DNA of 64,000 bases from the NCBI RefSeq assembly GCF_016775155.1, contig NZ_JAEUGD010000042.1, positions 310,001-374,000 on the forward strand. The letters run 5' to 3'. The first letter of the stretch is position 1. Each line of letters opens with the position of its first letter. The position numbers and the translations under genes are program-made. Origin of the DNA: Fulvivirga marina (GTDB taxonomy: Bacteria; Bacteroidota; Bacteroidia; Cytophagales; Cyclobacteriaceae). Of this stretch, positions 1 to 64,000 are shown one piece after another. The notes beneath the pieces were generated by a model that saw only the letters and a list, made by a program, of their open reading frames with translations, was not told the origin of the DNA and did no database searches.

Positions 1-3000
1 GCGCTGGTATGCAGGCCTTCCAATGTACCACTTAACCCTAATTTAAAATCACCTTCGCCTCCAAAATTCCATCCCATTCCAATTAAAAATTCAAATTCCC
101 CTTCTAAATTATAGGAAAGTTTGCCCTTGAAATTAAGACCAACAGCCTCTCTTCTGGTAGCTCCTTCTGAAATCTCTTCGCTGAATAAGCCTCCATCTGC
201 TGTCCACACATAGGTATTAGCTATGCTTCTGTTGGCAACTTCTTTTAACCAACTTTCTTTCGATCTTAGCGCATTAGGGGTTGCAGCTATTAAGCTGGAA
301 AAATAGTTTGCATATTCAGCTTGCTGGCGCCTGATTTTTTCTTTTGTGCTATACGCTTCCTGCACCTTATAGTAACTTCCTTTTTCTGAAACGCCGAGGT
401 CTTTATAATTAATATCCTTGTCAAAGCCGATGCTACCATCAAGAGAACCATTTTTTACATAATTGGGGTTAAGCTTAAACATAATGACATTAGTGTCTGG
501 CGGAATATTCGAATCTACTACGGGTAAGTAGCCTAAAGTGGCCCCGGTACGTTTTGAGCGGACAGCGTAATAATCAGCCACCAATGATTTGACAATTGCG
601 GCCCCCATATTATTTGGCCTGTAGATACGCTTAGGTTGTACTCCAAGCTGGTCAGCAGGAAAACTTCCCAGATTATATAGGTTCTGTTCAAAGGCCCCAT
701 CCACGATAATGTCACTGCTGGTTTGTGTATTGTGAGAAATGCGACCACTGGCTACCAATTGCCCACCAACGCTCATGTTTAGTGTAAAGCCTCCTGTTCC
801 TGTAAAATCACCCGTAATAATATTGGCTTTTACGGGAAACGAAATACCTATATTGGCATCGCCTTCTGCTCCGGAAGTTATTGTTCCTGAGAAAGATGCG
901 CCTCCCTTTAGGGTACTGATTCCATTATAAACCACCTCATCACCCTGTTCTAAGGAAATGCTTGACGCCCCCAAATACTTGTCAGGATTACTGGCTTGTT
1001 CGATACCTAAATTTTCACTAGGTAAAGGTGGAGCTCCTTCAATGAAACCAATGATCTGTGCATCGGTCTGTATTTGTCCCAAATAAACCAATTCCGTGGC
1101 GTCTGGTTCCTGGTCGGTGTCCAACAACCAAGAGGTACCGTCAGACTTGATACCAATATGTACGCGTCCGGCGCCTGCACTAAGTTCGGCAATAGCAGGA
1201 GGAGCACTGAGCGGCATATTTGCTGCTTCCTGCGTGGTAACGCCATTGCTGATGTTGATAGCATATTGCACATCATCGGATACAGGAGGCGGATACTGAA
1301 GGTCAGAGGTTTCACCCGGCCAGATTTGATTGGGAACATAAGTGTTTCCTGAATGAGATGAAAGCCTGGCATCACAAGGGTTAGAGGTTAGGTCAGTCAA
1401 GGCTATGGAGCTACCAGTTGTCACCCCTTGATTGTCACTGCATGGCCAATAGGCAACCAACCCTTCTTCATCTCCGCGTAAGGTGTGTTGCATGGTACTC
1501 CTGAGCTCTCTTTGTTTTCTCTCAATGTCCCATACCCTTACTTCTGCCAAATAACCATTATAAAAATTACCTCCGTTGGGTGACCCTAACCAGGATTCAG
1601 TAACCATATTTACGGTCCCCGTATTAAGCATTTCTACTTTGGCACCATCAATAAACAAAGTCCAGTAGGATGTGATTGGGGTTGGCACCCAAAAAGGGTC
1701 ACCCTCATCTACACTATCAATATTCTTGACGCCCATAATTTTTCCCGGGTTGCCACCTGTTTCATCACGTACTTCCTGCCCCTTGCCTTCATCAAAACTC
1801 CAGTAAGCGGCGAGGTCAACGTGTTCTGAAGGGTTGTCAATGGCTCTTTTTTGGTAGTAGGTAAGCTGTTCAGGAAGCCGTGCAGTTGTCCATATACGGA
1901 TGTCATCAACAATGCCCGACAGTATGCCAGAATCGTTTTCGTCCGTTTTACCTATGTAAGGCGTTGCGTCGCTATCAGCTAGTTCGGCAGGTACTTTACT
2001 TGAGTCAATTTCTGAGCTAATTGGATTAGCATTATTGATATATAGTGCTAATGAAGGCTCAATAGATGCAGCATAGAAATAAGCATCTCCCTGTACTTCA
2101 ACACTTACGGAATTAACGGCGTTGGTAATACGAGGCTGAATGCTAAAATCCTCTCCAAAATCTGTTGCACTAGGTGGTGAGTCTAGCTTCCAGTAACCGC
2201 GTAATCCAGCCTCGGCTGTTGAAACCGGAGCGTTCAAGTGATCGATGATTTGTTGCTGTGTGCGAGCCATGGACCAAAGTCTTACTTCTCTCATGCCACC
2301 CTGATAGTGTTTTTGAATTCCAGAACCACTATTATCCAGCGCTGCGGCTAGTAGCCAGCCGGATGCAGGCATAGCAGAGGGCTTTTGGTAATTAGATAAC
2401 GTTTCAATCTCATTTAATTGAGAAACCCCGTTGATATATACTGCATAATTTAGTTGGGAAGCACTTAGCCAGTTGATTACTAAAGCGATATGGGTATCGG
2501 CGTTTGCATCGTCTATATTTTCTGCAAAAGGTATTGCTATACCTGTGTTAAATGTCCTTAAAGCGCCAGCTTGAGGAATATAAATACGAACCTGCAACTC
2601 TCCATCATTTTGTAAGGCAAGTGAAAATAAAGAGTGTTGACCATCTTCACGCCCGCAAGATATTAGGGTGGATAAATCACTACTCTGGGATTTGTTTTCG
2701 GGGCGAACCCACATTTCAACAGTCATTGCATCCGACAGACCTTCATTTTGCAATACTTCAGCATATGCATTAATGGAGTCGGTGAAATAAAGCATATTTT
2801 GTGCTCCTGCTGCCTGGTAAACGCCGCTCAGGTGAGTCCATTCTCCGGCATTGAGGGCACTGGATCCTATAGCAGTATATTCTTCACCCTGGCTGTCATG
2901 GATCGAAAACATGGGCTTTCCCTCATCGTCAAGCGCCAGCATGAACCTTTGGTCATCTTTGGTATCTGCCCATTGAGATATGATTGGTTGAGGCTTTTCT

Positions 3001-5849
3001 TTATCTGAGCTCGGCTCATCAGGGCAAACCCAGGCCTCAACAGTAATGGCTTTGCCCGGCTGACGTTGTAGTTCACCACACTTTATATATGCTTCATCAT
3101 GCAAATGGAGACCCCAACTGGAATGATAGGCAGCGGCCAGGTGTGTCCAGGTTGATGTATCAGGAATTGGCATTTTAGAGATGGCTATTACGGTATCGTC
3201 TCCCTCATTTTTGGCTGCGTATAATAGGTTATGCTCAGTTAGGCCAAAAACATAAGGGGTACCGTAGCCTTGATAAAGAATAGTATTGGTTTCGCTATGG
3301 GATTGGCTAATGGCCCAGGCTTCTACCGTTACGTCCCCGCTGAGTTTAAGTTTTTCACTTTCGGCAAGCTCAAACATTGCATTTTGAACTGCAGCCGGAA
3401 TGGGGTCTAATACCCATCGAGGGTCCACACCTGCCATATAGGTATATTTTATGTCGGTCAGGTCGTCAGGCACAAATTGATCCAGGTCCTCATCTAGCTG
3501 GTGAATACCACTGGCAGCAAATAGTAGTGAAGCATGTGGCCTTAAGCGATCAGGCAGGTTAATTTCCTCTAGGGTTTCTCCATCATCAGTACGTGTCACA
3601 TGGCTTGCATAGTCATATTTTGCAGGTGCATTAGGCTCTTCTGCTGAATCTGGCATTCGGCCGTTAACAATATCCACGATGTCCGAAAGTTTGGCAGGAA
3701 GGTTTGTCCATGTTTCACATAAACCGGAGCCATTGGTACCAAAGTCAACGGTTTGATTTTCTGTCATAGTGATGACTAAGCGACCTTCGTTATTTGAATC
3801 TTCTGCAATCTCTACCTGGCATTTATTAAAATCAGTACCCGCAGAGAGTGCTGTAAACAGCAGTTTGGCGGTATTTTTTGTTTCTTCCGGGTTTTTCCAG
3901 GAAAGGATTGTTTTTACCCTTTGTGTGCGGGTGTCATAATGCAAAGAACCCCAGAGATCATCATTTCGCCGGTAAGCCATACGAACCAAACCATCTGCAC
4001 TGGGCAATAATGAAGCAGGGCCATTATTGTCAATGTCAGGGAGTAACGTGCCTCGGATACTTAGCATGCCGGCATCTCTTACGAGCATGGGCATACTTAT
4101 TTGGGCAGGTGATGCTGCCCTTATCCAACGGCCACCTGTCACTGCATTTTCATCTGATGCGTTGTCAACACTATTGGTTAAAGTATTTCCCTGACCTTCG
4201 TCCAGTTGATAAATTAATTTGATATTGTTATGACCGGATACATCTATATTTTGATTTTCGATCAGTTCCTCCTGAGAGAGTTCTGTGTTCCATAGACGGA
4301 TTTCGCTTACAGCACCTTTGAAGAACGAATCGGTTATTTTATCGCTTTTCCCGATCGAACAACATAGGGTTTGATAACTTAATCTTTGACCATAGAAGTT
4401 TTGAAAAGCTGCTCTTCCATTTATATATAAACTTATGTAGCCATTTGATGCTACAGTCATGGATAGGTGTGTCCAAATATTGGGTAATAATGGAGGTGAA
4501 TCCGTCGGACATTCTACCAGAGTACCTAAATAGGCAAATAGACTCAGGTTGAATTCCTTATCTATTTTTATCCCAAAACTTTTATCATCGTCTGTTTCCA
4601 GTTCAACAAGATATTGATCTTGTTCGGGGTCTTCATAAGCCATAACCCAGGCTTCAATGGTAATACCACCATCAGGAGCAACCTGATTTGAACTTTGAGA
4701 TGGCAGACTTATGTAGTTACTGCGTCCGTTTAGTTCCAGGGCAGTGCCATAGAAGGGGGCGTTGTCAGGGCTTAAAGCTATTGAAGCTAAGTCACTTTCC
4801 ATCCATGTTTCGGTGGGTGAACCGGCAAGCCTTCCGTTTAAGCCCAGGTCAAGGTCTAATACTCCAAAAGGTGAATTGTGCTGACTGAAGCAGACTAAAA
4901 TACCCGCATTAGTCAACATGCTGATGGAGTCTCCATCTTTTGTTTGCGCTGGTTCCTGGCGATAATAAACTGCTGCGGATATGTTACTTGCGTTGGCAGG
5001 CAATTGATACTTTGCAGAAGGTTCTAACAAAGGGTACCTGGTTCCATTAGTGTTAAGGTCAAAACCGTCCAGTTGTGACATATCGAAAGGTACCTGAAAT
5101 GATCCCGGAATAGAATAGGTTAATAAGGCGCCCGGAGCAGTAAAAATGTGCCATACAAATTTCTTGTCGACAGAAACTTTAACCACATCAAAGCAATCTT
5201 TATTTGAAAGTTCTATACTGAGAGGGAGCAAATGGGCCGGTTCCGGAAAGGGTTCTCCATCCATGGATTGGCTTCCTAAACTATCCTTATCGGAAGCAGG
5301 AATATCTGCGTTTTCACTACGGATATAGCGGGTTTCTGTAGCATGAGTCAACGTCATGTTTTGCTGCTGGAAAATAAATCGGTCTACCAATAAACCGACA
5401 GGAAAGAGATTATCTGAAGTTTCTTCTCCTGATGAAGGAGGGATATCCGAGTTTAATGATGTAGTCCTGAATAAATAAATGTAATCTCCATCAGATACAA
5501 TCACGAAGGGGTTGGCCTGTGTGAGTGATGCTGAAGTATTGGGGTTCCCATTAGCATCTACACCGGGGATATCCCGGGTGAGCAAATTCATGCCCGGTAC
5601 ACGAATTTGTGTAGCACAGTCTAAAGAAATTAGTTCTGTCCAGCCATCATCTATAGAGAGGTCGGCGGAGTCGATGTCTTCTGCTACTTCAGCACCCACT
5701 GAAGGATCTAGCACACACCAGAATACTTCATCATACTTATTGTCATCGCCTGACCGTTTTGTAGGCGATGAGGCGAAGGCAAAGGTGTAGCCCTGATGTG
5801 TAATGGTTTTAACATTACTGAAGGTACGTTCTTCGTTTCTGATTTTCAT
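1..5849 (-). CDS. Giant multi-LamG (concanavalin A-like) protein, 3' end beyond the window
   Basis: An open frame runs from an ATG at 5849 to the left edge, at least 1,949 codons. I read several stretches, including both ends, and saw no stop. At least six LamG/laminin-G-like modules are visible: repeated strand motifs of the form ITIEAWV, VTVEAWA, ITVEAWV and MTVEMWV, each followed by a WTHL-type motif, and closing motifs such as EIRLW, EVRLW, DIRIW and EVRVW. Such jellyroll domains bind glycans or proteins in known families. The N-terminus (MKIRNEERTF) has no signal peptide or membrane segment, which is odd for an adhesin-like protein. The last readable part is Gly-rich and may be a different domain. 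No enzyme motif was recognised. It could be a surface adhesin, or an effector or accessory of an injection machine such as the Tc locus here; that link is only inference. Confidence 0.8.
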   Translation of the reverse strand, partial: MKIRNEERTFSNVKTITHQGYTFAFASSPTKRSGDDNKYDEVFWCVLDPSVGAEVAEDIDSADLSIDDGWTELISLDCATQIRVPGMNLLTRDIPGVDANGNPNTSASLTQANPFVIVSDGDYIYLFRTTSLNSDIPPSSGEETSDNLFPVGLLVDRFIFQQQNMTLTHATETRYIRSENADIPASDKDSLGSQSMDGEPFPEPAHLLPLSIELSNKDCFDVVKVSVDKKFVWHIFTAPGALLTYSIPGSFQVPFDMSQLDGFDLNTNGTRYPLLEPSAKYQLPANASNISAAVYYRQEPAQTKDGDSISMLTNAGILVCFSQHNSPFGVLDLDLGLNGRLAGSPTETWMESDLASIALSPDNAPFYGTALELNGRSNYISLPSQSSNQVAPDGGITIEAWVMAYEDPEQDQYLVELETDDDKSFGIKIDKEFNLSLFAYLGTLVECPTDSPPLLPNIWTHLSMTVASNGYISLYINGRAAFQNFYGQRLSYQTLCCSIGKSDKITDSFFKGAVSEIRLWNTELSQEELIENQNIDVSGHNNIKLIYQLDEGQGNTLTNSVDNASDENAVTGGRWIRAASPAQISMPMLVRDAGMLSIRGTLLPDIDNNGPASLLPSADGLVRMAYRRNDDLWGSLHYDTRTQRVKTILSWKNPEETKNTAKLLFTALSAGTDFNKCQVEIAEDSNNEGRLVITMTENQTVDFGTNGSGLCETWTNLPAKLSDIVDIVNGRMPDSAEEPNAPAKYDYASHVTRTDDGETLEEINLPDRLRPHASLLFAASGIHQLDEDLDQFVPDDLTDIKYTYMAGVDPRWVLDPIPAAVQNAMFELAESEKLKLSGDVTVEAWAISQSHSETNTILYQGYGTPYVFGLTEHNLLYAAKNEGDDTVIAISKMPIPDTSTWTHLAAAYHSSWGLHLHDEAYIKCGELQRQPGKAITVEAWVCPDEPSSDKEKPQPIISQWADTKDDQRFMLALDDEGKPMFSIHDSQGEEYTAIGSSALNAGEWTHLSGVYQAAGAQNMLYFTDSINAYAEVLQNEGLSDAMTVEMWVRPENKSQSSDLSTLISCGREDGQHSLFSLALQNDGELQVRIYIPQAGALRTFNTGIAIPFAENIDDANADTHIALVINWLSASQLNYAVYINGVSQLNEIETLSNYQKPSAMPASGWLLAAALDNSGSGIQKHYQGGMREVRLWSMARTQQQIIDHLNAPVSTAEAGLRGYWKLDSPPSATDFGEDFSIQPRITNAVNSVSVEVQGDAYFYAASIEPSLALYINNANPISSEIDSSKVPAELADSDATPYIGKTDENDSGILSGIVDDIRIWTTARLPEQLTYYQKRAIDNPSEHVDLAAYWSFDEGKGQEVRDETGGNPGKIMGVKNIDSVDEGDPFWVPTPITSYWTLFIDGAKVEMLNTGTVNMVTESWLGSPNGGNFYNGYLAEVRVWDIERKQRELRSTMQHTLRGDEEGLVAYWPCSDNQGVTTGSSIALTDLTSNPCDARLSSHSGNTYVPNQIWPGETSDLQYPPPVSDDVQYAINISNGVTTQEAANMPLSAPPAIAELSAGAGRVHIGIKSDGTSWLLDTDQEPDATELVYLGQIQTDAQIIGFIEGAPPLPSENLGIEQASNPDKYLGASSISLEQGDEVVYNGISTLKGGASFSGTITSGAEGDANIGISFPVKANIITGDFTGTGGFTLNMSVGGQLVASGRISHNTQTSSDIIVDGAFEQNLYNLGSFPADQLGVQPKRIYRPNNMGAAIVKSLVADYYAVRSKRTGATLGYLPVVDSNIPPDTNVIMFKLNPNYVKNGSLDGSIGFDKDINYKDLGVSEKGSYYKVQEAYSTKEKIRRQQAEYANYFSSLIAATPNALRSKESWLKEVANRSIANTYVWTADGGLFSEEISEGATRREAVGLNFKGKLSYNLEGEFEFLIGMGWNFGGEGDFKLGLSGTLEGLHTS

Positions 5850-6152
5850 AGGTTGTTGATTTGTTGATTTAACACTAATCCGAATTTTCATGCATCAAGC
5901 GCAGTACATGAAAAGGGGCTATGAATCTGGTTCTTTTAAAGGGCGTTTCACAAAAATTGTGAAGTATGGGTGGTTTTTTGTGAAGTATTGATGCACTTTA
6001 AGTTAGCCCTAAGGAAATAGGACTCAGGTGATATGGGAGTAACCTCATCAATGGTTACCCAGCCGTTTGGGGTGAATATTCTCCAAAGGAAGCCGAGAGC
6101 GATACTATTGATCCGGTACCTGAAGGGTGTGTTCAGGACTTGAGGTGAAATA
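5850..6152. other. Intergenic region upstream of the LamG gene
   Basis: About 300 bases lie between the end of the cyclase gene and the start of the LamG gene, both on the minus strand, so this should hold the LamG promoter. It contains the TTCACAA/TTGTGAA palindrome listed separately. I see no convincing ORF or RNA gene. Confidence 0.5.
5947..5988. promoter_or_regulatory. Possible operator: inverted plus direct TTGTGAA half-sites
   Basis: TTCACAA (5947-5953) and TTGTGAA (5957-5963) form a perfect inverted repeat with a 3-nt centre. A second copy of TTGTGAAGTAT begins at 5978, 21 bp (about two helical turns) after the first at 5957. The group lies about 100 bp upstream of the LamG start codon. 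It looks like a regulator binding site, but no regulator can be assigned. Confidence 0.35.
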
Positions 6153-7250
6153 CTAACTGCTCTTCAGTGTAAAAAGCTCCATAGCCTTGGCCCTGCCCCG
6201 GAGTTCCTGCGTGCCTATCGGGTAGAACATAAACTTTGTGTCAGGGGCGAGTTCATTGACTAGTTCTTTTGAAATGATAATATCAACATGGTAGGTGTTG
6301 CAGAGGCCTTGTATCCTGGATGTTGTATTCAGCACATCTCCGGTAAAGATAATTTCTTTTTTGAGTGCTCCGATCTCTCCAGTTGTTACCTTGCCACAAT
6401 GTAGCCCGGCCTTAAAGGTCGGGGTGACACCAAATTTTTTTAAATACCATGAAGATTTTTTCTTCAGGTCAGCTTTCATGGCAAGAAAGCAATGGATACA
6501 GTGGTTGTTTTTAATGCCTTTCTCAAAAGGCCATGAAATCACAATTTCATCACCTATATACTGATATACCTCTCCGTGGTTTTTCAAAATGGCATCGGAG
6601 AGATCGTCATAATATTTTTTGAGCAATTCAAAGTACATAATGTGTCCAAGCTGTTCTGCTATGGCTGTTGAGGATTTCATGTCGAGAAACATAAACACCC
6701 GCTTCTCTTCCAAAGGCTTATGGTATTTACCAGTAAAAAAGTTAAAGAGTATTTTTTGTCCGATATTCTCGCTGATCTCTGCGTAGAAAAGTGAAATGAG
6801 CAGTGATACAGCCATCTGCACGCTGGTACTGACATTTCCAAGACTGGTTAGGTAGTCATAAAACCTCTGCCAGATCAAAGGATCAAATACATGAGTATGT
6901 AGCTGCATACTGACAGCAATAGGGAAAGCCACCAGAATAACCATAAACAGAAAAAGCGTGTAGACGAGAAGTTTATAGAGAATCTTTATGGCAAAGCTCT
7001 CATTAGAGAAAACCTTTTTAAGTAACACCACTTCAACTACGCCAATAAAAAGGCCGACCCCTAAAACGACCAGGCTGGCAAAAGCAAATATATCAGAGCT
7101 CATCTGTATGGCTGCTGTTGGGGAGTAATTATTCTGACGACCGATCGCAGCATATTCCACGAACAAAAATGTCCAACCTAAAAGTAACCAGATAAGCCCG
7201 AATGGAACAATACGGCTGATAGTCCTTTTAGTTTGAGGAGATAAAGACAT
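6153..7250 (-). CDS. Membrane-anchored class III adenylate/guanylate cyclase
   Basis: The 365-aa protein has about four hydrophobic segments in residues 10-180, then a class III cyclase domain at about residues 180-360. Key residues are visible: a metal-binding Asp in MFLDMKSST, the second in YIGDEIVISW, and the transition-state Asn and Arg in VLNTTSRIQG. The enzyme should make cAMP or cGMP from ATP or GTP at the inner face of the membrane. Family knowledge does not let me fix the purine specificity from these motifs. It is preceded by the array 1 leader and followed by about 300 bp before the LamG gene, so it is probably monocistronic. Confidence 0.88.
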   Translation of the reverse strand: MSLSPQTKRTISRIVPFGLIWLLLGWTFLFVEYAAIGRQNNYSPTAAIQMSSDIFAFASLVVLGVGLFIGVVEVVLLKKVFSNESFAIKILYKLLVYTLFLFMVILVAFPIAVSMQLHTHVFDPLIWQRFYDYLTSLGNVSTSVQMAVSLLISLFYAEISENIGQKILFNFFTGKYHKPLEEKRVFMFLDMKSSTAIAEQLGHIMYFELLKKYYDDLSDAILKNHGEVYQYIGDEIVISWPFEKGIKNNHCIHCFLAMKADLKKKSSWYLKKFGVTPTFKAGLHCGKVTTGEIGALKKEIIFTGDVLNTTSRIQGLCNTYHVDIIISKELVNELAPDTKFMFYPIGTQELRGRAKAMELFTLKSS

Positions 7251-7429
7251 AAGCTTAAAGCCAAAGTGAATTAATCGAGGTCGAACTTACTGATAATTTG
7301 TGGTTTTGGAAAATAGAGGTGGTTTGTTTCACTTCACGTTGAGGGTTAATCCAGATAGTTTTTTGTCGTCTACCTTTGTGAAGTCCTTTGTTTAATACAT
7401 GCAGTGTGGTTGTGGTAATGGTTTTAAAT

Positions 7430-7573
7430 TCTGAAAATCAAGTATTTACGTGAGTCGTCGAACCCAGGGGTAAATTATATGATCTAGGGAGGACGACTTT
7501 TGAGCTTAAATATTTGATAGGATAAGTTGCTTTATTTCGAAATTAAGGTGAATTTTACTCATATGCCCATCGG
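7430..7573 (+). promoter_or_regulatory. CRISPR leader 1 with conserved inverted repeat
   Basis: This AT-rich stretch directly precedes array 1. It aligns without gaps with the leader of array 2 over at least 121 nt. The shared landmarks sit at identical distances from the first repeat: AGTCGTC at 7453-7459, TAAATTATA at 7471-7479, GACGACT at 7492-7498, and TTACTCA at 7555-7561 ending 12 nt before the repeat. AGTCGTC and GACGACT are inverted repeats. Leaders of this kind carry the array promoter and the signals that direct spacer insertion. Confidence 0.8.
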
Positions 7574-9325
7574 CTGCTAATCGTACCTAGGAGGAATTGA
7601 AATGTGCTTCGTGCACCTGGCTAAGCTTGAGGTAGGTTCTGCTAATCGTACCTAGGAGGAATTGAAATAGGCCTGAAAGTAATGCTGCTACGTTATTCAT
7701 TTTCTCTGCTAATCGTACCTAGGAGGAATTGAAATTGATATTGCCGAACATCTTATTTTAAATTTCTCCATCTGCTAATCGTACCTAGGAGGAATTGAAA
7801 TATATTATACTCAACCAACATGGTAAAGGGTATACAACTGCTAATCGTACCTAGGAGGAATTGAAATAATATCACTGCTTTTGTTGGCGACAAGATACAA
7901 GTCTGCTAATCGTACCTAGGAGGAATTGAAATTCGAGCAGGTGCCAAAGTTTGCTATCAGCTCTAACTACTGCTAATCGTACCTAGGAGGAATTGAAATA
8001 TCTTTAATAGCAGCTCTGGAGGCTGAAAAATTAGCTGCTAATCGTACCTAGGAGGAATTGAAATTCTTTTGGGATGCTAACACGATTGTTTTTGATCATA
8101 AGCTGCTAATCGTACCTAGGAGGAATTGAAATTGGGCAATGAAAAAGGTAAAATTTCCTAACCCTACTGCTAATCGTACCTAGGAGGAATTGAAATCGGT
8201 GACAAGAAATGCCGCACCAGTTGCAGAGGGGCTGCTAATCGTACCTAGGAGGAATTGAAATTTCGATAGACTCATCATTGTCGATAAAAATCTGTACTGC
8301 TAATCGTACCTAGGAGGAATTGAAATTATGTGAGAATAATGTTACAACTGCAAAAAAAATAATACTGCTAATCGTACCTAGGAGGAATTGAAATCAACCG
8401 TCTATAATAGCCAAAAGATTATCTTGTATACTGCTAATCGTACCTAGGAGGAATTGAAATTCCATCCGCGATATTCTTTCCGGAGCTAAAGAAGCTGCTA
8501 ATCGTACCTAGGAGGAATTGAAATATTGAAGGAGCAGGGCCAGAAGTATTAGGCCAAGTTCTGCTAATCGTACCTAGGAGGAATTGAAATGTAGCACGTA
8601 GCATTGATATATGTTTAGTTGAGTGCTGCTGCTAATCGTACCTAGGAGGAATTGAAATTGATAATACCGAAGGTATAGGGGAAGATATACTGGCCTCTGC
8701 TAATCGTACCTAGGAGGAATTGAAATCCTCGATAGGGTTAAGTTTCCTTGAGTGCTTAATGCCCTGCTAATCGTACCTAGGAGGAATTGAAATTGTATTA
8801 AAGGTCCTGTAATCGCATTGAAGCAAAGCGCTGCTAATCGTACCTAGGAGGAATTGAAATTTATCAGAAGGAGCTGCATGCGCTGCCTGCCGATGCTGCT
8901 AATCGTACCTAGGAGGAATTGAAATAGGATAATGAATGTAATGCTTAACCGATCCACAAAATCTGCTAATCGTACCTAGGAGGAATTGAAATGCGGGTCT
9001 TCGGTTGCAACTTTCTCGACCGCTTTTTGCTGCTAATCGTACCTAGGAGGAATTGAAATTTGACCTTTTGGTCATGGCAATTGAGAAGCTGGAAAACTGC
9101 TAATCGTACCTAGGAGGAATTGAAATAATATACGAAAATAAATTAAACAAACAGTGGGTACTGCTAATCGTACCTAGGAGGAATTGAAATTTCAGCTGGG
9201 AATATGAGTAAAAAGTAATAAAGCATAACTGCTAATCGTACCTAGGAGGAATTGAAATTGGGTAATTTCACACCCTTACTATGATCGAATTGTTGTCTGC
9301 TAATCGTACCTAGGAGGAATTGAAA
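7574..9325 (+). CRISPR. CRISPR array 1: 27 repeats, 26 spacers
   Basis: A 30-bp repeat (CTGCTAATCG... ending AATTGAAAT) recurs 27 times from 7574, with 26 unique spacers of 34-38 bp. All internal copies that I read are identical; the last copy (9297-9325) ends GAAAC instead of GAAAT. The repeat end ATTGAAAT matches the 8-nt 5' handle left by Cas6 in many type I and III systems, so transcription runs left to right from the leader at 7430-7573. Array 2 next to cas2 uses the same repeat, so this array should be served by the type I-D genes at 15835-25040. No cas gene adjoins it directly. Confidence 0.98.
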
Positions 9326-9445
9326 CCAAGCTTTAGCCCGTGGGTAGGATAATGCGGCTTGGTTCACGAGGGGTAGTGCGGCATGGAGGCGGGTACGAGT
9401 AAATGGATTTGGAGGGATACACCCTCTGCCTTCGGCATCTCCCTC
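9326..9445 (+). other. Structured CRISPR trailer element (array 1 copy, 5' part)
   Basis: Directly after the last canonical repeat comes a sequence nearly identical to that following array 2 (26535-26669). An 8-bp inverted repeat, AACCAAGC (9324-9331) and GCTTGGTT (9357-9364), starts inside the final repeat. A small hairpin TGCC-TTC-GGCA lies further on. The element is cut at 9445 by the IS insertion and continues for 14 nt at 11032-11045, giving 134 nt between the last good repeat and the first decayed one. Its role is unknown; it could be a terminator, a dispersed repeat, or a relic of the ancestral array end. Confidence 0.75.
9434..9445. repeat. Target-site duplication, left copy
   Basis: GGCATCTCCCTC directly precedes the IS left terminal repeat and is repeated exactly at 11020-11031. 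Twelve bases is within the range known for some IS4-family groups. Confidence 0.93.
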
Positions 9446-9463
9446 AATGCTATTAAGTTAAGG

Positions 9464-9495
9464 AAAAAAAGCCGATCAAGCTGGACTTGATCGGC
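9464..9495 (-). terminator. Rho-independent terminator at the left end of the IS
   Basis: GCCGATCAAG (9471-9480) and CTTGATCGGC (9486-9495) form a perfect 10-bp stem with a 5-nt loop. On the minus strand it is followed by seven T (plus-strand A at 9464-9470). It would stop minus-strand transcription leaving the IS toward the array, and the stem may also hinder read-through from the array into the transposase. Confidence 0.75.
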
Positions 9496-9535
9496 CGTCT
9501 CTTTTATCTTCGAGACATAATAAATATATCGAGAT

Positions 9536-10847
9536 ATGAATTTAAAGAAAGAAAATGAGATGGTGAAGAACTCTGGAGGTTCTTCAAAAAAAACTCTTTG
9601 ATTTTTTACGAGACCCCGAGAAAATTTCCCTCTATAAACAATCTTCCGGGGATTTTAGCAGGTCATCAGCTTTATCCTTTGAAGTAGTTGTAGGCAGCAT
9701 CCTTAATTTGTTCAAAGAGTCTGTAGAATTTAACCTTCAGAATATATTGCCCTCGCTCTCTGTCAGAGCAGTTACAGGTAGTGCTTTTTCGCAGGCGCGT
9801 TACAAGGTCAAACCTGAAGTTTTTCGTGACCTTCTGGAGTTTTTCAAAGAACCATACTGTGGTTTGGAAAAGAAACTTTGGAAAGGCCACATTCTTCTGG
9901 CCGGAGATGGAAGTACATTAAATTTACCTGCATCCAAGGATATTGAAGCTTACTTTGGGGTTCATTCAGTCAACCAATTAGGAACCAAAAGATATTTGGC
10001 GCGGGCTCTGCTGATCTATGATGTCCTTAACAACTTTATAGTCAGCGGACATATCTCCTCAATGAAAACCGGTGAAAAAAATCTTCTAAGGGAGTGGTTG
10101 TCCACTGCTTTAATAAATGATAACCACATTTTGATTCTTGACAGGGGCTTTGGTAATTTTTGCACCTTTAAAGAGCTACTTGGCAAAGGGATGAAATTTT
10201 GTGTCCGCCTGCCCACGAATAACAGCAACTTTGCCAAGAGGGTGATCGATGATGAGCGGGAGGACTTTATAACCCGTTGGGAACCTAGCCCTAAAGAAAG
10301 GGAAAACAGTCGGAGCAACCAGCTTGATTGTGTCCCTATTCAGGTAAGGGTGATTAAAGTCAGGCTCACTACCGGAGAAACAGAGATATTGGTCACCAAC
10401 CTTTCTGATCAGCAGAAGTATACTTCCAAAGATATGGCTGACCTTTACAAGCTTCGGTGGGGAGTAGAAGAAGGGTTTAAAAACCTGAAACCAAAAATGA
10501 AAATAGAACAATTTGGATGCAAAAAGGCTGCAGGCATTTTTCAGGAATTCTATGCCCATATCTTCTGCATTAATATGGTATCCCTTACAGGTATTGTTGC
10601 CAATAAATTAATAGAGAAAAGAACGCGTCACAGAAAATGGAAATACAAATACAACTGGAAAAATGCTTACAGGTTTATAAGGGAAAAGCTTATTGAATTC
10701 CTGTTCTGCAAGGCAACCAGCACGTTACTGGATAAATGGCTCAAGCAGATATCAAGTTCTATTGTTCCTGAAAAACCAGATCGACACTTTCCAAGAGACA
10801 CAAGATCCAGTAACAGAAAAGGCAGAATAACCCAATTTAACAAATAA
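9536..10847 (+). CDS. IS4-family transposase, reading frame split by a shift at an A8 tract
   Basis: The long frame has no ATG near its start: it is open from 9567, and the first alternative start codon I noted is TTG at 9708. In another frame, ATG at 9536 opens a 21-codon ORF ending TGA at 9599-9601. The two join smoothly if one A is dropped from the run of eight A at 9586-9593, giving about 437 aa, the usual size for the family. Catalytic features are LLAGDGST (first Asp), LILDRGFGN (second Asp) and YKLRWGVEEGFKNLK, which fits the IS4 Y-(2)-R-(3)-E-(6)-K signature. The shift may be a decay mutation, transcriptional slippage, or a sequencing error in the homopolymer. It catalyses cut-and-paste movement of the surrounding IS. 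Confidence 0.85.
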
Positions 10848-11019
10848 CACCAGCCTGCTCTAAAATAGTTAATTTAAAAATATCGCCACCCAAACCATGC
10901 TTCCAAACTGGGAGAGAGGGATTGCTATGTTATAATCTGCCAAACATAAAATTTAGACTAACTCAAAACATATGAGAAGAGTCTAAATAGACTATACTAA
11001 ATCTTAACTTAATAGCATT

Positions 11020-11031
11020 GGCATCTCCCTC
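11020..11031. repeat. Target-site duplication, right copy
   Basis: GGCATCTCCCTC follows the IS right terminal repeat without a gap and equals the left copy at 9434-9445. Confidence 0.93.
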
Positions 11032-11045
11032 AAGGGAGAATTTAG

Positions 11046-11200
11046 TGATTGCACCTAAGAGGATTTGAAATACGTCTGGGTATTGTCTATAATCCCCAAG
11101 AGAAGCCTTCTAATCGTACCTTGAAGGAATTGAAAGACCTTTGCGCCGTAACCCATCCGCTTATAAACCGGACTGTTAATCGCACCTAGAAGGATTGAAC
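11046..11200 (+). CRISPR. Three decayed repeats at the old end of array 1
   Basis: Degenerate repeat copies lie at 11046-11071, 11107-11136 and about 11173-11200. Their spacing (61 and 66 bp) matches the array period. Each has several changes, such as GATTGCACCTAAGAGG in place of the canonical middle. They are the leader-distal remnants of array 1, cut off from it by the trailer element and the IS. Sequences between them may be fossil spacers. Confidence 0.85.
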
Positions 11201-11514
11201 CCGAACTACAGCTTGGGAGTACTATGGTCTTCCTCCCACACCCATAAGAATTATTGAATAACTCCCCCAAATAATGCCCTTTCATCCAGCATTTTGCCAG
11301 CATTCTCTTGGTGTGCTGTGTGACTGTATCATGTGTGTAAATTTCTTATTAACAGATTGTTAAAAATTATTTTTAGTATTTATAAGCATAGTTTTTCGGT
11401 GCTATGGGGTGCTGAACGCATTTTTTCACATTTGCTTCAGTTCCTGATGGCAACGTGCCAGATGGATGCATCCTAAGTAAGGCTATCACCGCGGAAAGAA
11501 GCCTTAATAGCACC

Positions 11515-11581
11515 GACATACTTTAATGGACCTGTTGTCCGGCCCAGGGTTGGACAAAGCCATAAACTAAAAAAGTATGTC
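11515..11581. repeat. Nested inverted repeat, possible structured RNA
   Basis: GACATACTTT (11515-11524) pairs with AAAGTATGTC (11572-11581), a perfect 10-bp outer stem. Inside it TTGTCC (11535-11540) pairs with GGACAA (11552-11557). The element lies about 130 bp upstream of the lipoprotein ATG. It may be a leader RNA structure or a small mobile-element remnant. Confidence 0.45.
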
Positions 11582-11667
11582 ATCAAGGATTGAGATGAAA
11601 GATAAACTGGTACAGGAAGGTCAGCTTTATCCGGACCCTCTTTCCTTCTTCCTCCTGCCATGAGGAG

Positions 11668-11681
11668 CATGTTTAAACATG
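11668..11681. promoter_or_regulatory. 14-bp perfect palindrome upstream of lipoprotein
   Basis: CATGTTTAAACATG is a perfect palindrome 28 bp upstream of the ATG at 11710. It could be an operator site; no regulator is assigned. Confidence 0.3.
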
Positions 11682-11709
11682 TTTCACTGCTTAAAAAAAG
11701 GAGGGTTCA

Positions 11710-11895
11710 ATGAGAAATCTACTTAAACAACTGATGGCTGTAATAGTACTAACTGTTAGTCTGGCGGCCTGCGAAGATCATGATGTAAAACCTGTAAATG
11801 CAGATGCGCCAAAGATTGATGTGCTGAATGGACAGGCGGATGGTACCGGAGATGGAGAAGATGAGGGTGATCCTATCATTCAGGAAACTCCATAA
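11710..11895 (+). CDS. Small acidic lipoprotein
   Basis: The 61-aa protein starts with a classic lipoprotein signal (MRNLLKQLMAVIVLTVSLAAC) with lipobox LAAC and Cys at residue 21. The mature part is about 40 residues, rich in Asp, Glu and Gly, and has no recognised domain. AGGAGGG about 6 nt before the ATG is a good Shine-Dalgarno match, unusual for this phylum. After the Cys comes Glu-Asp. It probably sits in an outer or inner membrane leaflet. It converges with the histidine kinase gene and shares a hairpin terminator with it. Confidence 0.7.
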   Translation: MRNLLKQLMAVIVLTVSLAACEDHDVKPVNADAPKIDVLNGQADGTGDGEDEGDPIIQETP

Positions 11896-13836
11896 TTATA
11901 AAAGGGTGGGTTTCGGCTCACCCTTTCTTTTAAAGCTCATTTCAAATTCAGATGATCCGTCTAAACCATACTCAATCGTTGCCCGCAGTTGTTTGCTAAG
12001 TAAATTGATAAGTGTATTCCCTTCGCCTTTTTTACTAATATTCTCAGAAAATCCTTTTCCTCCATCTTTAAGATTAAATATGATGACTTCATCATCTGTT
12101 TTCATGAGTTTCATGTCAAGGGTAAGGTGATCATTTTCATCTTTACCATACTTGATAGCATTAGTAATCACTTCATTAATAATTAAGGCAAATGGGTTGC
12201 ACTGATGCTCTGGTATCCTAATAGGTTCCAGCTCACCTGTTATTGTATACTGCGAGCTATCCAAGGTTGAAAGGGAACACAGATTATGCGCTAGTTCATG
12301 GATGTAATCAGCCATATTGATCCATTTCCCTGCCGATTTTGAGGTATTACCCAATAGGTGGTATACGGAAGTGATAGCGTCTGCCTGGCTTCTTATTTTT
12401 GATATTGCCATATTTTCTTTGTTCTCAGGATCATTTTCCTGAATAGTGATCAGGCTACTAAAGATGGTTAACAGGTTGCTGGTTCGGTGATTAAGTTCCT
12501 GATATTTAATACGCTCTGTTTCTGCTTTTTGAGCATGTAGTTCGGCTTCAGCGGTGGCTACTTTAGCTTTGGTGTTTCTTAGTTTAGCAAATAACAGAGC
12601 TCCTATTAATAGCATGATAAAAACAAGGATTATCCACCGAGTGGTTATTTTATTTTGTTGGTAAGTGGCTGCTTCTTGCTGTCTTTTGACAGCTTCCAAT
12701 TCAAAAGCATTTTTCCACTTGCTTACACTAAATAAGGCTTCATATCGGGTAGCCAGGTTTTGCTTTTCTTCATTATACAAAGAGTCTCTTAATGATAGGA
12801 TCTGATCGTTCAAAGCCAGTGCTCCAGCATAGTTCTCTTGTCTTCTAAGCTCCTCCTGCTTTAATTCTAAGTATTCAAGTTTTATAGAAGGGACTAAGGA
12901 TAAAGTCTGAGCCAGGGAGTCTGCCTGATGCATGTAATACTGAGCCTCATCATTTTTCTGTTTGATATGGTATAAGTTAACAAGCTCCAGGTAACTTTTA
13001 AATAATGACGAAGATGAGCCGTGTTCTCTACGAAGATGATAAGAAGTCAAAAGGGCTTCTTCAGCCTGATCAAAAAGCCCTTTATCCATATAAGCCTGTG
13101 CGAGATTGAGATAAGTAATAGCGAGCTTATTGGGAGCTGTTTTTAATTGTAAGCTTTGCTTGAAGTAATAAATGGCAGAGTCTAAGGCGCCTTTATCACG
13201 ATAAAAATTGCCTAGATTATTGTAGACTGTTGAGATATGTGCTGTGTCCTTAAACTCTTCAGCCAGCGAAAGGGATTTGTTGAAATAATATTCAGGTGAT
13301 TTGGCCCCGGATTTACGGATGGTAGTGGCCAAAAAATTATACCCTTTCATCAGAGCTTTTTTGTGATCTAATTTTTCAAGAACCGTGATCCCTTTGTGTA
13401 GGTTGACCATGGCGGAATCATAGATGTCCAGGTTTCGGTATGTCCACCCGAGATTGAGCAATGCTTCGCCATATAAGGTGTCAAAGCCATGCTCTTCATA
13501 TGTGTTAATAGCTTCTAAATAAAGAGGAAGGGCATCACTTAACTTGTATTGGCTGACATACGAACTGGCAAGATTACTTTTGCACTTGCCTTCGTTTTTA
13601 TAATTCTTTTCCTTTTGAGATAATGAAATACATTCGATGAATGCTGAGTCGGCAGATTGATACTTTCTCCGTATTAAATGTTGTATGCCTTGCTTTTTAG
13701 CCCGGTCAGAGTTGGTTTCACTGGGGCTTTGCTGGCTATAAGCACAAAACGGAAGGGTAGACCCTAATAAGCATGAGGAGAATATGAATAGTTTTAGGAT
13801 ACAAGTAATCCCTCGAAGTTTAATATTATTTATCAT
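11896..13836 (-). CDS. TPR-containing membrane sensor histidine kinase (HisKA_2 type)
   Basis: I chose the ATG at 13836 because it places a signal peptide right at the N-terminus; an in-frame ATG at 13854 is also possible. A periplasmic region of tetratricopeptide repeats covers about residues 40-330, with blocks such as ALLNLGWTYRNLDIYDSA and VYNNLGNFYRDKGALDSA. A single membrane span follows near residue 400 (WIILVFIMLLIGALLFA) and then a coiled coil. The phosphoacceptor region has YQELNHRTSNLL (HisKA_2-like), and the ATPase N-box is NPFALIINEVITNAIKYG. It faces a LytTR regulator gene 100 bp away, its likely partner. The signal is unknown. Confidence 0.9.
   Translation of the reverse strand: MINNIKLRGITCILKLFIFSSCLLGSTLPFCAYSQQSPSETNSDRAKKQGIQHLIRRKYQSADSAFIECISLSQKEKNYKNEGKCKSNLASSYVSQYKLSDALPLYLEAINTYEEHGFDTLYGEALLNLGWTYRNLDIYDSAMVNLHKGITVLEKLDHKKALMKGYNFLATTIRKSGAKSPEYYFNKSLSLAEEFKDTAHISTVYNNLGNFYRDKGALDSAIYYFKQSLQLKTAPNKLAITYLNLAQAYMDKGLFDQAEEALLTSYHLRREHGSSSSLFKSYLELVNLYHIKQKNDEAQYYMHQADSLAQTLSLVPSIKLEYLELKQEELRRQENYAGALALNDQILSLRDSLYNEEKQNLATRYEALFSVSKWKNAFELEAVKRQQEAATYQQNKITTRWIILVFIMLLIGALLFAKLRNTKAKVATAEAELHAQKAETERIKYQELNHRTSNLLTIFSSLITIQENDPENKENMAISKIRSQADAITSVYHLLGNTSKSAGKWINMADYIHELAHNLCSLSTLDSSQYTITGELEPIRIPEHQCNPFALIINEVITNAIKYGKDENDHLTLDMKLMKTDDEVIIFNLKDGGKGFSENISKKGEGNTLINLLSKQLRATIEYGLDGSSEFEMSFKRKGEPKPTLL
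11901..11930. terminator. Bidirectional hairpin between converging genes
   Basis: AAAGGGTG (11901-11908) pairs with CACCCTTT (11919-11926), followed on the plus strand by CTTTT and on the minus strand by an AT-rich run. It overlaps the last codons of the kinase gene and follows the lipoprotein stop. Confidence 0.6.
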
Positions 13837-13939
13837 GCTGATAATCATGCACATAGATATATTGAGTTGTGGGTAGCCAAATCAAAACGTTATTTTATAT
13901 TAATTTGGGAGTCTAATTTTAATAATAATATCTCGTAAT

Positions 13940-14662
13940 ATGAATAATATCAGGTCGGCGAAGATCATGTTAGTAGAAGATGATACGATGGTGGCACTTG
14001 AGCTTATAAATCGTTTAAAGCGGTTTGGACATTTTGATGTCATCACCTATGATACCGGAGAGGAAGCCATTAGCAAGTTTACCGAAGACAGGCCTGATAT
14101 AGTGATCATGGATATTAAACTGGCGGGTGAGCTGGACGGAGTAAGTACTGCAGAACGTTTGCATCAATTGAGAAAGGTTCCGACCATATTTCTTACCGAT
14201 CATGCCAACCCTGAAGTAATGCACCGGATATCTTTTCTGGATATTGTTAATTTTCTGGTCAAGCCTTTTGTTGATAGCCTCGTGATGCAAAGCATTGATA
14301 AGGCGCTGGCAGTTACTGAGAAATCTGACACCGTATTTATGCCTTTGAAAGAAGGCAGATATGAGAAAATGGCTATCAAAGACATTACCTATCTTGAGGC
14401 AGATGGATCATACTGTACGATTCACTGTACCCATGGAAAGAAGTTGGTCAATCATTCCAAAAACATGAAAGTTGTTCATGGGCTTATCATACAAAGTGCT
14501 TCACAACCTGAGAAATTCGTTAAAATCCACAAATCTTATATCGTCAATAAGGACCATATTACAGGCATACAAGGCAATCAACTCATCATGGATGGGGACG
14601 AGAAGGTCAATATTGGTAAATCCTTCCAGGCAAAAGTAAAGGCCATGCTGAATATGCTCTAA
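13940..14662 (+). CDS. LytTR-family response regulator
   Basis: The 240-aa protein has a receiver domain at about residues 7-125, with acidic pocket VEDD, phosphoacceptor Asp in IVIMDIKLAG, and Lys in FLVKPF. A LytTR DNA-binding domain at about 140-238 contains YLEADGSYCTIH and FVKIHKSYIVN, both typical of the family. It is divergent from the TPR histidine kinase with about 100 bp between them, so the two probably form a two-component system. LytTR proteins bind paired direct repeats near promoters. The next gene downstream, on the same strand after 117 bp, heads the CRISPR operon, so regulation of cas genes is possible but not shown. Confidence 0.92.
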   Translation: MNNIRSAKIMLVEDDTMVALELINRLKRFGHFDVITYDTGEEAISKFTEDRPDIVIMDIKLAGELDGVSTAERLHQLRKVPTIFLTDHANPEVMHRISFLDIVNFLVKPFVDSLVMQSIDKALAVTEKSDTVFMPLKEGRYEKMAIKDITYLEADGSYCTIHCTHGKKLVNHSKNMKVVHGLIIQSASQPEKFVKIHKSYIVNKDHITGIQGNQLIMDGDEKVNIGKSFQAKVKAMLNML

Positions 14663-14779
14663 TCCTTTCACAAAGCAATATCCTCTTTGGCAAAGTATTT
14701 CATGGCTTTGACAAAACGAATTATTAGCACCCAATTCTAATCATCAAATTGCCTTCATAATCATCAAAATGAAGACAAT

Positions 14780-15811
14780 ATGGCTGATAATGGTTATCCG
14801 GTTGAAGCATGCTTAGAATTACTGAAGGAGTTAGCTTACAAACATAATTATGGTCCTGACGGTCCCGGACTATATAAGCTGGGTAAAGATTGTGAAATAG
14901 GTGTACCCGCTGAGTATCTAAAAAACAGCTATTATGAATTCAGTAACCTACTGAAAACCAATCCTAAAGCAACTAAAAGCTTTAAGAATAATTATTTTGA
15001 TGTAATTGCCAGAGAAGTAGGTTGTAGTGATTTAAAAGACTTTGTTTCCAGGAAAGGTTATAGCGTTCCACAACCAACAGAATATCAGGCCAGCCATCAT
15101 GTTCTTTATCAAAGAAACCCACCAGAAGCGGCAGAATGGATCGACAAATATGTACTCGGAGCAAGAGTGCTTCCTGCGTTACTTGGCGTGATGCCTCTGA
15201 TGATTCTTATATACGCCCTCCTGATCGACAGAAATGAGCGCTCATCTTCCATTTACATCATAGGGTTACTCATTTGCGTGGCCCTGGCCTGGGGATTGAG
15301 CGGTTGGCTGGCCACGCAAGGTAAGCGTTGGGAAAAACGGCTGTTCTTTTCTGAAGGACGTAAAGGTTTTGCTACGGCTTACATGATGCTTTTTAGCATA
15401 AGATCTAAATATTCAGACAATCAAAAGGTACAATATCGTCAAAAGATTACAAGATATTTTGGTATAGAGTTTCCCAGCAAAGAGGATGAGCTTGAGGATG
15501 ATAAGCTTGCCTTGCAAAAGCTTCATCGGGCAGTTTTTACGCTCAAAAATGTCGTGAAGTCGGTAGTCATACGCTCTGCACTTATTCGCTATGGCTTTCT
15601 GCGCAACCTGATCCCTGCTGCTTTGCTTGCCGCAGTGCTATGTGCGCCAGGTCTGCTTTATGCCTGGTGGCAGGCTGACCTTTTATTCGTGATTTTACTC
15701 GGACTATACGCCTTTGCCTCTATCTACTACTATTTGTTTCATGAGAAAGCAGTACGAAGGGCTTCCGAAGCCTATGCCCGATACCTTATCGACGAATTTC
15801 TCAGCAGATAG
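14780..15811 (+). CDS. Unrecognised four-TM membrane protein at the head of the cas operon
   Basis: I do not recognise this 343-aa protein. Residues 1-115 look soluble. Two hydrophobic segments follow (VLPALLGVMPLMILIYALLI, then IIGLLICVALAWGLSGWLA), then about 80 mostly charged, probably cytosolic residues with an acidic stretch KEDELEDDKLAL. Two more spans follow (LIPAALLAAVLCAPGLLYAWW and LLFVILLGLYAFASIYYYLF) and a basic tail. The stop is only 23 bp before cas10d and the gene faces the same way, so co-transcription is likely. It is not a core I-D gene. It may be a CRISPR ancillary protein acting at the membrane, or an unrelated gene that happens to sit upstream. Confidence 0.8.
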   Translation: MADNGYPVEACLELLKELAYKHNYGPDGPGLYKLGKDCEIGVPAEYLKNSYYEFSNLLKTNPKATKSFKNNYFDVIAREVGCSDLKDFVSRKGYSVPQPTEYQASHHVLYQRNPPEAAEWIDKYVLGARVLPALLGVMPLMILIYALLIDRNERSSSIYIIGLLICVALAWGLSGWLATQGKRWEKRLFFSEGRKGFATAYMMLFSIRSKYSDNQKVQYRQKITRYFGIEFPSKEDELEDDKLALQKLHRAVFTLKNVVKSVVIRSALIRYGFLRNLIPAALLAAVLCAPGLLYAWWQADLLFVILLGLYAFASIYYYLFHEKAVRRASEAYARYLIDEFLSR

Positions 15812-15834
15812 TTCATTCACTTAACATTAATAAA

Positions 15835-18651
15835 ATGGCTATGAAATACCAACTAATAGAAAATTACTTTGAAACCCCGCTTTTTCAGTCTGTAGTACAA
15901 GAGTACTTCGATTCCGTACTGGGAAAGTTAATGGCGAACCATACCACTACGGCGGCCAAAGGGCTATATATTGTGGATGGGCAAAAACGTGCAGATTACT
16001 ACGACATGCCCTATCATATCCACATTCTTACCGGGCTCATTCCGGCGCTGTTTGTTTATGAGCAATACATGCTCAAGAAGGGCTATGCAGAAGACCCTGA
16101 TGCAGAACTATACCTTCGTGTGTTCATGCTGGGTTTTACTTTTCATGATGCCAACAAACTGTTGCATGCCACACAAACTATAGATCGGTCTGATTTGGAA
16201 ATAGCCGTGTCGCAGCTTGACGAGCATGTGGCTGAGTTGGGGGTATATGAGTTTATGCCTGAGTATGACCAGTACAAAAGCAATATCTATTACCTCGCTC
16301 TTTCTGTAGAGGATGGGAGCTGGGTGGCCTCTGAAGATTATCCGGTTACGCTCAATCGCGATGAGGTTGCGGGTGTACAACGACACCTCTGCCACCTGGC
16401 GGATGGATTGGCTTCAATTCAAAACGAAAATCTTGAGAGCATTGAAAGACTCTATGACAGTGTAAAGCGCAAGCTTAAAGGCATTATGGGTACAATGCCC
16501 ATGGAAGTGTCTTATGTTAAAGTGCGCCACAATCCCTATACCTTGTTGAGTCAGAACCTTTTGAATGTAGCCAGAAAAGTGCTGCTGAAAAATGGTAAAA
16601 AGGTGATCTTGGCTTTAAGAGAAGGTTTTGTCTTTTGGGGTGAGCCGGTTACAGAGCAAGAGCATGACCTGATAGCGCAGGAGTACCAGAGCGGCAGTGC
16701 TGAGGATATCAAATGCGTTGACCTGACCAACATTGATGCACAAAAATGCAAGTTCGGTTTTGTCGGTTCAACACCCTTTACGGTTGAAGTGCTTGAGGAG
16801 ATCATTACCTCCATGAAAAACAAGTTTTTAGCACTATCGCCGAATACCAATGTCAAAATCAGTGATTATGAAGGTTTCTTTGCCTTCACTAAACAGTTGA
16901 TTGCCACCTATAACCTGCCTATGGAGTGTAGGGACGAGAACGGGCGATTGATACTGAACTACCAGGAAAGCTTCAACGATAGCCAGGATGAAGAATTCAT
17001 GATTGTTTATAACCTGCACAAGGTACAATGGCTGAATGCTAAGGATAATGCTACCTGGCTGCAAGACCTGAAGCGACGGCAGGAGAGTGATGAAAATCTA
17101 CCCATGCCAGTGGTTTTGAAGGATACAGGAGAGGAATTAAATGCCATACCGCAGTTTCTGGGGTACATCGATGAGCGCGTAAGCAGTACCAGTGCGCTTT
17201 ATAAAACCTATCTCAACTTTATCAAGACCTGGAAGGTGACAATGGAGGAGGATGTTGAAGAGTACATTGTTCAATTGAAAGAAGACATCATTGCTCATTT
17301 CGAACCTGAGGAGGTCGGTGATTCCGTCAAACAGCAACTCTTCGACCGGTACTTCGAATGTCCCGGCAATGTTAACCTAAAGTTTTTAGAGACTTACAAC
17401 CCTGAAGTGCCTGCCAAGCGGGAAATGTGTGCCTTTACCGGCTCTGAAGGTACGGTGCCCTATAAAGCGGAAGTTGCTTTTGCTATGAAGGCCAGGGGTT
17501 TTAGCAATCGTACCGTAACATCACTCAACAACAACACCAGTCACATATCGGCCCTTTTTGCTGAAGAGAATAAACTAAGGGCCTCCCTTTTTAGTGTGGG
17601 TGATGCAAACCTCGTCATGTATCATGACTTTTTCGAGGCGAGGCTGGACGTTGACCGCGATATTGTTACCAGTTGTGTAAAGGCCAAAAACGAATTAAGG
17701 CTGTTGGAAGATGGGACCATTGAGTTTGATAAAAGTTCAAAATTCCAATACAACTTATATAACCTCGATTTTATCAAGTTGCCACCCAAGGTAGAGCCTA
17801 CCTTTTTCCTGGTCAGGAAGTGTCTCAGGCTAGTACAGCACATGGGCATTCGTACCTACCTGTCGGGTATTATGACACCTTATACACCGCACAAAGCTGT
17901 TTTTCATTTCGATAACCCGCCACGGTTTCTCAAACAATTGGGCTGGGACAGCATACGGCTGGTGGAGGTGCAGGAAGTATTGGACGAAATGTACCTGGTG
18001 TTGCTCTTCGGTAAAGATCGGATAGAAAGCAACCTGCTTAAAATAGCGCAAAGCAGACGCGCTTACTTCATGCTCTATTACCTGCTGCCCAAGGAGAACA
18101 GGAACAGAGTTCATGATACACTTAGCAAATTTTATAACAAGTATCTCAAAAATGATAATGCAATGACAGTAACAGAACAACTCGTGAAGCTGGCGGTACA
18201 AATAGATGTCGGCTTTAAAAGTGGTGCGGAAGAAACATGGATGATCCGCACCGCTACAGAATACCTGCGCAAATACCATAAGCAAGGCAGCAGCCGCGAA
18301 GATATCATCCAGAAGATATGCGGAGAGATCTACCGCAAGCTCAGAATGCAAAAACAGCAGGATATGGAGGTCATCAAGGCGTTTGCCACGGCAGTTTATG
18401 ATGAGCTCTTTATCAAGGATTGGAAAGGGGTAATACCTTCAGTCAATGTAGAGAAGGATTGGATATACCAGTTTGCCTTTCTTTTCAAGGAGCATTCCCT
18501 GATCAGGATGAGGGAAGCTACCGCCCGAAGGGTGCAGCAGGAACTATTGGCCGAATCGCTTGAAATCAATGAAGAGAATGTGAAGGAAAAATTACCCAAG
18601 CAGAGTAAAAACTATGCTTCTGCATACCTCAGTATCATCAATAACCTTTAA
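15835..18651 (+). CDS. cas10d: Cas10d (Csc3), type I-D large subunit with HD nuclease domain
   Basis: The 938-aa product is the signature protein of type I-D. The N-terminal HD nuclease is shown by MPYHIHILTGLIPAL near residue 60 and FMLGFTFHDANKLLH with the HD pair at residues 104-105. In I-D this domain replaces the HD part of Cas3. The centre is a Cas10-like palm region without the GGDD motif, as expected for a non-cyclase Cas10d. The helical C-terminal part (about residues 777-938) corresponds to the small subunit Cas11d and has an in-frame ATG at 18163. The protein joins Csc2, Csc1 and Cas6 in the interference complex. csc2 follows after 15 bp. Confidence 0.9.
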   Translation: MAMKYQLIENYFETPLFQSVVQEYFDSVLGKLMANHTTTAAKGLYIVDGQKRADYYDMPYHIHILTGLIPALFVYEQYMLKKGYAEDPDAELYLRVFMLGFTFHDANKLLHATQTIDRSDLEIAVSQLDEHVAELGVYEFMPEYDQYKSNIYYLALSVEDGSWVASEDYPVTLNRDEVAGVQRHLCHLADGLASIQNENLESIERLYDSVKRKLKGIMGTMPMEVSYVKVRHNPYTLLSQNLLNVARKVLLKNGKKVILALREGFVFWGEPVTEQEHDLIAQEYQSGSAEDIKCVDLTNIDAQKCKFGFVGSTPFTVEVLEEIITSMKNKFLALSPNTNVKISDYEGFFAFTKQLIATYNLPMECRDENGRLILNYQESFNDSQDEEFMIVYNLHKVQWLNAKDNATWLQDLKRRQESDENLPMPVVLKDTGEELNAIPQFLGYIDERVSSTSALYKTYLNFIKTWKVTMEEDVEEYIVQLKEDIIAHFEPEEVGDSVKQQLFDRYFECPGNVNLKFLETYNPEVPAKREMCAFTGSEGTVPYKAEVAFAMKARGFSNRTVTSLNNNTSHISALFAEENKLRASLFSVGDANLVMYHDFFEARLDVDRDIVTSCVKAKNELRLLEDGTIEFDKSSKFQYNLYNLDFIKLPPKVEPTFFLVRKCLRLVQHMGIRTYLSGIMTPYTPHKAVFHFDNPPRFLKQLGWDSIRLVEVQEVLDEMYLVLLFGKDRIESNLLKIAQSRRAYFMLYYLLPKENRNRVHDTLSKFYNKYLKNDNAMTVTEQLVKLAVQIDVGFKSGAEETWMIRTATEYLRKYHKQGSSREDIIQKICGEIYRKLRMQKQQDMEVIKAFATAVYDELFIKDWKGVIPSVNVEKDWIYQFAFLFKEHSLIRMREATARRVQQELLAESLEINEENVKEKLPKQSKNYASAYLSIINNL
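18163..18651 (+). CDS. Probable Cas11d small subunit from an internal start in cas10d
   Basis: An ATG at 18163 (codon 777) is in frame with cas10d and would yield 162 aa covering the helical C-terminal part. The upstream bases are very A/T-rich (for example TATCTCAAAAATGATAATG), which favours initiation in Bacteroidota and stands out from the flanking coding sequence. Type I-D systems studied elsewhere make the small subunit by internal translation of this gene, so the call rests on family knowledge plus position. A second in-frame ATG at 18241 would give 136 aa. Translation has not been shown here. Confidence 0.55.
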   Translation: MTVTEQLVKLAVQIDVGFKSGAEETWMIRTATEYLRKYHKQGSSREDIIQKICGEIYRKLRMQKQQDMEVIKAFATAVYDELFIKDWKGVIPSVNVEKDWIYQFAFLFKEHSLIRMREATARRVQQELLAESLEINEENVKEKLPKQSKNYASAYLSIINNL

Positions 18652-18666
18652 ATAACAAATATCATT

Positions 18667-19614
18667 ATGAATACATTATATGACCTGATCCCGGAAAAAC
18701 ACTTTGCAGGCAGCCTCAAGCAAAATGCATTGGGTTCAATAAAAATAGCCATTCTACGCGAAGTAATTGGCAATGCTATTATACGAAGCAATTACCCGGA
18801 TGAAACCATCACCTTCAAATTGTCAGAAAATCGCGATGTGGTAGAGGTGCCGGCACGTAAGCTTAAAAGCCGTGAGAAATTATTGGGCTTAAAGCTATGC
18901 AGGGAGTTTGGTGTAGTGGATGAGGAATTGCGTTATAACATCATCAAAAAAAGTGAGCAGTTGGCTAATCCGAATTCCGTGCTTTTTGGAGACAGCGTTA
19001 CGGAAAGTGGAGATGCCGTAGCACTCACCAGCAGGGTTATTTACGACTGGGCCTACTCCTTACGCGATGTGAATCAAATAACCGCCACCTTACAGCACAA
19101 CGCATTAAGTGAAGGTGGTACCATGTGGAATGAAGAGGAGGGCAAGCTTCGACAATCACTTTTTCAGGTGCAGTATGTGAAGCCAGGTACTTATCTACCT
19201 CACTTCATCACCCTGGAAAATGTAACTCCTGAGCTGTTCATTCATTTGCTGATTTGCGTCATGCATGAGTCTCGCTACTTTGCTCAAAGTACCACTACCA
19301 GCGCCGGAAATGTTAAAAATCATATACTGGGCGTTGGGTTCTCAGATTTTGAGCAGCCCGTAAATAGCTATGCAATCTCTAAAAACTGGAATGGCGATAG
19401 TGTAGATTATGAAAGTGTATCGGGTGCCATTAATGAGGTCATGGGCAAAGCGTATGGCAAGGATGGTTATGTGACTGGTGACAAGTTTACTGAGTTGATC
19501 AGTCAGCTATGGGAAGATAAGCAAGGTATGCAGCAGCTATATACCAAGGCCCAGGAAGATTGTACACAATACCTGAAGGATATCCATATCATCAACAAAA
19601 AAGGTAAGAAGTAA
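18667..19614 (+). CDS. csc2: Csc2, type I-D Cas7 backbone subunit
   Basis: The 315-aa protein matches Csc2 in size and in features such as NPNSVLFGDSVTESGDA and SRVIYDWAYSLRD, which belong to the RAMP-fold backbone that lines the crRNA. Several copies would assemble along the guide. It lies between cas10d (15 bp gap) and csc1, whose ATG overlaps its stop by one base (TAATG), so the genes are translationally coupled. No truncation is visible. Confidence 0.88.
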   Translation: MNTLYDLIPEKHFAGSLKQNALGSIKIAILREVIGNAIIRSNYPDETITFKLSENRDVVEVPARKLKSREKLLGLKLCREFGVVDEELRYNIIKKSEQLANPNSVLFGDSVTESGDAVALTSRVIYDWAYSLRDVNQITATLQHNALSEGGTMWNEEEGKLRQSLFQVQYVKPGTYLPHFITLENVTPELFIHLLICVMHESRYFAQSTTTSAGNVKNHILGVGFSDFEQPVNSYAISKNWNGDSVDYESVSGAINEVMGKAYGKDGYVTGDKFTELISQLWEDKQGMQQLYTKAQEDCTQYLKDIHIINKKGKK

Positions 19615-20282
19615 TGGAGGCTCAGGTAGTTAGACTGACATTGCTCAGCCACCTGTTCTACTTCACTGAAGTCTCAGGTGGCAGCACATCGGCGGCTGTA
19701 ACCGGTGACTTTTTAGGAGACCTGGCTCTTAACTATGCTTTCAGAAATGCATTTGGGCAGCGGGATTACACTTATCGAAAAAGACCGAATTATCAGGAAA
19801 TAGCGGATTTCGGTTTCTATTGCACGGTAGCAAGACCGGTAGAAAGGCACCATAAAACGGAGGCCTACATTCAAAACACGTTGTTTAATGTAGATGGCTA
19901 TATTGATGTTAAGGCCATTGAAAAGTCCGGTAAGTCACCTTTTAAGAATTTCCGGCAAGTTCAGGGTATACGTGCAGGGTCTGTTTTTGAAGCACTTCTT
20001 CTCTCTCAGCAGCCTGTTAAACTGCCACCCGTTATCAGAATGGGTCGTGCGCTCGAGACCATGGTATTGGTAGAAACTGTGCCTGAACAAAATGGGCAGG
20101 AGTTTTGGCTCAATGCTTTCTCACTCAAAACAGTGTTTGATAACCTGGATAAGGCCACGAGTGTAATGATGGAGAAAGGAAAGGTCAATTTTTCCTTCAT
20201 ACTGGAAAACTACAACCTCATCCGCCAAATGGATAAAGAGGAAGTGCAGTCCATATTTAAACCGGTGTTTGGTCATGGATAG
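19614..20282 (+). CDS. csc1: Csc1, type I-D Cas5 subunit
   Basis: The 222-aa protein has the position and size of Csc1, the Cas5-like subunit that caps the 5' end of the crRNA. Recognition rests mainly on context (directly after csc2, before cas3') and on Cas5-like stretches such as FGFYCTVARPVERHHKTE and RMGRALETMVLVE. The start overlaps the csc2 stop by one base and the end overlaps the cas3' start by 8 bp (ATGGATAG), which suggests coupling along the operon. Confidence 0.83.
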   Translation: MEAQVVRLTLLSHLFYFTEVSGGSTSAAVTGDFLGDLALNYAFRNAFGQRDYTYRKRPNYQEIADFGFYCTVARPVERHHKTEAYIQNTLFNVDGYIDVKAIEKSGKSPFKNFRQVQGIRAGSVFEALLLSQQPVKLPPVIRMGRALETMVLVETVPEQNGQEFWLNAFSLKTVFDNLDKATSVMMEKGKVNFSFILENYNLIRQMDKEEVQSIFKPVFGHG

Positions 20283-22317
20283 TTTTAAAGTGAACATACT
20301 GCCGCAATATGTAAAGCAGACGGAGGAGGTGGAGCAGATCAACGGAAACGCCTGTCGTCTGCATGAGGTGCAGAAGCGGATCAAGCTTGACTTTGATAAG
20401 TTGCCGGAGTTTACGGTAATCACGGCGCCTACAGGTACAGGCAAGAGCTATGCTTTTCCCTTTCCTGCTCTTAATGCACAAAAACAAGTTAGGGGTATTG
20501 GAGGCAGTGCAAAAGTAAGGGGATTAATTGTGCTGCCGACCAATGCCCTGATCAAAGAACTAACGGCCAGCTTTCAGGCTACTTACCCTCAGCTTGTAAC
20601 CTGCCAGCTTACAGGCACTGAGCTGACCAAAGCCGGAGTAAAAGGGCATGACCGATGGAAGAAAGCTATCGAACTGGCAGAGGGGAGTGATCTGATCATC
20701 ACCAACCCTGACATACTTAATTTTGCGATGCATGGAGGTTATCATCAACTGGCGCATCATAACAAAACAGGGGCAACACGTTTTAGCCGGTTTCTAGGTG
20801 CGTTCAGCTATATCATTTTTGATGAATACCACCTCTATGACGAGGCCCAGATTGCCAATATTTTGACAATGGTCAAGCTGCGACACCTGTTTTTACCTCA
20901 CCATGACCCTGCTAAAGGTATGGGCAGTAGTGTACGTTTCCTTTTTGTATCCGCCACCCCTGAGGAAGGGCTTAAGACACTTCTGGAAGGCGAAGGGTAT
21001 GCCTATGAGGAAATTATTGAAGAAATAGTGGATGATAGTAAAGACGCTCGGCCGATCCATGGTCAGTTGGAAATAGAGCTGATCGATAGTAACAATATGC
21101 CTGAGCTGGTCATGTATAAGCTATCAGAGTTGCGTGAGGTGCTTAAAGAACAAAGGGTATTGCTCATTTTGGATCAGCTTCGGGATGTGCAGGAGCTGGC
21201 CGTTACCCTGGAGGCAGAATTGCCTGAATGTGTAATTTACCAGAGTACAGGGTATGCTCCTGATGATGAGCCGGAACGGGAGCGGATCAAAGCAGCCAAT
21301 CTCATATTGGCAACCAATAAAGCTGAGGTTGGGGTTAATTATGATGTTACCTACTGCATCATGCAGCCGGGTAAGTATTACCAGAATTTTGTGCAGCGGT
21401 TTGGCCGGGTATCGCGTGGTGACATGGAAGGCAAAGTGGTTATCTGTACAGACAGGCGCTATCATCGCTTCAGGCATAAACTTTCAGGGAAAGACATGTG
21501 GTCTTATTATGATTTTCTTGAAGTAGTCAGAGAAGAGCTTCAGGGAAGAAAGTTCTATACGGAGCGGGTGCCTATGTATCTTGGAGAGTATGTGTGGTGC
21601 ATAGAGGATAACATTCGAAGGTATCAGGACTATGATATTTACAGGTACCTGAAAAAACGCTTGGGAGAGATCAATTTCTATTCTGAAAAAGCGTATGGTC
21701 GTTATAAATTATTTAATGAAATCAACCGTGCGGTCAGGGCTTTAGTAAAGCAGGCTTTAAAGCTTGATAAGCTTCCACACAATCAGCATACGTGGCATAA
21801 ACTCAAGATTGAACAAAGGCTGGAGAAAATGGCCCCACGCACATCACAATGGCTAAGCTGGTGGAGAGGCTTTATTGATACTTATCTCACCTTCAGGGAT
21901 GGGGGGTTGGTGGTCAAAGTATACGATCGTATACTAACTAAGGAATTGGATTATTCGCTTGACTGGATCTTGCAACACAAAGTAATTGAAGATGTTGAAG
22001 TATTGCAGGAGGAGCCATATAGGGTGATGCAATACACTGTAGGCGACCTGAAGGATAGGGATAAAGACCTGCAGTATGAAGTCAGTACCTTACCCAATAT
22101 TGGGTTGCACGGGAATAACTTTCTCAGTTATAAAGAGGCCCATGAGCCTGGAAAGGCCTTTGACCGGGCGGCAAAGGGTGTATACGACAAGCTAAGACGA
22201 GGAGGCACTGAAGAAGCCCAGATAGAGCTTAGCAAACGAATCATGCTTCTTGGTCAAACTTTTGATCGTAAGCGGCTTACTATAAAAAATATTGAATCGG
22301 ACGCTACCTTTTTATAA
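20275..22317 (+). CDS. cas3: Cas3' helicase of type I-D
   Basis: This superfamily 2 helicase of about 680 aa has Walker A TAPTGTGKSYAF, a DExH-type box FDEYHLYD, motif III SATPEEG and motif VI QRFGRVSRGD. There is no HD nuclease domain, as expected in I-D where that domain belongs to Cas10d. It unwinds target DNA after recognition by the complex. I chose ATG 20275 over TTG 20269; it overlaps the csc1 stop. Its place between csc1 and cas6 differs from the common I-D order with cas3' first. cas6 follows after 34 bp. Confidence 0.9.
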   Translation: MDSFKVNILPQYVKQTEEVEQINGNACRLHEVQKRIKLDFDKLPEFTVITAPTGTGKSYAFPFPALNAQKQVRGIGGSAKVRGLIVLPTNALIKELTASFQATYPQLVTCQLTGTELTKAGVKGHDRWKKAIELAEGSDLIITNPDILNFAMHGGYHQLAHHNKTGATRFSRFLGAFSYIIFDEYHLYDEAQIANILTMVKLRHLFLPHHDPAKGMGSSVRFLFVSATPEEGLKTLLEGEGYAYEEIIEEIVDDSKDARPIHGQLEIELIDSNNMPELVMYKLSELREVLKEQRVLLILDQLRDVQELAVTLEAELPECVIYQSTGYAPDDEPERERIKAANLILATNKAEVGVNYDVTYCIMQPGKYYQNFVQRFGRVSRGDMEGKVVICTDRRYHRFRHKLSGKDMWSYYDFLEVVREELQGRKFYTERVPMYLGEYVWCIEDNIRRYQDYDIYRYLKKRLGEINFYSEKAYGRYKLFNEINRAVRALVKQALKLDKLPHNQHTWHKLKIEQRLEKMAPRTSQWLSWWRGFIDTYLTFRDGGLVVKVYDRILTKELDYSLDWILQHKVIEDVEVLQEEPYRVMQYTVGDLKDRDKDLQYEVSTLPNIGLHGNNFLSYKEAHEPGKAFDRAAKGVYDKLRRGGTEEAQIELSKRIMLLGQTFDRKRLTIKNIESDATFL

Positions 22318-22351
22318 GCAGTTATAGCGTAACATCTTAATCGAACAAATT

Positions 22352-23149
22352 ATGAGATTGAACATTACATTTTCCTGCAGAAGAGGCAATAACTTCCTGC
22401 CTGTCAATTATCAATATGCTATTAGCAGTTGGATATATAAGAGAATTGCAGAAGCCAACCAAAAACTGGCTACATCGCTTCACCTCCAGGGTTATGGAGA
22501 AGGGAATAGAAAATTTAAACTATTCAATTTCGGTCCTCTCGACTTGCGGCCTTATCATTTTCATAGAGATCGTGGCGTTTTTGAGCTATTGGGCGACCAG
22601 GCTAAGCTCTCTATTGGGTTTTATCTGCCTGATATGGCCGAACCATTTATAAAAGGAGTTTTTCTGAATAATGAGGTTTACATAGGTGATAGAATCAATG
22701 GTGTATCTCTTAAAGTTGATCAGGTGGAGGTTGCTGATAGGCCCGGGTTTTCAGAAACCATGACTTACAGATTGCTATCCCCTTGCTGCGTTACACGTCC
22801 GCCTGGAGAGGAAGAAGCCTACGCAAAATACCTGTGGCCCGATCATGCTGAGTTTGTACCCCGCCTTATCAGAAACCTGGAATCAAGATATGAAGTTGCT
22901 TCAAACATATTCTCCATGGCCGGTGTCGATGACTTTGACCAGGAAGGCGGCAATATTGATTTCAAAGTACTTGGAAGTAAATTCAAATCAAAGTTGATAA
23001 AGATAAAGGCGCTTACAAGAAGTGAAACCAAGGTGCGTGGGTGGTTATTTGACTGTGAGCTTACGGCTCCGGTTGAGGTTCAAGAGTTTGTCTGGGACGT
23101 AGGCCTGGGCGAGAAAGGCAGTATGGGGTTTGGTATGGTGGAAGCCTAA
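22352..23149 (+). CDS. cas6: Cas6 crRNA-processing endoribonuclease
   Basis: The 265-aa protein shows the Cas6 hallmark near its C-terminus, a Gly-rich loop LGEKGSMGFGMVEA, and an N-terminal ferredoxin-like start (MRLNITFSCRRGNNFLPVNY). It should cut the precursor within each repeat, leaving the ATTGAAAT handle. A catalytic His cannot be named for certain; His residues occur near YHFHRDRG. A perfect 39-bp palindrome starts 8 bp after its stop and may end or reduce transcription before cas4. Confidence 0.9.
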   Translation: MRLNITFSCRRGNNFLPVNYQYAISSWIYKRIAEANQKLATSLHLQGYGEGNRKFKLFNFGPLDLRPYHFHRDRGVFELLGDQAKLSIGFYLPDMAEPFIKGVFLNNEVYIGDRINGVSLKVDQVEVADRPGFSETMTYRLLSPCCVTRPPGEEEAYAKYLWPDHAEFVPRLIRNLESRYEVASNIFSMAGVDDFDQEGGNIDFKVLGSKFKSKLIKIKALTRSETKVRGWLFDCELTAPVEVQEFVWDVGLGEKGSMGFGMVEA

Positions 23150-23156
23150 ACTCAAC

Positions 23157-23195
23157 TATAAACCTCCAAGGTTTTCAAAACCTTGGAGGTTTATA
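23157..23195. repeat. Palindrome P1 between cas6 and cas4
   Basis: This is a perfect 39-bp palindrome with a single central C. Its 27-bp core (CCTCCAAGG...CCTTGGAGG, 23163-23189) recurs at 23731-23757, at 27126-27152 inside the RAYT gene, and with small changes at 27503-27529. It ends 13 nt before the cas4 ATG. It resembles REP elements mobilised by RAYT transposases and could fold into a strong RNA hairpin. Confidence 0.9.
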
Positions 23196-23208
23196 TTAAA
23201 TAAGTAGA

Positions 23209-23709
23209 ATGAACATCATCGCCACCCATATCAACTACTACCACATCTGCCATCGCAAGCTCTGGCTTTTCAGTCAGGGTATACAGATGGAGCACACTTC
23301 CTCCGTGGTGGATGAAGGTAATCTTATTCATGAGACCAGCTATCCACAGCGTGCAGCCAAATTTACCGAGCTGGAATTAGCGGGAGCCAAAATAGATTTT
23401 TATGATGAGAAGAGCCGTGTTGTACATGAAATCAAGAAAAGTAACAAAGTTGAAGCGGCTCATGAGTGGCAGGTAAAGTACTACCTGTTATTGCTTTTGC
23501 GGGCAGGAATTAGAGGTGCTACTGGTATTTTAGAGTACCCTAAGCTAAAGAAAATAACCCATGTGGAGCTTTTAGAAGATGATATACTAAAGTTGGAGGA
23601 AGCTGAAAAGTATATAGAGGAGATCATAAAGCATGATGTAGTTCCAGACAGAATCAATAAGAGCTTCTGCAAAAGCTGTAGCTATTTTGATTTGTGTTGG
23701 GTGGAGTAA
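23209..23709 (+). CDS. cas4: Cas4 RecB-like nuclease
   Basis: The 166-aa protein has the Cas4 layout: an N-terminal Cys in YYHICHRKLW, a RecB-type nuclease core with DFYD, VHEIKKS and QVKYYLLLL, and a C-terminal cluster FCKSCSYFDLC. Together these give four Cys for an iron-sulfur cluster. Cas4 trims and selects prespacers with the correct PAM for Cas1-Cas2. It is flanked by the same palindrome on both sides, at 23157-23195 and 23728-23760. cas1 follows after 64 bp. Confidence 0.92.
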   Translation: MNIIATHINYYHICHRKLWLFSQGIQMEHTSSVVDEGNLIHETSYPQRAAKFTELELAGAKIDFYDEKSRVVHEIKKSNKVEAAHEWQVKYYLLLLLRAGIRGATGILEYPKLKKITHVELLEDDILKLEEAEKYIEEIIKHDVVPDRINKSFCKSCSYFDLCWVE

Positions 23710-23727
23710 AAAGACCTCCAATTTAAA

Positions 23728-23760
23728 AGACCTCCAAGGTTTTGAAAACCTTGGAGGTCT
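23728..23760. repeat. Palindrome P2 between cas4 and cas1
   Basis: A perfect 33-bp palindrome with central G has the same 27-bp core as P1 apart from the centre base. It ends 13 nt before the cas1 ATG, the same distance as P1 to cas4. A partial copy, GACCTCCAA, lies just before it near 23713. Confidence 0.9.
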
Positions 23761-23773
23761 ACAATGAATCAAT

Positions 23774-24778
23774 ATGAAAAAAACATATTACCTCTTTAAT
23801 CCCGGCCGTCTCAGCCGGCGGGATAATACCTTGAAATTTACTCCGGTAGATGAAAGTGGCCAGGAACTCATGCCAAAATATATACCTGTAGAGTCCGTAT
23901 CAGATTTATATATTTTTGGTAGTCTGGACGCTAATTCAAGTTTATACAACTTCCTGGGTAAGCAGCAGATCAATGTGCATTTCTTTGATTACTATGAGCA
24001 CTATACAGGAAGCTTTTATGCCAAAGAATATCTGCTTGCCGGTAAGCTTCAGGTAAGCCAGACACAACACTACCTTTCTCATAAAAAGCGGCTCGCTATT
24101 GCAAAGTCTTTTGTAAAAGGTGCAGCCGCCAATATGCTGAGAAACCTGAAATATTACCAAACCCGGGGCAAAGAGCTCACCGCATGTATCGACACCATGG
24201 ATTCGTGGTGTGATGGCATAGACGGAGCCAATGCCATTGATGAGCTCATGGGTATTGAAGGTAATATCCGGCAATGTTACTATGTTGGCTTTGATGAGAT
24301 ATTAAAAGACCTGAAGATGGAGGGGAGGAGTAAGCAGCCTCCTAAAAATGAAGTCAACAGCCTGATCAGCTTCGGTAACATGTTATGCTATACCATTTGC
24401 CTTGACCAGATCTATCATACCCAACTCAACCCCACTATCAGTTTCCTACATGAGCCTGGAGCCAGAAGGTTTAGTCTGGCACTTGACTTAGCGGAGATAT
24501 TTAAGCCGATGCTCGTGGACAGGGTTATTTTCTCCGTATTGAACAAACAGCAACTCAAAGCCTCGGATTTTCATGAAGGTACCGGTCGCATAACACTAAA
24601 GGAAGGTGGTAAAAAGACCTTTTTGAAAGCCTGGGAGGAAAAATTAAGCCAGACGATTAAACATCGCAGTTTAGGTAGGCATGTCAGCTATAAACACCTG
24701 ATCAAGTTGGAATGCTACAAATTGTGTAACCATATGATCGGGACGAGGGAGTACAAACCTTTCAAAGCTTGGTGGTGA
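23774..24778 (+). CDS. cas1: Cas1 integrase
   Basis: The 334-aa protein is a full-length Cas1. The metal-binding residues are visible as Glu in LMGIEGNIRQ, His in ISFLHEPGARR and Asp in LALDLAEIFKP. It joins prespacers to the leader-side end of the first repeat. cas2 begins one base after its stop, so the two are coupled. It should act on both arrays, since repeat and leader landmarks are shared. Confidence 0.96.
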   Translation: MKKTYYLFNPGRLSRRDNTLKFTPVDESGQELMPKYIPVESVSDLYIFGSLDANSSLYNFLGKQQINVHFFDYYEHYTGSFYAKEYLLAGKLQVSQTQHYLSHKKRLAIAKSFVKGAAANMLRNLKYYQTRGKELTACIDTMDSWCDGIDGANAIDELMGIEGNIRQCYYVGFDEILKDLKMEGRSKQPPKNEVNSLISFGNMLCYTICLDQIYHTQLNPTISFLHEPGARRFSLALDLAEIFKPMLVDRVIFSVLNKQQLKASDFHEGTGRITLKEGGKKTFLKAWEEKLSQTIKHRSLGRHVSYKHLIKLECYKLCNHMIGTREYKPFKAWW

Positions 24779-24779
24779 T

Positions 24780-25040
24780 ATGTATGTGATCTTAATGTAT
24801 GACATCAATGAGAAGCGCGTAGGCAAAATGCTGAAACTATGCCGGAGGTACCTGCACTGGATCCAAAACTCTGTGTTTGAAGGGGAGCTTACAGACGTTC
24901 AGTTAAAAAGACTTAAAAGTGAGGCTAAGGGAATTATGGAAGATGCAGATAGTCTGATCATATTTAAAAGCAAAGATGAGCGCTGGTTGGACAAGGAGGT
25001 TGTAGGTGATGAAAAGAACAAAATAGATAACTTCCTTTAG
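24780..25040 (+). CDS. cas2: Cas2
   Basis: The 86-aa Cas2 begins MYVILMYDINEKRVGK with the conserved Asp after the first strand, followed by LCRRYLHWIQNSVFEGEL, a typical Cas2 helix-strand. It forms the dimer at the centre of the Cas1-Cas2 integrase. The gene ends about 60 bp before the array 2 leader. Confidence 0.95.
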   Translation: MYVILMYDINEKRVGKMLKLCRRYLHWIQNSVFEGELTDVQLKRLKSEAKGIMEDADSLIIFKSKDERWLDKEVVGDEKNKIDNFL

Positions 25041-25103
25041 TCGTCGGTCAGGGGCATTTTACCCAAAGTAGCGGTTGTATGATCTACTGGTATGCAATAA
25101 TTG

Positions 25104-25247
25104 TTTGAAAATGAGGTATTTAAAAGAGTCGTCTAAGGCCGGTGTAAATTATACCATTAGAGGTAGACGACTAGAGGAGTCAATTAAGGGCTTTGATATG
25201 TTGTTTTATTTTAAAATTGAGTTGATTATTACTCACGAGTCTAACGG
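25104..25247 (+). promoter_or_regulatory. CRISPR leader 2 with conserved inverted repeat
   Basis: AGTCGTCTA (25127-25135) and TAGACGACT (25164-25172) are a perfect 9-bp inverted repeat. Between them lies an imperfect palindrome, GGTGTAAATTATACC (25141-25155). TTACTCA at 25229-25235 ends 12 nt before the first repeat. All these marks occupy the same offsets as in leader 1. Another AGTCGTC overlaps the cas2 stop at 25039-25045. Confidence 0.8.
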
Positions 25248-26534
25248 CTGCTAATCGTACCTAGGAGGAATTGAAATATGGTCATATAATGTTTTGTATT
25301 AATAACTCTTACTGCTAATCGTACCTAGGAGGAATTGAAATTATATTTCAAAGCAGTAGCAAAAACAGCCTTCAAAGGCTGCTAATCGTACCTAGGAGGA
25401 ATTGAAATAGGTAAGCCTGCCCATATCTGAGCTTGCCCATCACCCTGCTAATCGTACCTAGGAGGAATTGAAATGCTGGTAGTACTGTATGAAGTTGATG
25501 GCTGCGGCTCTGCTAATCGTACCTAGGAGGAATTGAAATTTCGGTATATGAAATATGAGTCGTCTGGTAAACGCTGCTAATCGTACCTAGGAGGAATTGA
25601 AATATATATCATCATCAACGAGGGCATTACTAGAAAATTCCTGCTAATCGTACCTAGGAGGAATTGAAATAAACCTCCATCATCATGGCCTCCTCAAGCC
25701 CAAAACTACTGCTAATCGTACCTAGGAGGAATTGAAATACAGAAATGAAAACTTCAACAGCAAATCAAATCGCAACTGCTAATCGTACCTAGGAGGAATT
25801 GAAATAATACTGGGTGGCAGAGTCTTGAAGTAATTGCAGATACTGCTAATCGTACCTAGGAGGAATTGAAATTTATTTTTATGGTACTCTAAACGGAATT
25901 GACGCAGGCTGCTAATCGTACCTAGGAGGAATTGAAATAAAAATGATGAGAAAAAGAAAATAGAGTATGACGATTCTGCTAATCGTACCTAGGAGGAATT
26001 GAAATGACAACAGTTTACCTCAAATCGCAGATCCTGAAGCTACTGCTAATCGTACCTAGGAGGAATTGAAATTCGTCAGTCCTAAATTTACCTATTTCAA
26101 ATTTAATCTGCTAATCGTACCTAGGAGGAATTGAAATGCGCCTTTTAAGTTTGCTCCGGTGATTGAACACATTCCTGCTAATCGTACCTAGGAGGAATTG
26201 AAATTAGCATAACTTGGAACTGCTCAGCTGTTGAGTTTAGTCTGCTAATCGTACCTAGGAGGAATTGAAATCTGGACATTATAGACTTATGTACACATAT
26301 TGTTTTACTGCTAATCGTACCTAGGAGGAATTGAAATTTGACCTGCTTACACTCAGTTATGAGATTCAAACACGCTGCTAATCGTACCTAGGAGGAATTG
26401 AAATAGTCGCGGCAGGGATCGAGAGGGTAGAAAGATTTCTGCTAATCGTACCTAGGAGGAATTGAAATTAATAAGAACGTCCCCAACGTTATCATAATAA
26501 TTATACTGCTAATCGTACCTAGGAGGAATTGAAA
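25248..26534 (+). CRISPR. CRISPR array 2: 20 repeats, 19 spacers
   Basis: The same 30-bp repeat as in array 1 occurs 20 times, with 19 unique spacers of about 34-38 bp. The last copy (26506-26534) ends GAAAC like that of array 1. It lies directly downstream of cas2 in the same direction and has its own leader, so it is probably the main acquiring array. On casual reading no spacer is shared with array 1. Confidence 0.98.
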
Positions 26535-26669
26535 CCAAGCTTTCGCCTGTGGGTAGGATAATGCGGCTTGGTTCACGAGGGGTTTGTGCGGCATGGAAGC
26601 GGGTACGAGTAAATGGATTTGTAGGGGTATACCCTCTGCCTTCGGCATCTCTCTCGAGCGGGAATTTAG
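26535..26669 (+). other. Structured CRISPR trailer element (array 2 copy, intact)
   Basis: This 135-nt sequence follows the last canonical repeat and is nearly identical to the element after array 1, with about ten differences and one indel. It has the AACCAAGC (26533-26540) / GCTTGGTT (26566-26573) inverted repeat and the TGCC-TTC-GGCA hairpin, and it is followed at once by a decayed repeat. This copy has no insertion. Confidence 0.8.
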
Positions 26670-26749
26670 TGATTGCACCTAGGAGGAATTGAAATTTGGA
26701 TATGAGTACCCCGGAAAACAAGATTATACTTGGCTGCTAATCGTACCTA
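26670..26749 (+). CRISPR. Decayed repeats at the end of array 2
   Basis: A degenerate repeat at 26670-26695 (starting TGATTGCACC, as after array 1) is followed by a 38-bp spacer-like stretch and a truncated repeat, CTGCTAATCGTACCTA, at 26734-26749. They are the leader-distal relics of the array. Confidence 0.85.
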
Positions 26750-26880
26750 AAAAGGTTAATCGCCAAGTCTTAAGTAAACTTTACCACCATCTATGTGAAT
26801 GATCAAATAATTTGCTGTTAAATTGGAGAGCCCCATAAAAGTTGAACTTTATTCAAAGCAATAACAGCTTTTATAAACTT

Positions 26881-27495
26881 ATGGCGCAACCAACCATTCC
26901 ATTACTATCCGAAGCAATCTATCACATATACACCCATGCCAATGGCAGTGAAAACCTATTTAGGGAAGATGAGAATTATTACTATTTTCTGAGAAAGTAT
27001 TCCGAATATATTCACCCTGTTGCTGAAACATTTGCTTATTGCCTCATGCCAAATCATGTTCATTTGATGATTAGGGTGAGGGGAGAGGAGGAGTTAGTAG
27101 CTTTTTTTAGGTCGAAAAAACCAAACCTCCAAGGTTTTCAAAACCTTGGAGGTTTAATTAGACAGCAATTCAGCAACTTATTTAATGGCTATACAAAAGC
27201 CTACAACAAACGATACAGCCGCAAAGGAAGTCTCTTTACCCCCAATTTTAAGCGAAAACCTGTAGAAAGCGATTCTTACTTTACGGCCTTAATAGCCTAT
27301 ATTCATAACAATCCTGTCCATCATGGTTTTGTGAAGAATGCCGAAGAATGGCGGCATAGTTCATATCATGGCTATTTGCTTGATAAAAGAACTAAAATAG
27401 CCAGGGAGGAGGGGCTTCAGTGGTTTGGAGGAAAAGAGGAGTTTGTAACTGTACATCAGCAGCTTAAGAAGCAAGATGTTGTGTCGTTAGATTAA
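26881..27495 (+). CDS. REP-associated tyrosine transposase (RAYT, Y1_Tnp family)
   Basis: The 204-aa protein (ATG at 26881; TTG at 26842 is an alternative) has the HUH motif LMPNHVHLMIRV near residue 60 and the catalytic Tyr region FNGYTKAYNKRYSRKGSLF. Such proteins cut and join single-stranded DNA at REP palindromes. Strikingly, a perfect 33-bp palindrome of the local family lies inside the gene at 27123-27155, in frame, adding 11 residues around NLQGFQNLGG between the HUH and Tyr motifs. The same palindrome in variant form follows the stop by 7 bp. The insertion lies before the catalytic Tyr, so activity is uncertain. Confidence 0.88.
   Translation: MAQPTIPLLSEAIYHIYTHANGSENLFREDENYYYFLRKYSEYIHPVAETFAYCLMPNHVHLMIRVRGEEELVAFFRSKKPNLQGFQNLGGLIRQQFSNLFNGYTKAYNKRYSRKGSLFTPNFKRKPVESDSYFTALIAYIHNNPVHHGFVKNAEEWRHSSYHGYLLDKRTKIAREEGLQWFGGKEEFVTVHQQLKKQDVVSLD
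27123..27155. repeat. Palindrome P3 inside the RAYT coding region
   Basis: A perfect 33-bp palindrome with central C at 27139. Its length is a multiple of three and it keeps the frame open. Its core equals that of P1. Confidence 0.92.
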
Positions 27496-27502
27496 TTAAA
27501 GT

Positions 27503-27529
27503 CCTCCAAGGATTTTGAATCCTTGGAGG
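27503..27529. repeat. Palindrome P4 downstream of the RAYT gene
   Basis: CCTCCAAGGATT and AATCCTTGGAGG are 12-bp arms around TTG. It is a variant of the P1-P3 core with altered centre, followed by a run of A. It probably also acts as a terminator. Confidence 0.85.
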
Positions 27530-27532
27530 GCT

Positions 27533-27566
27533 AAAAAAAAAGCCTCTTAAATAATTTTAAGCGGCT
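27533..27566 (-). terminator. Terminator of the tRNA-Asp gene
   Basis: On the minus strand a 10-bp stem with one mismatch (27557-27566 with 27541-27550) and a 6-nt loop is followed by eight T. It lies about 20 bp downstream of the tRNA 3' end. Confidence 0.75.
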
Positions 27567-27588
27567 CTTTATAATTAACTTTCATTTG

Positions 27589-27662
27589 CGGTCTGGACGG
27601 GACTCGAACCCGCGACCTCCTGCGTGACAGGCAGGCATTCTAACCAGCTGAACTACCAGACC
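27589..27662 (-). tRNA. tRNA-Asp (GTC)
   Basis: The minus strand folds as a cloverleaf of 74 nt: acceptor GGTCTGG/CCAGACC, D-arm with AGCTGGTTAGA, anticodon loop CTGTCAC with anticodon GTC, T-loop GGTTCGAGTCC, and discriminator G. The CCA end is not encoded, which is common in this phylum. tRNA genes are frequent integration sites, but I see no attachment-site duplication. Confidence 0.96.
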
Positions 27663-27841
27663 ATTATGTATTTCCCTATCGTTTAAGGGGCTGCAAATGT
27701 ATAATTACAAATCTTATTATGCAACACTTTTGGAAAAGTCAGGCGTATATTTTTTAATATTTTTTTGTCACACTCAAATCCTTAGTTTTTTTAAGTTTTA
27801 AAAAGCTTGTCAAGCTCCAAGGAGAGCAGTGGGTAGCCGGC

Positions 27842-30800
27842 TTATTTGAGTATGAACCGGGCCACCAGTAGCGCTTTGTTTATTGCTTTATCTACATTTT
27901 TAATTGTTAGTTGCAGGCTTTCTGCTTTGATCTCCTCATCTCTGATGGTGAAAGATTTGACATTCCCAATTTTAACCCCTTCGGTAAAGTTGATCTCATT
28001 TTGCTCTTGTACCACTACCAGATCTGCTGCCTGCAAACTAGTATCGGCAGTTAGTATCAGATCGGTGATTTTGACATCTTTAGGTTCCCTAGGCTTACCC
28101 TCTTCATCGAGCCTGACATAATACGGCAGGTGCCTGGTCAGTTCATCGATGGTTAAGGTTCGTTCGGTATCCCCATCATCAGTTTGCATGGCTTTGTGCC
28201 ATTCATTGGAGAGGTCGTGTTTCAGGTCTATGATAGAGAACAGGCCTTCCTGTTGCCCCAGCTCTTCGTTGTTTTTATTGAATTCAACTACTGATCCCAG
28301 TGCAGCCTTTTTCATAAGCTCTCCTCCCTCGTTAGAAGTATAACGCATATGAACGATCACATCAGAGATGGTATCATAGTCAAATTGTCTGAAGTCAGGC
28401 AGCTCTATACGCCACTTGCTAATGGCTCCGGCCCCCTCAAAGGGCAGGTAGCGCTCATCTTTGAAGTTGAGCTCAAACATACCGCTTTCATTTTGAGCAG
28501 AGCTGGCCGCAATGGCATTGACCGGAATGTTGAAGGTAGTGAACCGCCCGTCAGTTTCTTCAGTTTTCTCCGGATAATCGTTTTTATCTTTGGCTATGGC
28601 GCTATTACGAAATTTATTTTCAAGCAACCGTAAAGAGGCATTTAACCCAGTGTAAGGCCCTACTATACAAGGAATAGAAATAGAGACGGATTTAATGCGC
28701 CTTTTGTAGTGGCCAGGGTAGTCCATATCAAACAATATTTCTGGCAGATTGAATTCACATTTTCCAGTTTCCTTCAGTTGAATCAGCGCAATTGGGTTGA
28801 TGCTGCGCAGAGAAATATGCTTGGATATTTCGTAATCATGACCTTTCTTCTCTTGGTAGGCTGCTTCCAGTTGTTTCAGTCCCACATACAATTTTTCACC
28901 GGCGAGCAAACCATCTCTACCCGATTCCCAATAGCCAGGTTGAATGAAGTCCGAGCTAGTCAGGCCTCTTTCAAAACGGTATACCTTCTCGGCTTTTTTG
29001 CCCAGTTCATAAGCCAGGCTGTAGACCTGATGGTAAAGTGTTCTTAAATTACCTTTCATCCAGGTGTAAAGCTCCTCGTTGGTATACTTGTTTTTGATGA
29101 AATCTTCCACCTCCTGGTTGTGGTCTATCATTTTTTGCTGGTTAGCGATCTCCTTGTTGGCTATATCGATCCTGATCTGCTGTGAAAGGATTTGCTTGTC
29201 GATTTGCTTGATCTCTAATCCGGCTGAGTTTGCCTGCATAACACGTTCTTGCATTGCTCTAAGGAATCCTCCTTTTTTGCTTGCTCTGGTTGATGCATAG
29301 ACATGTTCGGCAGCGTCAGTTTGCATCCAGCGTGCAATAGCCTGCGTAATATTTCCAAGGTTTGAGCCTCCAAATGTAAAATTGGCACCAACACCGATTG
29401 GAGTGGCAAAAGCTCCAATAGTAGGGATGGCGTGCAGTACACTGGCTAATGATTCTATTTTTCCGATAGTGTCTTGTAGATCATGAGCCTCTTTGGCTTT
29501 ATCCATATCTTCCTTCTCATAATCGTTAATCTTTAAACCGCTTTCTTCAAGTGGAGTTTTTATGGCATTGGCCAGCTCAGTAAAGTCGGTATCCATGTCA
29601 GGAACCTTGCTGACTTCTTCACCTATCAACTGCAGGTAATAACGCATGCGGTGCTCAGGTGATTTTCTGTTTTGCCATAAGCCATCCATAGCCTTCTCTG
29701 CTTCTTCAAGCTGCTTCTTTTTGACCTCCATGACGAGATTATGCATTACACCTTCATGTTTGGACCGGATCTGTGAAATTGCCTCTCCATCCTTTTTCTC
29801 AAGGGCAGAAAGCATAGCACTGCCCAGTGACTTCAATTCGCCACACAGTTCCAGCGATTTTTGTAGCAGGTAATAAAACCTGTAATTAGGCATGGGAGTA
29901 TTGAGGTCATTTAAAACCGAGGCAATACTCAATCCCTGAGCTACTGCTTTGACAAGTAATGCAGGGTCAATTGGAGGTTCGAATAGAGGAAGTTTGCGGA
30001 ATACCCCTTCAATGTTGAGACAATGTCGAATTTTGTATAAACGATCCTCGATAGTATCCCAATACCCAATGAGTTTTGGGTTATTGGGAATGCAGAAGTA
30101 CAGTGTAGAGTCGAATCCAAATATATTAGCAAAACCTACTACACCATTTTCAATACCGATTGGCAGAGTAGTTTGATTACTGAAAGGTACCGCCAACTCA
30201 AGTTCCACCATGGCATTGGAGAATGCATCCCATTTACCCAATAGAGATTTGTAGGTTTGAGGTTTGATCTCGCCTCTTCGGGGAATAGTTTGTGGTCTTC
30301 TACCCATAATATGGTAGGCCAGTACATAAAGTTGTGTAGCCTGGTTAACCGTTTCAATGGTATCCTGCCTGAAAAGATAATCTCCCCATTCAATCAGATT
30401 GTCAATATACTTCATCACTACCCATTTCATATAGGCGACAGGTCGGCTTCTGGCTACTAAATGAGGTTTGAACGGATCGCTACGCCACTCATTAATAGCC
30501 TGATCGGCCGTATTGGGTTTTAAGTTGGAGAAAATTTGATCTAGTATATCCTGGGTGTTGATTTCTTTGAACGGACGGAATTGCCAAAACCTTTTGTCAT
30601 CAGCTCCTTTGGCCATGGGATTGAAAACAAAATGATACCACTTCATGGCTTCCTCAAACTGCTGGGCTTTACTCAAGGCATCAGCAAGCATGAGGGGTGT
30701 ATGGAAAAACAGTTCCCAATTGTATAAAGAATAAGGCCTTTTTAATTCATGATAAGATCCGTTGTTTCCTCCGTATGCTTCATGCTTATCAATGCTGTTG

Positions 30801-33800
30801 TTTAAGTTGTGCTGAAAAAATCCGGATAGCTGTCCTTTGTTGAGGTAGCTAAATAGCTTTTTTGTAAATGGGTGATACAGGTCAAAGAACTCTTGCATAG
30901 AAAGCTGATTGCCCTTATTAACCGTAGGTACTTGCCCAAAGTATTGAAGTTGAGAGCCACTAACCTGTAAGGAGTATAAATTTGAACTTGTATAATGGAA
31001 ATTAGATGGTAACGATGGAAAACTGCCAGGTAAATTGCCAGCAACCGTAATGTTGGCTCCATCGAATTTGAATGAATCTACCAGGTTATTATTTACTCCA
31101 TAAATGCCAAGTTCTATAAAGTCTGACTGACTTCTTGAAACAAAACTATACTTCCTGAGATCAGTCAGGAACTTACGAACTTCTTTGATCGTAGTGTCAC
31201 CGGTGGTTTGAGATTTGGAAGATTCTCCAAAATCATAAATAGCATCTTTTGAAAGTTGTTTTTGAGTCCATTTGTGATTTTTTAACTCACTCATTCCTAG
31301 TTTTATTTCCCAAAATTCGGAAGTTGCCCCATCACTCATTGGGAATGCAGATAATTCTTCCGGGGTTAATTTTCTTTCGGCTCCATTTCCTTTTTTTATA
31401 GTCTGTTTTACAGGCTCAGTCTTTTTCATGATCTGGGGAAAAAATATAAGTAACCTGTCATTCCAAACCACGGGTATTAGATAACATCCATTCCCGATGA
31501 TCTTACCATCATCGTCCTCAACATCATAACTTGGAATATCCATTTCAATTTTAGTCCATGGATTCCAGTTCATTTGGTCCAAGGCCAGATATCTGTGAAA
31601 GAAGAAGTAAGGGGCATTACGGGTGCGTGAGAAAATATGAAGTTTACTTGCTTCATTCCATAGCCCATTGGAATTTTTGGAGCCCTCTATGTACAGACCT
31701 AAAACTTCCATGTTAGCCACTTCATCTACTTGATATAGGTATGACTTAAGTGCATTTTCTACATTTTCTTTATTGATATCGTTTTGTAGTAATTCACTTT
31801 CGAGCGCTTTGAAAAAAGGTGATTTATCATCTCTCAAATTACTTTCGATCCAGTTTTCGGGATAGAGGAATACTTTGCGGTTGGCCTCCCATACCCGGTA
31901 ACGTTGCATCCATTCCCAACGCCCTCTATCGAGGATGTCAGGGGTAATACTGTTGTGAGGTTCTTCCAGACCAAGGAAGCACCTTTGAACGAATAGCTGT
32001 ACGGAAGAGATTGCCTGCTTAATGCGGGAAGTCTCCATACAGGCATCCATTTGCACATCAATCAAAAAGAACTCAAAGAGCCCGTCGGCATCAGTAACTC
32101 CCCATTGAATGAGTTCTGATTGCTGTAAAAGATAAGCTATGAGTGCTGATTGCTGATGGTTTCTGATGGTGTCATTTAGAGGTTTCACTACCTGCTCCCA
32201 ATCTTCCTGTCTGTATTTGACTCGAAGAGAGTTTTGTATGCTATCAGCTATTTTTCGGCATTTCTTGAAATTTGAAGTAGGTTTTGCCCAGTCAAACAGC
32301 AAATCAATGTCCATTCCGATTTTATCTGCTATGTCCAGCGCTTTCTGAAGCTTTAACAGGTTGATTTCATTATAGAAATTTTCCGGGGTTTCCAGCTCAA
32401 AATGATCTTCGGCTATAAGTTTATCTATTGATTCTTGTTTCCACTGGGTCAGATCCTCTATTTTTTCACTGAGTAATGCAGGATCGTCGGGGTTTTGGAC
32501 CCACTGGAAGAAGTCTGTGAGCGTGGTTTCGGTCTCAGGCAGCGAGTTCCTTAAGCGGATGTAGGCTTCGAGTCTCAACCACTGTTTTAGTGTTAGGCTG
32601 TTAAAGTCCAGGCCTCCAAAATCCATTTTGAACTTATCGAAATGCAGGAATTCCTCTGCTTCAATTTCAAAGATTGAAGCCAGTATGGAAGTCTTATGCA
32701 GTTTAACATAAGCTTCCTTGCAGTATGCGGTGGTAAAGTCTGGCAGCAATAGTGCAGGAGGTATGTTTCCTATATCAGAGGTTGGTGTTTTCCAGTAAAC
32801 ATTTTTCAACTCCTGAGCAGTTACCTGTAGCTCGTAGAGCTTGGCAGATTGTAATTCCATAGGAGTAGCCCACCATTCATTGGTAGGGTCTTCCTGCTGG
32901 GTAAAGGTAAGCGTGTGCCCATCAATGGTTATTGAAGGAGCAATATTGCTGTCTCTGACAATCAATGTGTAGTCTTCACTTTTTGAAGGGATGAGATAGC
33001 CGGACCAGTTGTTGTCAGCGGGCTTTGCACTTTCCTTGATCGATTCGAAGATCTGGTAAATAGGGGCAGCCGGGGTACCGGAGGTGAGTATTTTAGTGAC
33101 AAGGATGTCAGTTACCTCTGGTTTCAATCCGGTGCTTTGTGACAGTGTATCTACTACAAACCGATGAGTGAGCTGGTCTCTTAAATAGGGGAGGAAGACT
33201 GCCATAAAAGCCCGACTTTTTTTAGGGGCAGTATTCGGGTTTTCCTGCCCCTCAGGGATTTCATTGAAGGGCACATTGATATCGCCGGTTTTTAAGGTGG
33301 TTTCCGCCTCTTCCACTATGACTTTATATTCGGGGGATTTTTGCTTTTCTGTTTCAAACACCCCACCCAGAACTTCTTTAAACAGTTTGGTTTGTTGCTT
33401 TTCAATACGTTCCAGAGATTTGCTCCACTCGGCATCGTTGCTTAAGGTCTGGTAATCCGTTTTTTCCGCCAGGGTAAGTATGCCGGTGATTTGAATACTT
33501 CCACCTTCTGCATTGTAAAGCAGTTTGTTTTTGAGCGACTTGCTGTCATCTATAATGAACGACAGGTTTTTGGGAGCATTGGTCGTAAAGGTGCTTGAAC
33601 CTTCTATTATTCCGATTATTTTTTCGGTGACAGTCTGAGGAAATAGCAAAGACCCCTTATCCCGAGCCATTTCTGTAGTTACTTCATCGCCTTCCTTAAT
33701 GTCTGGGTGAGCCAGGTCTATGGCATTTAAGCCGTCATACAGTGTTTTGGCCAGTTGCAAGATTGTTTTGTCATCAGGAACGAGAGGTCTTTGAGAATCA

Positions 33801-36800
33801 TTATAACCTTTGATGATGTAATTAAGCTGCCTGTAATTAAAACCGGCATCCTCCATCTTAGTCCAGTTTTCGATAAAGCCCAGTGAAATATGGGCACTGC
33901 CAAATGGGTTGCCGAAGAGTGGGATGATGCTTATAAAATAGGGGATTTTGAGCCCGACGGCTTTGGACAATAACCGGTATCTGTACATCAAAGAGAGGTT
34001 GGCCAGATTGAGCAGATCTTCCATGCTTTCAGCCTCCATAATAGCCGTTATATCATCTGCTGATAGATTGAAAGCTGCCATAACTACGGTTAGGTGATCG
34101 GTGATCCTGGTATTTTTGGTCAGGTAATTTCCGTTTTTGTCTGCTGAAAATACTTTGTCAATACCCAGAATATTGTGAGAGAGGAAAAGGCGTTTGTATA
34201 ATGACTGCTCTCCTGAAATGCTGATGTCTGACCAGAAGACCAATAGTTTGATCAATTCAATGCCGGTCAGATCCAGTAGTTTCTTAATGGCTACCAATTG
34301 ATGCAAAAAGTCAGGCGTAATTTCACAATGGATCTTCGCTGGTGTTTTAAAGCCATTGCAGTCATCATCTTCATCGTCATCATTACAGCTGCCAGGCTCT
34401 TCAAATAATTCGTCACAATCATCATCACAGCCGTCATCGTCGGGCATCAAATCATCCGGACAGGAAGTTTTTTCAACAGCGAGGCCAAGCAAAGCTTTGT
34501 CTACTTCATCAATGGTCCAGCCCAGCTTGCGCCATAGCCTGATAAACCGGTGAATATGGTCATATTCTTCAGGGGTAACAGCGCTGCCATCCAAATGGAT
34601 CAACCTGACTGTTTCCAGGTCACATGAGTCAGCTTTGCCTACTGAAAAAGGCAGGTTCCTTTTTTCGCTTACAAGGTAGAATTTGTTGTTAACCTTAATG
34701 ATCTTCCCTTTTTCACCATCAGAACTCACAAAAGTGATCAACTCCCATCCGCTATTGTTATTGGTGTCTGGGTCATTGAATGTAATTAGTCCGGTATGCT
34801 TGTCAATGGTGCCAATCATTATTTCTTCGCCTGTTTCAGGGTCGGTCATGATGATCTGGCAATTTTTGACTTTGGCCAGAACGATCTCTATCGGGTTGTC
34901 GGAGGCATTATATTTATAGATGAATTCTCCATCGATACAAGGTGTTCCATTTTCCAAAACAATGATCTTTCCAACCCTTTCGAAGTAGCAGTATACCCAA
35001 TGTTCAAAGTCCTTGTTTTCGTCACAGATATCGAGCACTTCACTACATGGATCGGGGTTGATGGTGGCCTCCAACAAAGGAATGAGTGGCTGATATTTGT
35101 TCAGGAAATCGATCAGTTTTTTATATTTTGCTTTGGGAGTTCCTGCACTGTTGTCTACCAGTGATTGCATGAAGCGATAGCTAAAGCCAATACTCTGCAT
35201 CACTGCCAGAGCTTTACCTGTGGGTACGTTAGGATTGAGGCATCTGGTTTTCAGTAGCTCTACCAGATCCATGTAGCTGACTCCTGTACGTCTCAGTAAC
35301 TGGTCTTTCACAAAAGTGAGCCCTGTTTTTGTGACTTCATCGTCATTGAGCATTTCTGCTTCTGTACCATATCCATAATATTCGTGCACTGGTTTTAAAC
35401 CAATTTTTGTATGATACTCGTCCAGAGTGTGTTCCTTTTTGCACTGTTTGTCCCAGTATTCTTTAGAAACAAAAGCTTCCTTAGTTAGGATGACATACTC
35501 TTCCTGGGTGAGTCCAAGAAATTCTGCATCCACAGCCCTGTCGATATAGGCGGTATGTAGTTTATCCAGTTCTTCTTTTTCAGCTTCAGTAAAGTCCGGG
35601 GTTTCTTCAGGAGTATTTTCTTCTTCAGCAACCGGCGCATCTTTCTCCTTCCTGGGTGAGCGGAAAGTGTCGATTAATTCATGCCTGCTGGTTTCCAGAT
35701 AATCGAGATAAACCCTGGCTACGTCTATGGGCTGGTGATAGGGCAGAGTAAAAGGGTAAACCGCTTTATGCAGGATACAGTAGGCCTCATATTCCGTATG
35801 TTGTGGCTGAGCCAGTAGCTCGCTGCTGGTCTCATTTTCAGTAACGTTAAAAGGTTTTGGATAATGATAGACCAGATAGTTTTCCAGCACTTCGTTGACA
35901 AGGTCAATATAGGGGAGAATCGTGTTGGTGTTTTTGCAGGTAAGCTGCAGGCATCCAAGGTCTGGGCGGCGCTCAAAGAGTTTTTCCAGTGGGGTATTGG
36001 AGATGTCTTTAGGATCAGGGTTGATGGGAATGTTGCCGTTGGGGTCAAGGTTATTGTTACGCAGGTATTGTAGTAAGTCTACAAAATAGGCTGCAGCACT
36101 GTAAACGGAGTTACATTCGCCACATTCGCAAAAATCAGCATCTCCAAACAGCATGTCCCAGCTGAGGTTGTGCTTTTGAAGCTCGTCACGAGCCACCATG
36201 CTTATGGATCGCGGTGCATTTTCAGTCGAGAATGACCTGTTCATAGACATGGTTTCTCTCTGTGCGGAATAGGTATTTAGTGATTTGTCAATAAAGTCCA
36301 CTCCGGTACCTTGTCCGGCTTCCTTCATGGCAATAAGTGCCTGCTCATTTCTGATGCGGGCATTGGTGGCATTGGTGTGTAACTGTTTGGCCATGACTTC
36401 ACCGTCCTCACCAAAATTTTGGGAGTAACTTTTGACAAACTGCTCCTCAGGCATCTCACTGATCCTGTAAGCTGAGGACATGTTCGTATCCAGTAATACC
36501 GCTATAACTTCTGGTGCCGGACTGATGGCAGCTATCCGTTGAAGGCTTTTTAAGCTATTTGCAACTTCGGCACGTGCTTCTTGCGGAATGTTATCAAATG
36601 CTTTTTCGTTTTTAAAAGCTTCGTAAACAGAGGTGGTTTTGATGTTGAAATCTTCTGACTGATTGTCCAGAAATGTAGCAAGGTTACCACTCAGTGTTTG
36701 GTTGGTTACAGGAGTCTCCTTAGGGTCGGCCAGCATGCGTCTGAGTGAAGCTGTAGGCTCCAAGTTGAAAAGCTTCGTGTGCATCTCGCGGGCTACACTT

Positions 36801-37156
36801 TCAGGAGCTTTGTCATCCGTATCAACTTCGGCTAATTTTATTTTTTTAGCGAGGGACTCCCTATTGAAATTAAGGGCAATATCTCTCATTGTCTTGATTT
36901 TTGTGTCTTTTCTGAAGAGGTCAATGATCTTTTCATTTTCGCCGGCTAGGTCAGCCAGGTCATAAGTAAAGCGGAGTTTTTTTATGGTTTCCGGCTTAAA
37001 TTCTTTATCGGCTTCGAGGTCTTTTTCTATAGCTGTCCAATTACCATTTCGTTCAGTATATATGGAGCTGAATCTTTCATTAATGGCTTTGTTTTTGCCT
37101 AGGTCTGCTTTGAATAGGTTGAGGCGGGATGATATGTTTGGGTTGTTGGTTTTCAT
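27842..37156 (-). CDS. Tc toxin subunit A (TcA), pore and translocation subunit
   Basis: The protein has about 3,104 residues when started at ATG 37156, the first ATG after the upstream stop; an in-frame start at 37195 would overlap that gene. A VRP1-like region is marked by CECGECNSVYSAAAYFVDLL near residue 355. The conserved TcA block GRWEWMQRYRVWEANRKVFL followed by YPENWIE lies near residue 1750. The end has the TcB-binding domain with SISIPCIVGPYTGLNASLRL. Such proteins form pentameric bell-shaped channels that bind cells and inject the TcC cargo. No signal peptide is present, as usual. An acidic, Cys-rich insert lies near residues 895-945. It follows the TcB-C gene by 13 bp in one operon. 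Confidence 0.93.
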   Translation of the reverse strand: MKTNNPNISSRLNLFKADLGKNKAINERFSSIYTERNGNWTAIEKDLEADKEFKPETIKKLRFTYDLADLAGENEKIIDLFRKDTKIKTMRDIALNFNRESLAKKIKLAEVDTDDKAPESVAREMHTKLFNLEPTASLRRMLADPKETPVTNQTLSGNLATFLDNQSEDFNIKTTSVYEAFKNEKAFDNIPQEARAEVANSLKSLQRIAAISPAPEVIAVLLDTNMSSAYRISEMPEEQFVKSYSQNFGEDGEVMAKQLHTNATNARIRNEQALIAMKEAGQGTGVDFIDKSLNTYSAQRETMSMNRSFSTENAPRSISMVARDELQKHNLSWDMLFGDADFCECGECNSVYSAAAYFVDLLQYLRNNNLDPNGNIPINPDPKDISNTPLEKLFERRPDLGCLQLTCKNTNTILPYIDLVNEVLENYLVYHYPKPFNVTENETSSELLAQPQHTEYEAYCILHKAVYPFTLPYHQPIDVARVYLDYLETSRHELIDTFRSPRKEKDAPVAEEENTPEETPDFTEAEKEELDKLHTAYIDRAVDAEFLGLTQEEYVILTKEAFVSKEYWDKQCKKEHTLDEYHTKIGLKPVHEYYGYGTEAEMLNDDEVTKTGLTFVKDQLLRRTGVSYMDLVELLKTRCLNPNVPTGKALAVMQSIGFSYRFMQSLVDNSAGTPKAKYKKLIDFLNKYQPLIPLLEATINPDPCSEVLDICDENKDFEHWVYCYFERVGKIIVLENGTPCIDGEFIYKYNASDNPIEIVLAKVKNCQIIMTDPETGEEIMIGTIDKHTGLITFNDPDTNNNSGWELITFVSSDGEKGKIIKVNNKFYLVSEKRNLPFSVGKADSCDLETVRLIHLDGSAVTPEEYDHIHRFIRLWRKLGWTIDEVDKALLGLAVEKTSCPDDLMPDDDGCDDDCDELFEEPGSCNDDDEDDDCNGFKTPAKIHCEITPDFLHQLVAIKKLLDLTGIELIKLLVFWSDISISGEQSLYKRLFLSHNILGIDKVFSADKNGNYLTKNTRITDHLTVVMAAFNLSADDITAIMEAESMEDLLNLANLSLMYRYRLLSKAVGLKIPYFISIIPLFGNPFGSAHISLGFIENWTKMEDAGFNYRQLNYIIKGYNDSQRPLVPDDKTILQLAKTLYDGLNAIDLAHPDIKEGDEVTTEMARDKGSLLFPQTVTEKIIGIIEGSSTFTTNAPKNLSFIIDDSKSLKNKLLYNAEGGSIQITGILTLAEKTDYQTLSNDAEWSKSLERIEKQQTKLFKEVLGGVFETEKQKSPEYKVIVEEAETTLKTGDINVPFNEIPEGQENPNTAPKKSRAFMAVFLPYLRDQLTHRFVVDTLSQSTGLKPEVTDILVTKILTSGTPAAPIYQIFESIKESAKPADNNWSGYLIPSKSEDYTLIVRDSNIAPSITIDGHTLTFTQQEDPTNEWWATPMELQSAKLYELQVTAQELKNVYWKTPTSDIGNIPPALLLPDFTTAYCKEAYVKLHKTSILASIFEIEAEEFLHFDKFKMDFGGLDFNSLTLKQWLRLEAYIRLRNSLPETETTLTDFFQWVQNPDDPALLSEKIEDLTQWKQESIDKLIAEDHFELETPENFYNEINLLKLQKALDIADKIGMDIDLLFDWAKPTSNFKKCRKIADSIQNSLRVKYRQEDWEQVVKPLNDTIRNHQQSALIAYLLQQSELIQWGVTDADGLFEFFLIDVQMDACMETSRIKQAISSVQLFVQRCFLGLEEPHNSITPDILDRGRWEWMQRYRVWEANRKVFLYPENWIESNLRDDKSPFFKALESELLQNDINKENVENALKSYLYQVDEVANMEVLGLYIEGSKNSNGLWNEASKLHIFSRTRNAPYFFFHRYLALDQMNWNPWTKIEMDIPSYDVEDDDGKIIGNGCYLIPVVWNDRLLIFFPQIMKKTEPVKQTIKKGNGAERKLTPEELSAFPMSDGATSEFWEIKLGMSELKNHKWTQKQLSKDAIYDFGESSKSQTTGDTTIKEVRKFLTDLRKYSFVSRSQSDFIELGIYGVNNNLVDSFKFDGANITVAGNLPGSFPSLPSNFHYTSSNLYSLQVSGSQLQYFGQVPTVNKGNQLSMQEFFDLYHPFTKKLFSYLNKGQLSGFFQHNLNNSIDKHEAYGGNNGSYHELKRPYSLYNWELFFHTPLMLADALSKAQQFEEAMKWYHFVFNPMAKGADDKRFWQFRPFKEINTQDILDQIFSNLKPNTADQAINEWRSDPFKPHLVARSRPVAYMKWVVMKYIDNLIEWGDYLFRQDTIETVNQATQLYVLAYHIMGRRPQTIPRRGEIKPQTYKSLLGKWDAFSNAMVELELAVPFSNQTTLPIGIENGVVGFANIFGFDSTLYFCIPNNPKLIGYWDTIEDRLYKIRHCLNIEGVFRKLPLFEPPIDPALLVKAVAQGLSIASVLNDLNTPMPNYRFYYLLQKSLELCGELKSLGSAMLSALEKKDGEAISQIRSKHEGVMHNLVMEVKKKQLEEAEKAMDGLWQNRKSPEHRMRYYLQLIGEEVSKVPDMDTDFTELANAIKTPLEESGLKINDYEKEDMDKAKEAHDLQDTIGKIESLASVLHAIPTIGAFATPIGVGANFTFGGSNLGNITQAIARWMQTDAAEHVYASTRASKKGGFLRAMQERVMQANSAGLEIKQIDKQILSQQIRIDIANKEIANQQKMIDHNQEVEDFIKNKYTNEELYTWMKGNLRTLYHQVYSLAYELGKKAEKVYRFERGLTSSDFIQPGYWESGRDGLLAGEKLYVGLKQLEAAYQEKKGHDYEISKHISLRSINPIALIQLKETGKCEFNLPEILFDMDYPGHYKRRIKSVSISIPCIVGPYTGLNASLRLLENKFRNSAIAKDKNDYPEKTEETDGRFTTFNIPVNAIAASSAQNESGMFELNFKDERYLPFEGAGAISKWRIELPDFRQFDYDTISDVIVHMRYTSNEGGELMKKAALGSVVEFNKNNEELGQQEGLFSIIDLKHDLSNEWHKAMQTDDGDTERTLTIDELTRHLPYYVRLDEEGKPREPKDVKITDLILTADTSLQAADLVVVQEQNEINFTEGVKIGNVKSFTIRDEEIKAESLQLTIKNVDKAINKALLVARFILK

Positions 37157-37169
37157 AATAAATTTTGGG

Positions 37170-40100
37170 TTAAAAGCAGAATCCGGGACCACCAAAAAGG
37201 CATTCCATAACTTCTATTTCAACAAATGGTCTGGATTGCTTGGTTTCTGCTTGTCTTCTGTCTACTTCTTTATTTGTTTCATCTATTATAAATTCGGCTG
37301 GTGCTGTTAGCCAACTCATAGGATCCAATAAATTATATCTATCGGTTGCTATTATTGTTTCGTCTAATGCGGTTCTTTCAGATTTTGGTTTGGCTTGCGC
37401 TTCACTCGCCCATAGTGACAGGCCTATACCTATAGTTAACCCCACAATGATGCTCGTGATATTTCCCGCTTTACCTTTTGGTTTTACTTTAGGTGGTTTT
37501 GCTTTTACTTTAGACGGGACTTTTTCAGTTATTTCTTCCACTACTTCTTCTACTGCTTCCTTTGCCACTTTTTTAGGTATGAAGTTACTTCCACTCATAG
37601 TTCCGGCTTTTTCAGCTTTGCCAATTAAGGCTGTTTCTTTTTTCACTACATATGTTACTGACCCATCTGCATCTGTCCATTTGACGGCATCTGCATGTGG
37701 GGCAACCCTCTGGATTGTCTTATCCATATAATCACGGAAATAACGATCAATGGCAGCATCACTTGGTTTTCGTCCTAATGTTCTTGCTGCCTGATCTCCA
37801 GCATCATACATTTGCTTATATATTTGAGTCCTTATTTGTTTTCCTTCGACAGTATCTTGAAGTGCTGTGGTAATGTTTTTTCCGGCACCGGGTCGTTTGC
37901 TGAGTTCATCCAGATCAACTATTCTATCCGTCGATATTTTTTGTTTTACAATCACATCTCCCGTAGCTCCAGAAGTATTAGAAATATTTGGTGTATCCCT
38001 CCCATAGAAACCTTTTCCAGCCCATACATGTCCTTTGCTTACATCTAGCTTAACCCCTTCTTTAGCCATGGATTTTGCACCTGATTCCGTGGTCCTATGA
38101 TAAATTGTAACTTCATCCGTTCCCTTGCTGTCATATTTAATTACTGGGTTGTTACTTACATAGCGATAAATATTTAATCCATCGGCAATGCTATTTGGGT
38201 CTGTTTTGATCCACCTCCCCAGCCACGGTAAATAATACCTGGCAGAATGATATTCCAATCCCGTTTCCTCGTCACGCTCCATACCTGTATAACGATAGCG
38301 CTTGGCTGCGGCTTTGATCGCAGCGTTTTTGGCCTGGTAGGCTGTGGTGCCATACGGGTGGTGTTCTTCGTAGCTGATAACTTCGGCATTTTCATTAAGT
38401 TCAAGGCTCGATGAACCCAGATGGTTACCGAGTTGATATCTGATGGTAGTGGTGACCGTACTGCCAACCTTAATACCTAGGAAGAATTTAGGCTCTGTCT
38501 CCGTATCGATCATGGCAATCCGTTTTTGGTCGTCCATGATATGCAGCGTTTCACGTTCGAGTCCATTTTCGTGGCGATAAACCTCAAAAGCACCCAGGTA
38601 AAGCCGTTCATCTTTCAGAGTTGGTGTGTTGCCTTCACTGGCTTCATTTTCAGTGACCTTTCTTACCCTTTGCCCGCCAGAGTCATAGATATACCAGGTG
38701 GTTTCGGGGGTGCCGTCATTTTTTACCTGCTTGGAGGTGGCAGCCAGTTCTTCTTTGAAATTCCATACCATCAACGGTAAGTGTGGCATTTCAGTAATGT
38801 AGCCATGCTGAGTGTGGTGCTGGTAGGTGTAGCTGGAGTTGGCAATATCTGTGCTGACCAGCCGGTTGTTTTTGTTTTCATAAGCATAGTCACGCGTCCA
38901 TGAGTGGGTACCGGCTACATGTTTCATTTGCAGGATATTTCCCACCTGGTCGTACAGGTATTTTTGGGTGTATTCATGCATGGCCATTGGGTCTCCGCTA
39001 TTGTGGCTTATTTGCGAATGCCCGTCATTCCAGTTGTCACCGGCGCCATAGTTAGGCGAGTTGGTATTCTGCTCACGTCCGGTGGCGGCCATTAACCGGT
39101 AGAGCGCATCATAGGTATATTCATTTTTGCCGTTGACTTTCTGGTTGTTGTAAAATACTGTAGGAATGGCCTTATCATCTATCTGGGTAATATTCCCGGA
39201 AGGGTCATAAGTGTAATTCAGGTCCTGAAGCACCTCATTGTTGTTTTTCGTGCTACGAAGCTGATGGAGACGGAAAGTTTTGGGGTCATAATCGTATTTG
39301 GTAAGCACATTGTTTCCATACATTATACTCTTTCGTTGCCCCTTTTCATCATAATCTATATTTTGGACATAGTCCGTAGTGCTGCTTCCCTTTTTAAGAC
39401 TTACTTTCTCCAAGAAGCCGGCCGGATTGAAAATATGGCTGGTTTCACTGCCATCGGGGTTAATGTGTTTTACGGGGCGGTTTACTGCATCAAATTCAGT
39501 TGATGAACCAAAAGTGTAGTCACTGCCTTCGAGCAGGTCATCCGGATTGGATACATCCCAGTTGGGTATGTTCTTATATTTTTTGGCAAAGATGCGTGTG
39601 GAGGAAAGCAGGTTCCCTTTGAAATCATAAGTGTCGGAGGTCACCTTACCTGCCGAGTCATATAAGATGGCGGCCTGTCCACGCAGGTTTTTTTGTTTAT
39701 CATCTGGTTGGCCTTCGCCATAGATCAGGCGTTCAAAAAGTATGTTGACGGGTACAGTATCTTCACCTCCCCGTACCCATTTTTCAGTAGGGCGATGCAA
39801 TGCATCATACTTAAATGAAAATTCATACTTGCGCTCATCCCAGCTTTTGACGGGGTTACCTAGGACATTGCTCAACATCCAGCGCCTGCCGGCATCCATG
39901 CTTTTTTGAGTTACTCTATGGCCCAGCATATCATACCTGTATTCCATGACTTTGTTGCCACGAGCGTCGGTTATGGAAAGGATGTTTCCTTCAATGTCAA
40001 TTTCGGAATAGGTGTATAGCAGCTCTTTTTTCAGGTTGTTATCTGCATCTTTGAACCGGTTATGGTCAATCGCCAGTATTGGCCTGCCTAACGTATCCTG

Positions 40101-43100
40101 AATCATGCAGGATGGTGTGTCATAGTGTAGCTTGGCTTTGATGGCAGCTTTCTTCTCCGGGTTGTTGTCCGGGAGAGCCATCCGTTCGAGATACCAGTTG
40201 CTGTCGATTACGGTGTCATTGGTATCATAGGTGTATTGCTTCCAGGCATTAAATTCAACTTTGCTAAAGGTGCCGTCCGGGAGCTCTGTTCTGATCAGCC
40301 TGCCAACTGAGTCATAAAAAAGCGTAGGGCTTACACCCGTTTCTACCAGTTCTGGTGCATTTTCATACGCCGGAGTAACCGAAAAATAGGGCTCATACTG
40401 CTTTATGGGGTTGCCTTTATTGTTGAGTACACTTCGGCCATTGCCGACCCATCTCAATTGGTTGCCGGTATCTAAAGCTTGCACATCATATGATCCGTCG
40501 GGCTGTAAAGTGGCTTTTTTCGCGATACCAGCTTCAGCCTGAACCTTCTTCATGGCTACTTTGCCAAAGCCGTCGCTATACTCAAAGCTGATGCTTAAAG
40601 GACTTTCCGTACCTAGTGAAGCGTGTTCTTCTCTGACAATGCTGGCTACTACCACAGGCTTTTGATTCAGCAGATACACCATCCGGGCACTGGCGGATTG
40701 TAGTAAGCCGCGAGCAACACTTTCCAGCTGGGTATAGTTGCATATACCGCCACCCTGAGCTATTGCGAAGAAGTTATCAATCTGGGCCTGTTCGGGATCG
40801 TCCGTTATAGCACTGAGGCCAGAGAGGTTGTCCCCTTCTTCTCCTGTGAGATCATTATCATTGTCTTTGCCTTCTACCGAGGAGGCTTTTACCATGCCCA
40901 GCTCATCCGTAATAATGGATGAAATATTATCATTTAAGTCCCGGCTTTTTACGGGTGACAGTGTGCGGTAGTCAAATTGCAGCACTTGGGTCTCATTCCC
41001 CAAGGCATCCAGCGTGCGGTTAATGAATAGGTGCAGAGGATCGTAAAATACTTCGGATTTGGTGCCGAAAGGATCGGTATAAGCTGTAGGGCTTAAAAAC
41101 CTGTTTTTAGCATCGTCAAGGGTTCCCCCGGTATCTACAAACTGCGTGGTTCCTGATCTGATCCACCAGTTTGTGTTGTCCTGATAAAATTTACCGTTGA
41201 GCATGTCACTATCTGTCACTTCGAACGCTGTGGCATGTTCGCTCGGCGTGAACAGATCCTGTAACAGGCTAGGGGTGTAGGCCAGTTGATAATTTTCGTA
41301 TTGTAGTGGCCATTGTCCCAGCTGGCCATCGGGCAGGGGCGACGTCAGGTCATTGCTATAGAACTTGGTTTTGATATGCTCTATCAGTCTTTTCTGCGGT
41401 GTGGTGCCAGGTGCAATTTTATGGTATTCTAAGGCTTCCCAGTTATCAAAATCCTGAAACTCGCTGGGTGCGAATATTGATTTGTTTGGCGTCAGACCAG
41501 TGACTTCAAATGTACGTGTTTGCCAACCCTGCCTTAAAAGGTAGGTGTCTGGTGAGATGGAGTCATTGGTATAATCATTTTGAGCAAAGGTGATCAGGTA
41601 TTTCTTTTGGGCATTTCTGGCGTGCATTTTGGCCACTCTGATGTGTGTGCTGTCGGTAGGTTCATCAGTGAGTATTTCTTCGTCCTTCCTTCGTGGGTAT
41701 ACAATAGCCACTGATTTGAGGATGTTTCCATAGTCATCTATTTCCAGGTTGAGGTTGTGGGCTATTCTCGGGTCTTCAACATTTCTTTCATAGCTGTAAG
41801 TGATGGCCTCGCTTTCTTTCACCACGAAGGCAGCGTGTTTGTTGTCCCCTCTGGGCTGGATAAGCTGGATATTACAATTGTGAGTGGCTACGGTATAGGG
41901 TGTTGCCTGCTTCCTGATATCCTCTGAACCTGGCGTTTCACCTGCATCCATAGCGAATACTTCCTGCCTCAGTACCATGCCCTTGCAGGCTCTTAAAGCT
42001 TCACGACACTCCTGGGCATTGAGGTCATCAACATCACTGTTTTTCAGGTTAGGAGAGGCTGTAATTATAGCATCAGGCAGTTCATATTCATCAGTCACCA
42101 CTTCAAAGCCAAGGTCTTTCATGGCTTCGTACCAATATTCTTTTTTGAATTGGGTGAGTATCTTGTTTTTGTTGATATAGGCCCCTGTATGATACCATGT
42201 TTTGGTTAACACCGGAGGCTGATGGTGCTCTGGTTCAACCACATTGCTGGCTTGTGATGCAGAGAAAATATCAAAATACTCAGTATCCAGTTGCTCTACC
42301 CGACCAAAGCCCCTAAACTCTCTTTCGGCATGGTCGTAATAGCCATGATGATATGAATATTCGCTGGTAAATCGTACCTGAGTTACCTCTTCTGTTATTA
42401 CAAGCTTACTCACGCACTGCACCGGGAATGGGAGTTTGGTAATCCACGGCATGCCTTTTTTCTTATCCGCGAGATAATAGGCTGTGGAACTTTTGTAAGC
42501 TATTTCGGTCTTTTTTCCTGTCCCGTTTTCAAAACAGACCATAATGTGAGGTTTCTTTCCTCCCATGAGGTCAATATATTTCATTGGGGCATGTTTATAG
42601 GCCGGTAGTGGGGAAGACCAGACCAGACACGAGGTGCCATTGCCCAGCAGGTCGGTTACATGGATTCTGTTGGGTTTTTCTGCCGGAAAGAATGGATCAA
42701 TGAGCGTTGCACTACTCCATGAGTTACCACTGAAATTGAGATATGCTTTAAATGTATTGGTGCCGAGATAAATAATATCCGTGGCTCCCGTACCACTGAT
42801 GTCTGCCAAGTGTATATAGTCAGAGTTATACAGGTCGGGCAGGTCGAATATAGGGGAATTGCTCATAGCCACTTTGGCTCCAAAGTACCCGTAACCCAGA
42901 TTGGGCCAGTAGCTGATTTCTCCGTTGCGTATTCGTACAATGTCTGTAAGCCCGTCGCCACTCATATCTGCCAGGTAAATGCGCTGTTCCCGATCATGAA
43001 ATACTATTGTGGGACCTTGCTCTTCATCATATGGCTTGGGAACATGCTGAGCAGGGCCATAGCCCTTTTTGCCCAGGTTCTCCCACCACCAAAAAGCCCC

Positions 43101-44792
43101 CTGATCAGATAGTAACACCTCTGGCTTACCATCGCCATTAATATCAAGCATGCGTACATTGGGGTCTGATAAGTTGATGTCCAGTTGATGGATAAATGCC
43201 TTAAAAGGCTCCCATTGTCCCGCTTCATCCATGGCAAAATAGCCTTGGGTGCCAGGCGAATTGATAGTTATTTGTTTCAAACCTTCTCCTTCAAGATCCT
43301 GTAGTTGAAGGGTGCCGCCACTCAGGCCTGAAAAAGAAGGCTTTGGAATGACTGCTTTGGCGGGGGTAAAGTGTAAATGCCCCTGTTCATCGGTGCCTAG
43401 GTTACTTTTGTAATACCAAGAATCTGCCTGTTCTGTAAGTATGCCATTGATGCCTTCACTGAATAAATCAACCCATTGGTAAGTATTGGAAAGGCCTGAG
43501 GGGGCATGCACCAGGCTGGTATCCTGCACTTCTTTGATTTCTGTATCCCAATGCAGCCACTGATAGTCGAAACTCATTTTAGGCAATGATTTTACCGAAT
43601 AGCTACCATCCTGTTTTCTGATGTACCCGTTTTGGGTTACTCCTATCAGGTAAGAGCATTCGCAGGGGCGTGTTGATTTTTTTTCCAGCTCGGTAGATGG
43701 TAGGTATTCTGTATCCAGTGAGCGTACAAGAGTAGGTACACCAGCATTTAGCTCAGGGAAAGTGTGAAACATGAGTACCCTTTTGCAGCGCCGGTTTGTT
43801 CTTATTTCAAAGCCTGAACGATAAGAGGAAAAAGCATCTGGGCGATAATCCCAGGGTTCCGTTTCTTCCATAGAAGGTGTGGCCTCGTGATGTTCGCCAT
43901 AGTCGAAAACAGCATCAAAGAAGTATGTGCCACCGTAGGCTGGAGACGTGTAGGGTTGATTGGGTTCCGGGTAGAAAGCATCTTTGTTGCCGTATCTTAT
44001 TTTCTTCAGGTATTTGTTGGTAAATAGTGCTATGCCGTTGATCCTGTTCTTTTCAAATAGGGCATGGGGAACATTGTCAAGGTTCTCCTCTTTATATTCA
44101 TAGTATATGAGATCACCTTTGTTGTCATATGAAAATTCCGGTAGCCATTCATAGATCCGGCTGCTATCGGCAGGGTCAGCAATGCGAGCGTTGGCAGTAG
44201 CACCAAAAAAGGTGACTACATTGGTATTGGAGGTCACTTTCCAAAAGGTGTTGTCACCTCCACTTATCTTTTCAATCTTTGAAAAAACACCTTCTATTCT
44301 GGGGCGATACTGCTTGATCGTTAACCCATTTTGCTGGGTGATGTTGATCTTCCAGTCTTCTCCCTCTTTATTAATAAGAAGAGGTACCAGGTCTTCGGCA
44401 CCGGAGAGCATAAATGTATCTTCAGCATGTGAGTCCTGATAACGCGGGAGTTCTTTATCTGTTTTGCGCTTGATGGAGTTGATGCCCACTGACCAACCAA
44501 GGCCGAATATGCTGTTGCCGGCGCCGGAATTATAACTTAGACCGAGCGATGGCGAAAAATTATTTCTGCCAGAAGATAGAGGTAGGGGTATATTGAAACC
44601 AGCTGTACCATTGGCAGAGTTGATCTGAAATTTTTCGTCTATACCTTTAATGGCGCCACCACCTTTTGGTAGAGATATGGAAGGTATTTCAATGGCATTG
44701 GACTTGGTTGCACGTTCCTGAGACGGCGCGTCAATTCTAACGGAACCTGAGCTGTCAGAGTCATCATTGCTATTTTGAGACTTGTTTTTCAT
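37170..44792 (-). CDS. Tc toxin TcB-TcC fusion with C-terminal cargo domain
   Basis: The 2,540-aa protein joins the B and C parts. Residues about 40-330 are the SpvB domain (SISLPKGGGAIKGIDEKFQ). FG-GAP-like repeats lie at about 540-700 (DINGDGKPEVL, DMSGDGLTDIV), then TcdB middle regions. An RHS/YD cocoon covers about 1500-2224, ending in the core YHSARYYLPWLGRWIKTDPN ... DGLNIYRYVSNNP, where self-cleavage occurs in known TcC proteins. The last 316 residues are the variable cargo: YHRTTESGAKSMAKEG and AGKGFYG resemble ADP-ribosyltransferase folds, and a Lys/Pro linker plus a hydrophobic segment (IIVGLTIGIGLSLWA) follow. The cargo call is inference. Confidence 0.93.
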   Translation of the reverse strand: MKNKSQNSNDDSDSSGSVRIDAPSQERATKSNAIEIPSISLPKGGGAIKGIDEKFQINSANGTAGFNIPLPLSSGRNNFSPSLGLSYNSGAGNSIFGLGWSVGINSIKRKTDKELPRYQDSHAEDTFMLSGAEDLVPLLINKEGEDWKINITQQNGLTIKQYRPRIEGVFSKIEKISGGDNTFWKVTSNTNVVTFFGATANARIADPADSSRIYEWLPEFSYDNKGDLIYYEYKEENLDNVPHALFEKNRINGIALFTNKYLKKIRYGNKDAFYPEPNQPYTSPAYGGTYFFDAVFDYGEHHEATPSMEETEPWDYRPDAFSSYRSGFEIRTNRRCKRVLMFHTFPELNAGVPTLVRSLDTEYLPSTELEKKSTRPCECSYLIGVTQNGYIRKQDGSYSVKSLPKMSFDYQWLHWDTEIKEVQDTSLVHAPSGLSNTYQWVDLFSEGINGILTEQADSWYYKSNLGTDEQGHLHFTPAKAVIPKPSFSGLSGGTLQLQDLEGEGLKQITINSPGTQGYFAMDEAGQWEPFKAFIHQLDINLSDPNVRMLDINGDGKPEVLLSDQGAFWWWENLGKKGYGPAQHVPKPYDEEQGPTIVFHDREQRIYLADMSGDGLTDIVRIRNGEISYWPNLGYGYFGAKVAMSNSPIFDLPDLYNSDYIHLADISGTGATDIIYLGTNTFKAYLNFSGNSWSSATLIDPFFPAEKPNRIHVTDLLGNGTSCLVWSSPLPAYKHAPMKYIDLMGGKKPHIMVCFENGTGKKTEIAYKSSTAYYLADKKKGMPWITKLPFPVQCVSKLVITEEVTQVRFTSEYSYHHGYYDHAEREFRGFGRVEQLDTEYFDIFSASQASNVVEPEHHQPPVLTKTWYHTGAYINKNKILTQFKKEYWYEAMKDLGFEVVTDEYELPDAIITASPNLKNSDVDDLNAQECREALRACKGMVLRQEVFAMDAGETPGSEDIRKQATPYTVATHNCNIQLIQPRGDNKHAAFVVKESEAITYSYERNVEDPRIAHNLNLEIDDYGNILKSVAIVYPRRKDEEILTDEPTDSTHIRVAKMHARNAQKKYLITFAQNDYTNDSISPDTYLLRQGWQTRTFEVTGLTPNKSIFAPSEFQDFDNWEALEYHKIAPGTTPQKRLIEHIKTKFYSNDLTSPLPDGQLGQWPLQYENYQLAYTPSLLQDLFTPSEHATAFEVTDSDMLNGKFYQDNTNWWIRSGTTQFVDTGGTLDDAKNRFLSPTAYTDPFGTKSEVFYDPLHLFINRTLDALGNETQVLQFDYRTLSPVKSRDLNDNISSIITDELGMVKASSVEGKDNDNDLTGEEGDNLSGLSAITDDPEQAQIDNFFAIAQGGGICNYTQLESVARGLLQSASARMVYLLNQKPVVVASIVREEHASLGTESPLSISFEYSDGFGKVAMKKVQAEAGIAKKATLQPDGSYDVQALDTGNQLRWVGNGRSVLNNKGNPIKQYEPYFSVTPAYENAPELVETGVSPTLFYDSVGRLIRTELPDGTFSKVEFNAWKQYTYDTNDTVIDSNWYLERMALPDNNPEKKAAIKAKLHYDTPSCMIQDTLGRPILAIDHNRFKDADNNLKKELLYTYSEIDIEGNILSITDARGNKVMEYRYDMLGHRVTQKSMDAGRRWMLSNVLGNPVKSWDERKYEFSFKYDALHRPTEKWVRGGEDTVPVNILFERLIYGEGQPDDKQKNLRGQAAILYDSAGKVTSDTYDFKGNLLSSTRIFAKKYKNIPNWDVSNPDDLLEGSDYTFGSSTEFDAVNRPVKHINPDGSETSHIFNPAGFLEKVSLKKGSSTTDYVQNIDYDEKGQRKSIMYGNNVLTKYDYDPKTFRLHQLRSTKNNNEVLQDLNYTYDPSGNITQIDDKAIPTVFYNNQKVNGKNEYTYDALYRLMAATGREQNTNSPNYGAGDNWNDGHSQISHNSGDPMAMHEYTQKYLYDQVGNILQMKHVAGTHSWTRDYAYENKNNRLVSTDIANSSYTYQHHTQHGYITEMPHLPLMVWNFKEELAATSKQVKNDGTPETTWYIYDSGGQRVRKVTENEASEGNTPTLKDERLYLGAFEVYRHENGLERETLHIMDDQKRIAMIDTETEPKFFLGIKVGSTVTTTIRYQLGNHLGSSSLELNENAEVISYEEHHPYGTTAYQAKNAAIKAAAKRYRYTGMERDEETGLEYHSARYYLPWLGRWIKTDPNSIADGLNIYRYVSNNPVIKYDSKGTDEVTIYHRTTESGAKSMAKEGVKLDVSKGHVWAGKGFYGRDTPNISNTSGATGDVIVKQKISTDRIVDLDELSKRPGAGKNITTALQDTVEGKQIRTQIYKQMYDAGDQAARTLGRKPSDAAIDRYFRDYMDKTIQRVAPHADAVKWTDADGSVTYVVKKETALIGKAEKAGTMSGSNFIPKKVAKEAVEEVVEEITEKVPSKVKAKPPKVKPKGKAGNITSIIVGLTIGIGLSLWASEAQAKPKSERTALDETIIATDRYNLLDPMSWLTAPAEFIIDETNKEVDRRQAETKQSRPFVEIEVMECLFGGPGFCF

Positions 44793-45014
44793 TCAGAGGG
44801 CGTTAGGTTTTACTACTTATAAAAACATGAACAAAGCAAGGTTTTGAATGACAATAACATTCCTGGTAGTACAAGGATAACCAGATACAATCAGGGAATG
44901 TTTAAAAGTGCTATGTGTAAAGGTAGTCCTTGGGAGTAGTGTCTTTCAAGGGGAAAAACCCCTGAATGTTTGACCCGGTGACTCAACTTATAAAGAGTAC
45001 CAGGTTTGTAGGTC

Positions 45015-45416
45015 TTAAGAGTAGTTTGTGGTCAGGAAGTTAAGTTCATTTACCCAGTTAAAGGCAGCTTCAAGGGTGTAAAAGGGTTTGAATTTCAAGA
45101 CTTCCTGACACTCTTGATTGGCAAGTATAGGGAGCACCACTTGATCGGGCTTTTGCATAATCAGAGCCACCCTGGCGTTTAGAAAGCAGTCAATATTCTC
45201 TTTGTAAAAGTTGGCAATGTCTATAGCCATGTGTGGGGGTGCAAGCAGATCGGCTTTTCGGTAATCTAGGATAAATTTTTTGACTCCTTGAGGGATCTTG
45301 CCTTCATTAATAAGCTGTGTCCAGTCAGATACGAGATCTTTGTATTCAATGTCTCCATAATAGTATTTGTAGAATATGCTAAACTCGGTATCATACCAAT
45401 GTGTGATTTTTTTCAT
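45015..45416 (-). CDS. Hypothetical protein, possibly SpoIIAA/STAS-like
   Basis: The protein has about 133 residues when started at ATG 45416; 17 extra in-frame codons upstream look non-coding. It begins MKKITHWYDTEFSIFYKYYY and includes KFILDYRKADLLAPP and ARVALIMQKPDQV. The alternation of strands and helices recalls the small STAS-like SpoIIAA proteins common in Bacteroidota, some of which bind lipids or act in regulation. This is a weak resemblance. It stands alone between the Tc operon promoter region and the divergent KWG gene. Confidence 0.6.
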   Translation of the reverse strand: MKKITHWYDTEFSIFYKYYYGDIEYKDLVSDWTQLINEGKIPQGVKKFILDYRKADLLAPPHMAIDIANFYKENIDCFLNARVALIMQKPDQVVLPILANQECQEVLKFKPFYTLEAAFNWVNELNFLTTNYS

Positions 45417-45467
45417 TATCCTTGTCTGAGTATGTAAAGCTGTTTGAGGCGTATTGCATAAGGTCAC

Positions 45468-45850
45468 TGCTAATATAAGTATGCCAATAAAGTTGGTTAT
45501 TTTGATAATGTCAAGTAATGATTATCAAATAGTTACCATTAGATTTGGATTGCTGTCACATTTGAAAATGCATAAACAATGGAGTTTTTGTGAATTAGTA
45601 AAAAGCCAGTTTGTCCTTTTTGAAAAATTCAATAAAATGGCGTATTTATGATTCAAAATTTGTGAATAGAGGCCTTTTGTTGAGTATCTGAAGGGGTAAG
45701 TTATTATTCAGGCACATTTCTACAGCGTATTCTCCTCATTTCTCTCATATTATAAGACTCTTAATTCTCTCCTATTTAACCCTAAAATAGAGGCAATGAG
45801 GGGTTGTTAATGTTTTTTTATTCAAAAATGGGCATATTCGTGTTCATTAT
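45468..45850. other. Intergenic region between divergent genes
   Basis: This AT-rich region of about 380 bases must contain promoters for the genes on both sides. Short frames inside it have no coding character. I see no RNA gene or repeat. Confidence 0.5.
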
Positions 45851-48439
45851 TTGAAAATGCGCATTTTAACAAGCTTCATATTATTTTTTGTAATACATGT
45901 TTCTTATGGTCAGGTTGGGCTTGCCAAACGGGCTTTGAAGCAACTTGAAAAGGGGGACTGGGTGAAGTCGACTGTTTTGGTAGATAAGGCTTTAGAGAAA
46001 GATAGCCTGTTACCAGCCACTTTGTATGCCAAGTCCAGGGTTCTGATAGATACTACCAGCTTACGGCCGGAGATTGATTCAGCTTATTTTTTTATACTTA
46101 AGGCTCGCGTTGTTTATGATAGCCTTGATGAAAAAGTAAAGAAACAACATGTGAAGGTCGGCATAGATAGTTTGGCTTTGGAGTTATTGAAGAACCGAAT
46201 TGACAGTATTGCCTTCCAACGGGCACTGAAGACGAACAGTGAGGCTGGTTTTGTCAATTTTCTTGAAAAATTCAGTACTGCGGCAGAGATTGAAAAGGCC
46301 AAAAGGCTTCGAAATGAATTGGCGTATGCTTCGGCAAAAGCTGAGAATACTTATAAAAGCTATCAGCTTTTTATGGAGAAATACCCTGATGCTAAGCAGG
46401 TTGGTGAAGCCAAACAGCGGTATGAAAAACTTTATTTTAGTAAAAGTACGGCTGATGGAAAACTTAGAAGTTACCTGAAGTTTCTTAAAGAAAATCCAGA
46501 TACCCCTTATCGGTATGAGGCTGAGGTAAATATCTATGAAGTAATGACAGCGGATAATAGCGTAGATAGCTATATCAACTTCATCAGGCAGTTTCCAAGA
46601 AGTAAAGTGAGGCCAAGGGCTATAGCCTTTTTATACCATGTGCTCAAAGAGGAGGGGAAGTACCTGCCAAAATCTATGGTGACAGACTCGTTGGCCAGGG
46701 TTATAACACTGGAAGGTAGAACTTTCGTGCCGGTACTTGAAAATGGTAAGTATGGATTTATGGATACTCAGGGAAACGAGATCATATCTCCTGTATTAAC
46801 CCGAATTTTTGAAGGCGAACTTTGTGGTGGGATCAGGCGCGATTACTTGCTGACGGGTGATGAAATAGTAAGCCCGGGTAATGCATTAATCTATGCAGGA
46901 AAATACGAACAGGTTGATGATCTTGGCTATGGTCTGTTAAAAGTACGCCATGATGAAAAGTTCGGAATAGTGCATAAGTCTGGCAGGGTATTGCTGCCGA
47001 TTTTATATGACGATGTGAGGCTGCTCAAGGGTATCTTTATAGCGTTTAAACGTAATGATCTGTGGGGGCTGAAAACAATTTCGGGAAGGGAAATAGTTGG
47101 AAGCGAGTTTACGGATATATCCATTCATGAGACTTTTGTTATCCTTGAGAAAGGGGATCTTATATATGCAAAAAATATAAATTCGCTGATAGTTTCGGTA
47201 GATAATAAGAAACTTGATCTGGGGCGCGCTTACAGCGACTTTGAATTGGTGAATGAAACTCAGCTATGGCTGGACTCGGATAATGGGGAGGCTGTCATTG
47301 ATGCTGAACTCCATGAGATCATTCCTTATGCTGATCAAAAAATAAAGATACTGAAGAAAGGTTTTTTGATTAATAAAGATGGACGGTACTATGTGCTGAA
47401 TGAAACGTACAGACCTGTGGATAAGGAACCGGCTTTTAAGGCTAGTGTAAATGAAGCTTGGGTGGCTCTAAGGAGCAAAGCAGACTGGTTGCTTTATGAT
47501 AAAGATAGTTATACGCTGCGAAGCAGGAATCTGGATTCTCTGAATTTGTTGGGAGACTACTATGCTGTTATGTATAGGAATGATTCTGTGGTTGTGGTAA
47601 CCCGTGAAAAATCATTGCTATTATCTTCTGGAGAAAAGTTGTCATTACTTTCATCTGTAAATGCTTCGCAATACCTGATTATTGACGATGGCAGGAAAAA
47701 GCGGATCTATAACCCAATGGGGCAACTAGTGTTTAGTGGTACCTACGATGATGCCAAACCTCTGGGTCCTCATTATATTGTTATCTCTCAAAGAGGCCGT
47801 AAAGGTATATTGTCAGATAGCGCCCAGGTATTACTTAGGGCAGAGTATGATGCCATTGCCAACTATCAGGATGGTTTTGTTTCTCTGCTTAAAAATAAAA
47901 AATTTGGACTTTACAATAAGGAAGCGAAAGTTTTGATTTCTGCGGAGTATGAAAAAAACATTCATCGGTATAACGATTGGGCATTTATTGCTATGAAAAG
48001 AGATAAACTTGGTCTGATCAGCCAGAACAATGATCAACTTACGGATTTCGCTTATGATGAGATCATGTACTGGAGTGATAGTGTTGCTTTGGTAAAAACT
48101 GATTACAGGTGGTCTCTATACAATTTCCAGTCTAAGCAAACCATTGATGAGGGCATAAAGACGTTGCAAATAGTGGCTCACAATAATGAAGAGCAGATTG
48201 CCATTGTCTTAAGAGATACAGGGTATGGTGTGCTAAGCAATAGGAGGGGTAAGATTATTTCAGCAACCTATAATGATGTGATCAATGTTGGTACTGAAGC
48301 TGAACCCATATTTTTTGCTGAAAAGCACATAGCAGAGGCAGATCTATACATTGTCATTTATTATGATATGGCTGGACACCCCATTCGCAAACAAACCTTT
48401 GAAACAGCTGATTATCCGTTGATATATTGTGACAACTGA
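45851..48439 (+). CDS. Secreted KWG (WG) repeat protein
   Basis: The 862-aa protein begins with a signal peptide (MKMRILTSFILFFVIHVSYG, then Q). Residues about 25-270 are helical and TPR-like, with unit motifs such as YQLFMEKYPDAKQVGEAKQ and YLKFLKENPDTPYRYEAEV. From about residue 295 come WG repeats: GKYGFMDTQGNEIISP, EKFGIVHKSGRVLLPI, DLWGLKTISGREIV, KKFGLYNKEAKVLISA and KLGLISQNND. These repeats form a propeller-like surface. It is probably periplasmic. The function is unknown, and the phosphatase gene downstream begins about 100 bp later. Confidence 0.8.
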   Translation: MKMRILTSFILFFVIHVSYGQVGLAKRALKQLEKGDWVKSTVLVDKALEKDSLLPATLYAKSRVLIDTTSLRPEIDSAYFFILKARVVYDSLDEKVKKQHVKVGIDSLALELLKNRIDSIAFQRALKTNSEAGFVNFLEKFSTAAEIEKAKRLRNELAYASAKAENTYKSYQLFMEKYPDAKQVGEAKQRYEKLYFSKSTADGKLRSYLKFLKENPDTPYRYEAEVNIYEVMTADNSVDSYINFIRQFPRSKVRPRAIAFLYHVLKEEGKYLPKSMVTDSLARVITLEGRTFVPVLENGKYGFMDTQGNEIISPVLTRIFEGELCGGIRRDYLLTGDEIVSPGNALIYAGKYEQVDDLGYGLLKVRHDEKFGIVHKSGRVLLPILYDDVRLLKGIFIAFKRNDLWGLKTISGREIVGSEFTDISIHETFVILEKGDLIYAKNINSLIVSVDNKKLDLGRAYSDFELVNETQLWLDSDNGEAVIDAELHEIIPYADQKIKILKKGFLINKDGRYYVLNETYRPVDKEPAFKASVNEAWVALRSKADWLLYDKDSYTLRSRNLDSLNLLGDYYAVMYRNDSVVVVTREKSLLLSSGEKLSLLSSVNASQYLIIDDGRKKRIYNPMGQLVFSGTYDDAKPLGPHYIVISQRGRKGILSDSAQVLLRAEYDAIANYQDGFVSLLKNKKFGLYNKEAKVLISAEYEKNIHRYNDWAFIAMKRDKLGLISQNNDQLTDFAYDEIMYWSDSVALVKTDYRWSLYNFQSKQTIDEGIKTLQIVAHNNEEQIAIVLRDTGYGVLSNRRGKIISATYNDVINVGTEAEPIFFAEKHIAEADLYIVIYYDMAGHPIRKQTFETADYPLIYCDN

Positions 48440-48536
48440 TTGTGTTCGAAGGTGGTGCTATTCAGTTCTATTTTCTTAATATTGTGCGCATTGGATATTT
48501 TTGTTTATCCGTGTTACATTGAAATTAATCAGACTA

Positions 48537-50150
48537 ATGAAGAAATTATTACTGCTTGTACTGTTTATTAATCTGGCTGTTATTGCTGAAAGTCAGGCCC
48601 AAAAGCCCAAGCTAGTGGTTGGAGTTATAGTTGACCAAATGCGTCAGGAGTACCTGGTGCGTTTTCAGCCTAGATTTGGAGAGGAGGGTTTTAACAGAAT
48701 GATGCGTGAGGGATACGTTTTAAAAAATGCACATTTCAATTATGTGCCAACCTATACTGCGCCGGGTCATGCTTCTGTATACACAGGCTCTACCCCGGGT
48801 GTGCATGGAATCATTGGCAACAACTGGTATAATAAAGAATTGAAGCGAATGGTTTATTGCACTGATGATGAAAGAGAAAGTACAGTAGGTAGTCTTTCAT
48901 CGAAAGGCGAAATGTCTCCGCACTATTTACTTTCGACCACCATAACAGATGAACTCAGGCTATTTACCAAAAGGCGATCTAAGGTTGTGGGTGTTTCTAT
49001 CAAAGATCGTGGTGCCATTTTCCCTGCTGGCCATCTCGGTCAGGCTTACTGGTACGACAAGGAAACGGGAGATTTTATAACCAGTACTTACTACAGGGAG
49101 AAGCTTCCGCCATGGGTCAGTCAATTCAACAGCAAAAAGAGAGCGAATTATTATTTGTCTAAGACGTGGGAGCCACTTTATGATATAAATACATATACGG
49201 CTAGTGATTCGGACAGGTCAAAATATGAAATGCCTGTAGGCGATAGAGAGGCCGTTTTTCCTTACGACTTGTCTCAGAACAAGGAGGACTATGAAAGTTT
49301 GGCGACTACCCCTTTTGGTAATGATATACTAGCTGAATTGGCCATGGCTGCTATTGAAGGCGAAGAGCTTGGTAGAGGTGATGATACCGATTTTCTTGCG
49401 GTAAGTTTTTCATCTACTGATTATATTGGTCATCATTTTGGCCCCAACTCCATAGAGCTTGAAGATACTTACCTGAGGCTAGATAAGAATTTAGCTGAGC
49501 TAATAAGTATGCTTGACAGGAAGGTGGGAAAGGGTAACTATGTTTTGTTTTTAACCGCAGATCACGCTGTAGCTGAGGTGCCCCAGTATTTAATAGATAA
49601 CAAGGTGCCTGCTGGCTATTTCACGGAGAATATTAAAGAAAAAGTGAGAGAAGCCCTAACATCAAAATATGGGGAAGGAGACTGGGTTGAAAACTTCAGT
49701 AATCTGCAGGTCTTTTTTAACAGAAAGCTTATGCTGGAGAGAAAGGTGCCTTTACATGAAGCTCAGGAGTTTGTAGCAGATTACATAATGCAATTTGATG
49801 GTATAGCAGAAAGTTATCCGGCATATGTTATTAACTGGATGGATTATGGTACTCAAGGCATAAAGGGACTTTTGGCCAGAGGCTATCACCAAAAAAGATC
49901 GGGAGATGTGTTATTCAGTCTGCAGCCAGGGTGGTTCATAGGTTGGGACAAAACAGGTACCACACACCACTCTGCATTTACTTATGATACACACGTGCCT
50001 ATGCTTTGGTATGGGGCAGGGGTTAAAAAGGGGGAATCTTATCAGTACCATCCGGTTACAGATATAGCACCTACACTTTCCATGATGTTAGGTATAAAAT
50101 TACCGAGTGCAGCTACAGGGCAGCCTATATTGGAATTGTTGCAAAAGTAG
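48537..50150 (+). CDS. PafA-like alkaline phosphatase
   Basis: The start at 48537 gives a clean signal peptide (MKKLLLLVLFINLAVIAE, cut after SQAQ); an upstream in-frame ATG at 48501 gives a worse one. The 537-aa enzyme has the alkaline-phosphatase superfamily metal motif VIVDQMRQEY, the catalytic Thr in PTYTAPGHASVYTG, Asn in GIIGNNWYN, and the Lys/Arg pair in SIKDRGAIFPAGH, known in PafA of flavobacteria. Metal ligands are also seen in SSTDYIGHHFGP and TADHAVAEVP. It should release phosphate from monoesters in the periplasm. Confidence 0.88.
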   Translation: MKKLLLLVLFINLAVIAESQAQKPKLVVGVIVDQMRQEYLVRFQPRFGEEGFNRMMREGYVLKNAHFNYVPTYTAPGHASVYTGSTPGVHGIIGNNWYNKELKRMVYCTDDERESTVGSLSSKGEMSPHYLLSTTITDELRLFTKRRSKVVGVSIKDRGAIFPAGHLGQAYWYDKETGDFITSTYYREKLPPWVSQFNSKKRANYYLSKTWEPLYDINTYTASDSDRSKYEMPVGDREAVFPYDLSQNKEDYESLATTPFGNDILAELAMAAIEGEELGRGDDTDFLAVSFSSTDYIGHHFGPNSIELEDTYLRLDKNLAELISMLDRKVGKGNYVLFLTADHAVAEVPQYLIDNKVPAGYFTENIKEKVREALTSKYGEGDWVENFSNLQVFFNRKLMLERKVPLHEAQEFVADYIMQFDGIAESYPAYVINWMDYGTQGIKGLLARGYHQKRSGDVLFSLQPGWFIGWDKTGTTHHSAFTYDTHVPMLWYGAGVKKGESYQYHPVTDIAPTLSMMLGIKLPSAATGQPILELLQK

Positions 50151-50278
50151 TCAGTACGATGGTGAACAATACGTTTTTACCTGCTTACAGTCAAAAATTA
50201 GCAGAAATGATAGCGTTTGTATACTAATTATTAAATTAGCCTCTAGCGTGCAAACATTGATGAACATAAAATATTCAT

Positions 50279-51781
50279 ATGCAAGAGCAATTTAGCAATC
50301 GCTGGGGTATAGTACTGGCCTCTTTGGGTATGGCCATTGGTGCTGGTAATCTTTGGCGATTTCCACGGCTTGCCGGGCAATATGGCGGCTCCTTCCTGAT
50401 CCTCTGGATCGTATTTCTGTTGATCTGGTCTATACCACTCCTGATGGCTGAATTTTCCATCGGGAAAAAATATAAACTCGGCGTTATTGGCTCGTATGGT
50501 AAAATAGGTGGTAAAGGGATGACTTGGGGAGGCTTCTTTATAACACTTTGTACACTAGGTATTGCCTTTTACTATGCTATCGTTACTGGTTGGGCTTTGC
50601 AGTATCTTGGCCTGTCGACTAAAAATCTATGGGCGTTTATAGGTGGAGGCAATACGCTGGCTGATGAGTTGGCAGCAGATCCTACATATCTTGATCAGTA
50701 TTGGAACTCTATAGCCAATAATAATCCCTGGACGATTGTCTTGTACATAATTGCCGTTATCGTGGGTATATTTGTGCTCACCAAGGGTATTCAGAATGGC
50801 CTGGAAAAAGCCAATAAAATTCTAATCCCTACATTATTCATTCTGTTGCTGGTGATCACCGTTATGGCGCTAAATATGGAAAATGGATATAAAGGCCTGG
50901 AATATATGTTCTTAATTGATATCCGACACTTTTCAAATCCGACCATCTGGATTGAGGCATTGTCACAATCTGCCTGGTCAACGGGTGCAGGGTGGGGTCT
51001 GATCATGACTATTTCTTCATATTCGCGGAAGAGTGAAGATGTTGTTTTAAATACTTTTATAGGAGGTTTTGGTAATAATACAGCTTCGTTGATGGCCGGA
51101 ATGGCCATACTACCCGCAGTTTTTGCTCTGGCAGCCAGCGAAAGTGAGGCTATTTCTTATCTTCAAAGTGGTAATCAGGCCCTAACTTTCACTATCATAC
51201 CTAAGCTGTTCGCGACAGTTAGTGGAGGTGCCGTGCTTTCTTTTATTTTCTTCTTTGCTTTCTTTCTTGCTGCTTTTAGCTCCCTGCTACCTATGCTGGA
51301 GTTGTTTATCAGTAACCTGAGGGATATGGGGATCACACGTACTTCAGCAGCAATCAGGGCTGCTGCATTTTGTATAGTTTTCGGGTTCCCTTCGGCATAC
51401 TCGCTCAATTTCTTTAACAATCAGGACTGGGTATGGGGTATTGGACTTATTGTTTCAGGACTTTTAATTATTGTGGCGGTTCTTCGGTATGGGGTATCGA
51501 GGTTTAAGAGAGATTATATCGATTCAGATTCGGATTTTAATGTACCTTCAAAGTATTTTGCCATTGCCCTCATCTTTAATGTGTTCTTTGGAGCTATTCT
51601 GATCTATTGGTGGATGTCTCAGGGGTACTCTCAGAATCCCTGGTTTAATGATAGTGGAAGTTGGAATGTCTTTGATGTTTATAGCAATGCATCAATAGTT
51701 ACGCAGTGGGCTATGGTGATCATCGCAGGAATACTTTTGAATAAATATTTATATAACACCTTTGTAAAAAATAAGTCATGA
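50279..51781 (+). CDS. Sodium-dependent amino-acid transporter (NSS family)
   Basis: The 500-aa protein has about 12 membrane spans and the family signature near its start, GMAIGAGNLWRFPRLAGQYGG, which holds the sodium and substrate sites of TM1. A further conserved region is WSTGAGWGLIMTISSYS in TM6. It imports an amino acid with sodium. The stop overlaps the ATG of a 39-codon gene (ATGA), a known arrangement for NSS importers with a small subunit. Confidence 0.92.
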   Translation: MQEQFSNRWGIVLASLGMAIGAGNLWRFPRLAGQYGGSFLILWIVFLLIWSIPLLMAEFSIGKKYKLGVIGSYGKIGGKGMTWGGFFITLCTLGIAFYYAIVTGWALQYLGLSTKNLWAFIGGGNTLADELAADPTYLDQYWNSIANNNPWTIVLYIIAVIVGIFVLTKGIQNGLEKANKILIPTLFILLLVITVMALNMENGYKGLEYMFLIDIRHFSNPTIWIEALSQSAWSTGAGWGLIMTISSYSRKSEDVVLNTFIGGFGNNTASLMAGMAILPAVFALAASESEAISYLQSGNQALTFTIIPKLFATVSGGAVLSFIFFFAFFLAAFSSLLPMLELFISNLRDMGITRTSAAIRAAAFCIVFGFPSAYSLNFFNNQDWVWGIGLIVSGLLIIVAVLRYGVSRFKRDYIDSDSDFNVPSKYFAIALIFNVFFGAILIYWWMSQGYSQNPWFNDSGSWNVFDVYSNASIVTQWAMVIIAGILLNKYLYNTFVKNKS

Positions 51782-51897
51782 GTACAGCAGCAATAATATC
51801 TATGATCCTCATTGTTGGTACTGTCATGGGTGGCTTTATTTTTTTCCTCAGGTTAGCTATGAAAAAGGAGTCTGAGAGGAAAAAGGGTGCAGAGTAA
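51778..51897 (+). CDS. 39-aa single-span protein, small subunit of the NSS transporter
   Basis: The product has one hydrophobic helix (IISMILIVGTVMGGFIFFL) and then a basic, charged tail (AMKKESERKKGAE). Its ATG overlaps the transporter stop by four bases, so it is translated from the same message. Small partner proteins of this design are known for bacterial NSS methionine/alanine importers (MetPS type). The role as subunit is inferred from that precedent. Confidence 0.75.
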   Translation: MSTAAIISMILIVGTVMGGFIFFLRLAMKKESERKKGAE

Positions 51898-52061
51898 TCT
51901 GTTTTATCAGTTAGTCTGCTCCCTTTCAGAAAGACATGAGATATAAGTAACAAACCCTTAAGGTGATATGTCTTACCTTCCTCATAGTGCTTATTTCAAC
52001 GGAAGGGATTAAGGAATATCGATTTTAGAAACGACAGGTTGTTTCAGTGCTGCGGCCTTTT

Positions 52062-52958
52062 TTAATCAGTAGAGGGTGATTGATTGACTACAATAGCTAT
52101 TTGGTTGCCATCAGGATTAATGGTAAGGCGGGTTATACCTGATAAACCAAACTCAGAAAGATCAGCTACTTTAACCCAGTCTCTGTCAAAAGCAGCATGG
52201 AATTTATAAAGAGTACTGTCACTGCCCATAAACATGGTGCCATCGGGCGCCCAGCACATGTCTTCCGACCCATTCACGACATTAATGATCTTTCTTGTAG
52301 TACCAGCCACTGGTTCAAAAGATTTGATTTGCCAGGGGGCTTGCTCCTTGCTTATAAAACTGATCGACGAGGTGTTGGGTATTCTATGTAGTGATCGACC
52401 TATATTTGAGTGTTTGGGTGAACATTCATCTTTGGCAAGATTACAAATTTGTAGGGTAGGCGGTTCGCCCAATACAAATACTGCCAGTATATTTTCATCA
52501 AACCAGCAGTGATATCCTATTTTTAGGTCTTTAATTAAAACTTGGGACTCCTGCGTATCTTGAAAGTGTCTGTAAAGTAATTGAAGTCCATTGGTGTCAA
52601 GCCTGATATATGAAAAATCCTGGCTATTGGGAATTGGAGTGGGAGAGTATTCGCTGCCACCTTCTGTCCAGGTAAGCCAACTCCATGAGTATTCCTGAAA
52701 TTCAACCTGGGCTATGTCGGTTTGGCTATTACGGGTTGATACGTAATACATCGAACCATCAGACAAAAAGTGAGGTTGGTTGTCGTAACCGACATTTTGA
52801 TAGGTAACATTGAACGGATCCGAAATAGAATAGTCGGTTCCGTCATGGCTCAAATCAAACACATAAATTTCAGTGTCGTTTTGCGCGGTCCCAATTAAGG
52901 GATTAAAAAATAGCGCAGAGAGCAAGGACAAAAGTTGAGTTTTGGCAATTCGTCTCAT
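52062..52958 (-). CDS. Secreted beta-propeller (TolB/WD40-like) protein
   Basis: The 298-aa protein has a signal peptide (MRRIAKTQLLSLLSALFFN, cleaved near GTAQ). Propeller blade motifs follow: QPHFLSDGSMYYVSTRN, DFSYIRLDTNGLQLLY, DMCWAPDGTMFMGSDS and RLTINPDGNQIAIVV, each with the Asp-Gly turn typical of TolB/PD40 repeats. No catalytic domain is present. It is a stand-alone gene with intergenic gaps on both sides, and its ligand is unknown. Confidence 0.75.
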   Translation of the reverse strand: MRRIAKTQLLSLLSALFFNPLIGTAQNDTEIYVFDLSHDGTDYSISDPFNVTYQNVGYDNQPHFLSDGSMYYVSTRNSQTDIAQVEFQEYSWSWLTWTEGGSEYSPTPIPNSQDFSYIRLDTNGLQLLYRHFQDTQESQVLIKDLKIGYHCWFDENILAVFVLGEPPTLQICNLAKDECSPKHSNIGRSLHRIPNTSSISFISKEQAPWQIKSFEPVAGTTRKIINVVNGSEDMCWAPDGTMFMGSDSTLYKFHAAFDRDWVKVADLSEFGLSGITRLTINPDGNQIAIVVNQSPSTD

Positions 52959-53089
52959 TAGAATAGGTCTGTAAATTGATTGAGTGGGGTCTTCAATTTA
53001 CATAATTTTTCAAATGATGTAACCTGTTTTGTAAATAATTGAAGGTTTTACAGTTTTAACTCTTGTTTTGCCCTTGTTCTACATGTTAA

Positions 53090-55744
53090 TTACTCATCTT
53101 TTAATGAATCTACAGGGTTTCGTAAAGCAGATTGTATAGACTGCCAACTGATGGTACTTAGGGCTATGAAAATACAGATGAAGGCCGCTACAAAAAATAC
53201 CCCGGGTCCCATCTGCATTTTATAAGCAAAGCCATCAAGCCACCTGTTCATAACAAACCATGATATGGGAATGCCAATGAGTACGGCTATAATAAAAAGT
53301 TTGATATAATCCTTAGATAATAAGGTTACTATGCTGAATAGCGATGCGCCTAATATTTTTCTGATACCTATCTCTTTAGTTTTTAAGGCAGCTGCATATG
53401 TCGTAAGGCCAAACAAACCCAAGCAGGCAATCAGGATCGCGAGTCCGGAGAATGCAGTGAAGATTTTTCCAAAACGTACATCTGCTTCATATTGCTTATT
53501 AAAGCTGTCATCCAAAAAACTGTAGATAAATGGACGCTGTGGAACTAAATGTGCCCATTGCTGTTCAATATCAGAAATAGTTGTGTTCATTTCATCTGCA
53601 GATACCTTTAATGATAAGTGGCGTAACGAATTGGATGGAGCATAGCGAATAGAAAGGGGCTCTACTTTGGTGTGGAGCGATTTGTAATTGAAATCCTTTA
53701 CTACCCCTACTATTGTGCCCTCACGTCCCCATTGAGTGAATTTTTTACCGATAACATCGTCCATTTTTGTGTAGCCATACAATCTGGCGGCGGCTTCATT
53801 GATAATGAGTGCTTGCGTAGTATCTGAAGGAAAATCTTTTGAGAAAGCTCTACCCGCTGCCATTTCTATTTCATAGGTCGGAATAAAATCCTGATCGATC
53901 TCGTAAATTCCAGGGTTATGCATGATCATTTCACCGTCTGCAGATTCGATGGTTGTGCCTGCATTTGGAAAGAAAGCCCCGGGTACAGCTCTGGAGGCAC
54001 TGACCTTACTAACTTTTGGATGTGCCTTTAGCTCAGCTTTGATAGACTCGGCTTGTCGCTGTACTGCACCATCCCAGCCAAAATCAATAACCAGCATTTG
54101 ATCATCAGAGAACCCCAGGTCTTGTGTGCGCAGATGGTTAAGCTGTGTATAAATAACAGCGGTGCCTACAATTAGAGACATGGAAAGCGTAAACTGGAAT
54201 ACGACAAGAACCTTTCTTAATGAAGTGCCCCCTGAGGAAGTTTTGTAATTGCCTTTTAGTACCTGAGAAGATTTGAATTTTACCAAAATCCAAGCCGGAT
54301 AACTGCCCGAAAGAAGCCCTATTAGAAGGATAGAAACAGCAAACAATAATGTGAACTGCCAGGAAAGCAAGTCTGAGAATAAAAGTGCTTTACCTGATAA
54401 CTCTCGTGTGAATGGCAGTACAAGGGCTATTAATGCTATGGCTAAAGTGGCTGCCAGTATAGTTAACAATATCGACTCTAAAAGGAATTGGCCAATCAAT
54501 GAGTGCCTTTGAGCTCCAACTGTTTTTCTCACACCAATTTCTTTTGCCCTTTCCATAGACCTGGCAGTAGAGAGATTCATGAAATTGATACATGCAATGA
54601 ACAAAATAAAAGCGGCAATAAACGAAAATATATAGATGTTGGTGTAGCTCCCGGTTGTCCCTGGTTGTCTTGCTGCCTTGGAGTGCAGGTAAGCATCAGA
54701 GAGAGGTTCCAGGGCTATGGTATTATCCGCTTTGTACCATTCGGGTCCGTTGTGCTCAATGAAATCAGGTATCCTGCTTTCTAAGGACTCAATATGAGTA
54801 TTTTCTTTAAGCAGGAAGTAAGTATAAAAATCGACATATCCCCATGCATCAAATATCTCTGGTCGCCAGATTTGAAATGTTGTCATAGAGATCAACCCGT
54901 CAAAAGTAAAGTGTGAGTTAGAGGGGACATCTTCCATAATGCCGGTAACTACAAACGTTTCAGTTTGGTCTATAGTAATGGTTTTTCCTAAAGGTTCGTC
55001 ATAGCCAAAATACTTCATGGCCGTACTTAAGGTAAGTACAATGCTGTTAGGCTCTTTTAGTGCTGTTTTTGCATTTCCGGAAATGAGGTTCCAACTGAAT
55101 ATATCAAAAGCAGTCGAGTCAGCAAAAACCATATTGTCTTCCTGAAATCTTTTACTTCCATGTTCAAATAATAGCTCAACAGGACTGGTGAACCGGAAGT
55201 AGCTTTCTATTTCCGGGAAATCGGCTTTCAATGCAGGGCCTACGGGTGCACTGCCCCAAACCTGGAATTCTTCCGGGGAAGGCGGTGGTAAAGTTCCCGG
55301 GCTTTCCGCATTTCTATAGACATGCAATACCCTATATATACGATCGAAATTCTTGTTATAACGGTCATATGACAGTTCATCGTTAATGTAGAGCAAAATG
55401 AGCAGGCAACAGGCTATACCTATTGCCAGACCAGTAATATTGATTATAGAAAAGGCTTTATGCCTTAGTATATTTCTTATACCTACTTTGAAATAATTTT
55501 TGAACATTCCGTATTGGTTTAGTTGATAACTTCCTGATAAAGGACGAATGATACCGGGTCTAAAGAGTCGGGCTACATCTTTTGTGTAGTTCCATTTTGC
55601 CGCTTTTACTCCTTTTACTCTGGTAGTTGTTTCAAACCTTTCGATCAGGTCACCTTCAATATCCTCCAGGTAGTCTGGATGACAATACCAACGTAAAAAA
55701 AGGCTGGGCCAGCGGGGTGGGGTAGGGTTGCTTATTTGATCCAT
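53090..55744 (-). CDS. FtsX/MacB-type ABC permease with N-terminal prefix domain (copy 2)
   Basis: The 884-aa protein begins with a soluble permease-prefix domain (RWYCHPDYLEDIEGDLIERF). It then has two MacB_PCD + FtsX units: TM1 near residue 100 (IINITGLAIGIACCLLILLY), a periplasmic domain, a three-TM FtsX region with MNLSTARSMERAKEIGVRKT, and a second set ending with the matching motif ALKTKEIGIRKILGASLFS. No ATPase is encoded here. Such permeases couple to a separate ATPase for export or envelope signalling. Its ATG overlaps the PadR stop (TAATG), so the two are coupled. It is a paralogue of the product at 56233-58866. Confidence 0.9.
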   Translation of the reverse strand: MDQISNPTPPRWPSLFLRWYCHPDYLEDIEGDLIERFETTTRVKGVKAAKWNYTKDVARLFRPGIIRPLSGSYQLNQYGMFKNYFKVGIRNILRHKAFSIINITGLAIGIACCLLILLYINDELSYDRYNKNFDRIYRVLHVYRNAESPGTLPPPSPEEFQVWGSAPVGPALKADFPEIESYFRFTSPVELLFEHGSKRFQEDNMVFADSTAFDIFSWNLISGNAKTALKEPNSIVLTLSTAMKYFGYDEPLGKTITIDQTETFVVTGIMEDVPSNSHFTFDGLISMTTFQIWRPEIFDAWGYVDFYTYFLLKENTHIESLESRIPDFIEHNGPEWYKADNTIALEPLSDAYLHSKAARQPGTTGSYTNIYIFSFIAAFILFIACINFMNLSTARSMERAKEIGVRKTVGAQRHSLIGQFLLESILLTILAATLAIALIALVLPFTRELSGKALLFSDLLSWQFTLLFAVSILLIGLLSGSYPAWILVKFKSSQVLKGNYKTSSGGTSLRKVLVVFQFTLSMSLIVGTAVIYTQLNHLRTQDLGFSDDQMLVIDFGWDGAVQRQAESIKAELKAHPKVSKVSASRAVPGAFFPNAGTTIESADGEMIMHNPGIYEIDQDFIPTYEIEMAAGRAFSKDFPSDTTQALIINEAAARLYGYTKMDDVIGKKFTQWGREGTIVGVVKDFNYKSLHTKVEPLSIRYAPSNSLRHLSLKVSADEMNTTISDIEQQWAHLVPQRPFIYSFLDDSFNKQYEADVRFGKIFTAFSGLAILIACLGLFGLTTYAAALKTKEIGIRKILGASLFSIVTLLSKDYIKLFIIAVLIGIPISWFVMNRWLDGFAYKMQMGPGVFFVAAFICIFIALSTISWQSIQSALRNPVDSLKDE

Positions 55745-56073
55745 TATTTGTTTAATGAAAAGTTAGGGATTGCTTCCCAAAGACTAAGTCGTTGCTCTTT
55801 AACTTCGGTCAGTACATTTTTTCCGTAAGTGGTTAGTGAAAAGTAACGCTTCCGCTTACCGCCTCTTACATTGGTAGCTTCACCAAATTGCGACGATAGG
55901 TACCCTTTTTTTTCAAGCCGTCTTAACACGGTTTGTAAGGCTCCGATACTTACCTGCCTACCGAGCCTACTTTCCATTTCGTTGATAATGGCTACTCCAT
56001 AAGCTTCATCAGCCAGAATTGCTACCGTCAGCATTACGATTTCTTCAAACTCTCCAAGATGATGTTTACTCAT
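55744..56073 (-). CDS. PadR-family transcriptional regulator (copy 2)
   Basis: The 109-aa winged-helix protein opens LGEFEEIVMLTVAILADEAYG, the standard PadR N-terminus, with recognition region SIGALQTVLRRLEKKGYLSS and the wing RGGKRKRYFSLTTYGKN. It is directly upstream of and overlapping the permease gene, and it probably represses the pair in response to a ligand or stress. It is clearly related to the regulator at 58853-59179. Confidence 0.92.
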   Translation of the reverse strand: MSKHHLGEFEEIVMLTVAILADEAYGVAIINEMESRLGRQVSIGALQTVLRRLEKKGYLSSQFGEATNVRGGKRKRYFSLTTYGKNVLTEVKEQRLSLWEAIPNFSLNK

Positions 56074-56232
56074 TTTTGTATATTTTTCTCAAATGTAGTT
56101 AAAATGATTTTCTATAAAAGAACAACGGAATAATTTTTTTCTTAAATGTAGTTTTTATGGAAGACAGGGTAAATGTACATTACCCTGTTTATTCTATTTA
56201 TTCATCTTTAAGACACTTTACAGGATTGGCTC

Positions 56233-58866
56233 TTATTCTGATTGAAGGTTCTTTATCGGATTTAACAATGCAGCTTTAATAGTGCGATAGCTTACGGTAA
56301 TGATGGTGATAGCAATTGCAGCCATACCGGATATTCCAAATACCCACCAGGAGATCTCGATTTTGTAATCATAGCTGTGAAGCCAGTTGCTAAAAATATA
56401 ATAGGCAATGGGTGAAGCGATAAGACATGCGATGATAACCGGATAAATGAAATTCAGAGATAAGGTCCGCCAAAGGTTAGATAGTGAAGCTCCCAATACT
56501 TTTCTAATGCCAATTTCTTTAGTTCTTTTTTCAGTAATAAACGAGACAAGCCCGAACATCCCGAGGCAGCTGATAAAAATGGCGAGGATGGCAAATATAG
56601 AGACAAGTTTGCCAGCCCGCTCTTCAGCCCTGAACTTTGCACCATACTCCTCATCTATAAAATTATAGTTAAAGGGTGCTGACGGTGCAATACCTTTGAC
56701 TACTGTTTCCATACGGGTTAAAGCTTCGGCAATGTGAAGTTCAGGGGTAAGCCTTACGAACATAAATGGGAGCTCATGATCCGTTAAAAACATTATTGCG
56801 GGTCGTGGAGCCTGGAAAGGGTCGCCTTTAATCATATCCTTAACAACTCCTACAATGGTAAACCTGTTGCCGCCAAAGTAATCTCTGGAAAAACGGAGCT
56901 CTTTACTAACAGCTTTGTCAAATCCCATCAGCCTTTTTGCTGATTCGGTAATAATAACTGATTTGGAAACGTCAGAAGGAAGGTCGCTGGTAAAGTCGCG
57001 GCCTTCGGTTATTTCCCAGTCAATTGTTTTTCCATAATCATAGTTGACCACTATTGTATTGAATGAGGGGTCAAATGAGGGCGATTTTCCATCCCAATCG
57101 AAACCATTATTATTTCCTAAGGTATTTGTGATGGGGTAATTAGCTTCTCCCACTTCCATTACAGCGCCCGATTTCTTTAATTCTGTTCTGAAGGTTTGGT
57201 ATTTGCCATACATCTCTCCTGATCGCTTGGGAATTACCAAAAGGTTGGCCTTTGAATAACCTGAGGGACGGTCTTTGGCATGTTGGATTTGCTGATATAC
57301 CAATATGGTGCCGCTTATGAGTAGTATGGATATGGTAAATTGGAAAATTACCAGTGTTTTTCGAAATAAAACCCCCTTTCTACCCGCATTGAATCCGCCT
57401 CTCAATGATTTTATAGGATGAAGCGCTGATAGGTAGAGTGCTGGGTAAGTGCCTGATAGCAGGCCCGTTATAAGGGAGAGGCCTATTCCAAATGACCAAA
57501 ACCAGGGATTACTTACCGGAAGGGTTATTTCCTTAACTGCTATGTTGTTAAACCAGGGGAGGACAAGGGTCGCAATAATCAGGGCTGATAAAAAGCTTAA
57601 AAATGCTAGAAGGGAAGATTCAATTAGGAATTGACTCATGAGCTGCATGCGTAGAGAACCAAGGCTTTTCCTTATGCCTATTTCCTTAGCGCGCCTCTCG
57701 GCAGCTGCAGTACTTAAATTCATAAAGTTGATGCAGGCCAGAGCTAAAATAAAAATTGCAGCAGCACCGAAGAGCCAGACAAACTTGAGCCTTTTACCAT
57801 TGACAGGTTGTCCATTTTCAAATTCCGAATGTAAGTGCCATTTATCCATGGGAAGAAGAAAAAGATATCGTTTGCCTGATTCTTCATCCGTATGGGGTAA
57901 CATGAGTTCTTTGATCAGTGAGGATACTGTTGATTGTTTTACATTGGGTTTGGTTTGTACATAAGTGTGGATAAAGTAATTGTCCCAAGCTGTTAAGTCA
58001 GACCACCCATGGATGTAAAGGTCCAGTGGAGCAAAGTATGAAGCATTACTAAAACTGGTGTTGTGTGGGAGGTCTTGATATATACCTGCAACCACGAGAT
58101 TGGTGTTACCATCCATAGTTATCGACTGATCCAGTGGATTTTTATCTCCAAACAGTTTTTTAGCCAGGGTTTCGGATATAAGTATGGAGTGCATATCCTT
58201 CAACCCATTGATGTCTCCTTTTAGCATATTTAGGCTGAATATTTTAGCACCTGCAGGTTGCATAAAGTACCCTGACTCTGTAAAGTGACCTTTATCAGAA
58301 GTGAAAATTCTTTCTTCAGGCCGTGAGCGTATCATGGCCACTTCGTCAAAATAATTAGAATAGTTATCCTTTAGCAAAGTGCCAAGAGCGGGAGGCAGGG
58401 AGGAACCAACCTTAATATCCTCTCCAGGACTGTGATATGCCATCATTACCTGAGAGATATTGTCCATATTGCTATGGTAGCTATTAAATGAAAGTTCATC
58501 GTAGGTCCATAGGCCAATGAGAATTACGACAGTCAGGCTAACCGTAAGTCCTCCCAAGTTAATTAATGAATAGCCTTTGTTTCTAAGAATATTTCTAAGA
58601 CTGATCTTGAAGTTGTGTTGATACATGATGTTGAGTTTTGAGTTATTTGACCGATAATTTTTAATAGCAAATGGCCGCAGGTATTGGAATACCTGATACC
58701 AGTAGTTGACCTTAGCCCGCAGTACTGACCTGTGTACAGCGGTATAATGAAATTTCTCTTCCAGATCACCCAGTACTTCTTCTGCTAATTCCTCTTTTAG
58801 GAACCAGAGCAGTAGAACCTCAGCTAACCGGGGTGCCGTATGGTTGTTGTTATTATCCATTGGCAA
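56233..58866 (-). CDS. FtsX/MacB-type ABC permease with N-terminal prefix domain (copy 1)
   Basis: The 877-aa protein has a soluble prefix domain (WFLKEELAEEVLGDLEEKF), then two FtsX-like halves. Matching motifs are MNLSTAAAERRAKEIGIRKS and TEKRTKEIGIRKVLGASLSN. Eight membrane spans are expected. The start overlaps the end of the upstream PadR gene by 14 bp; an in-frame ATG at 58860 is an alternative. No ATPase gene is adjacent. The two permeases and their regulators probably arose by tandem duplication and have diverged widely. Confidence 0.9.
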   Translation of the reverse strand: MPMDNNNNHTAPRLAEVLLLWFLKEELAEEVLGDLEEKFHYTAVHRSVLRAKVNYWYQVFQYLRPFAIKNYRSNNSKLNIMYQHNFKISLRNILRNKGYSLINLGGLTVSLTVVILIGLWTYDELSFNSYHSNMDNISQVMMAYHSPGEDIKVGSSLPPALGTLLKDNYSNYFDEVAMIRSRPEERIFTSDKGHFTESGYFMQPAGAKIFSLNMLKGDINGLKDMHSILISETLAKKLFGDKNPLDQSITMDGNTNLVVAGIYQDLPHNTSFSNASYFAPLDLYIHGWSDLTAWDNYFIHTYVQTKPNVKQSTVSSLIKELMLPHTDEESGKRYLFLLPMDKWHLHSEFENGQPVNGKRLKFVWLFGAAAIFILALACINFMNLSTAAAERRAKEIGIRKSLGSLRMQLMSQFLIESSLLAFLSFLSALIIATLVLPWFNNIAVKEITLPVSNPWFWSFGIGLSLITGLLSGTYPALYLSALHPIKSLRGGFNAGRKGVLFRKTLVIFQFTISILLISGTILVYQQIQHAKDRPSGYSKANLLVIPKRSGEMYGKYQTFRTELKKSGAVMEVGEANYPITNTLGNNNGFDWDGKSPSFDPSFNTIVVNYDYGKTIDWEITEGRDFTSDLPSDVSKSVIITESAKRLMGFDKAVSKELRFSRDYFGGNRFTIVGVVKDMIKGDPFQAPRPAIMFLTDHELPFMFVRLTPELHIAEALTRMETVVKGIAPSAPFNYNFIDEEYGAKFRAEERAGKLVSIFAILAIFISCLGMFGLVSFITEKRTKEIGIRKVLGASLSNLWRTLSLNFIYPVIIACLIASPIAYYIFSNWLHSYDYKIEISWWVFGISGMAAIAITIITVSYRTIKAALLNPIKNLQSE

Positions 58867-59179
58867 AGCCTGGATATTGTTCCCAGAGTGATGTTTTGAA
58901 GTCCCGGGCTTCTATAAGCACTCGTCTTCCCGTTGCAGTTATGGTGTAGATGCGTTTTCTGCGCCCACCTCTTTCGGGAGATGAATTACCCATTTCAGAG
59001 GTTAGGAACCCTTTTTCTGATAGTCGGTTAAGTGTTGAGTGTACTGCTCCTATTGATACTGCCCTTTGAGTCTGTGATTCAAACTCCTCAGCAATTTTAA
59101 ATGCATAGGCCTCATCTCCCAAAATGCCAACCAAGAGGAGTAGTACCTCTTCAAACTCTCCTAAACGTGTTTCTTTCAT
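58853..59179 (-). CDS. PadR-family transcriptional regulator (copy 1)
   Basis: The 108-aa winged-helix protein opens LGEFEEVLLLLVGILGDEAYA, with SIGAVHSTLNRLSEKGFLTS as recognition region and RGGRRKRIYTITATGRR as wing. The gene overlaps the following permease by 14 bp, so the two are co-expressed. Autorepression is usual for the family. The promoter should lie in the 176 bp before the divergent gene at 59356. Confidence 0.92.
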   Translation of the reverse strand: MKETRLGEFEEVLLLLVGILGDEAYAFKIAEEFESQTQRAVSIGAVHSTLNRLSEKGFLTSEMGNSSPERGGRRKRIYTITATGRRVLIEARDFKTSLWEQYPGFANG

Positions 59180-59355
59180 TATATTCTAAATTGTAGAACT
59201 AATATACAGAGTTAAATTTAATTTGTTCTGCTTTTTAGAAACATATGTTTGGTTGATGTGTGGCAAACGATTGGTTTCAGTGACTTTATAAAACCAGAAA
59301 AAATGATGTTAAATGTGATTATTTAGTATTTTGAACATCGTAAATCAGGTAGACA

Positions 59356-59817
59356 ATGGCAGAAAATCAAGAAGGCAATTCTTTAGCAGATCAAAAAGCG
59401 AAAGCTCAGGAAATACTTGAGCGCAGTCGTACGGAAATAGCCGAAAAGCACGTGAAGACCTCCAGAAATACACTGTATGTTTTGGCAGCACTCTTCTTTT
59501 TATATGCCATCCTTTATGGTACTGGTGTATTGGCCAATGATATTGTGTCTTTGGTGTTTTACTCGATCATAGCAATTATTTACATTTTGTTAGCCTTATG
59601 GACGAAATCCAAGCCACAAACGGCTGTTATTTTAGGTTTGGTGTTGTATCTTCTGAACATTGCATTAATTGCCTCTATTGATATCAATACGCTTTATCAG
59701 GGGTGGCTGATCAAAGGTATAATCATTACTTATCTCGTACGGGGAATATTGGAGGCGCGTAAAATACCTAAGAAAAAGACAGTGGATACTGATACGCTTG
59801 ATGGAGGCTTGGTGTAG
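59356..59817 (+). CDS. Small four-TM membrane protein of unknown function
   Basis: The 153-aa protein has a charged N-terminus of about 40 residues (including KAKAQEILERSRTEIAEKH, possibly helical), then four hydrophobic segments: NTLYVLAALFFLYAILY, IVSLVFYSIIAIIYILLAL, AVILGLVLYLLNIALIA and LIKGIIITYLVRGIL. The tail is Lys-rich and then acidic. Similar small proteins are common in Bacteroidota, but I recognise no function. It is divergent from the PadR gene and converges with the hydrolase gene. Confidence 0.75.
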   Translation: MAENQEGNSLADQKAKAQEILERSRTEIAEKHVKTSRNTLYVLAALFFLYAILYGTGVLANDIVSLVFYSIIAIIYILLALWTKSKPQTAVILGLVLYLLNIALIASIDINTLYQGWLIKGIIITYLVRGILEARKIPKKKTVDTDTLDGGLV

Positions 59818-59834
59818 GCGTTGGATAAATAGTC

Positions 59835-60662
59835 TTATTTGTTTTGAGGGGAGAAGAATTCGTGGCTCAATATTAATGTTTCATGATATTTGTCAAACAG
59901 GCTTAAGTCATTGTGTGTGCCTTGCGGTATAATCACCAGTTTCTTTTTACCAGAATAGGCCTTATGAAGGTTTTGTGCATGAGAAACAGGAATTAGGGCA
60001 TCATTGCCTCCATGGATCAGCAGTATTGGACAATTAACAGAATCAAGCTTGCCGATGTTATCAAAATGGAACTGTAGAAATAGCGAAGGAAAAAGGAAAG
60101 GCATCTTTTGAGTAGCTAATTTTTTCAGGTTTGAAAATGGAGATTCCAGTACCAACCCTTTTGTGAGACGTTTACTGGCCAAGTCAGTGGCTATACCACT
60201 GCCAATAGAGCGTCCATAAATAATGATCTCGTCAGGGGAGAAGTCTTTCTTATCAGTTAGAAAGTGAAACGCAGCAAAGGCATCGAGGTATAAGCCTTTT
60301 TCTGTAATTTTTCCAGAACTCTTCCCGTAGCCGCGATAATCGATGATTAGAATGCTGTAACCGAGTGAGGTGAAGTCATCAGCTACTTGTTGCCAGCCCG
60401 CCAGACTTCCTGCATTGCCGTGGAAGTACAAGATAACCTCACTTTTATTACCAGGAAAGAATAAGGCATTGATTTTCTCCTGATCTTCGGTGGTAAGAAA
60501 TAATTCCTCTCCACCTTTAGCGAGGTCAAACCGGAAGTTTTTTGGTAGCTTTTCCGGATGGAATATCAATTTCTCCTGGGATAGAAATGCGGCCATAACG
60601 AGTATCAGATAAAGCGTAGTAGCTATAAAGATGAGTTTTTTAAGGCGATTTCCCATCTTCAT
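59835..60662 (-). CDS. Membrane-anchored alpha/beta hydrolase
   Basis: The 275-aa protein has an N-terminal hydrophobic anchor (LIFIATTLYLILVMAAFL). The alpha/beta hydrolase fold shows the oxyanion motif YFHGNAGS, the nucleophile elbow YGRSIGSG with Ser, an Asp in HGGNDALIP and the His in PQGTHNDLS. It resembles BEM46-like serine hydrolases; the substrate is unknown. It is the last gene of the minus-strand cluster that begins with holB, 11 bp after the reductase gene. Confidence 0.88.
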   Translation of the reverse strand: MKMGNRLKKLIFIATTLYLILVMAAFLSQEKLIFHPEKLPKNFRFDLAKGGEELFLTTEDQEKINALFFPGNKSEVILYFHGNAGSLAGWQQVADDFTSLGYSILIIDYRGYGKSSGKITEKGLYLDAFAAFHFLTDKKDFSPDEIIIYGRSIGSGIATDLASKRLTKGLVLESPFSNLKKLATQKMPFLFPSLFLQFHFDNIGKLDSVNCPILLIHGGNDALIPVSHAQNLHKAYSGKKKLVIIPQGTHNDLSLFDKYHETLILSHEFFSPQNK

Positions 60663-60673
60663 AGATTTACAAA

Positions 60674-61579
60674 TTAAGCCGTTTGCATTTGCTCATTCAG
60701 CACTTCAAGTCCTTCTTCAAAAGAATGAGGTTCATACCCCAGATCCTTGCGGGCCTTATCAATGATAAACCCTGTTTTTGGAGGCCTCTTGGCGGGCTGT
60801 TTGAACTTCGATCCATCTGTTTTGTGAATCAGGCTTTTGTCAAGCTTGAAGAAATCAGCGGTTTTGATAGCCATATCATATGGCGTAAGCATGTCTTTGC
60901 CGCTAATGTTGTAAATGCCCTTGGCCTTCTTTTTGGCAATGAGATAGCATCCTATAGCCAAATCTTCAGCAAGTGTAGGCGTACGCCACTGATCATCCAC
61001 TACATTAATTTCTTTGCCATTTTCGAGGCTGTTCTTTACCCATAAAATGATATTGGAACGACTCATATCATTAGCAATACCAAATACCAGTACAGTCCTG
61101 GCAATTGCCCAGGAGATATTACTATTGATAATCAGGTTTTCAGCTTCCAGTTTGCTTTCTCCATAAAAATTCACTGGATTGGGCTTTTCATTTTCGTCCA
61201 ATGGTCCATGGGAGCCATCGAAAATAAAATCTGTTGAGCAGTGTACCAGGTGTGCTCCGGTTTCTTCACAAGCTTTGATCAGATATTTTACTGAATTGAC
61301 ATTGAGATCAATACAACCTTCTTTTTCGGTTTCACACTGATCTACATTAGTCATGGCGGCTGTGTTAATGATAGCGTCTGGTTTGTATTTGCCTACCACT
61401 TCTAACACAGCTGCCTCATCGGTAATATCCAGCGGGTGGAACTCATAGTCGGCATAATTTTCAGGAAGCCGGTCAGAGTTTCTTGCTGTGGCAATTACGT
61501 CAATGTCCGTTTTGCCTGACATTAATTTTACTAGTTTTTGACCTAGCAGACCGTTGGAGCCTGTTATCAGTACCTTCAT
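60674..61579 (-). CDS. NAD(P)-dependent RmlD-like sugar-nucleotide reductase (SDR family)
   Basis: The 301-aa protein starts with a Rossmann motif (MKVLITGSNGLLGQKLVKL). It contains INTAAMTNVDQCE and the catalytic pair VNFYGESKLEAE (Tyr and Lys), typical of dTDP-4-dehydrorhamnose reductases and extended SDRs. No other rhamnose genes adjoin, so the true substrate is open. Its ATG overlaps the PPIase stop by one base. Confidence 0.87.
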   Translation of the reverse strand: MKVLITGSNGLLGQKLVKLMSGKTDIDVIATARNSDRLPENYADYEFHPLDITDEAAVLEVVGKYKPDAIINTAAMTNVDQCETEKEGCIDLNVNSVKYLIKACEETGAHLVHCSTDFIFDGSHGPLDENEKPNPVNFYGESKLEAENLIINSNISWAIARTVLVFGIANDMSRSNIILWVKNSLENGKEINVVDDQWRTPTLAEDLAIGCYLIAKKKAKGIYNISGKDMLTPYDMAIKTADFFKLDKSLIHKTDGSKFKQPAKRPPKTGFIIDKARKDLGYEPHSFEEGLEVLNEQMQTA

Positions 61580-62442
61580 TACTTGTCTTCTTTTGGAAAT
61601 TCGTAACCGTAGAGTTTGGTTATTTTTTTCTTTGGCATTTCTTCTACTTCAACCATCATTCTGATGTCAGAAGTAGGACGATCACGCTGGTCGGTAGGTT
61701 GAGCAGCTATTTTGTCAATAACCTCTAATCCATCTATTACCTTACCGAATACAGTATATTCATCATCGAGATGAGGTGCTCCACCTATCGTGGTATATGT
61801 CTCTAATCTTTCGGGGGCAATTTCTTTGGTAAGGTCCATTTGCATTACTTCAGAAATGTAGTCGCGCATCTCTATCAGTTTATTGCCGTAGGCTTCAGGG
61901 CCTTCTGTCTGGTAAATGTTAATTAACATTTGTTTTACAGAGTCCTGGTCTCCTCTTTCCATGAGCTGTCTGGCAGCAGCGCCACACTTATTCATATCGG
62001 TAGTAAGCTCTTTTTCAGTCCATTTCTTGCCCTGAACAATGTAAAACTGACTGCCGCTTGATTTTTTCTCAGGGTTGTTAGTTCTGGCGGCCGATAAGGC
62101 TCCTTTGGCATGGTAGAAGTCTTTGTCGAATTCGGCTGGAATTTGGTATCCGGGGCCTCCTGAACCAAGCGGCCTGCCAGGTTTTGCATTTTTAGAATCA
62201 GGATCTCCGGTCTGGATCATGAAATCTTCAATTACTCTATGGAACAACAAGCTGTCATAAAAACCCTCTTTAGCCAGTTTAACGAAGTTTTCTTTATGCT
62301 GGGGAGTCTCATCATAAAGAATGGCGTGCATATCGCCGTATTCAGTTTTAATGGTTATCAGGTAATCTTTTTCTGAAGCGCAGGCACTAAAAAGCATTGT
62401 ACCAGCCAGCAACAGCATCAATAAGAAGTTACTTGCTCTCAT
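61579..62442 (-). CDS. Cyclophilin-type peptidyl-prolyl isomerase, lipoprotein
   Basis: The 287-aa protein has a lipoprotein signal with lipobox LFSAC. The cyclophilin domain is split: the first half holds YDSLLFHRVIEDFMIQTGDP, GGPGYQIPAEF and GSQFYIVQG; after an insert of about 75 helical residues, the second half holds YTVFGKVIDGLEVIDKI. Such inserts are seen in other Bacteroidota PPIases. It helps fold proteins in the periplasm. The gene overlaps hemC by 14 bp upstream and the reductase gene by one base. Confidence 0.92.
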   Translation of the reverse strand: MRASNFLLMLLLAGTMLFSACASEKDYLITIKTEYGDMHAILYDETPQHKENFVKLAKEGFYDSLLFHRVIEDFMIQTGDPDSKNAKPGRPLGSGGPGYQIPAEFDKDFYHAKGALSAARTNNPEKKSSGSQFYIVQGKKWTEKELTTDMNKCGAAARQLMERGDQDSVKQMLINIYQTEGPEAYGNKLIEMRDYISEVMQMDLTKEIAPERLETYTTIGGAPHLDDEYTVFGKVIDGLEVIDKIAAQPTDQRDRPTSDIRMMVEVEEMPKKKITKLYGYEFPKEDK

Positions 62443-63379
62443 GAGTTTGTTTTTGATTTAACTTTTCTTTTATATCTTCTAAAATTTTATCTCCACCTGC
62501 TTTTAGCACTTCTTCGGCCAGTTCCCGACCAATGGATTCAGCGTTTTCTGCAGACCCCATAATTCTTTTTCTTATGATTTTTGTTCCTTCCAGATCAACT
62601 ATCCCACCTTTTATAGTGAGTGTATCTTCCTGAAGATCTGCAAGTCCAAAAACAGGTATGCTACATCCTCCCTGAAGTGTTTTCAGGAAGCCTCTCTCAC
62701 AACGCAACCTTTTTTCGGTATTTTCATGGTTTACATATTTGCGTATAGCCTGCCTTTTCTCTTCGTGTAGTGAGGTGTAACATTCTACCGCTACGCTTCC
62801 CTGCCCTACAGGGGGGATAAATTTATCCAGTGGCAGTTTTGAGATTATCATGTCATCGTAGTCCATGCGGTGTACACCCGCGTAGGCCAGAAGTAGGGCA
62901 TCACATACACCATCTTTCATTTTGGCGATACGCGTCTGTAGATTGCCTCGAACGGAAACCGTCTTCACATGAGGATAAAAATGTTTTAAAAGGGCTACCC
63001 TGCGAGTAGAAGAGGTGCCCACCACAATGTCCTCTTTGTCTAGAGAAAGGCACATATCCATACCCACCAAAACATCATTTACTACTTCTCGTTCTGTAAA
63101 AGCAATCAGCTCAAAGCCTTGGGGCAATTCTGATTGCATATCTTTAGCGCTATGCACGGCAATGTCAATGTTACCAAGTTGAAGTTGTTCTTCTATCTCC
63201 TCGGTAAATACCCCTTTACTTCCTATCTTGGAAATTGAAACATCTAATATTTTATCACCTTTTGTATCAATGGTGATTATTTCAGATTCAATTCCTCCTT
63301 GCTTTAGCAAAGCTGCCACGTGATCGGCTTGCCAAAGGGCCAGTTTGCTTCCTCGCGTCCCTATTCTGATTTTTTCCAT
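62429..63379 (-). CDS. hemC: Hydroxymethylbilane synthase
   Basis: The 316-aa enzyme joins four porphobilinogen units in haem biosynthesis. Diagnostic motifs are the start RIGTRGSKLALWQADHV, the Arg-rich VGTSSTRRVALLKHFYP and VRGNLQTRI, and the Cys that holds the dipyrromethane cofactor in LQGGCSIPVFG. The length is normal. The gene starts one base after the holB stop, so it is in that operon. It is strongly conserved and helps mark this side as core chromosome. Confidence 0.97.
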   Translation of the reverse strand: MEKIRIGTRGSKLALWQADHVAALLKQGGIESEIITIDTKGDKILDVSISKIGSKGVFTEEIEEQLQLGNIDIAVHSAKDMQSELPQGFELIAFTEREVVNDVLVGMDMCLSLDKEDIVVGTSSTRRVALLKHFYPHVKTVSVRGNLQTRIAKMKDGVCDALLLAYAGVHRMDYDDMIISKLPLDKFIPPVGQGSVAVECYTSLHEEKRQAIRKYVNHENTEKRLRCERGFLKTLQGGCSIPVFGLADLQEDTLTIKGGIVDLEGTKIIRKRIMGSAENAESIGRELAEEVLKAGGDKILEDIKEKLNQKQTHESK

Positions 63380-63380
63380 A

Positions 63381-64000
63381 TTATTTGATTATTCTGGCGA
63401 TATGTAATGAAAGATCTAAAAACACCATTTTTGGGCTTGCATTTCGCTCTAAATGATAATGTGCTTCATTAATTAATGAAGAAATTCTGCTCACCTTGTC
63501 TCCATCCATGACCTTACTGAAATTTTCGATAAAGCTATCGATTTTACCACTGACTCTTTTAAGTTGTGGTGCGGCCTGGTAAACCAGTGATTCGCGCAAC
63601 ATGTTCAGGGCGTACACAAACAAACTCTTTTGAGCCACTTTGTTCATGCTGTGGAACTGGTCACTGCGGTTGACAAGCTGAGTGTAGTCTTTTTTGAAGC
63701 AGTCTCGCATCCAGTCGGTAAATAACTGGTGACTGTTATCTTCAAGGTTGCTAATTAGTTTAATGGCCTGGTTAAGGTCTCCGTCGGCTAAATGGGCAAG
63801 TTCTGCTGCCTTTTGCGAATCAACATTATACTGCTCTACAAGCGTAGCGGCTACATTTTCGTCAGTATATTTGGGTATTGTAACAATCTGAGTCCGTGAA
63901 AGGATTGTAGTTAATAGCTTTTCAGCATCATTGGAAACTAGTAGGAAAATAGTTTGCTCTGGTGGTTCCTCTAGTATTTTTAATATGCCATTGGCTGCAG
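63381..64000 (-). CDS. holB: DNA polymerase III delta' subunit, C-terminal part (5' end outside the window)
   Basis: The frame is open to the right edge. The visible 206 residues begin within AANGILKILEEPPEQTIFLL, the conserved end of the clamp-loader AAA+ domain, followed by LLTTILSRTQIV (arginine-finger region) and the helical collar domain. DnaX shares these motifs, but the C-terminal part (SLFVYALNMLRESLVYQ) fits delta' of this phylum better. It loads the sliding clamp as part of the polymerase III holoenzyme. It is the first visible gene of the minus-strand operon. Confidence 0.85.
   Translation of the reverse strand, partial: AANGILKILEEPPEQTIFLLVSNDAEKLLTTILSRTQIVTIPKYTDENVAATLVEQYNVDSQKAAELAHLADGDLNQAIKLISNLEDNSHQLFTDWMRDCFKKDYTQLVNRSDQFHSMNKVAQKSLFVYALNMLRESLVYQAAPQLKRVSGKIDSFIENFSKVMDGDKVSRISSLINEAHYHLERNASPKMVFLDLSLHIARIIK

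Follow-up and report, generated by a model that had tools for sequence, protein, structure and literature searches.

The membrane protein TM4, encoded at the head of a type I-D CRISPR-cas operon in the window (the whole 64,000-nt stretch of DNA that was analysed), is on profile evidence a chimera, in which the N-domain of loci with a histidine kinase (HK) and a response regulator (RR) is fused to the four-transmembrane (4TM) core of MBL and E2-E1-JAB clusters. An HK-RR pair is encoded immediately upstream of TM4, and tandem repeats lie between RR and TM4. The pair and the repeats had been missed by an earlier note on this DNA, and they change its interpretation most. We think it fairly probable that this is an immune operon under the control of its own two-component system, with TM4 acting as a membrane effector or hub. 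Regulation of the operon by HK-RR is supported by gene neighbourhoods and a predicted operator; the effector role of TM4 we infer.

Table 1. Coordinates of the locus within the window
Feature	Position	Strand	Basis
CRISPR array 1, 27 listed copies, period ~66 bp	7552..9327	.	repeat family D1
HK, 652 aa: N-terminal signal-like segment, TPR, one TM near 402-428, HisKA_2, HATPase-like	11896..13854	-	Pfam, hydropathy
RR, 240 aa, receiver and LytTR DNA-binding domain	13940..14662	+	Pfam: Response_reg E 1.3e-17, LytTR E 6.1e-14
Predicted RR operator, three repeats	14665..14715	+	tandem 21-bp spacing
Operator repeat CTTTCACAAA	14665..14674
Operator repeat CTTTGGCAAA	14685..14694
Operator repeat CTTTGACAAA	14706..14715
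TM4 ORF, 343 aa	14780..15811	+	ATG start
TM4 N-domain, residues 1 to ~116, soluble, HK-RR-linked	14780..15127	+	profile comparison
TM4 core, residues 121-343, TM pairs flanking a basic region, EFLSR motif at the C-terminus	15140..15811	+	core alignments, hydropathy
cas10d, 938 aa, HD motif, no GGDD	15835..18651	+	PADLOC Cas10_Id E 1.4e-7
csc2 (cas7d)	18667..19614	+	TIGR03157 E 2e-27
csc1 (cas5d)	19614..20282	+	TIGR03159 E 4e-16
cas3' helicase, I-D type	20269..22317	+	TIGR03158 E 5.1e-31
cas6	22352..23149	+	TIGR01877 E 6.3e-23
cas4	23209..23709	+	TIGR00372 E 4.1e-23
cas1, best model type I-B (TIGR03641)	23774..24778	+	E 3.2e-131
cas2	24780..25040	+	TIGR01573 E 7.1e-13
CRISPR array 2, repeat as array 1, end approximate	25226..26558	.	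repeat families D1-D3, D7

Architecture of TM4

TM4 stops 23 bp short of cas10d, which starts at 15835 on the same (+) strand. Two hydrophobic pairs (residues ~124-181 and ~271-321) follow a soluble stretch that reaches to residue ~120, and residues 180-288, which include the start of TM3, are basic (21 K+R versus 10 D+E); this pattern of hydropathy and charge fits an N-in/C-in topology. The earlier note had called a gene 23 bp before cas10d with a soluble N-terminal part, two TM pairs and a charged middle, and this call holds, the charge of the middle being basic. The first TM pair is clear by hydropathy in all nine other full-length homologues, and the second is present in eight of the nine, either as two segments or as a single long stretch; at locus L019 it appears as a single segment above the hydropathy threshold. 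The C-terminus is strongly conserved. As judged from these homologues, TM4 is a conserved gene.

At E<=1, TM4 has no NCBIfam or PADLOC match, and Pfam gives two sub-threshold matches (E 0.17 and 1). A ComEC-type DUF4131 assignment (E 1), considered because of the MBL link, was rejected as insignificant. At E<=5 the TM4 of the window still matches no PADLOC model, including those of membrane effectors (SLATT, S-4TM, Csx27/28 and others, if modelled). Fifteen family members searched against Pfam at E<=5 give scattered weak matches, the best being DUF2207_C in three of the 15 (0.0027) and DUF996 in one (0.0068), and ten members searched against PADLOC at E<=5 give three unrelated matches (E 0.017-0.022). 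The PADLOC matches to PbeC, Csx1, PtuB1 and a homing endonuclease (E 0.017-0.022) are short and partial and were rejected. Neither half of TM4 significantly matches a solved structure; we attribute the PDB matches to an XK-related protein and an NKCC-type protein (E 0.086 and above), and that to a chloroquine transporter (E 0.087), to TM composition. The earlier suggestion of a non-core four-TM protein heading the I-D operon is borne out by the lack of NCBIfam and PADLOC matches and by the position before cas10d, and TM4 is, by this evidence, no core cas gene.

The type I-D cassette

The cas cassette, which sits between two arrays sharing one repeat, is assigned to type I-D by its NCBIfam and PADLOC matches to csc2, csc1 and a separate cas3', together with a diverged Cas10d whose match is weak (E 1.4e-7). 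Cas10d carries the FxFHDxNK HD motif in all seven I-D loci, the window included, and GGDD in none of them; an HD nuclease on Cas10d and a palm without GGDD are typical of type I-D. Gating of TM4 by a cyclic oligoadenylate from Cas10d is therefore unlikely, and we rejected such an effector role on account of the missing GGDD. A promoter and terminator scan, using a promoter consensus that does not fit Bacteroidota, found no + strand site between TM4 and cas10d and none before TM4, and so carries little weight.

Distribution of TM4 and its association with type I-D

Whole-genome searches match TM4 in 8 of 98 genomes, its own included; in six of the others it is 36-64% identical, three of these belonging to other genera, and one further match covers only the core (28%). 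A core profile finds 15 of 295 family genomes, of which two, being frames with stops, were dropped, and 2 of 395 genomes of a class sample. The full TM4 profile finds 6 of 395 genomes of a phylum sample, one of which was dropped for its stops. A contig scan yields eight loci, and the nearest named relatives with the locus are Fulvivirga. In-frame-stop matches in G241, G115, G1011 and G016:C239 were dropped before counting. With duplicates merged, these searches give 19 core-homologue loci. Ten are full-length (the window, G001, G006, G007, G023, G033, the MAG locus L017, G030, G203 and G316). Nine are short forms that have no N-domain (Runella G069, the deltaproteobacterial MAG L023, G163, G150, G191, G243, G802, G748 and G1048). 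No relative was found on plasmids (tblastn, E<=0.01) or on viral contigs (one peptide-pattern scan).

Seven of the ten full-length loci adjoin I-D genes on the same strand, in at least three genera and in a conserved order with TM4 ahead of the cas genes: directly before cas10d in four, and before cas6 followed by cas10d in three. Csc2 is present in 7 of the 295 family genomes, and full-length TM4 occurs in six of these seven versus 3 of the 288 without Csc2 (Fisher p 7e-10, on the assumption that both counts come from identical 295 family genomes). The co-occurrence check proposed in the earlier note thus comes out as a conserved association. In the phylum sample Csc2 is found in 1 of 395 genomes, the window's own. 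The remaining Csc2-positive family genome, G024, has a more distant I-D locus, with no match to TM4, HK or RR within 14.4 kb. Three full-length TM4 genes (G030, G203 and G316) have no I-D genes in their fetched flanks. G030 shows no cas match for ~10 kb to either side of TM4; at G203, TM4 is followed by an MBL gene and a 1182-aa protein, with MBL plus E2-E1-JAB past the kinase; and G316 has the order MBL, E2-E1-JAB, TM4, MBL, 1181-aa protein. The earlier note would have taken homologues lying mostly away from CRISPR loci as refuting its proposal, and this is partly the case: 12 of 19 core-homologue loci, and 3 of 10 full-length loci, are away from I-D.

The histidine kinase and the LytTR regulator

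RR directly precedes TM4 on the same strand, and HK is divergent from RR. HK, RR and full-length TM4 are clustered in all ten full-length loci, seven beside I-D and three not. RR is the preceding gene found in nine of the ten, at G033 after a 1.4-kb stretch; G316 is the exception, having two genes between RR and TM4. The kinase matches TPR_10/TPR_12 and HisKA_2 (E 8e-8) in Pfam. Its phosphoacceptor His and the receiver Asp of RR are kept in ten of ten loci, window included; a receiver Asp, a LytTR domain and a kinase His, as expected of a LytTR two-component system, are thus all present. The TPR part of the kinase is probably exported, a judgement made by eye because just two of the ten loci have an N-terminal kinase segment above the hydropathy threshold.

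We placed nine TM4-linked RRs (leaving out G007) in a tree with 18 other LytTR proteins of the window's own genome. Eight of the nine form one clade (100/100) apart from all 18 paralogues. This clade includes G030 and G203, which have no I-D beside them, and the RR of G316 falls outside it. Kinase profile matches lie beside two of the 18 paralogues, one of the two being an N-domain locus (L122).

N-domain loci without the membrane core

The N-domain profile (58 genomes) also matches proteins that have no 4TM core, and the N-domain profiles of TM4 and of these non-4TM proteins align with an hhalign probability of 98.9. In the reverse direction, a profile of non-4TM N-domains only finds four of the six covered TM4 proteins (window E 1.3e-6, G001 7e-7, G006 and G007 ~7e-11); the remaining two, of G023 and G030, do not reach E<=0.001. 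An HK and RR are present in 27 of the 28 N-domain loci examined (ten full-length TM4 and 18 non-4TM), a count made without the N-domain hits G006:C1:1817277, two in G031, one in G018 (E 8e-4 to 0.087) and G016:C239. Among the non-4TM loci, the pair is found in nine of nine of a first batch and in eight of nine of a second, fetched after the hypothesis had been formed; the lone locus without it, L156, is near a contig end and shares its contig with L155.

A TIR gene follows RR in 13 of the 18 non-4TM loci (at L120 after a 1.35-kb gap); four of these TIR genes were called by Pfam and the rest by a profile built from those four. In the TIR loci the N-domain gene runs divergently to the kinase gene, and its product lacks a membrane part. 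L116 and L119 pair the N-domain gene with a ~900-aa protein with sub-threshold HEAT matches, and L123, L155 and L156 show no clear cargo. The 18 loci cover seven genera and the TIR loci four; ten of the 13 TIR loci come from the window's genus (by genome handle) and are probably for the most part one inherited locus, so the TIR loci are not independent. One such locus lies outside the window in its own genome (L122:5386-10614, G000:C16:65386-70614), encoding an N-domain protein, a TPR-HisKA_2 kinase, a LytTR regulator and a TIR protein.

A predicted operator ahead of TM4

LytTR regulators typically target tandem direct repeats two helical turns apart at promoters. In the window, G001, G006 and G007, all of the same genus, 10-bp repeats with a 21-bp spacing start 95 and 74 bp before the TM4 ATG; elsewhere they start 76 to 109 bp ahead of the start codon. 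The spacing is thus that expected of LytTR targets, and the repeats are weak in some loci: matches between repeats are 10 of 10 in G001 and G006/G007, 9 in the window and G203, 8 in G030 and G033, and 7 in G023 and L017, the L017 pair lying away from the motif. G316 has a 10/10 pair at 20 bp, ahead of its MBL gene.

We summed the best 10-mer matches over nine gaps, omitting G007 as near-identical to G006 and taking for G033 the last 150 bp of its 1.4-kb gap and for G316 the gap before its MBL gene. The sum at 21 bp is 74, compared with a shuffle mean of 51; the highest shuffle value at any spacing is 65, and none of 300 shuffle sets reaches 74. The degenerate site is matched without mismatch once in the 6.78-Mb genome, at 14685-14715, with four others at two mismatches; a reversed control gives one.

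The same signal is seen in eleven RR-to-next-gene gaps of N-domain loci, where the sum at 21 bp is 78 and the shuffle maximum at any spacing is 74 (0 of 300). The pairs in these gaps singly match at 6 to 9 of 10 positions, five of the eleven at 6, and the single pairs behind the summed scores often reach only 6-8 of 10. An earlier run of 13 gaps, from which L151 (an 18-bp gap) had been dropped and L118, L120, L155 and L156 left out, gave 89 versus a shuffle maximum of 84. In that run the L153 gap held coding sequence because it had been taken to a presumed later start; the eleven-gap run was made without L153 and without L149, which is close to L148, and the outcome was unchanged.

A second direct repeat, TAATCATCAA, has two copies with a 20-bp spacing immediately ahead of TM4 (14738-14767); it is found in the window only and was left out of the repeat evidence.

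The core in MBL and E2-E1-JAB clusters

By motif and position, an MBL-type gene is present in the cluster of 10 of the 12 non-I-D core loci (G069, L023, G163, G191, G243, G802, G748, G1048, G203 and G316), five of which (G203, G316, G191, G802 and G748) have a Pfam lactamase-fold match. G150 has no MBL gene, and that of G030 is ~3.6 kb off, beyond the kinase. Seven MBL proteins match PADLOC PDC-M48B, six at E 3e-70 or better and G316 at 2e-7; the MBL partner at L023 has no match to this PADLOC model. E2-E1-JAB genes occur in six core loci (G069, L023, G243, G1048, G203 and G316; the weakest, G243, at E 7e-8), a patatin-like protein in two (G069 by Pfam, G1048 by eye) and SIR2-HerA in one (G748). 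Eight of the nine short-form loci have an MBL-type gene, and none of the nine has a match to the HK or RR of the full-length loci, the contig of G163 being only 3.1 kb long; near the core of G150 there is a kinase-like ORF of another kind (by eye). A motif search for MBL-type ORFs of at least 200 aa found none in the window or in the I-D loci L010, L016-L019 and L021.

At G748 (L059:1085-6033) SIR2-like, HerA, MBL and four-TM genes form one run, possibly a compound defence locus. Two related ~1180-aa proteins (46% identity), each after an MBL gene, are encoded at L046:11190-14738 and L047:1927-5472. By eye they share a helicase-like GTGLGKTH stretch; searches with the L046 protein gave nothing in Pfam at E<=0.01 or in PADLOC at E<=0.001.

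Evolution of the locus

DNA identity between the window and F. kasyanovii is 0.56-0.68 across HK, RR and TM4 and 0.84-0.89 in cas10d (0.89), csc2, csc1, cas3', cas4, cas1 and cas2, and the rise falls inside the last ~260 bp of TM4. This step suggests one or more past recombination events in which the effector genes were exchanged relative to the upstream unit. Over six loci, distances of the core correlate with those of the cas effector genes at r 0.92-0.95 and with those of RR at 0.75. The core is therefore not simply part of the switch, and both the cas effectors and RR may constrain TM4; we rejected the idea that TM4 travels purely with HK-RR, the core distances being closer to those of the cas genes.

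The cas6 gene (22352-23149) is 0.59 identical to that of F. kasyanovii, versus 0.84 for its neighbour cas3' and 0.86 for cas4, and lies between TM4 and cas10d in three relatives. It seems to have been swapped or to be evolving separately.

Proposed mechanism and alternatives

In the mechanism we favour, the TPR part of the kinase, if exported as we suppose, would perceive an envelope signal, and the kinase, whose catalytic residues are present, would phosphorylate the LytTR regulator. The regulator would bind the tandem repeats, which lie 65-115 bp ahead of the TM4 ATG, and may activate a single transcript that spans TM4 and the I-D cas genes. The N-domain of TM4, presumably cytosolic, would couple the membrane effector or hub to the signalling pair, and TM4 would provide a membrane-level backup (depolarisation or growth arrest) beside I-D DNA targeting, the I-D genes being one interchangeable cargo of the HK-RR switch. 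More broadly, and more tentatively, the locus may belong to a so far unrecognised class of Cytophagales immune loci marked by N-domain and HK-LytTR. In this class a kinase facing the envelope would switch one of several interchangeable weapons, which include TIR proteins, large HEAT-like proteins, four-TM+MBL+ubiquitin-like conjugation genes or, in several genera, a whole type I-D system. TM4 would plug a membrane weapon into this scheme, arming CRISPR interference and membrane attack together upon an envelope alarm.

The membrane protein could instead be an accessory of the two-component system that modulates the kinase at the membrane or acts as a negative regulator, its gene standing first in an RR-controlled operon in which I-D is merely co-regulated. 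The tie of the N-domain to HK-RR in 27 of 28 loci suits this idea, as does its occurrence, as a regulator might occur, in a separate protein clustered with a TIR gene in 13 of 18 non-4TM loci. However, in all nine short-form loci the 4TM core stands alone, without a matching HK or RR, and eight of the nine also carry an MBL-type gene. The membrane half thus seems to serve a purpose of its own, apart from the switch, and we consider an accessory role unlikely. We give a little less credence still to the proposal in the earlier note that TM4 is an I-D-specific anchor, or a phage-entry sensor, recruiting the I-D complex to the membrane. Full-length TM4 is indeed present in six of the seven Csc2 family genomes, and core distances follow those of the I-D effector genes (0.92-0.95), but three of ten full-length and nine of nine short homologues (12 of the 19 core-homologue loci) are away from I-D, G024 has I-D without TM4, and type I-D systems of other phyla are known that lack such a four-TM gene. 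Phage-entry sensing is better assigned to the kinase.

Least probable of all, and disfavoured by us, is a passenger role for TM4, as an unrelated gene trapped between the regulator and the cas genes. The sharp step in identity to F. kasyanovii (0.56-0.68 versus 0.89) does suggest recombination at the junction; against a passenger stand the gene order, constant in seven I-D loci of at least three genera while cas6 moves, and the strong conservation of the TM4 C-terminus.

Relation to known systems

Immune operons with portable regulators are already known, according to passages of PMC13373217. There CapK/CapS, and likewise CapW and CapH/CapP, are described as regulators of diverse immune operons, including Bub and seven MBL operons, CapK/CapS being an anti-sigma-factor-kinase-like protein with a STAS-like repressor that responds to DNA damage. 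As far as these passages go, our locus resembles CapK/CapS in having a portable regulator pair beside many kinds of immune operon, and differs in that the pair is a TPR histidine kinase with a LytTR regulator, a membrane protein is part of the unit, and the cargo includes CRISPR I-D. In Marinomonas the two-component system PpoS/PpoR, which resembles the global regulators BarA/UvrY, controls CRISPR-Cas expression and phage resistance, as stated in parts of PMC8523701. The tie of a histidine kinase and response regulator to cas genes is shared, here as a prediction from sequence; unlike PpoS/PpoR as portrayed there, the present pair is dedicated, encoded at the CRISPR locus, and has its own predicted operator.

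Two-gene E2-E1-JAB and MBL operons appear in portions of Iyer 2006 (PMC1779556). The four-TM core is found in such clusters in loci related to ours, like these operons and the PADLOC candidate PDC-M48B; unlike the operons, for which those portions name no four-TM partner, the I-D loci have no MBL-type ORF. Csx28 (VI-B) and CorA (type III) are CRISPR-locus membrane proteins shown or proposed to act at the membrane, as given in sections of PMC12669027.

TM4 is likewise a membrane protein in a CRISPR locus, and the PADLOC and Pfam scans found no sequence relation to Csx28, CorA or Csx23. The last is reportedly a CRISPR membrane effector. Type III membrane effectors depend on nucleotide messengers, whose synthesis needs a palm motif that is absent here.

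Within open PubMed Central full texts, a scope outside which most subscription papers and preprints fall, we found no record of a locus-encoded LytTR pair with CRISPR, nor of the four-TM family or the N-domain class. A term search of available parts of conflict-system papers in which a mention was plausible did not find 'LytTR'. If our reading is true, a CRISPR-Cas system would have a sensor of its own, encoded at the locus and potentially able to turn the system on upon phage contact with the envelope. One sensor module would govern unrelated weapons, and CRISPR immunity that targets DNA would be linked, in a testable way, to immunity acting at the membrane. It would also add a membrane family with no clear match in Pfam, NCBIfam or PADLOC, and make the N-domain a marker for finding further such loci.

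Other features of the window

The ends of the two arrays and the sequence beyond them are alike (9297-9445 versus 26506-26655, 97% and 91% in two adjoining stretches), which suggests that an array end or leader has been duplicated. A palindromic ACCTCCAAGG-type element is present in four copies (23162-23206, 23730-23774, 27125-27169 and 27502-27546); two flank cas4, one is inside and one just after an ORF (26842-27495) that by eye resembles a REP-associated transposase. Just past array 2, a 3117-aa ORF (27842-37195, - strand) is, again by eye, like a Tc-type toxin A component.
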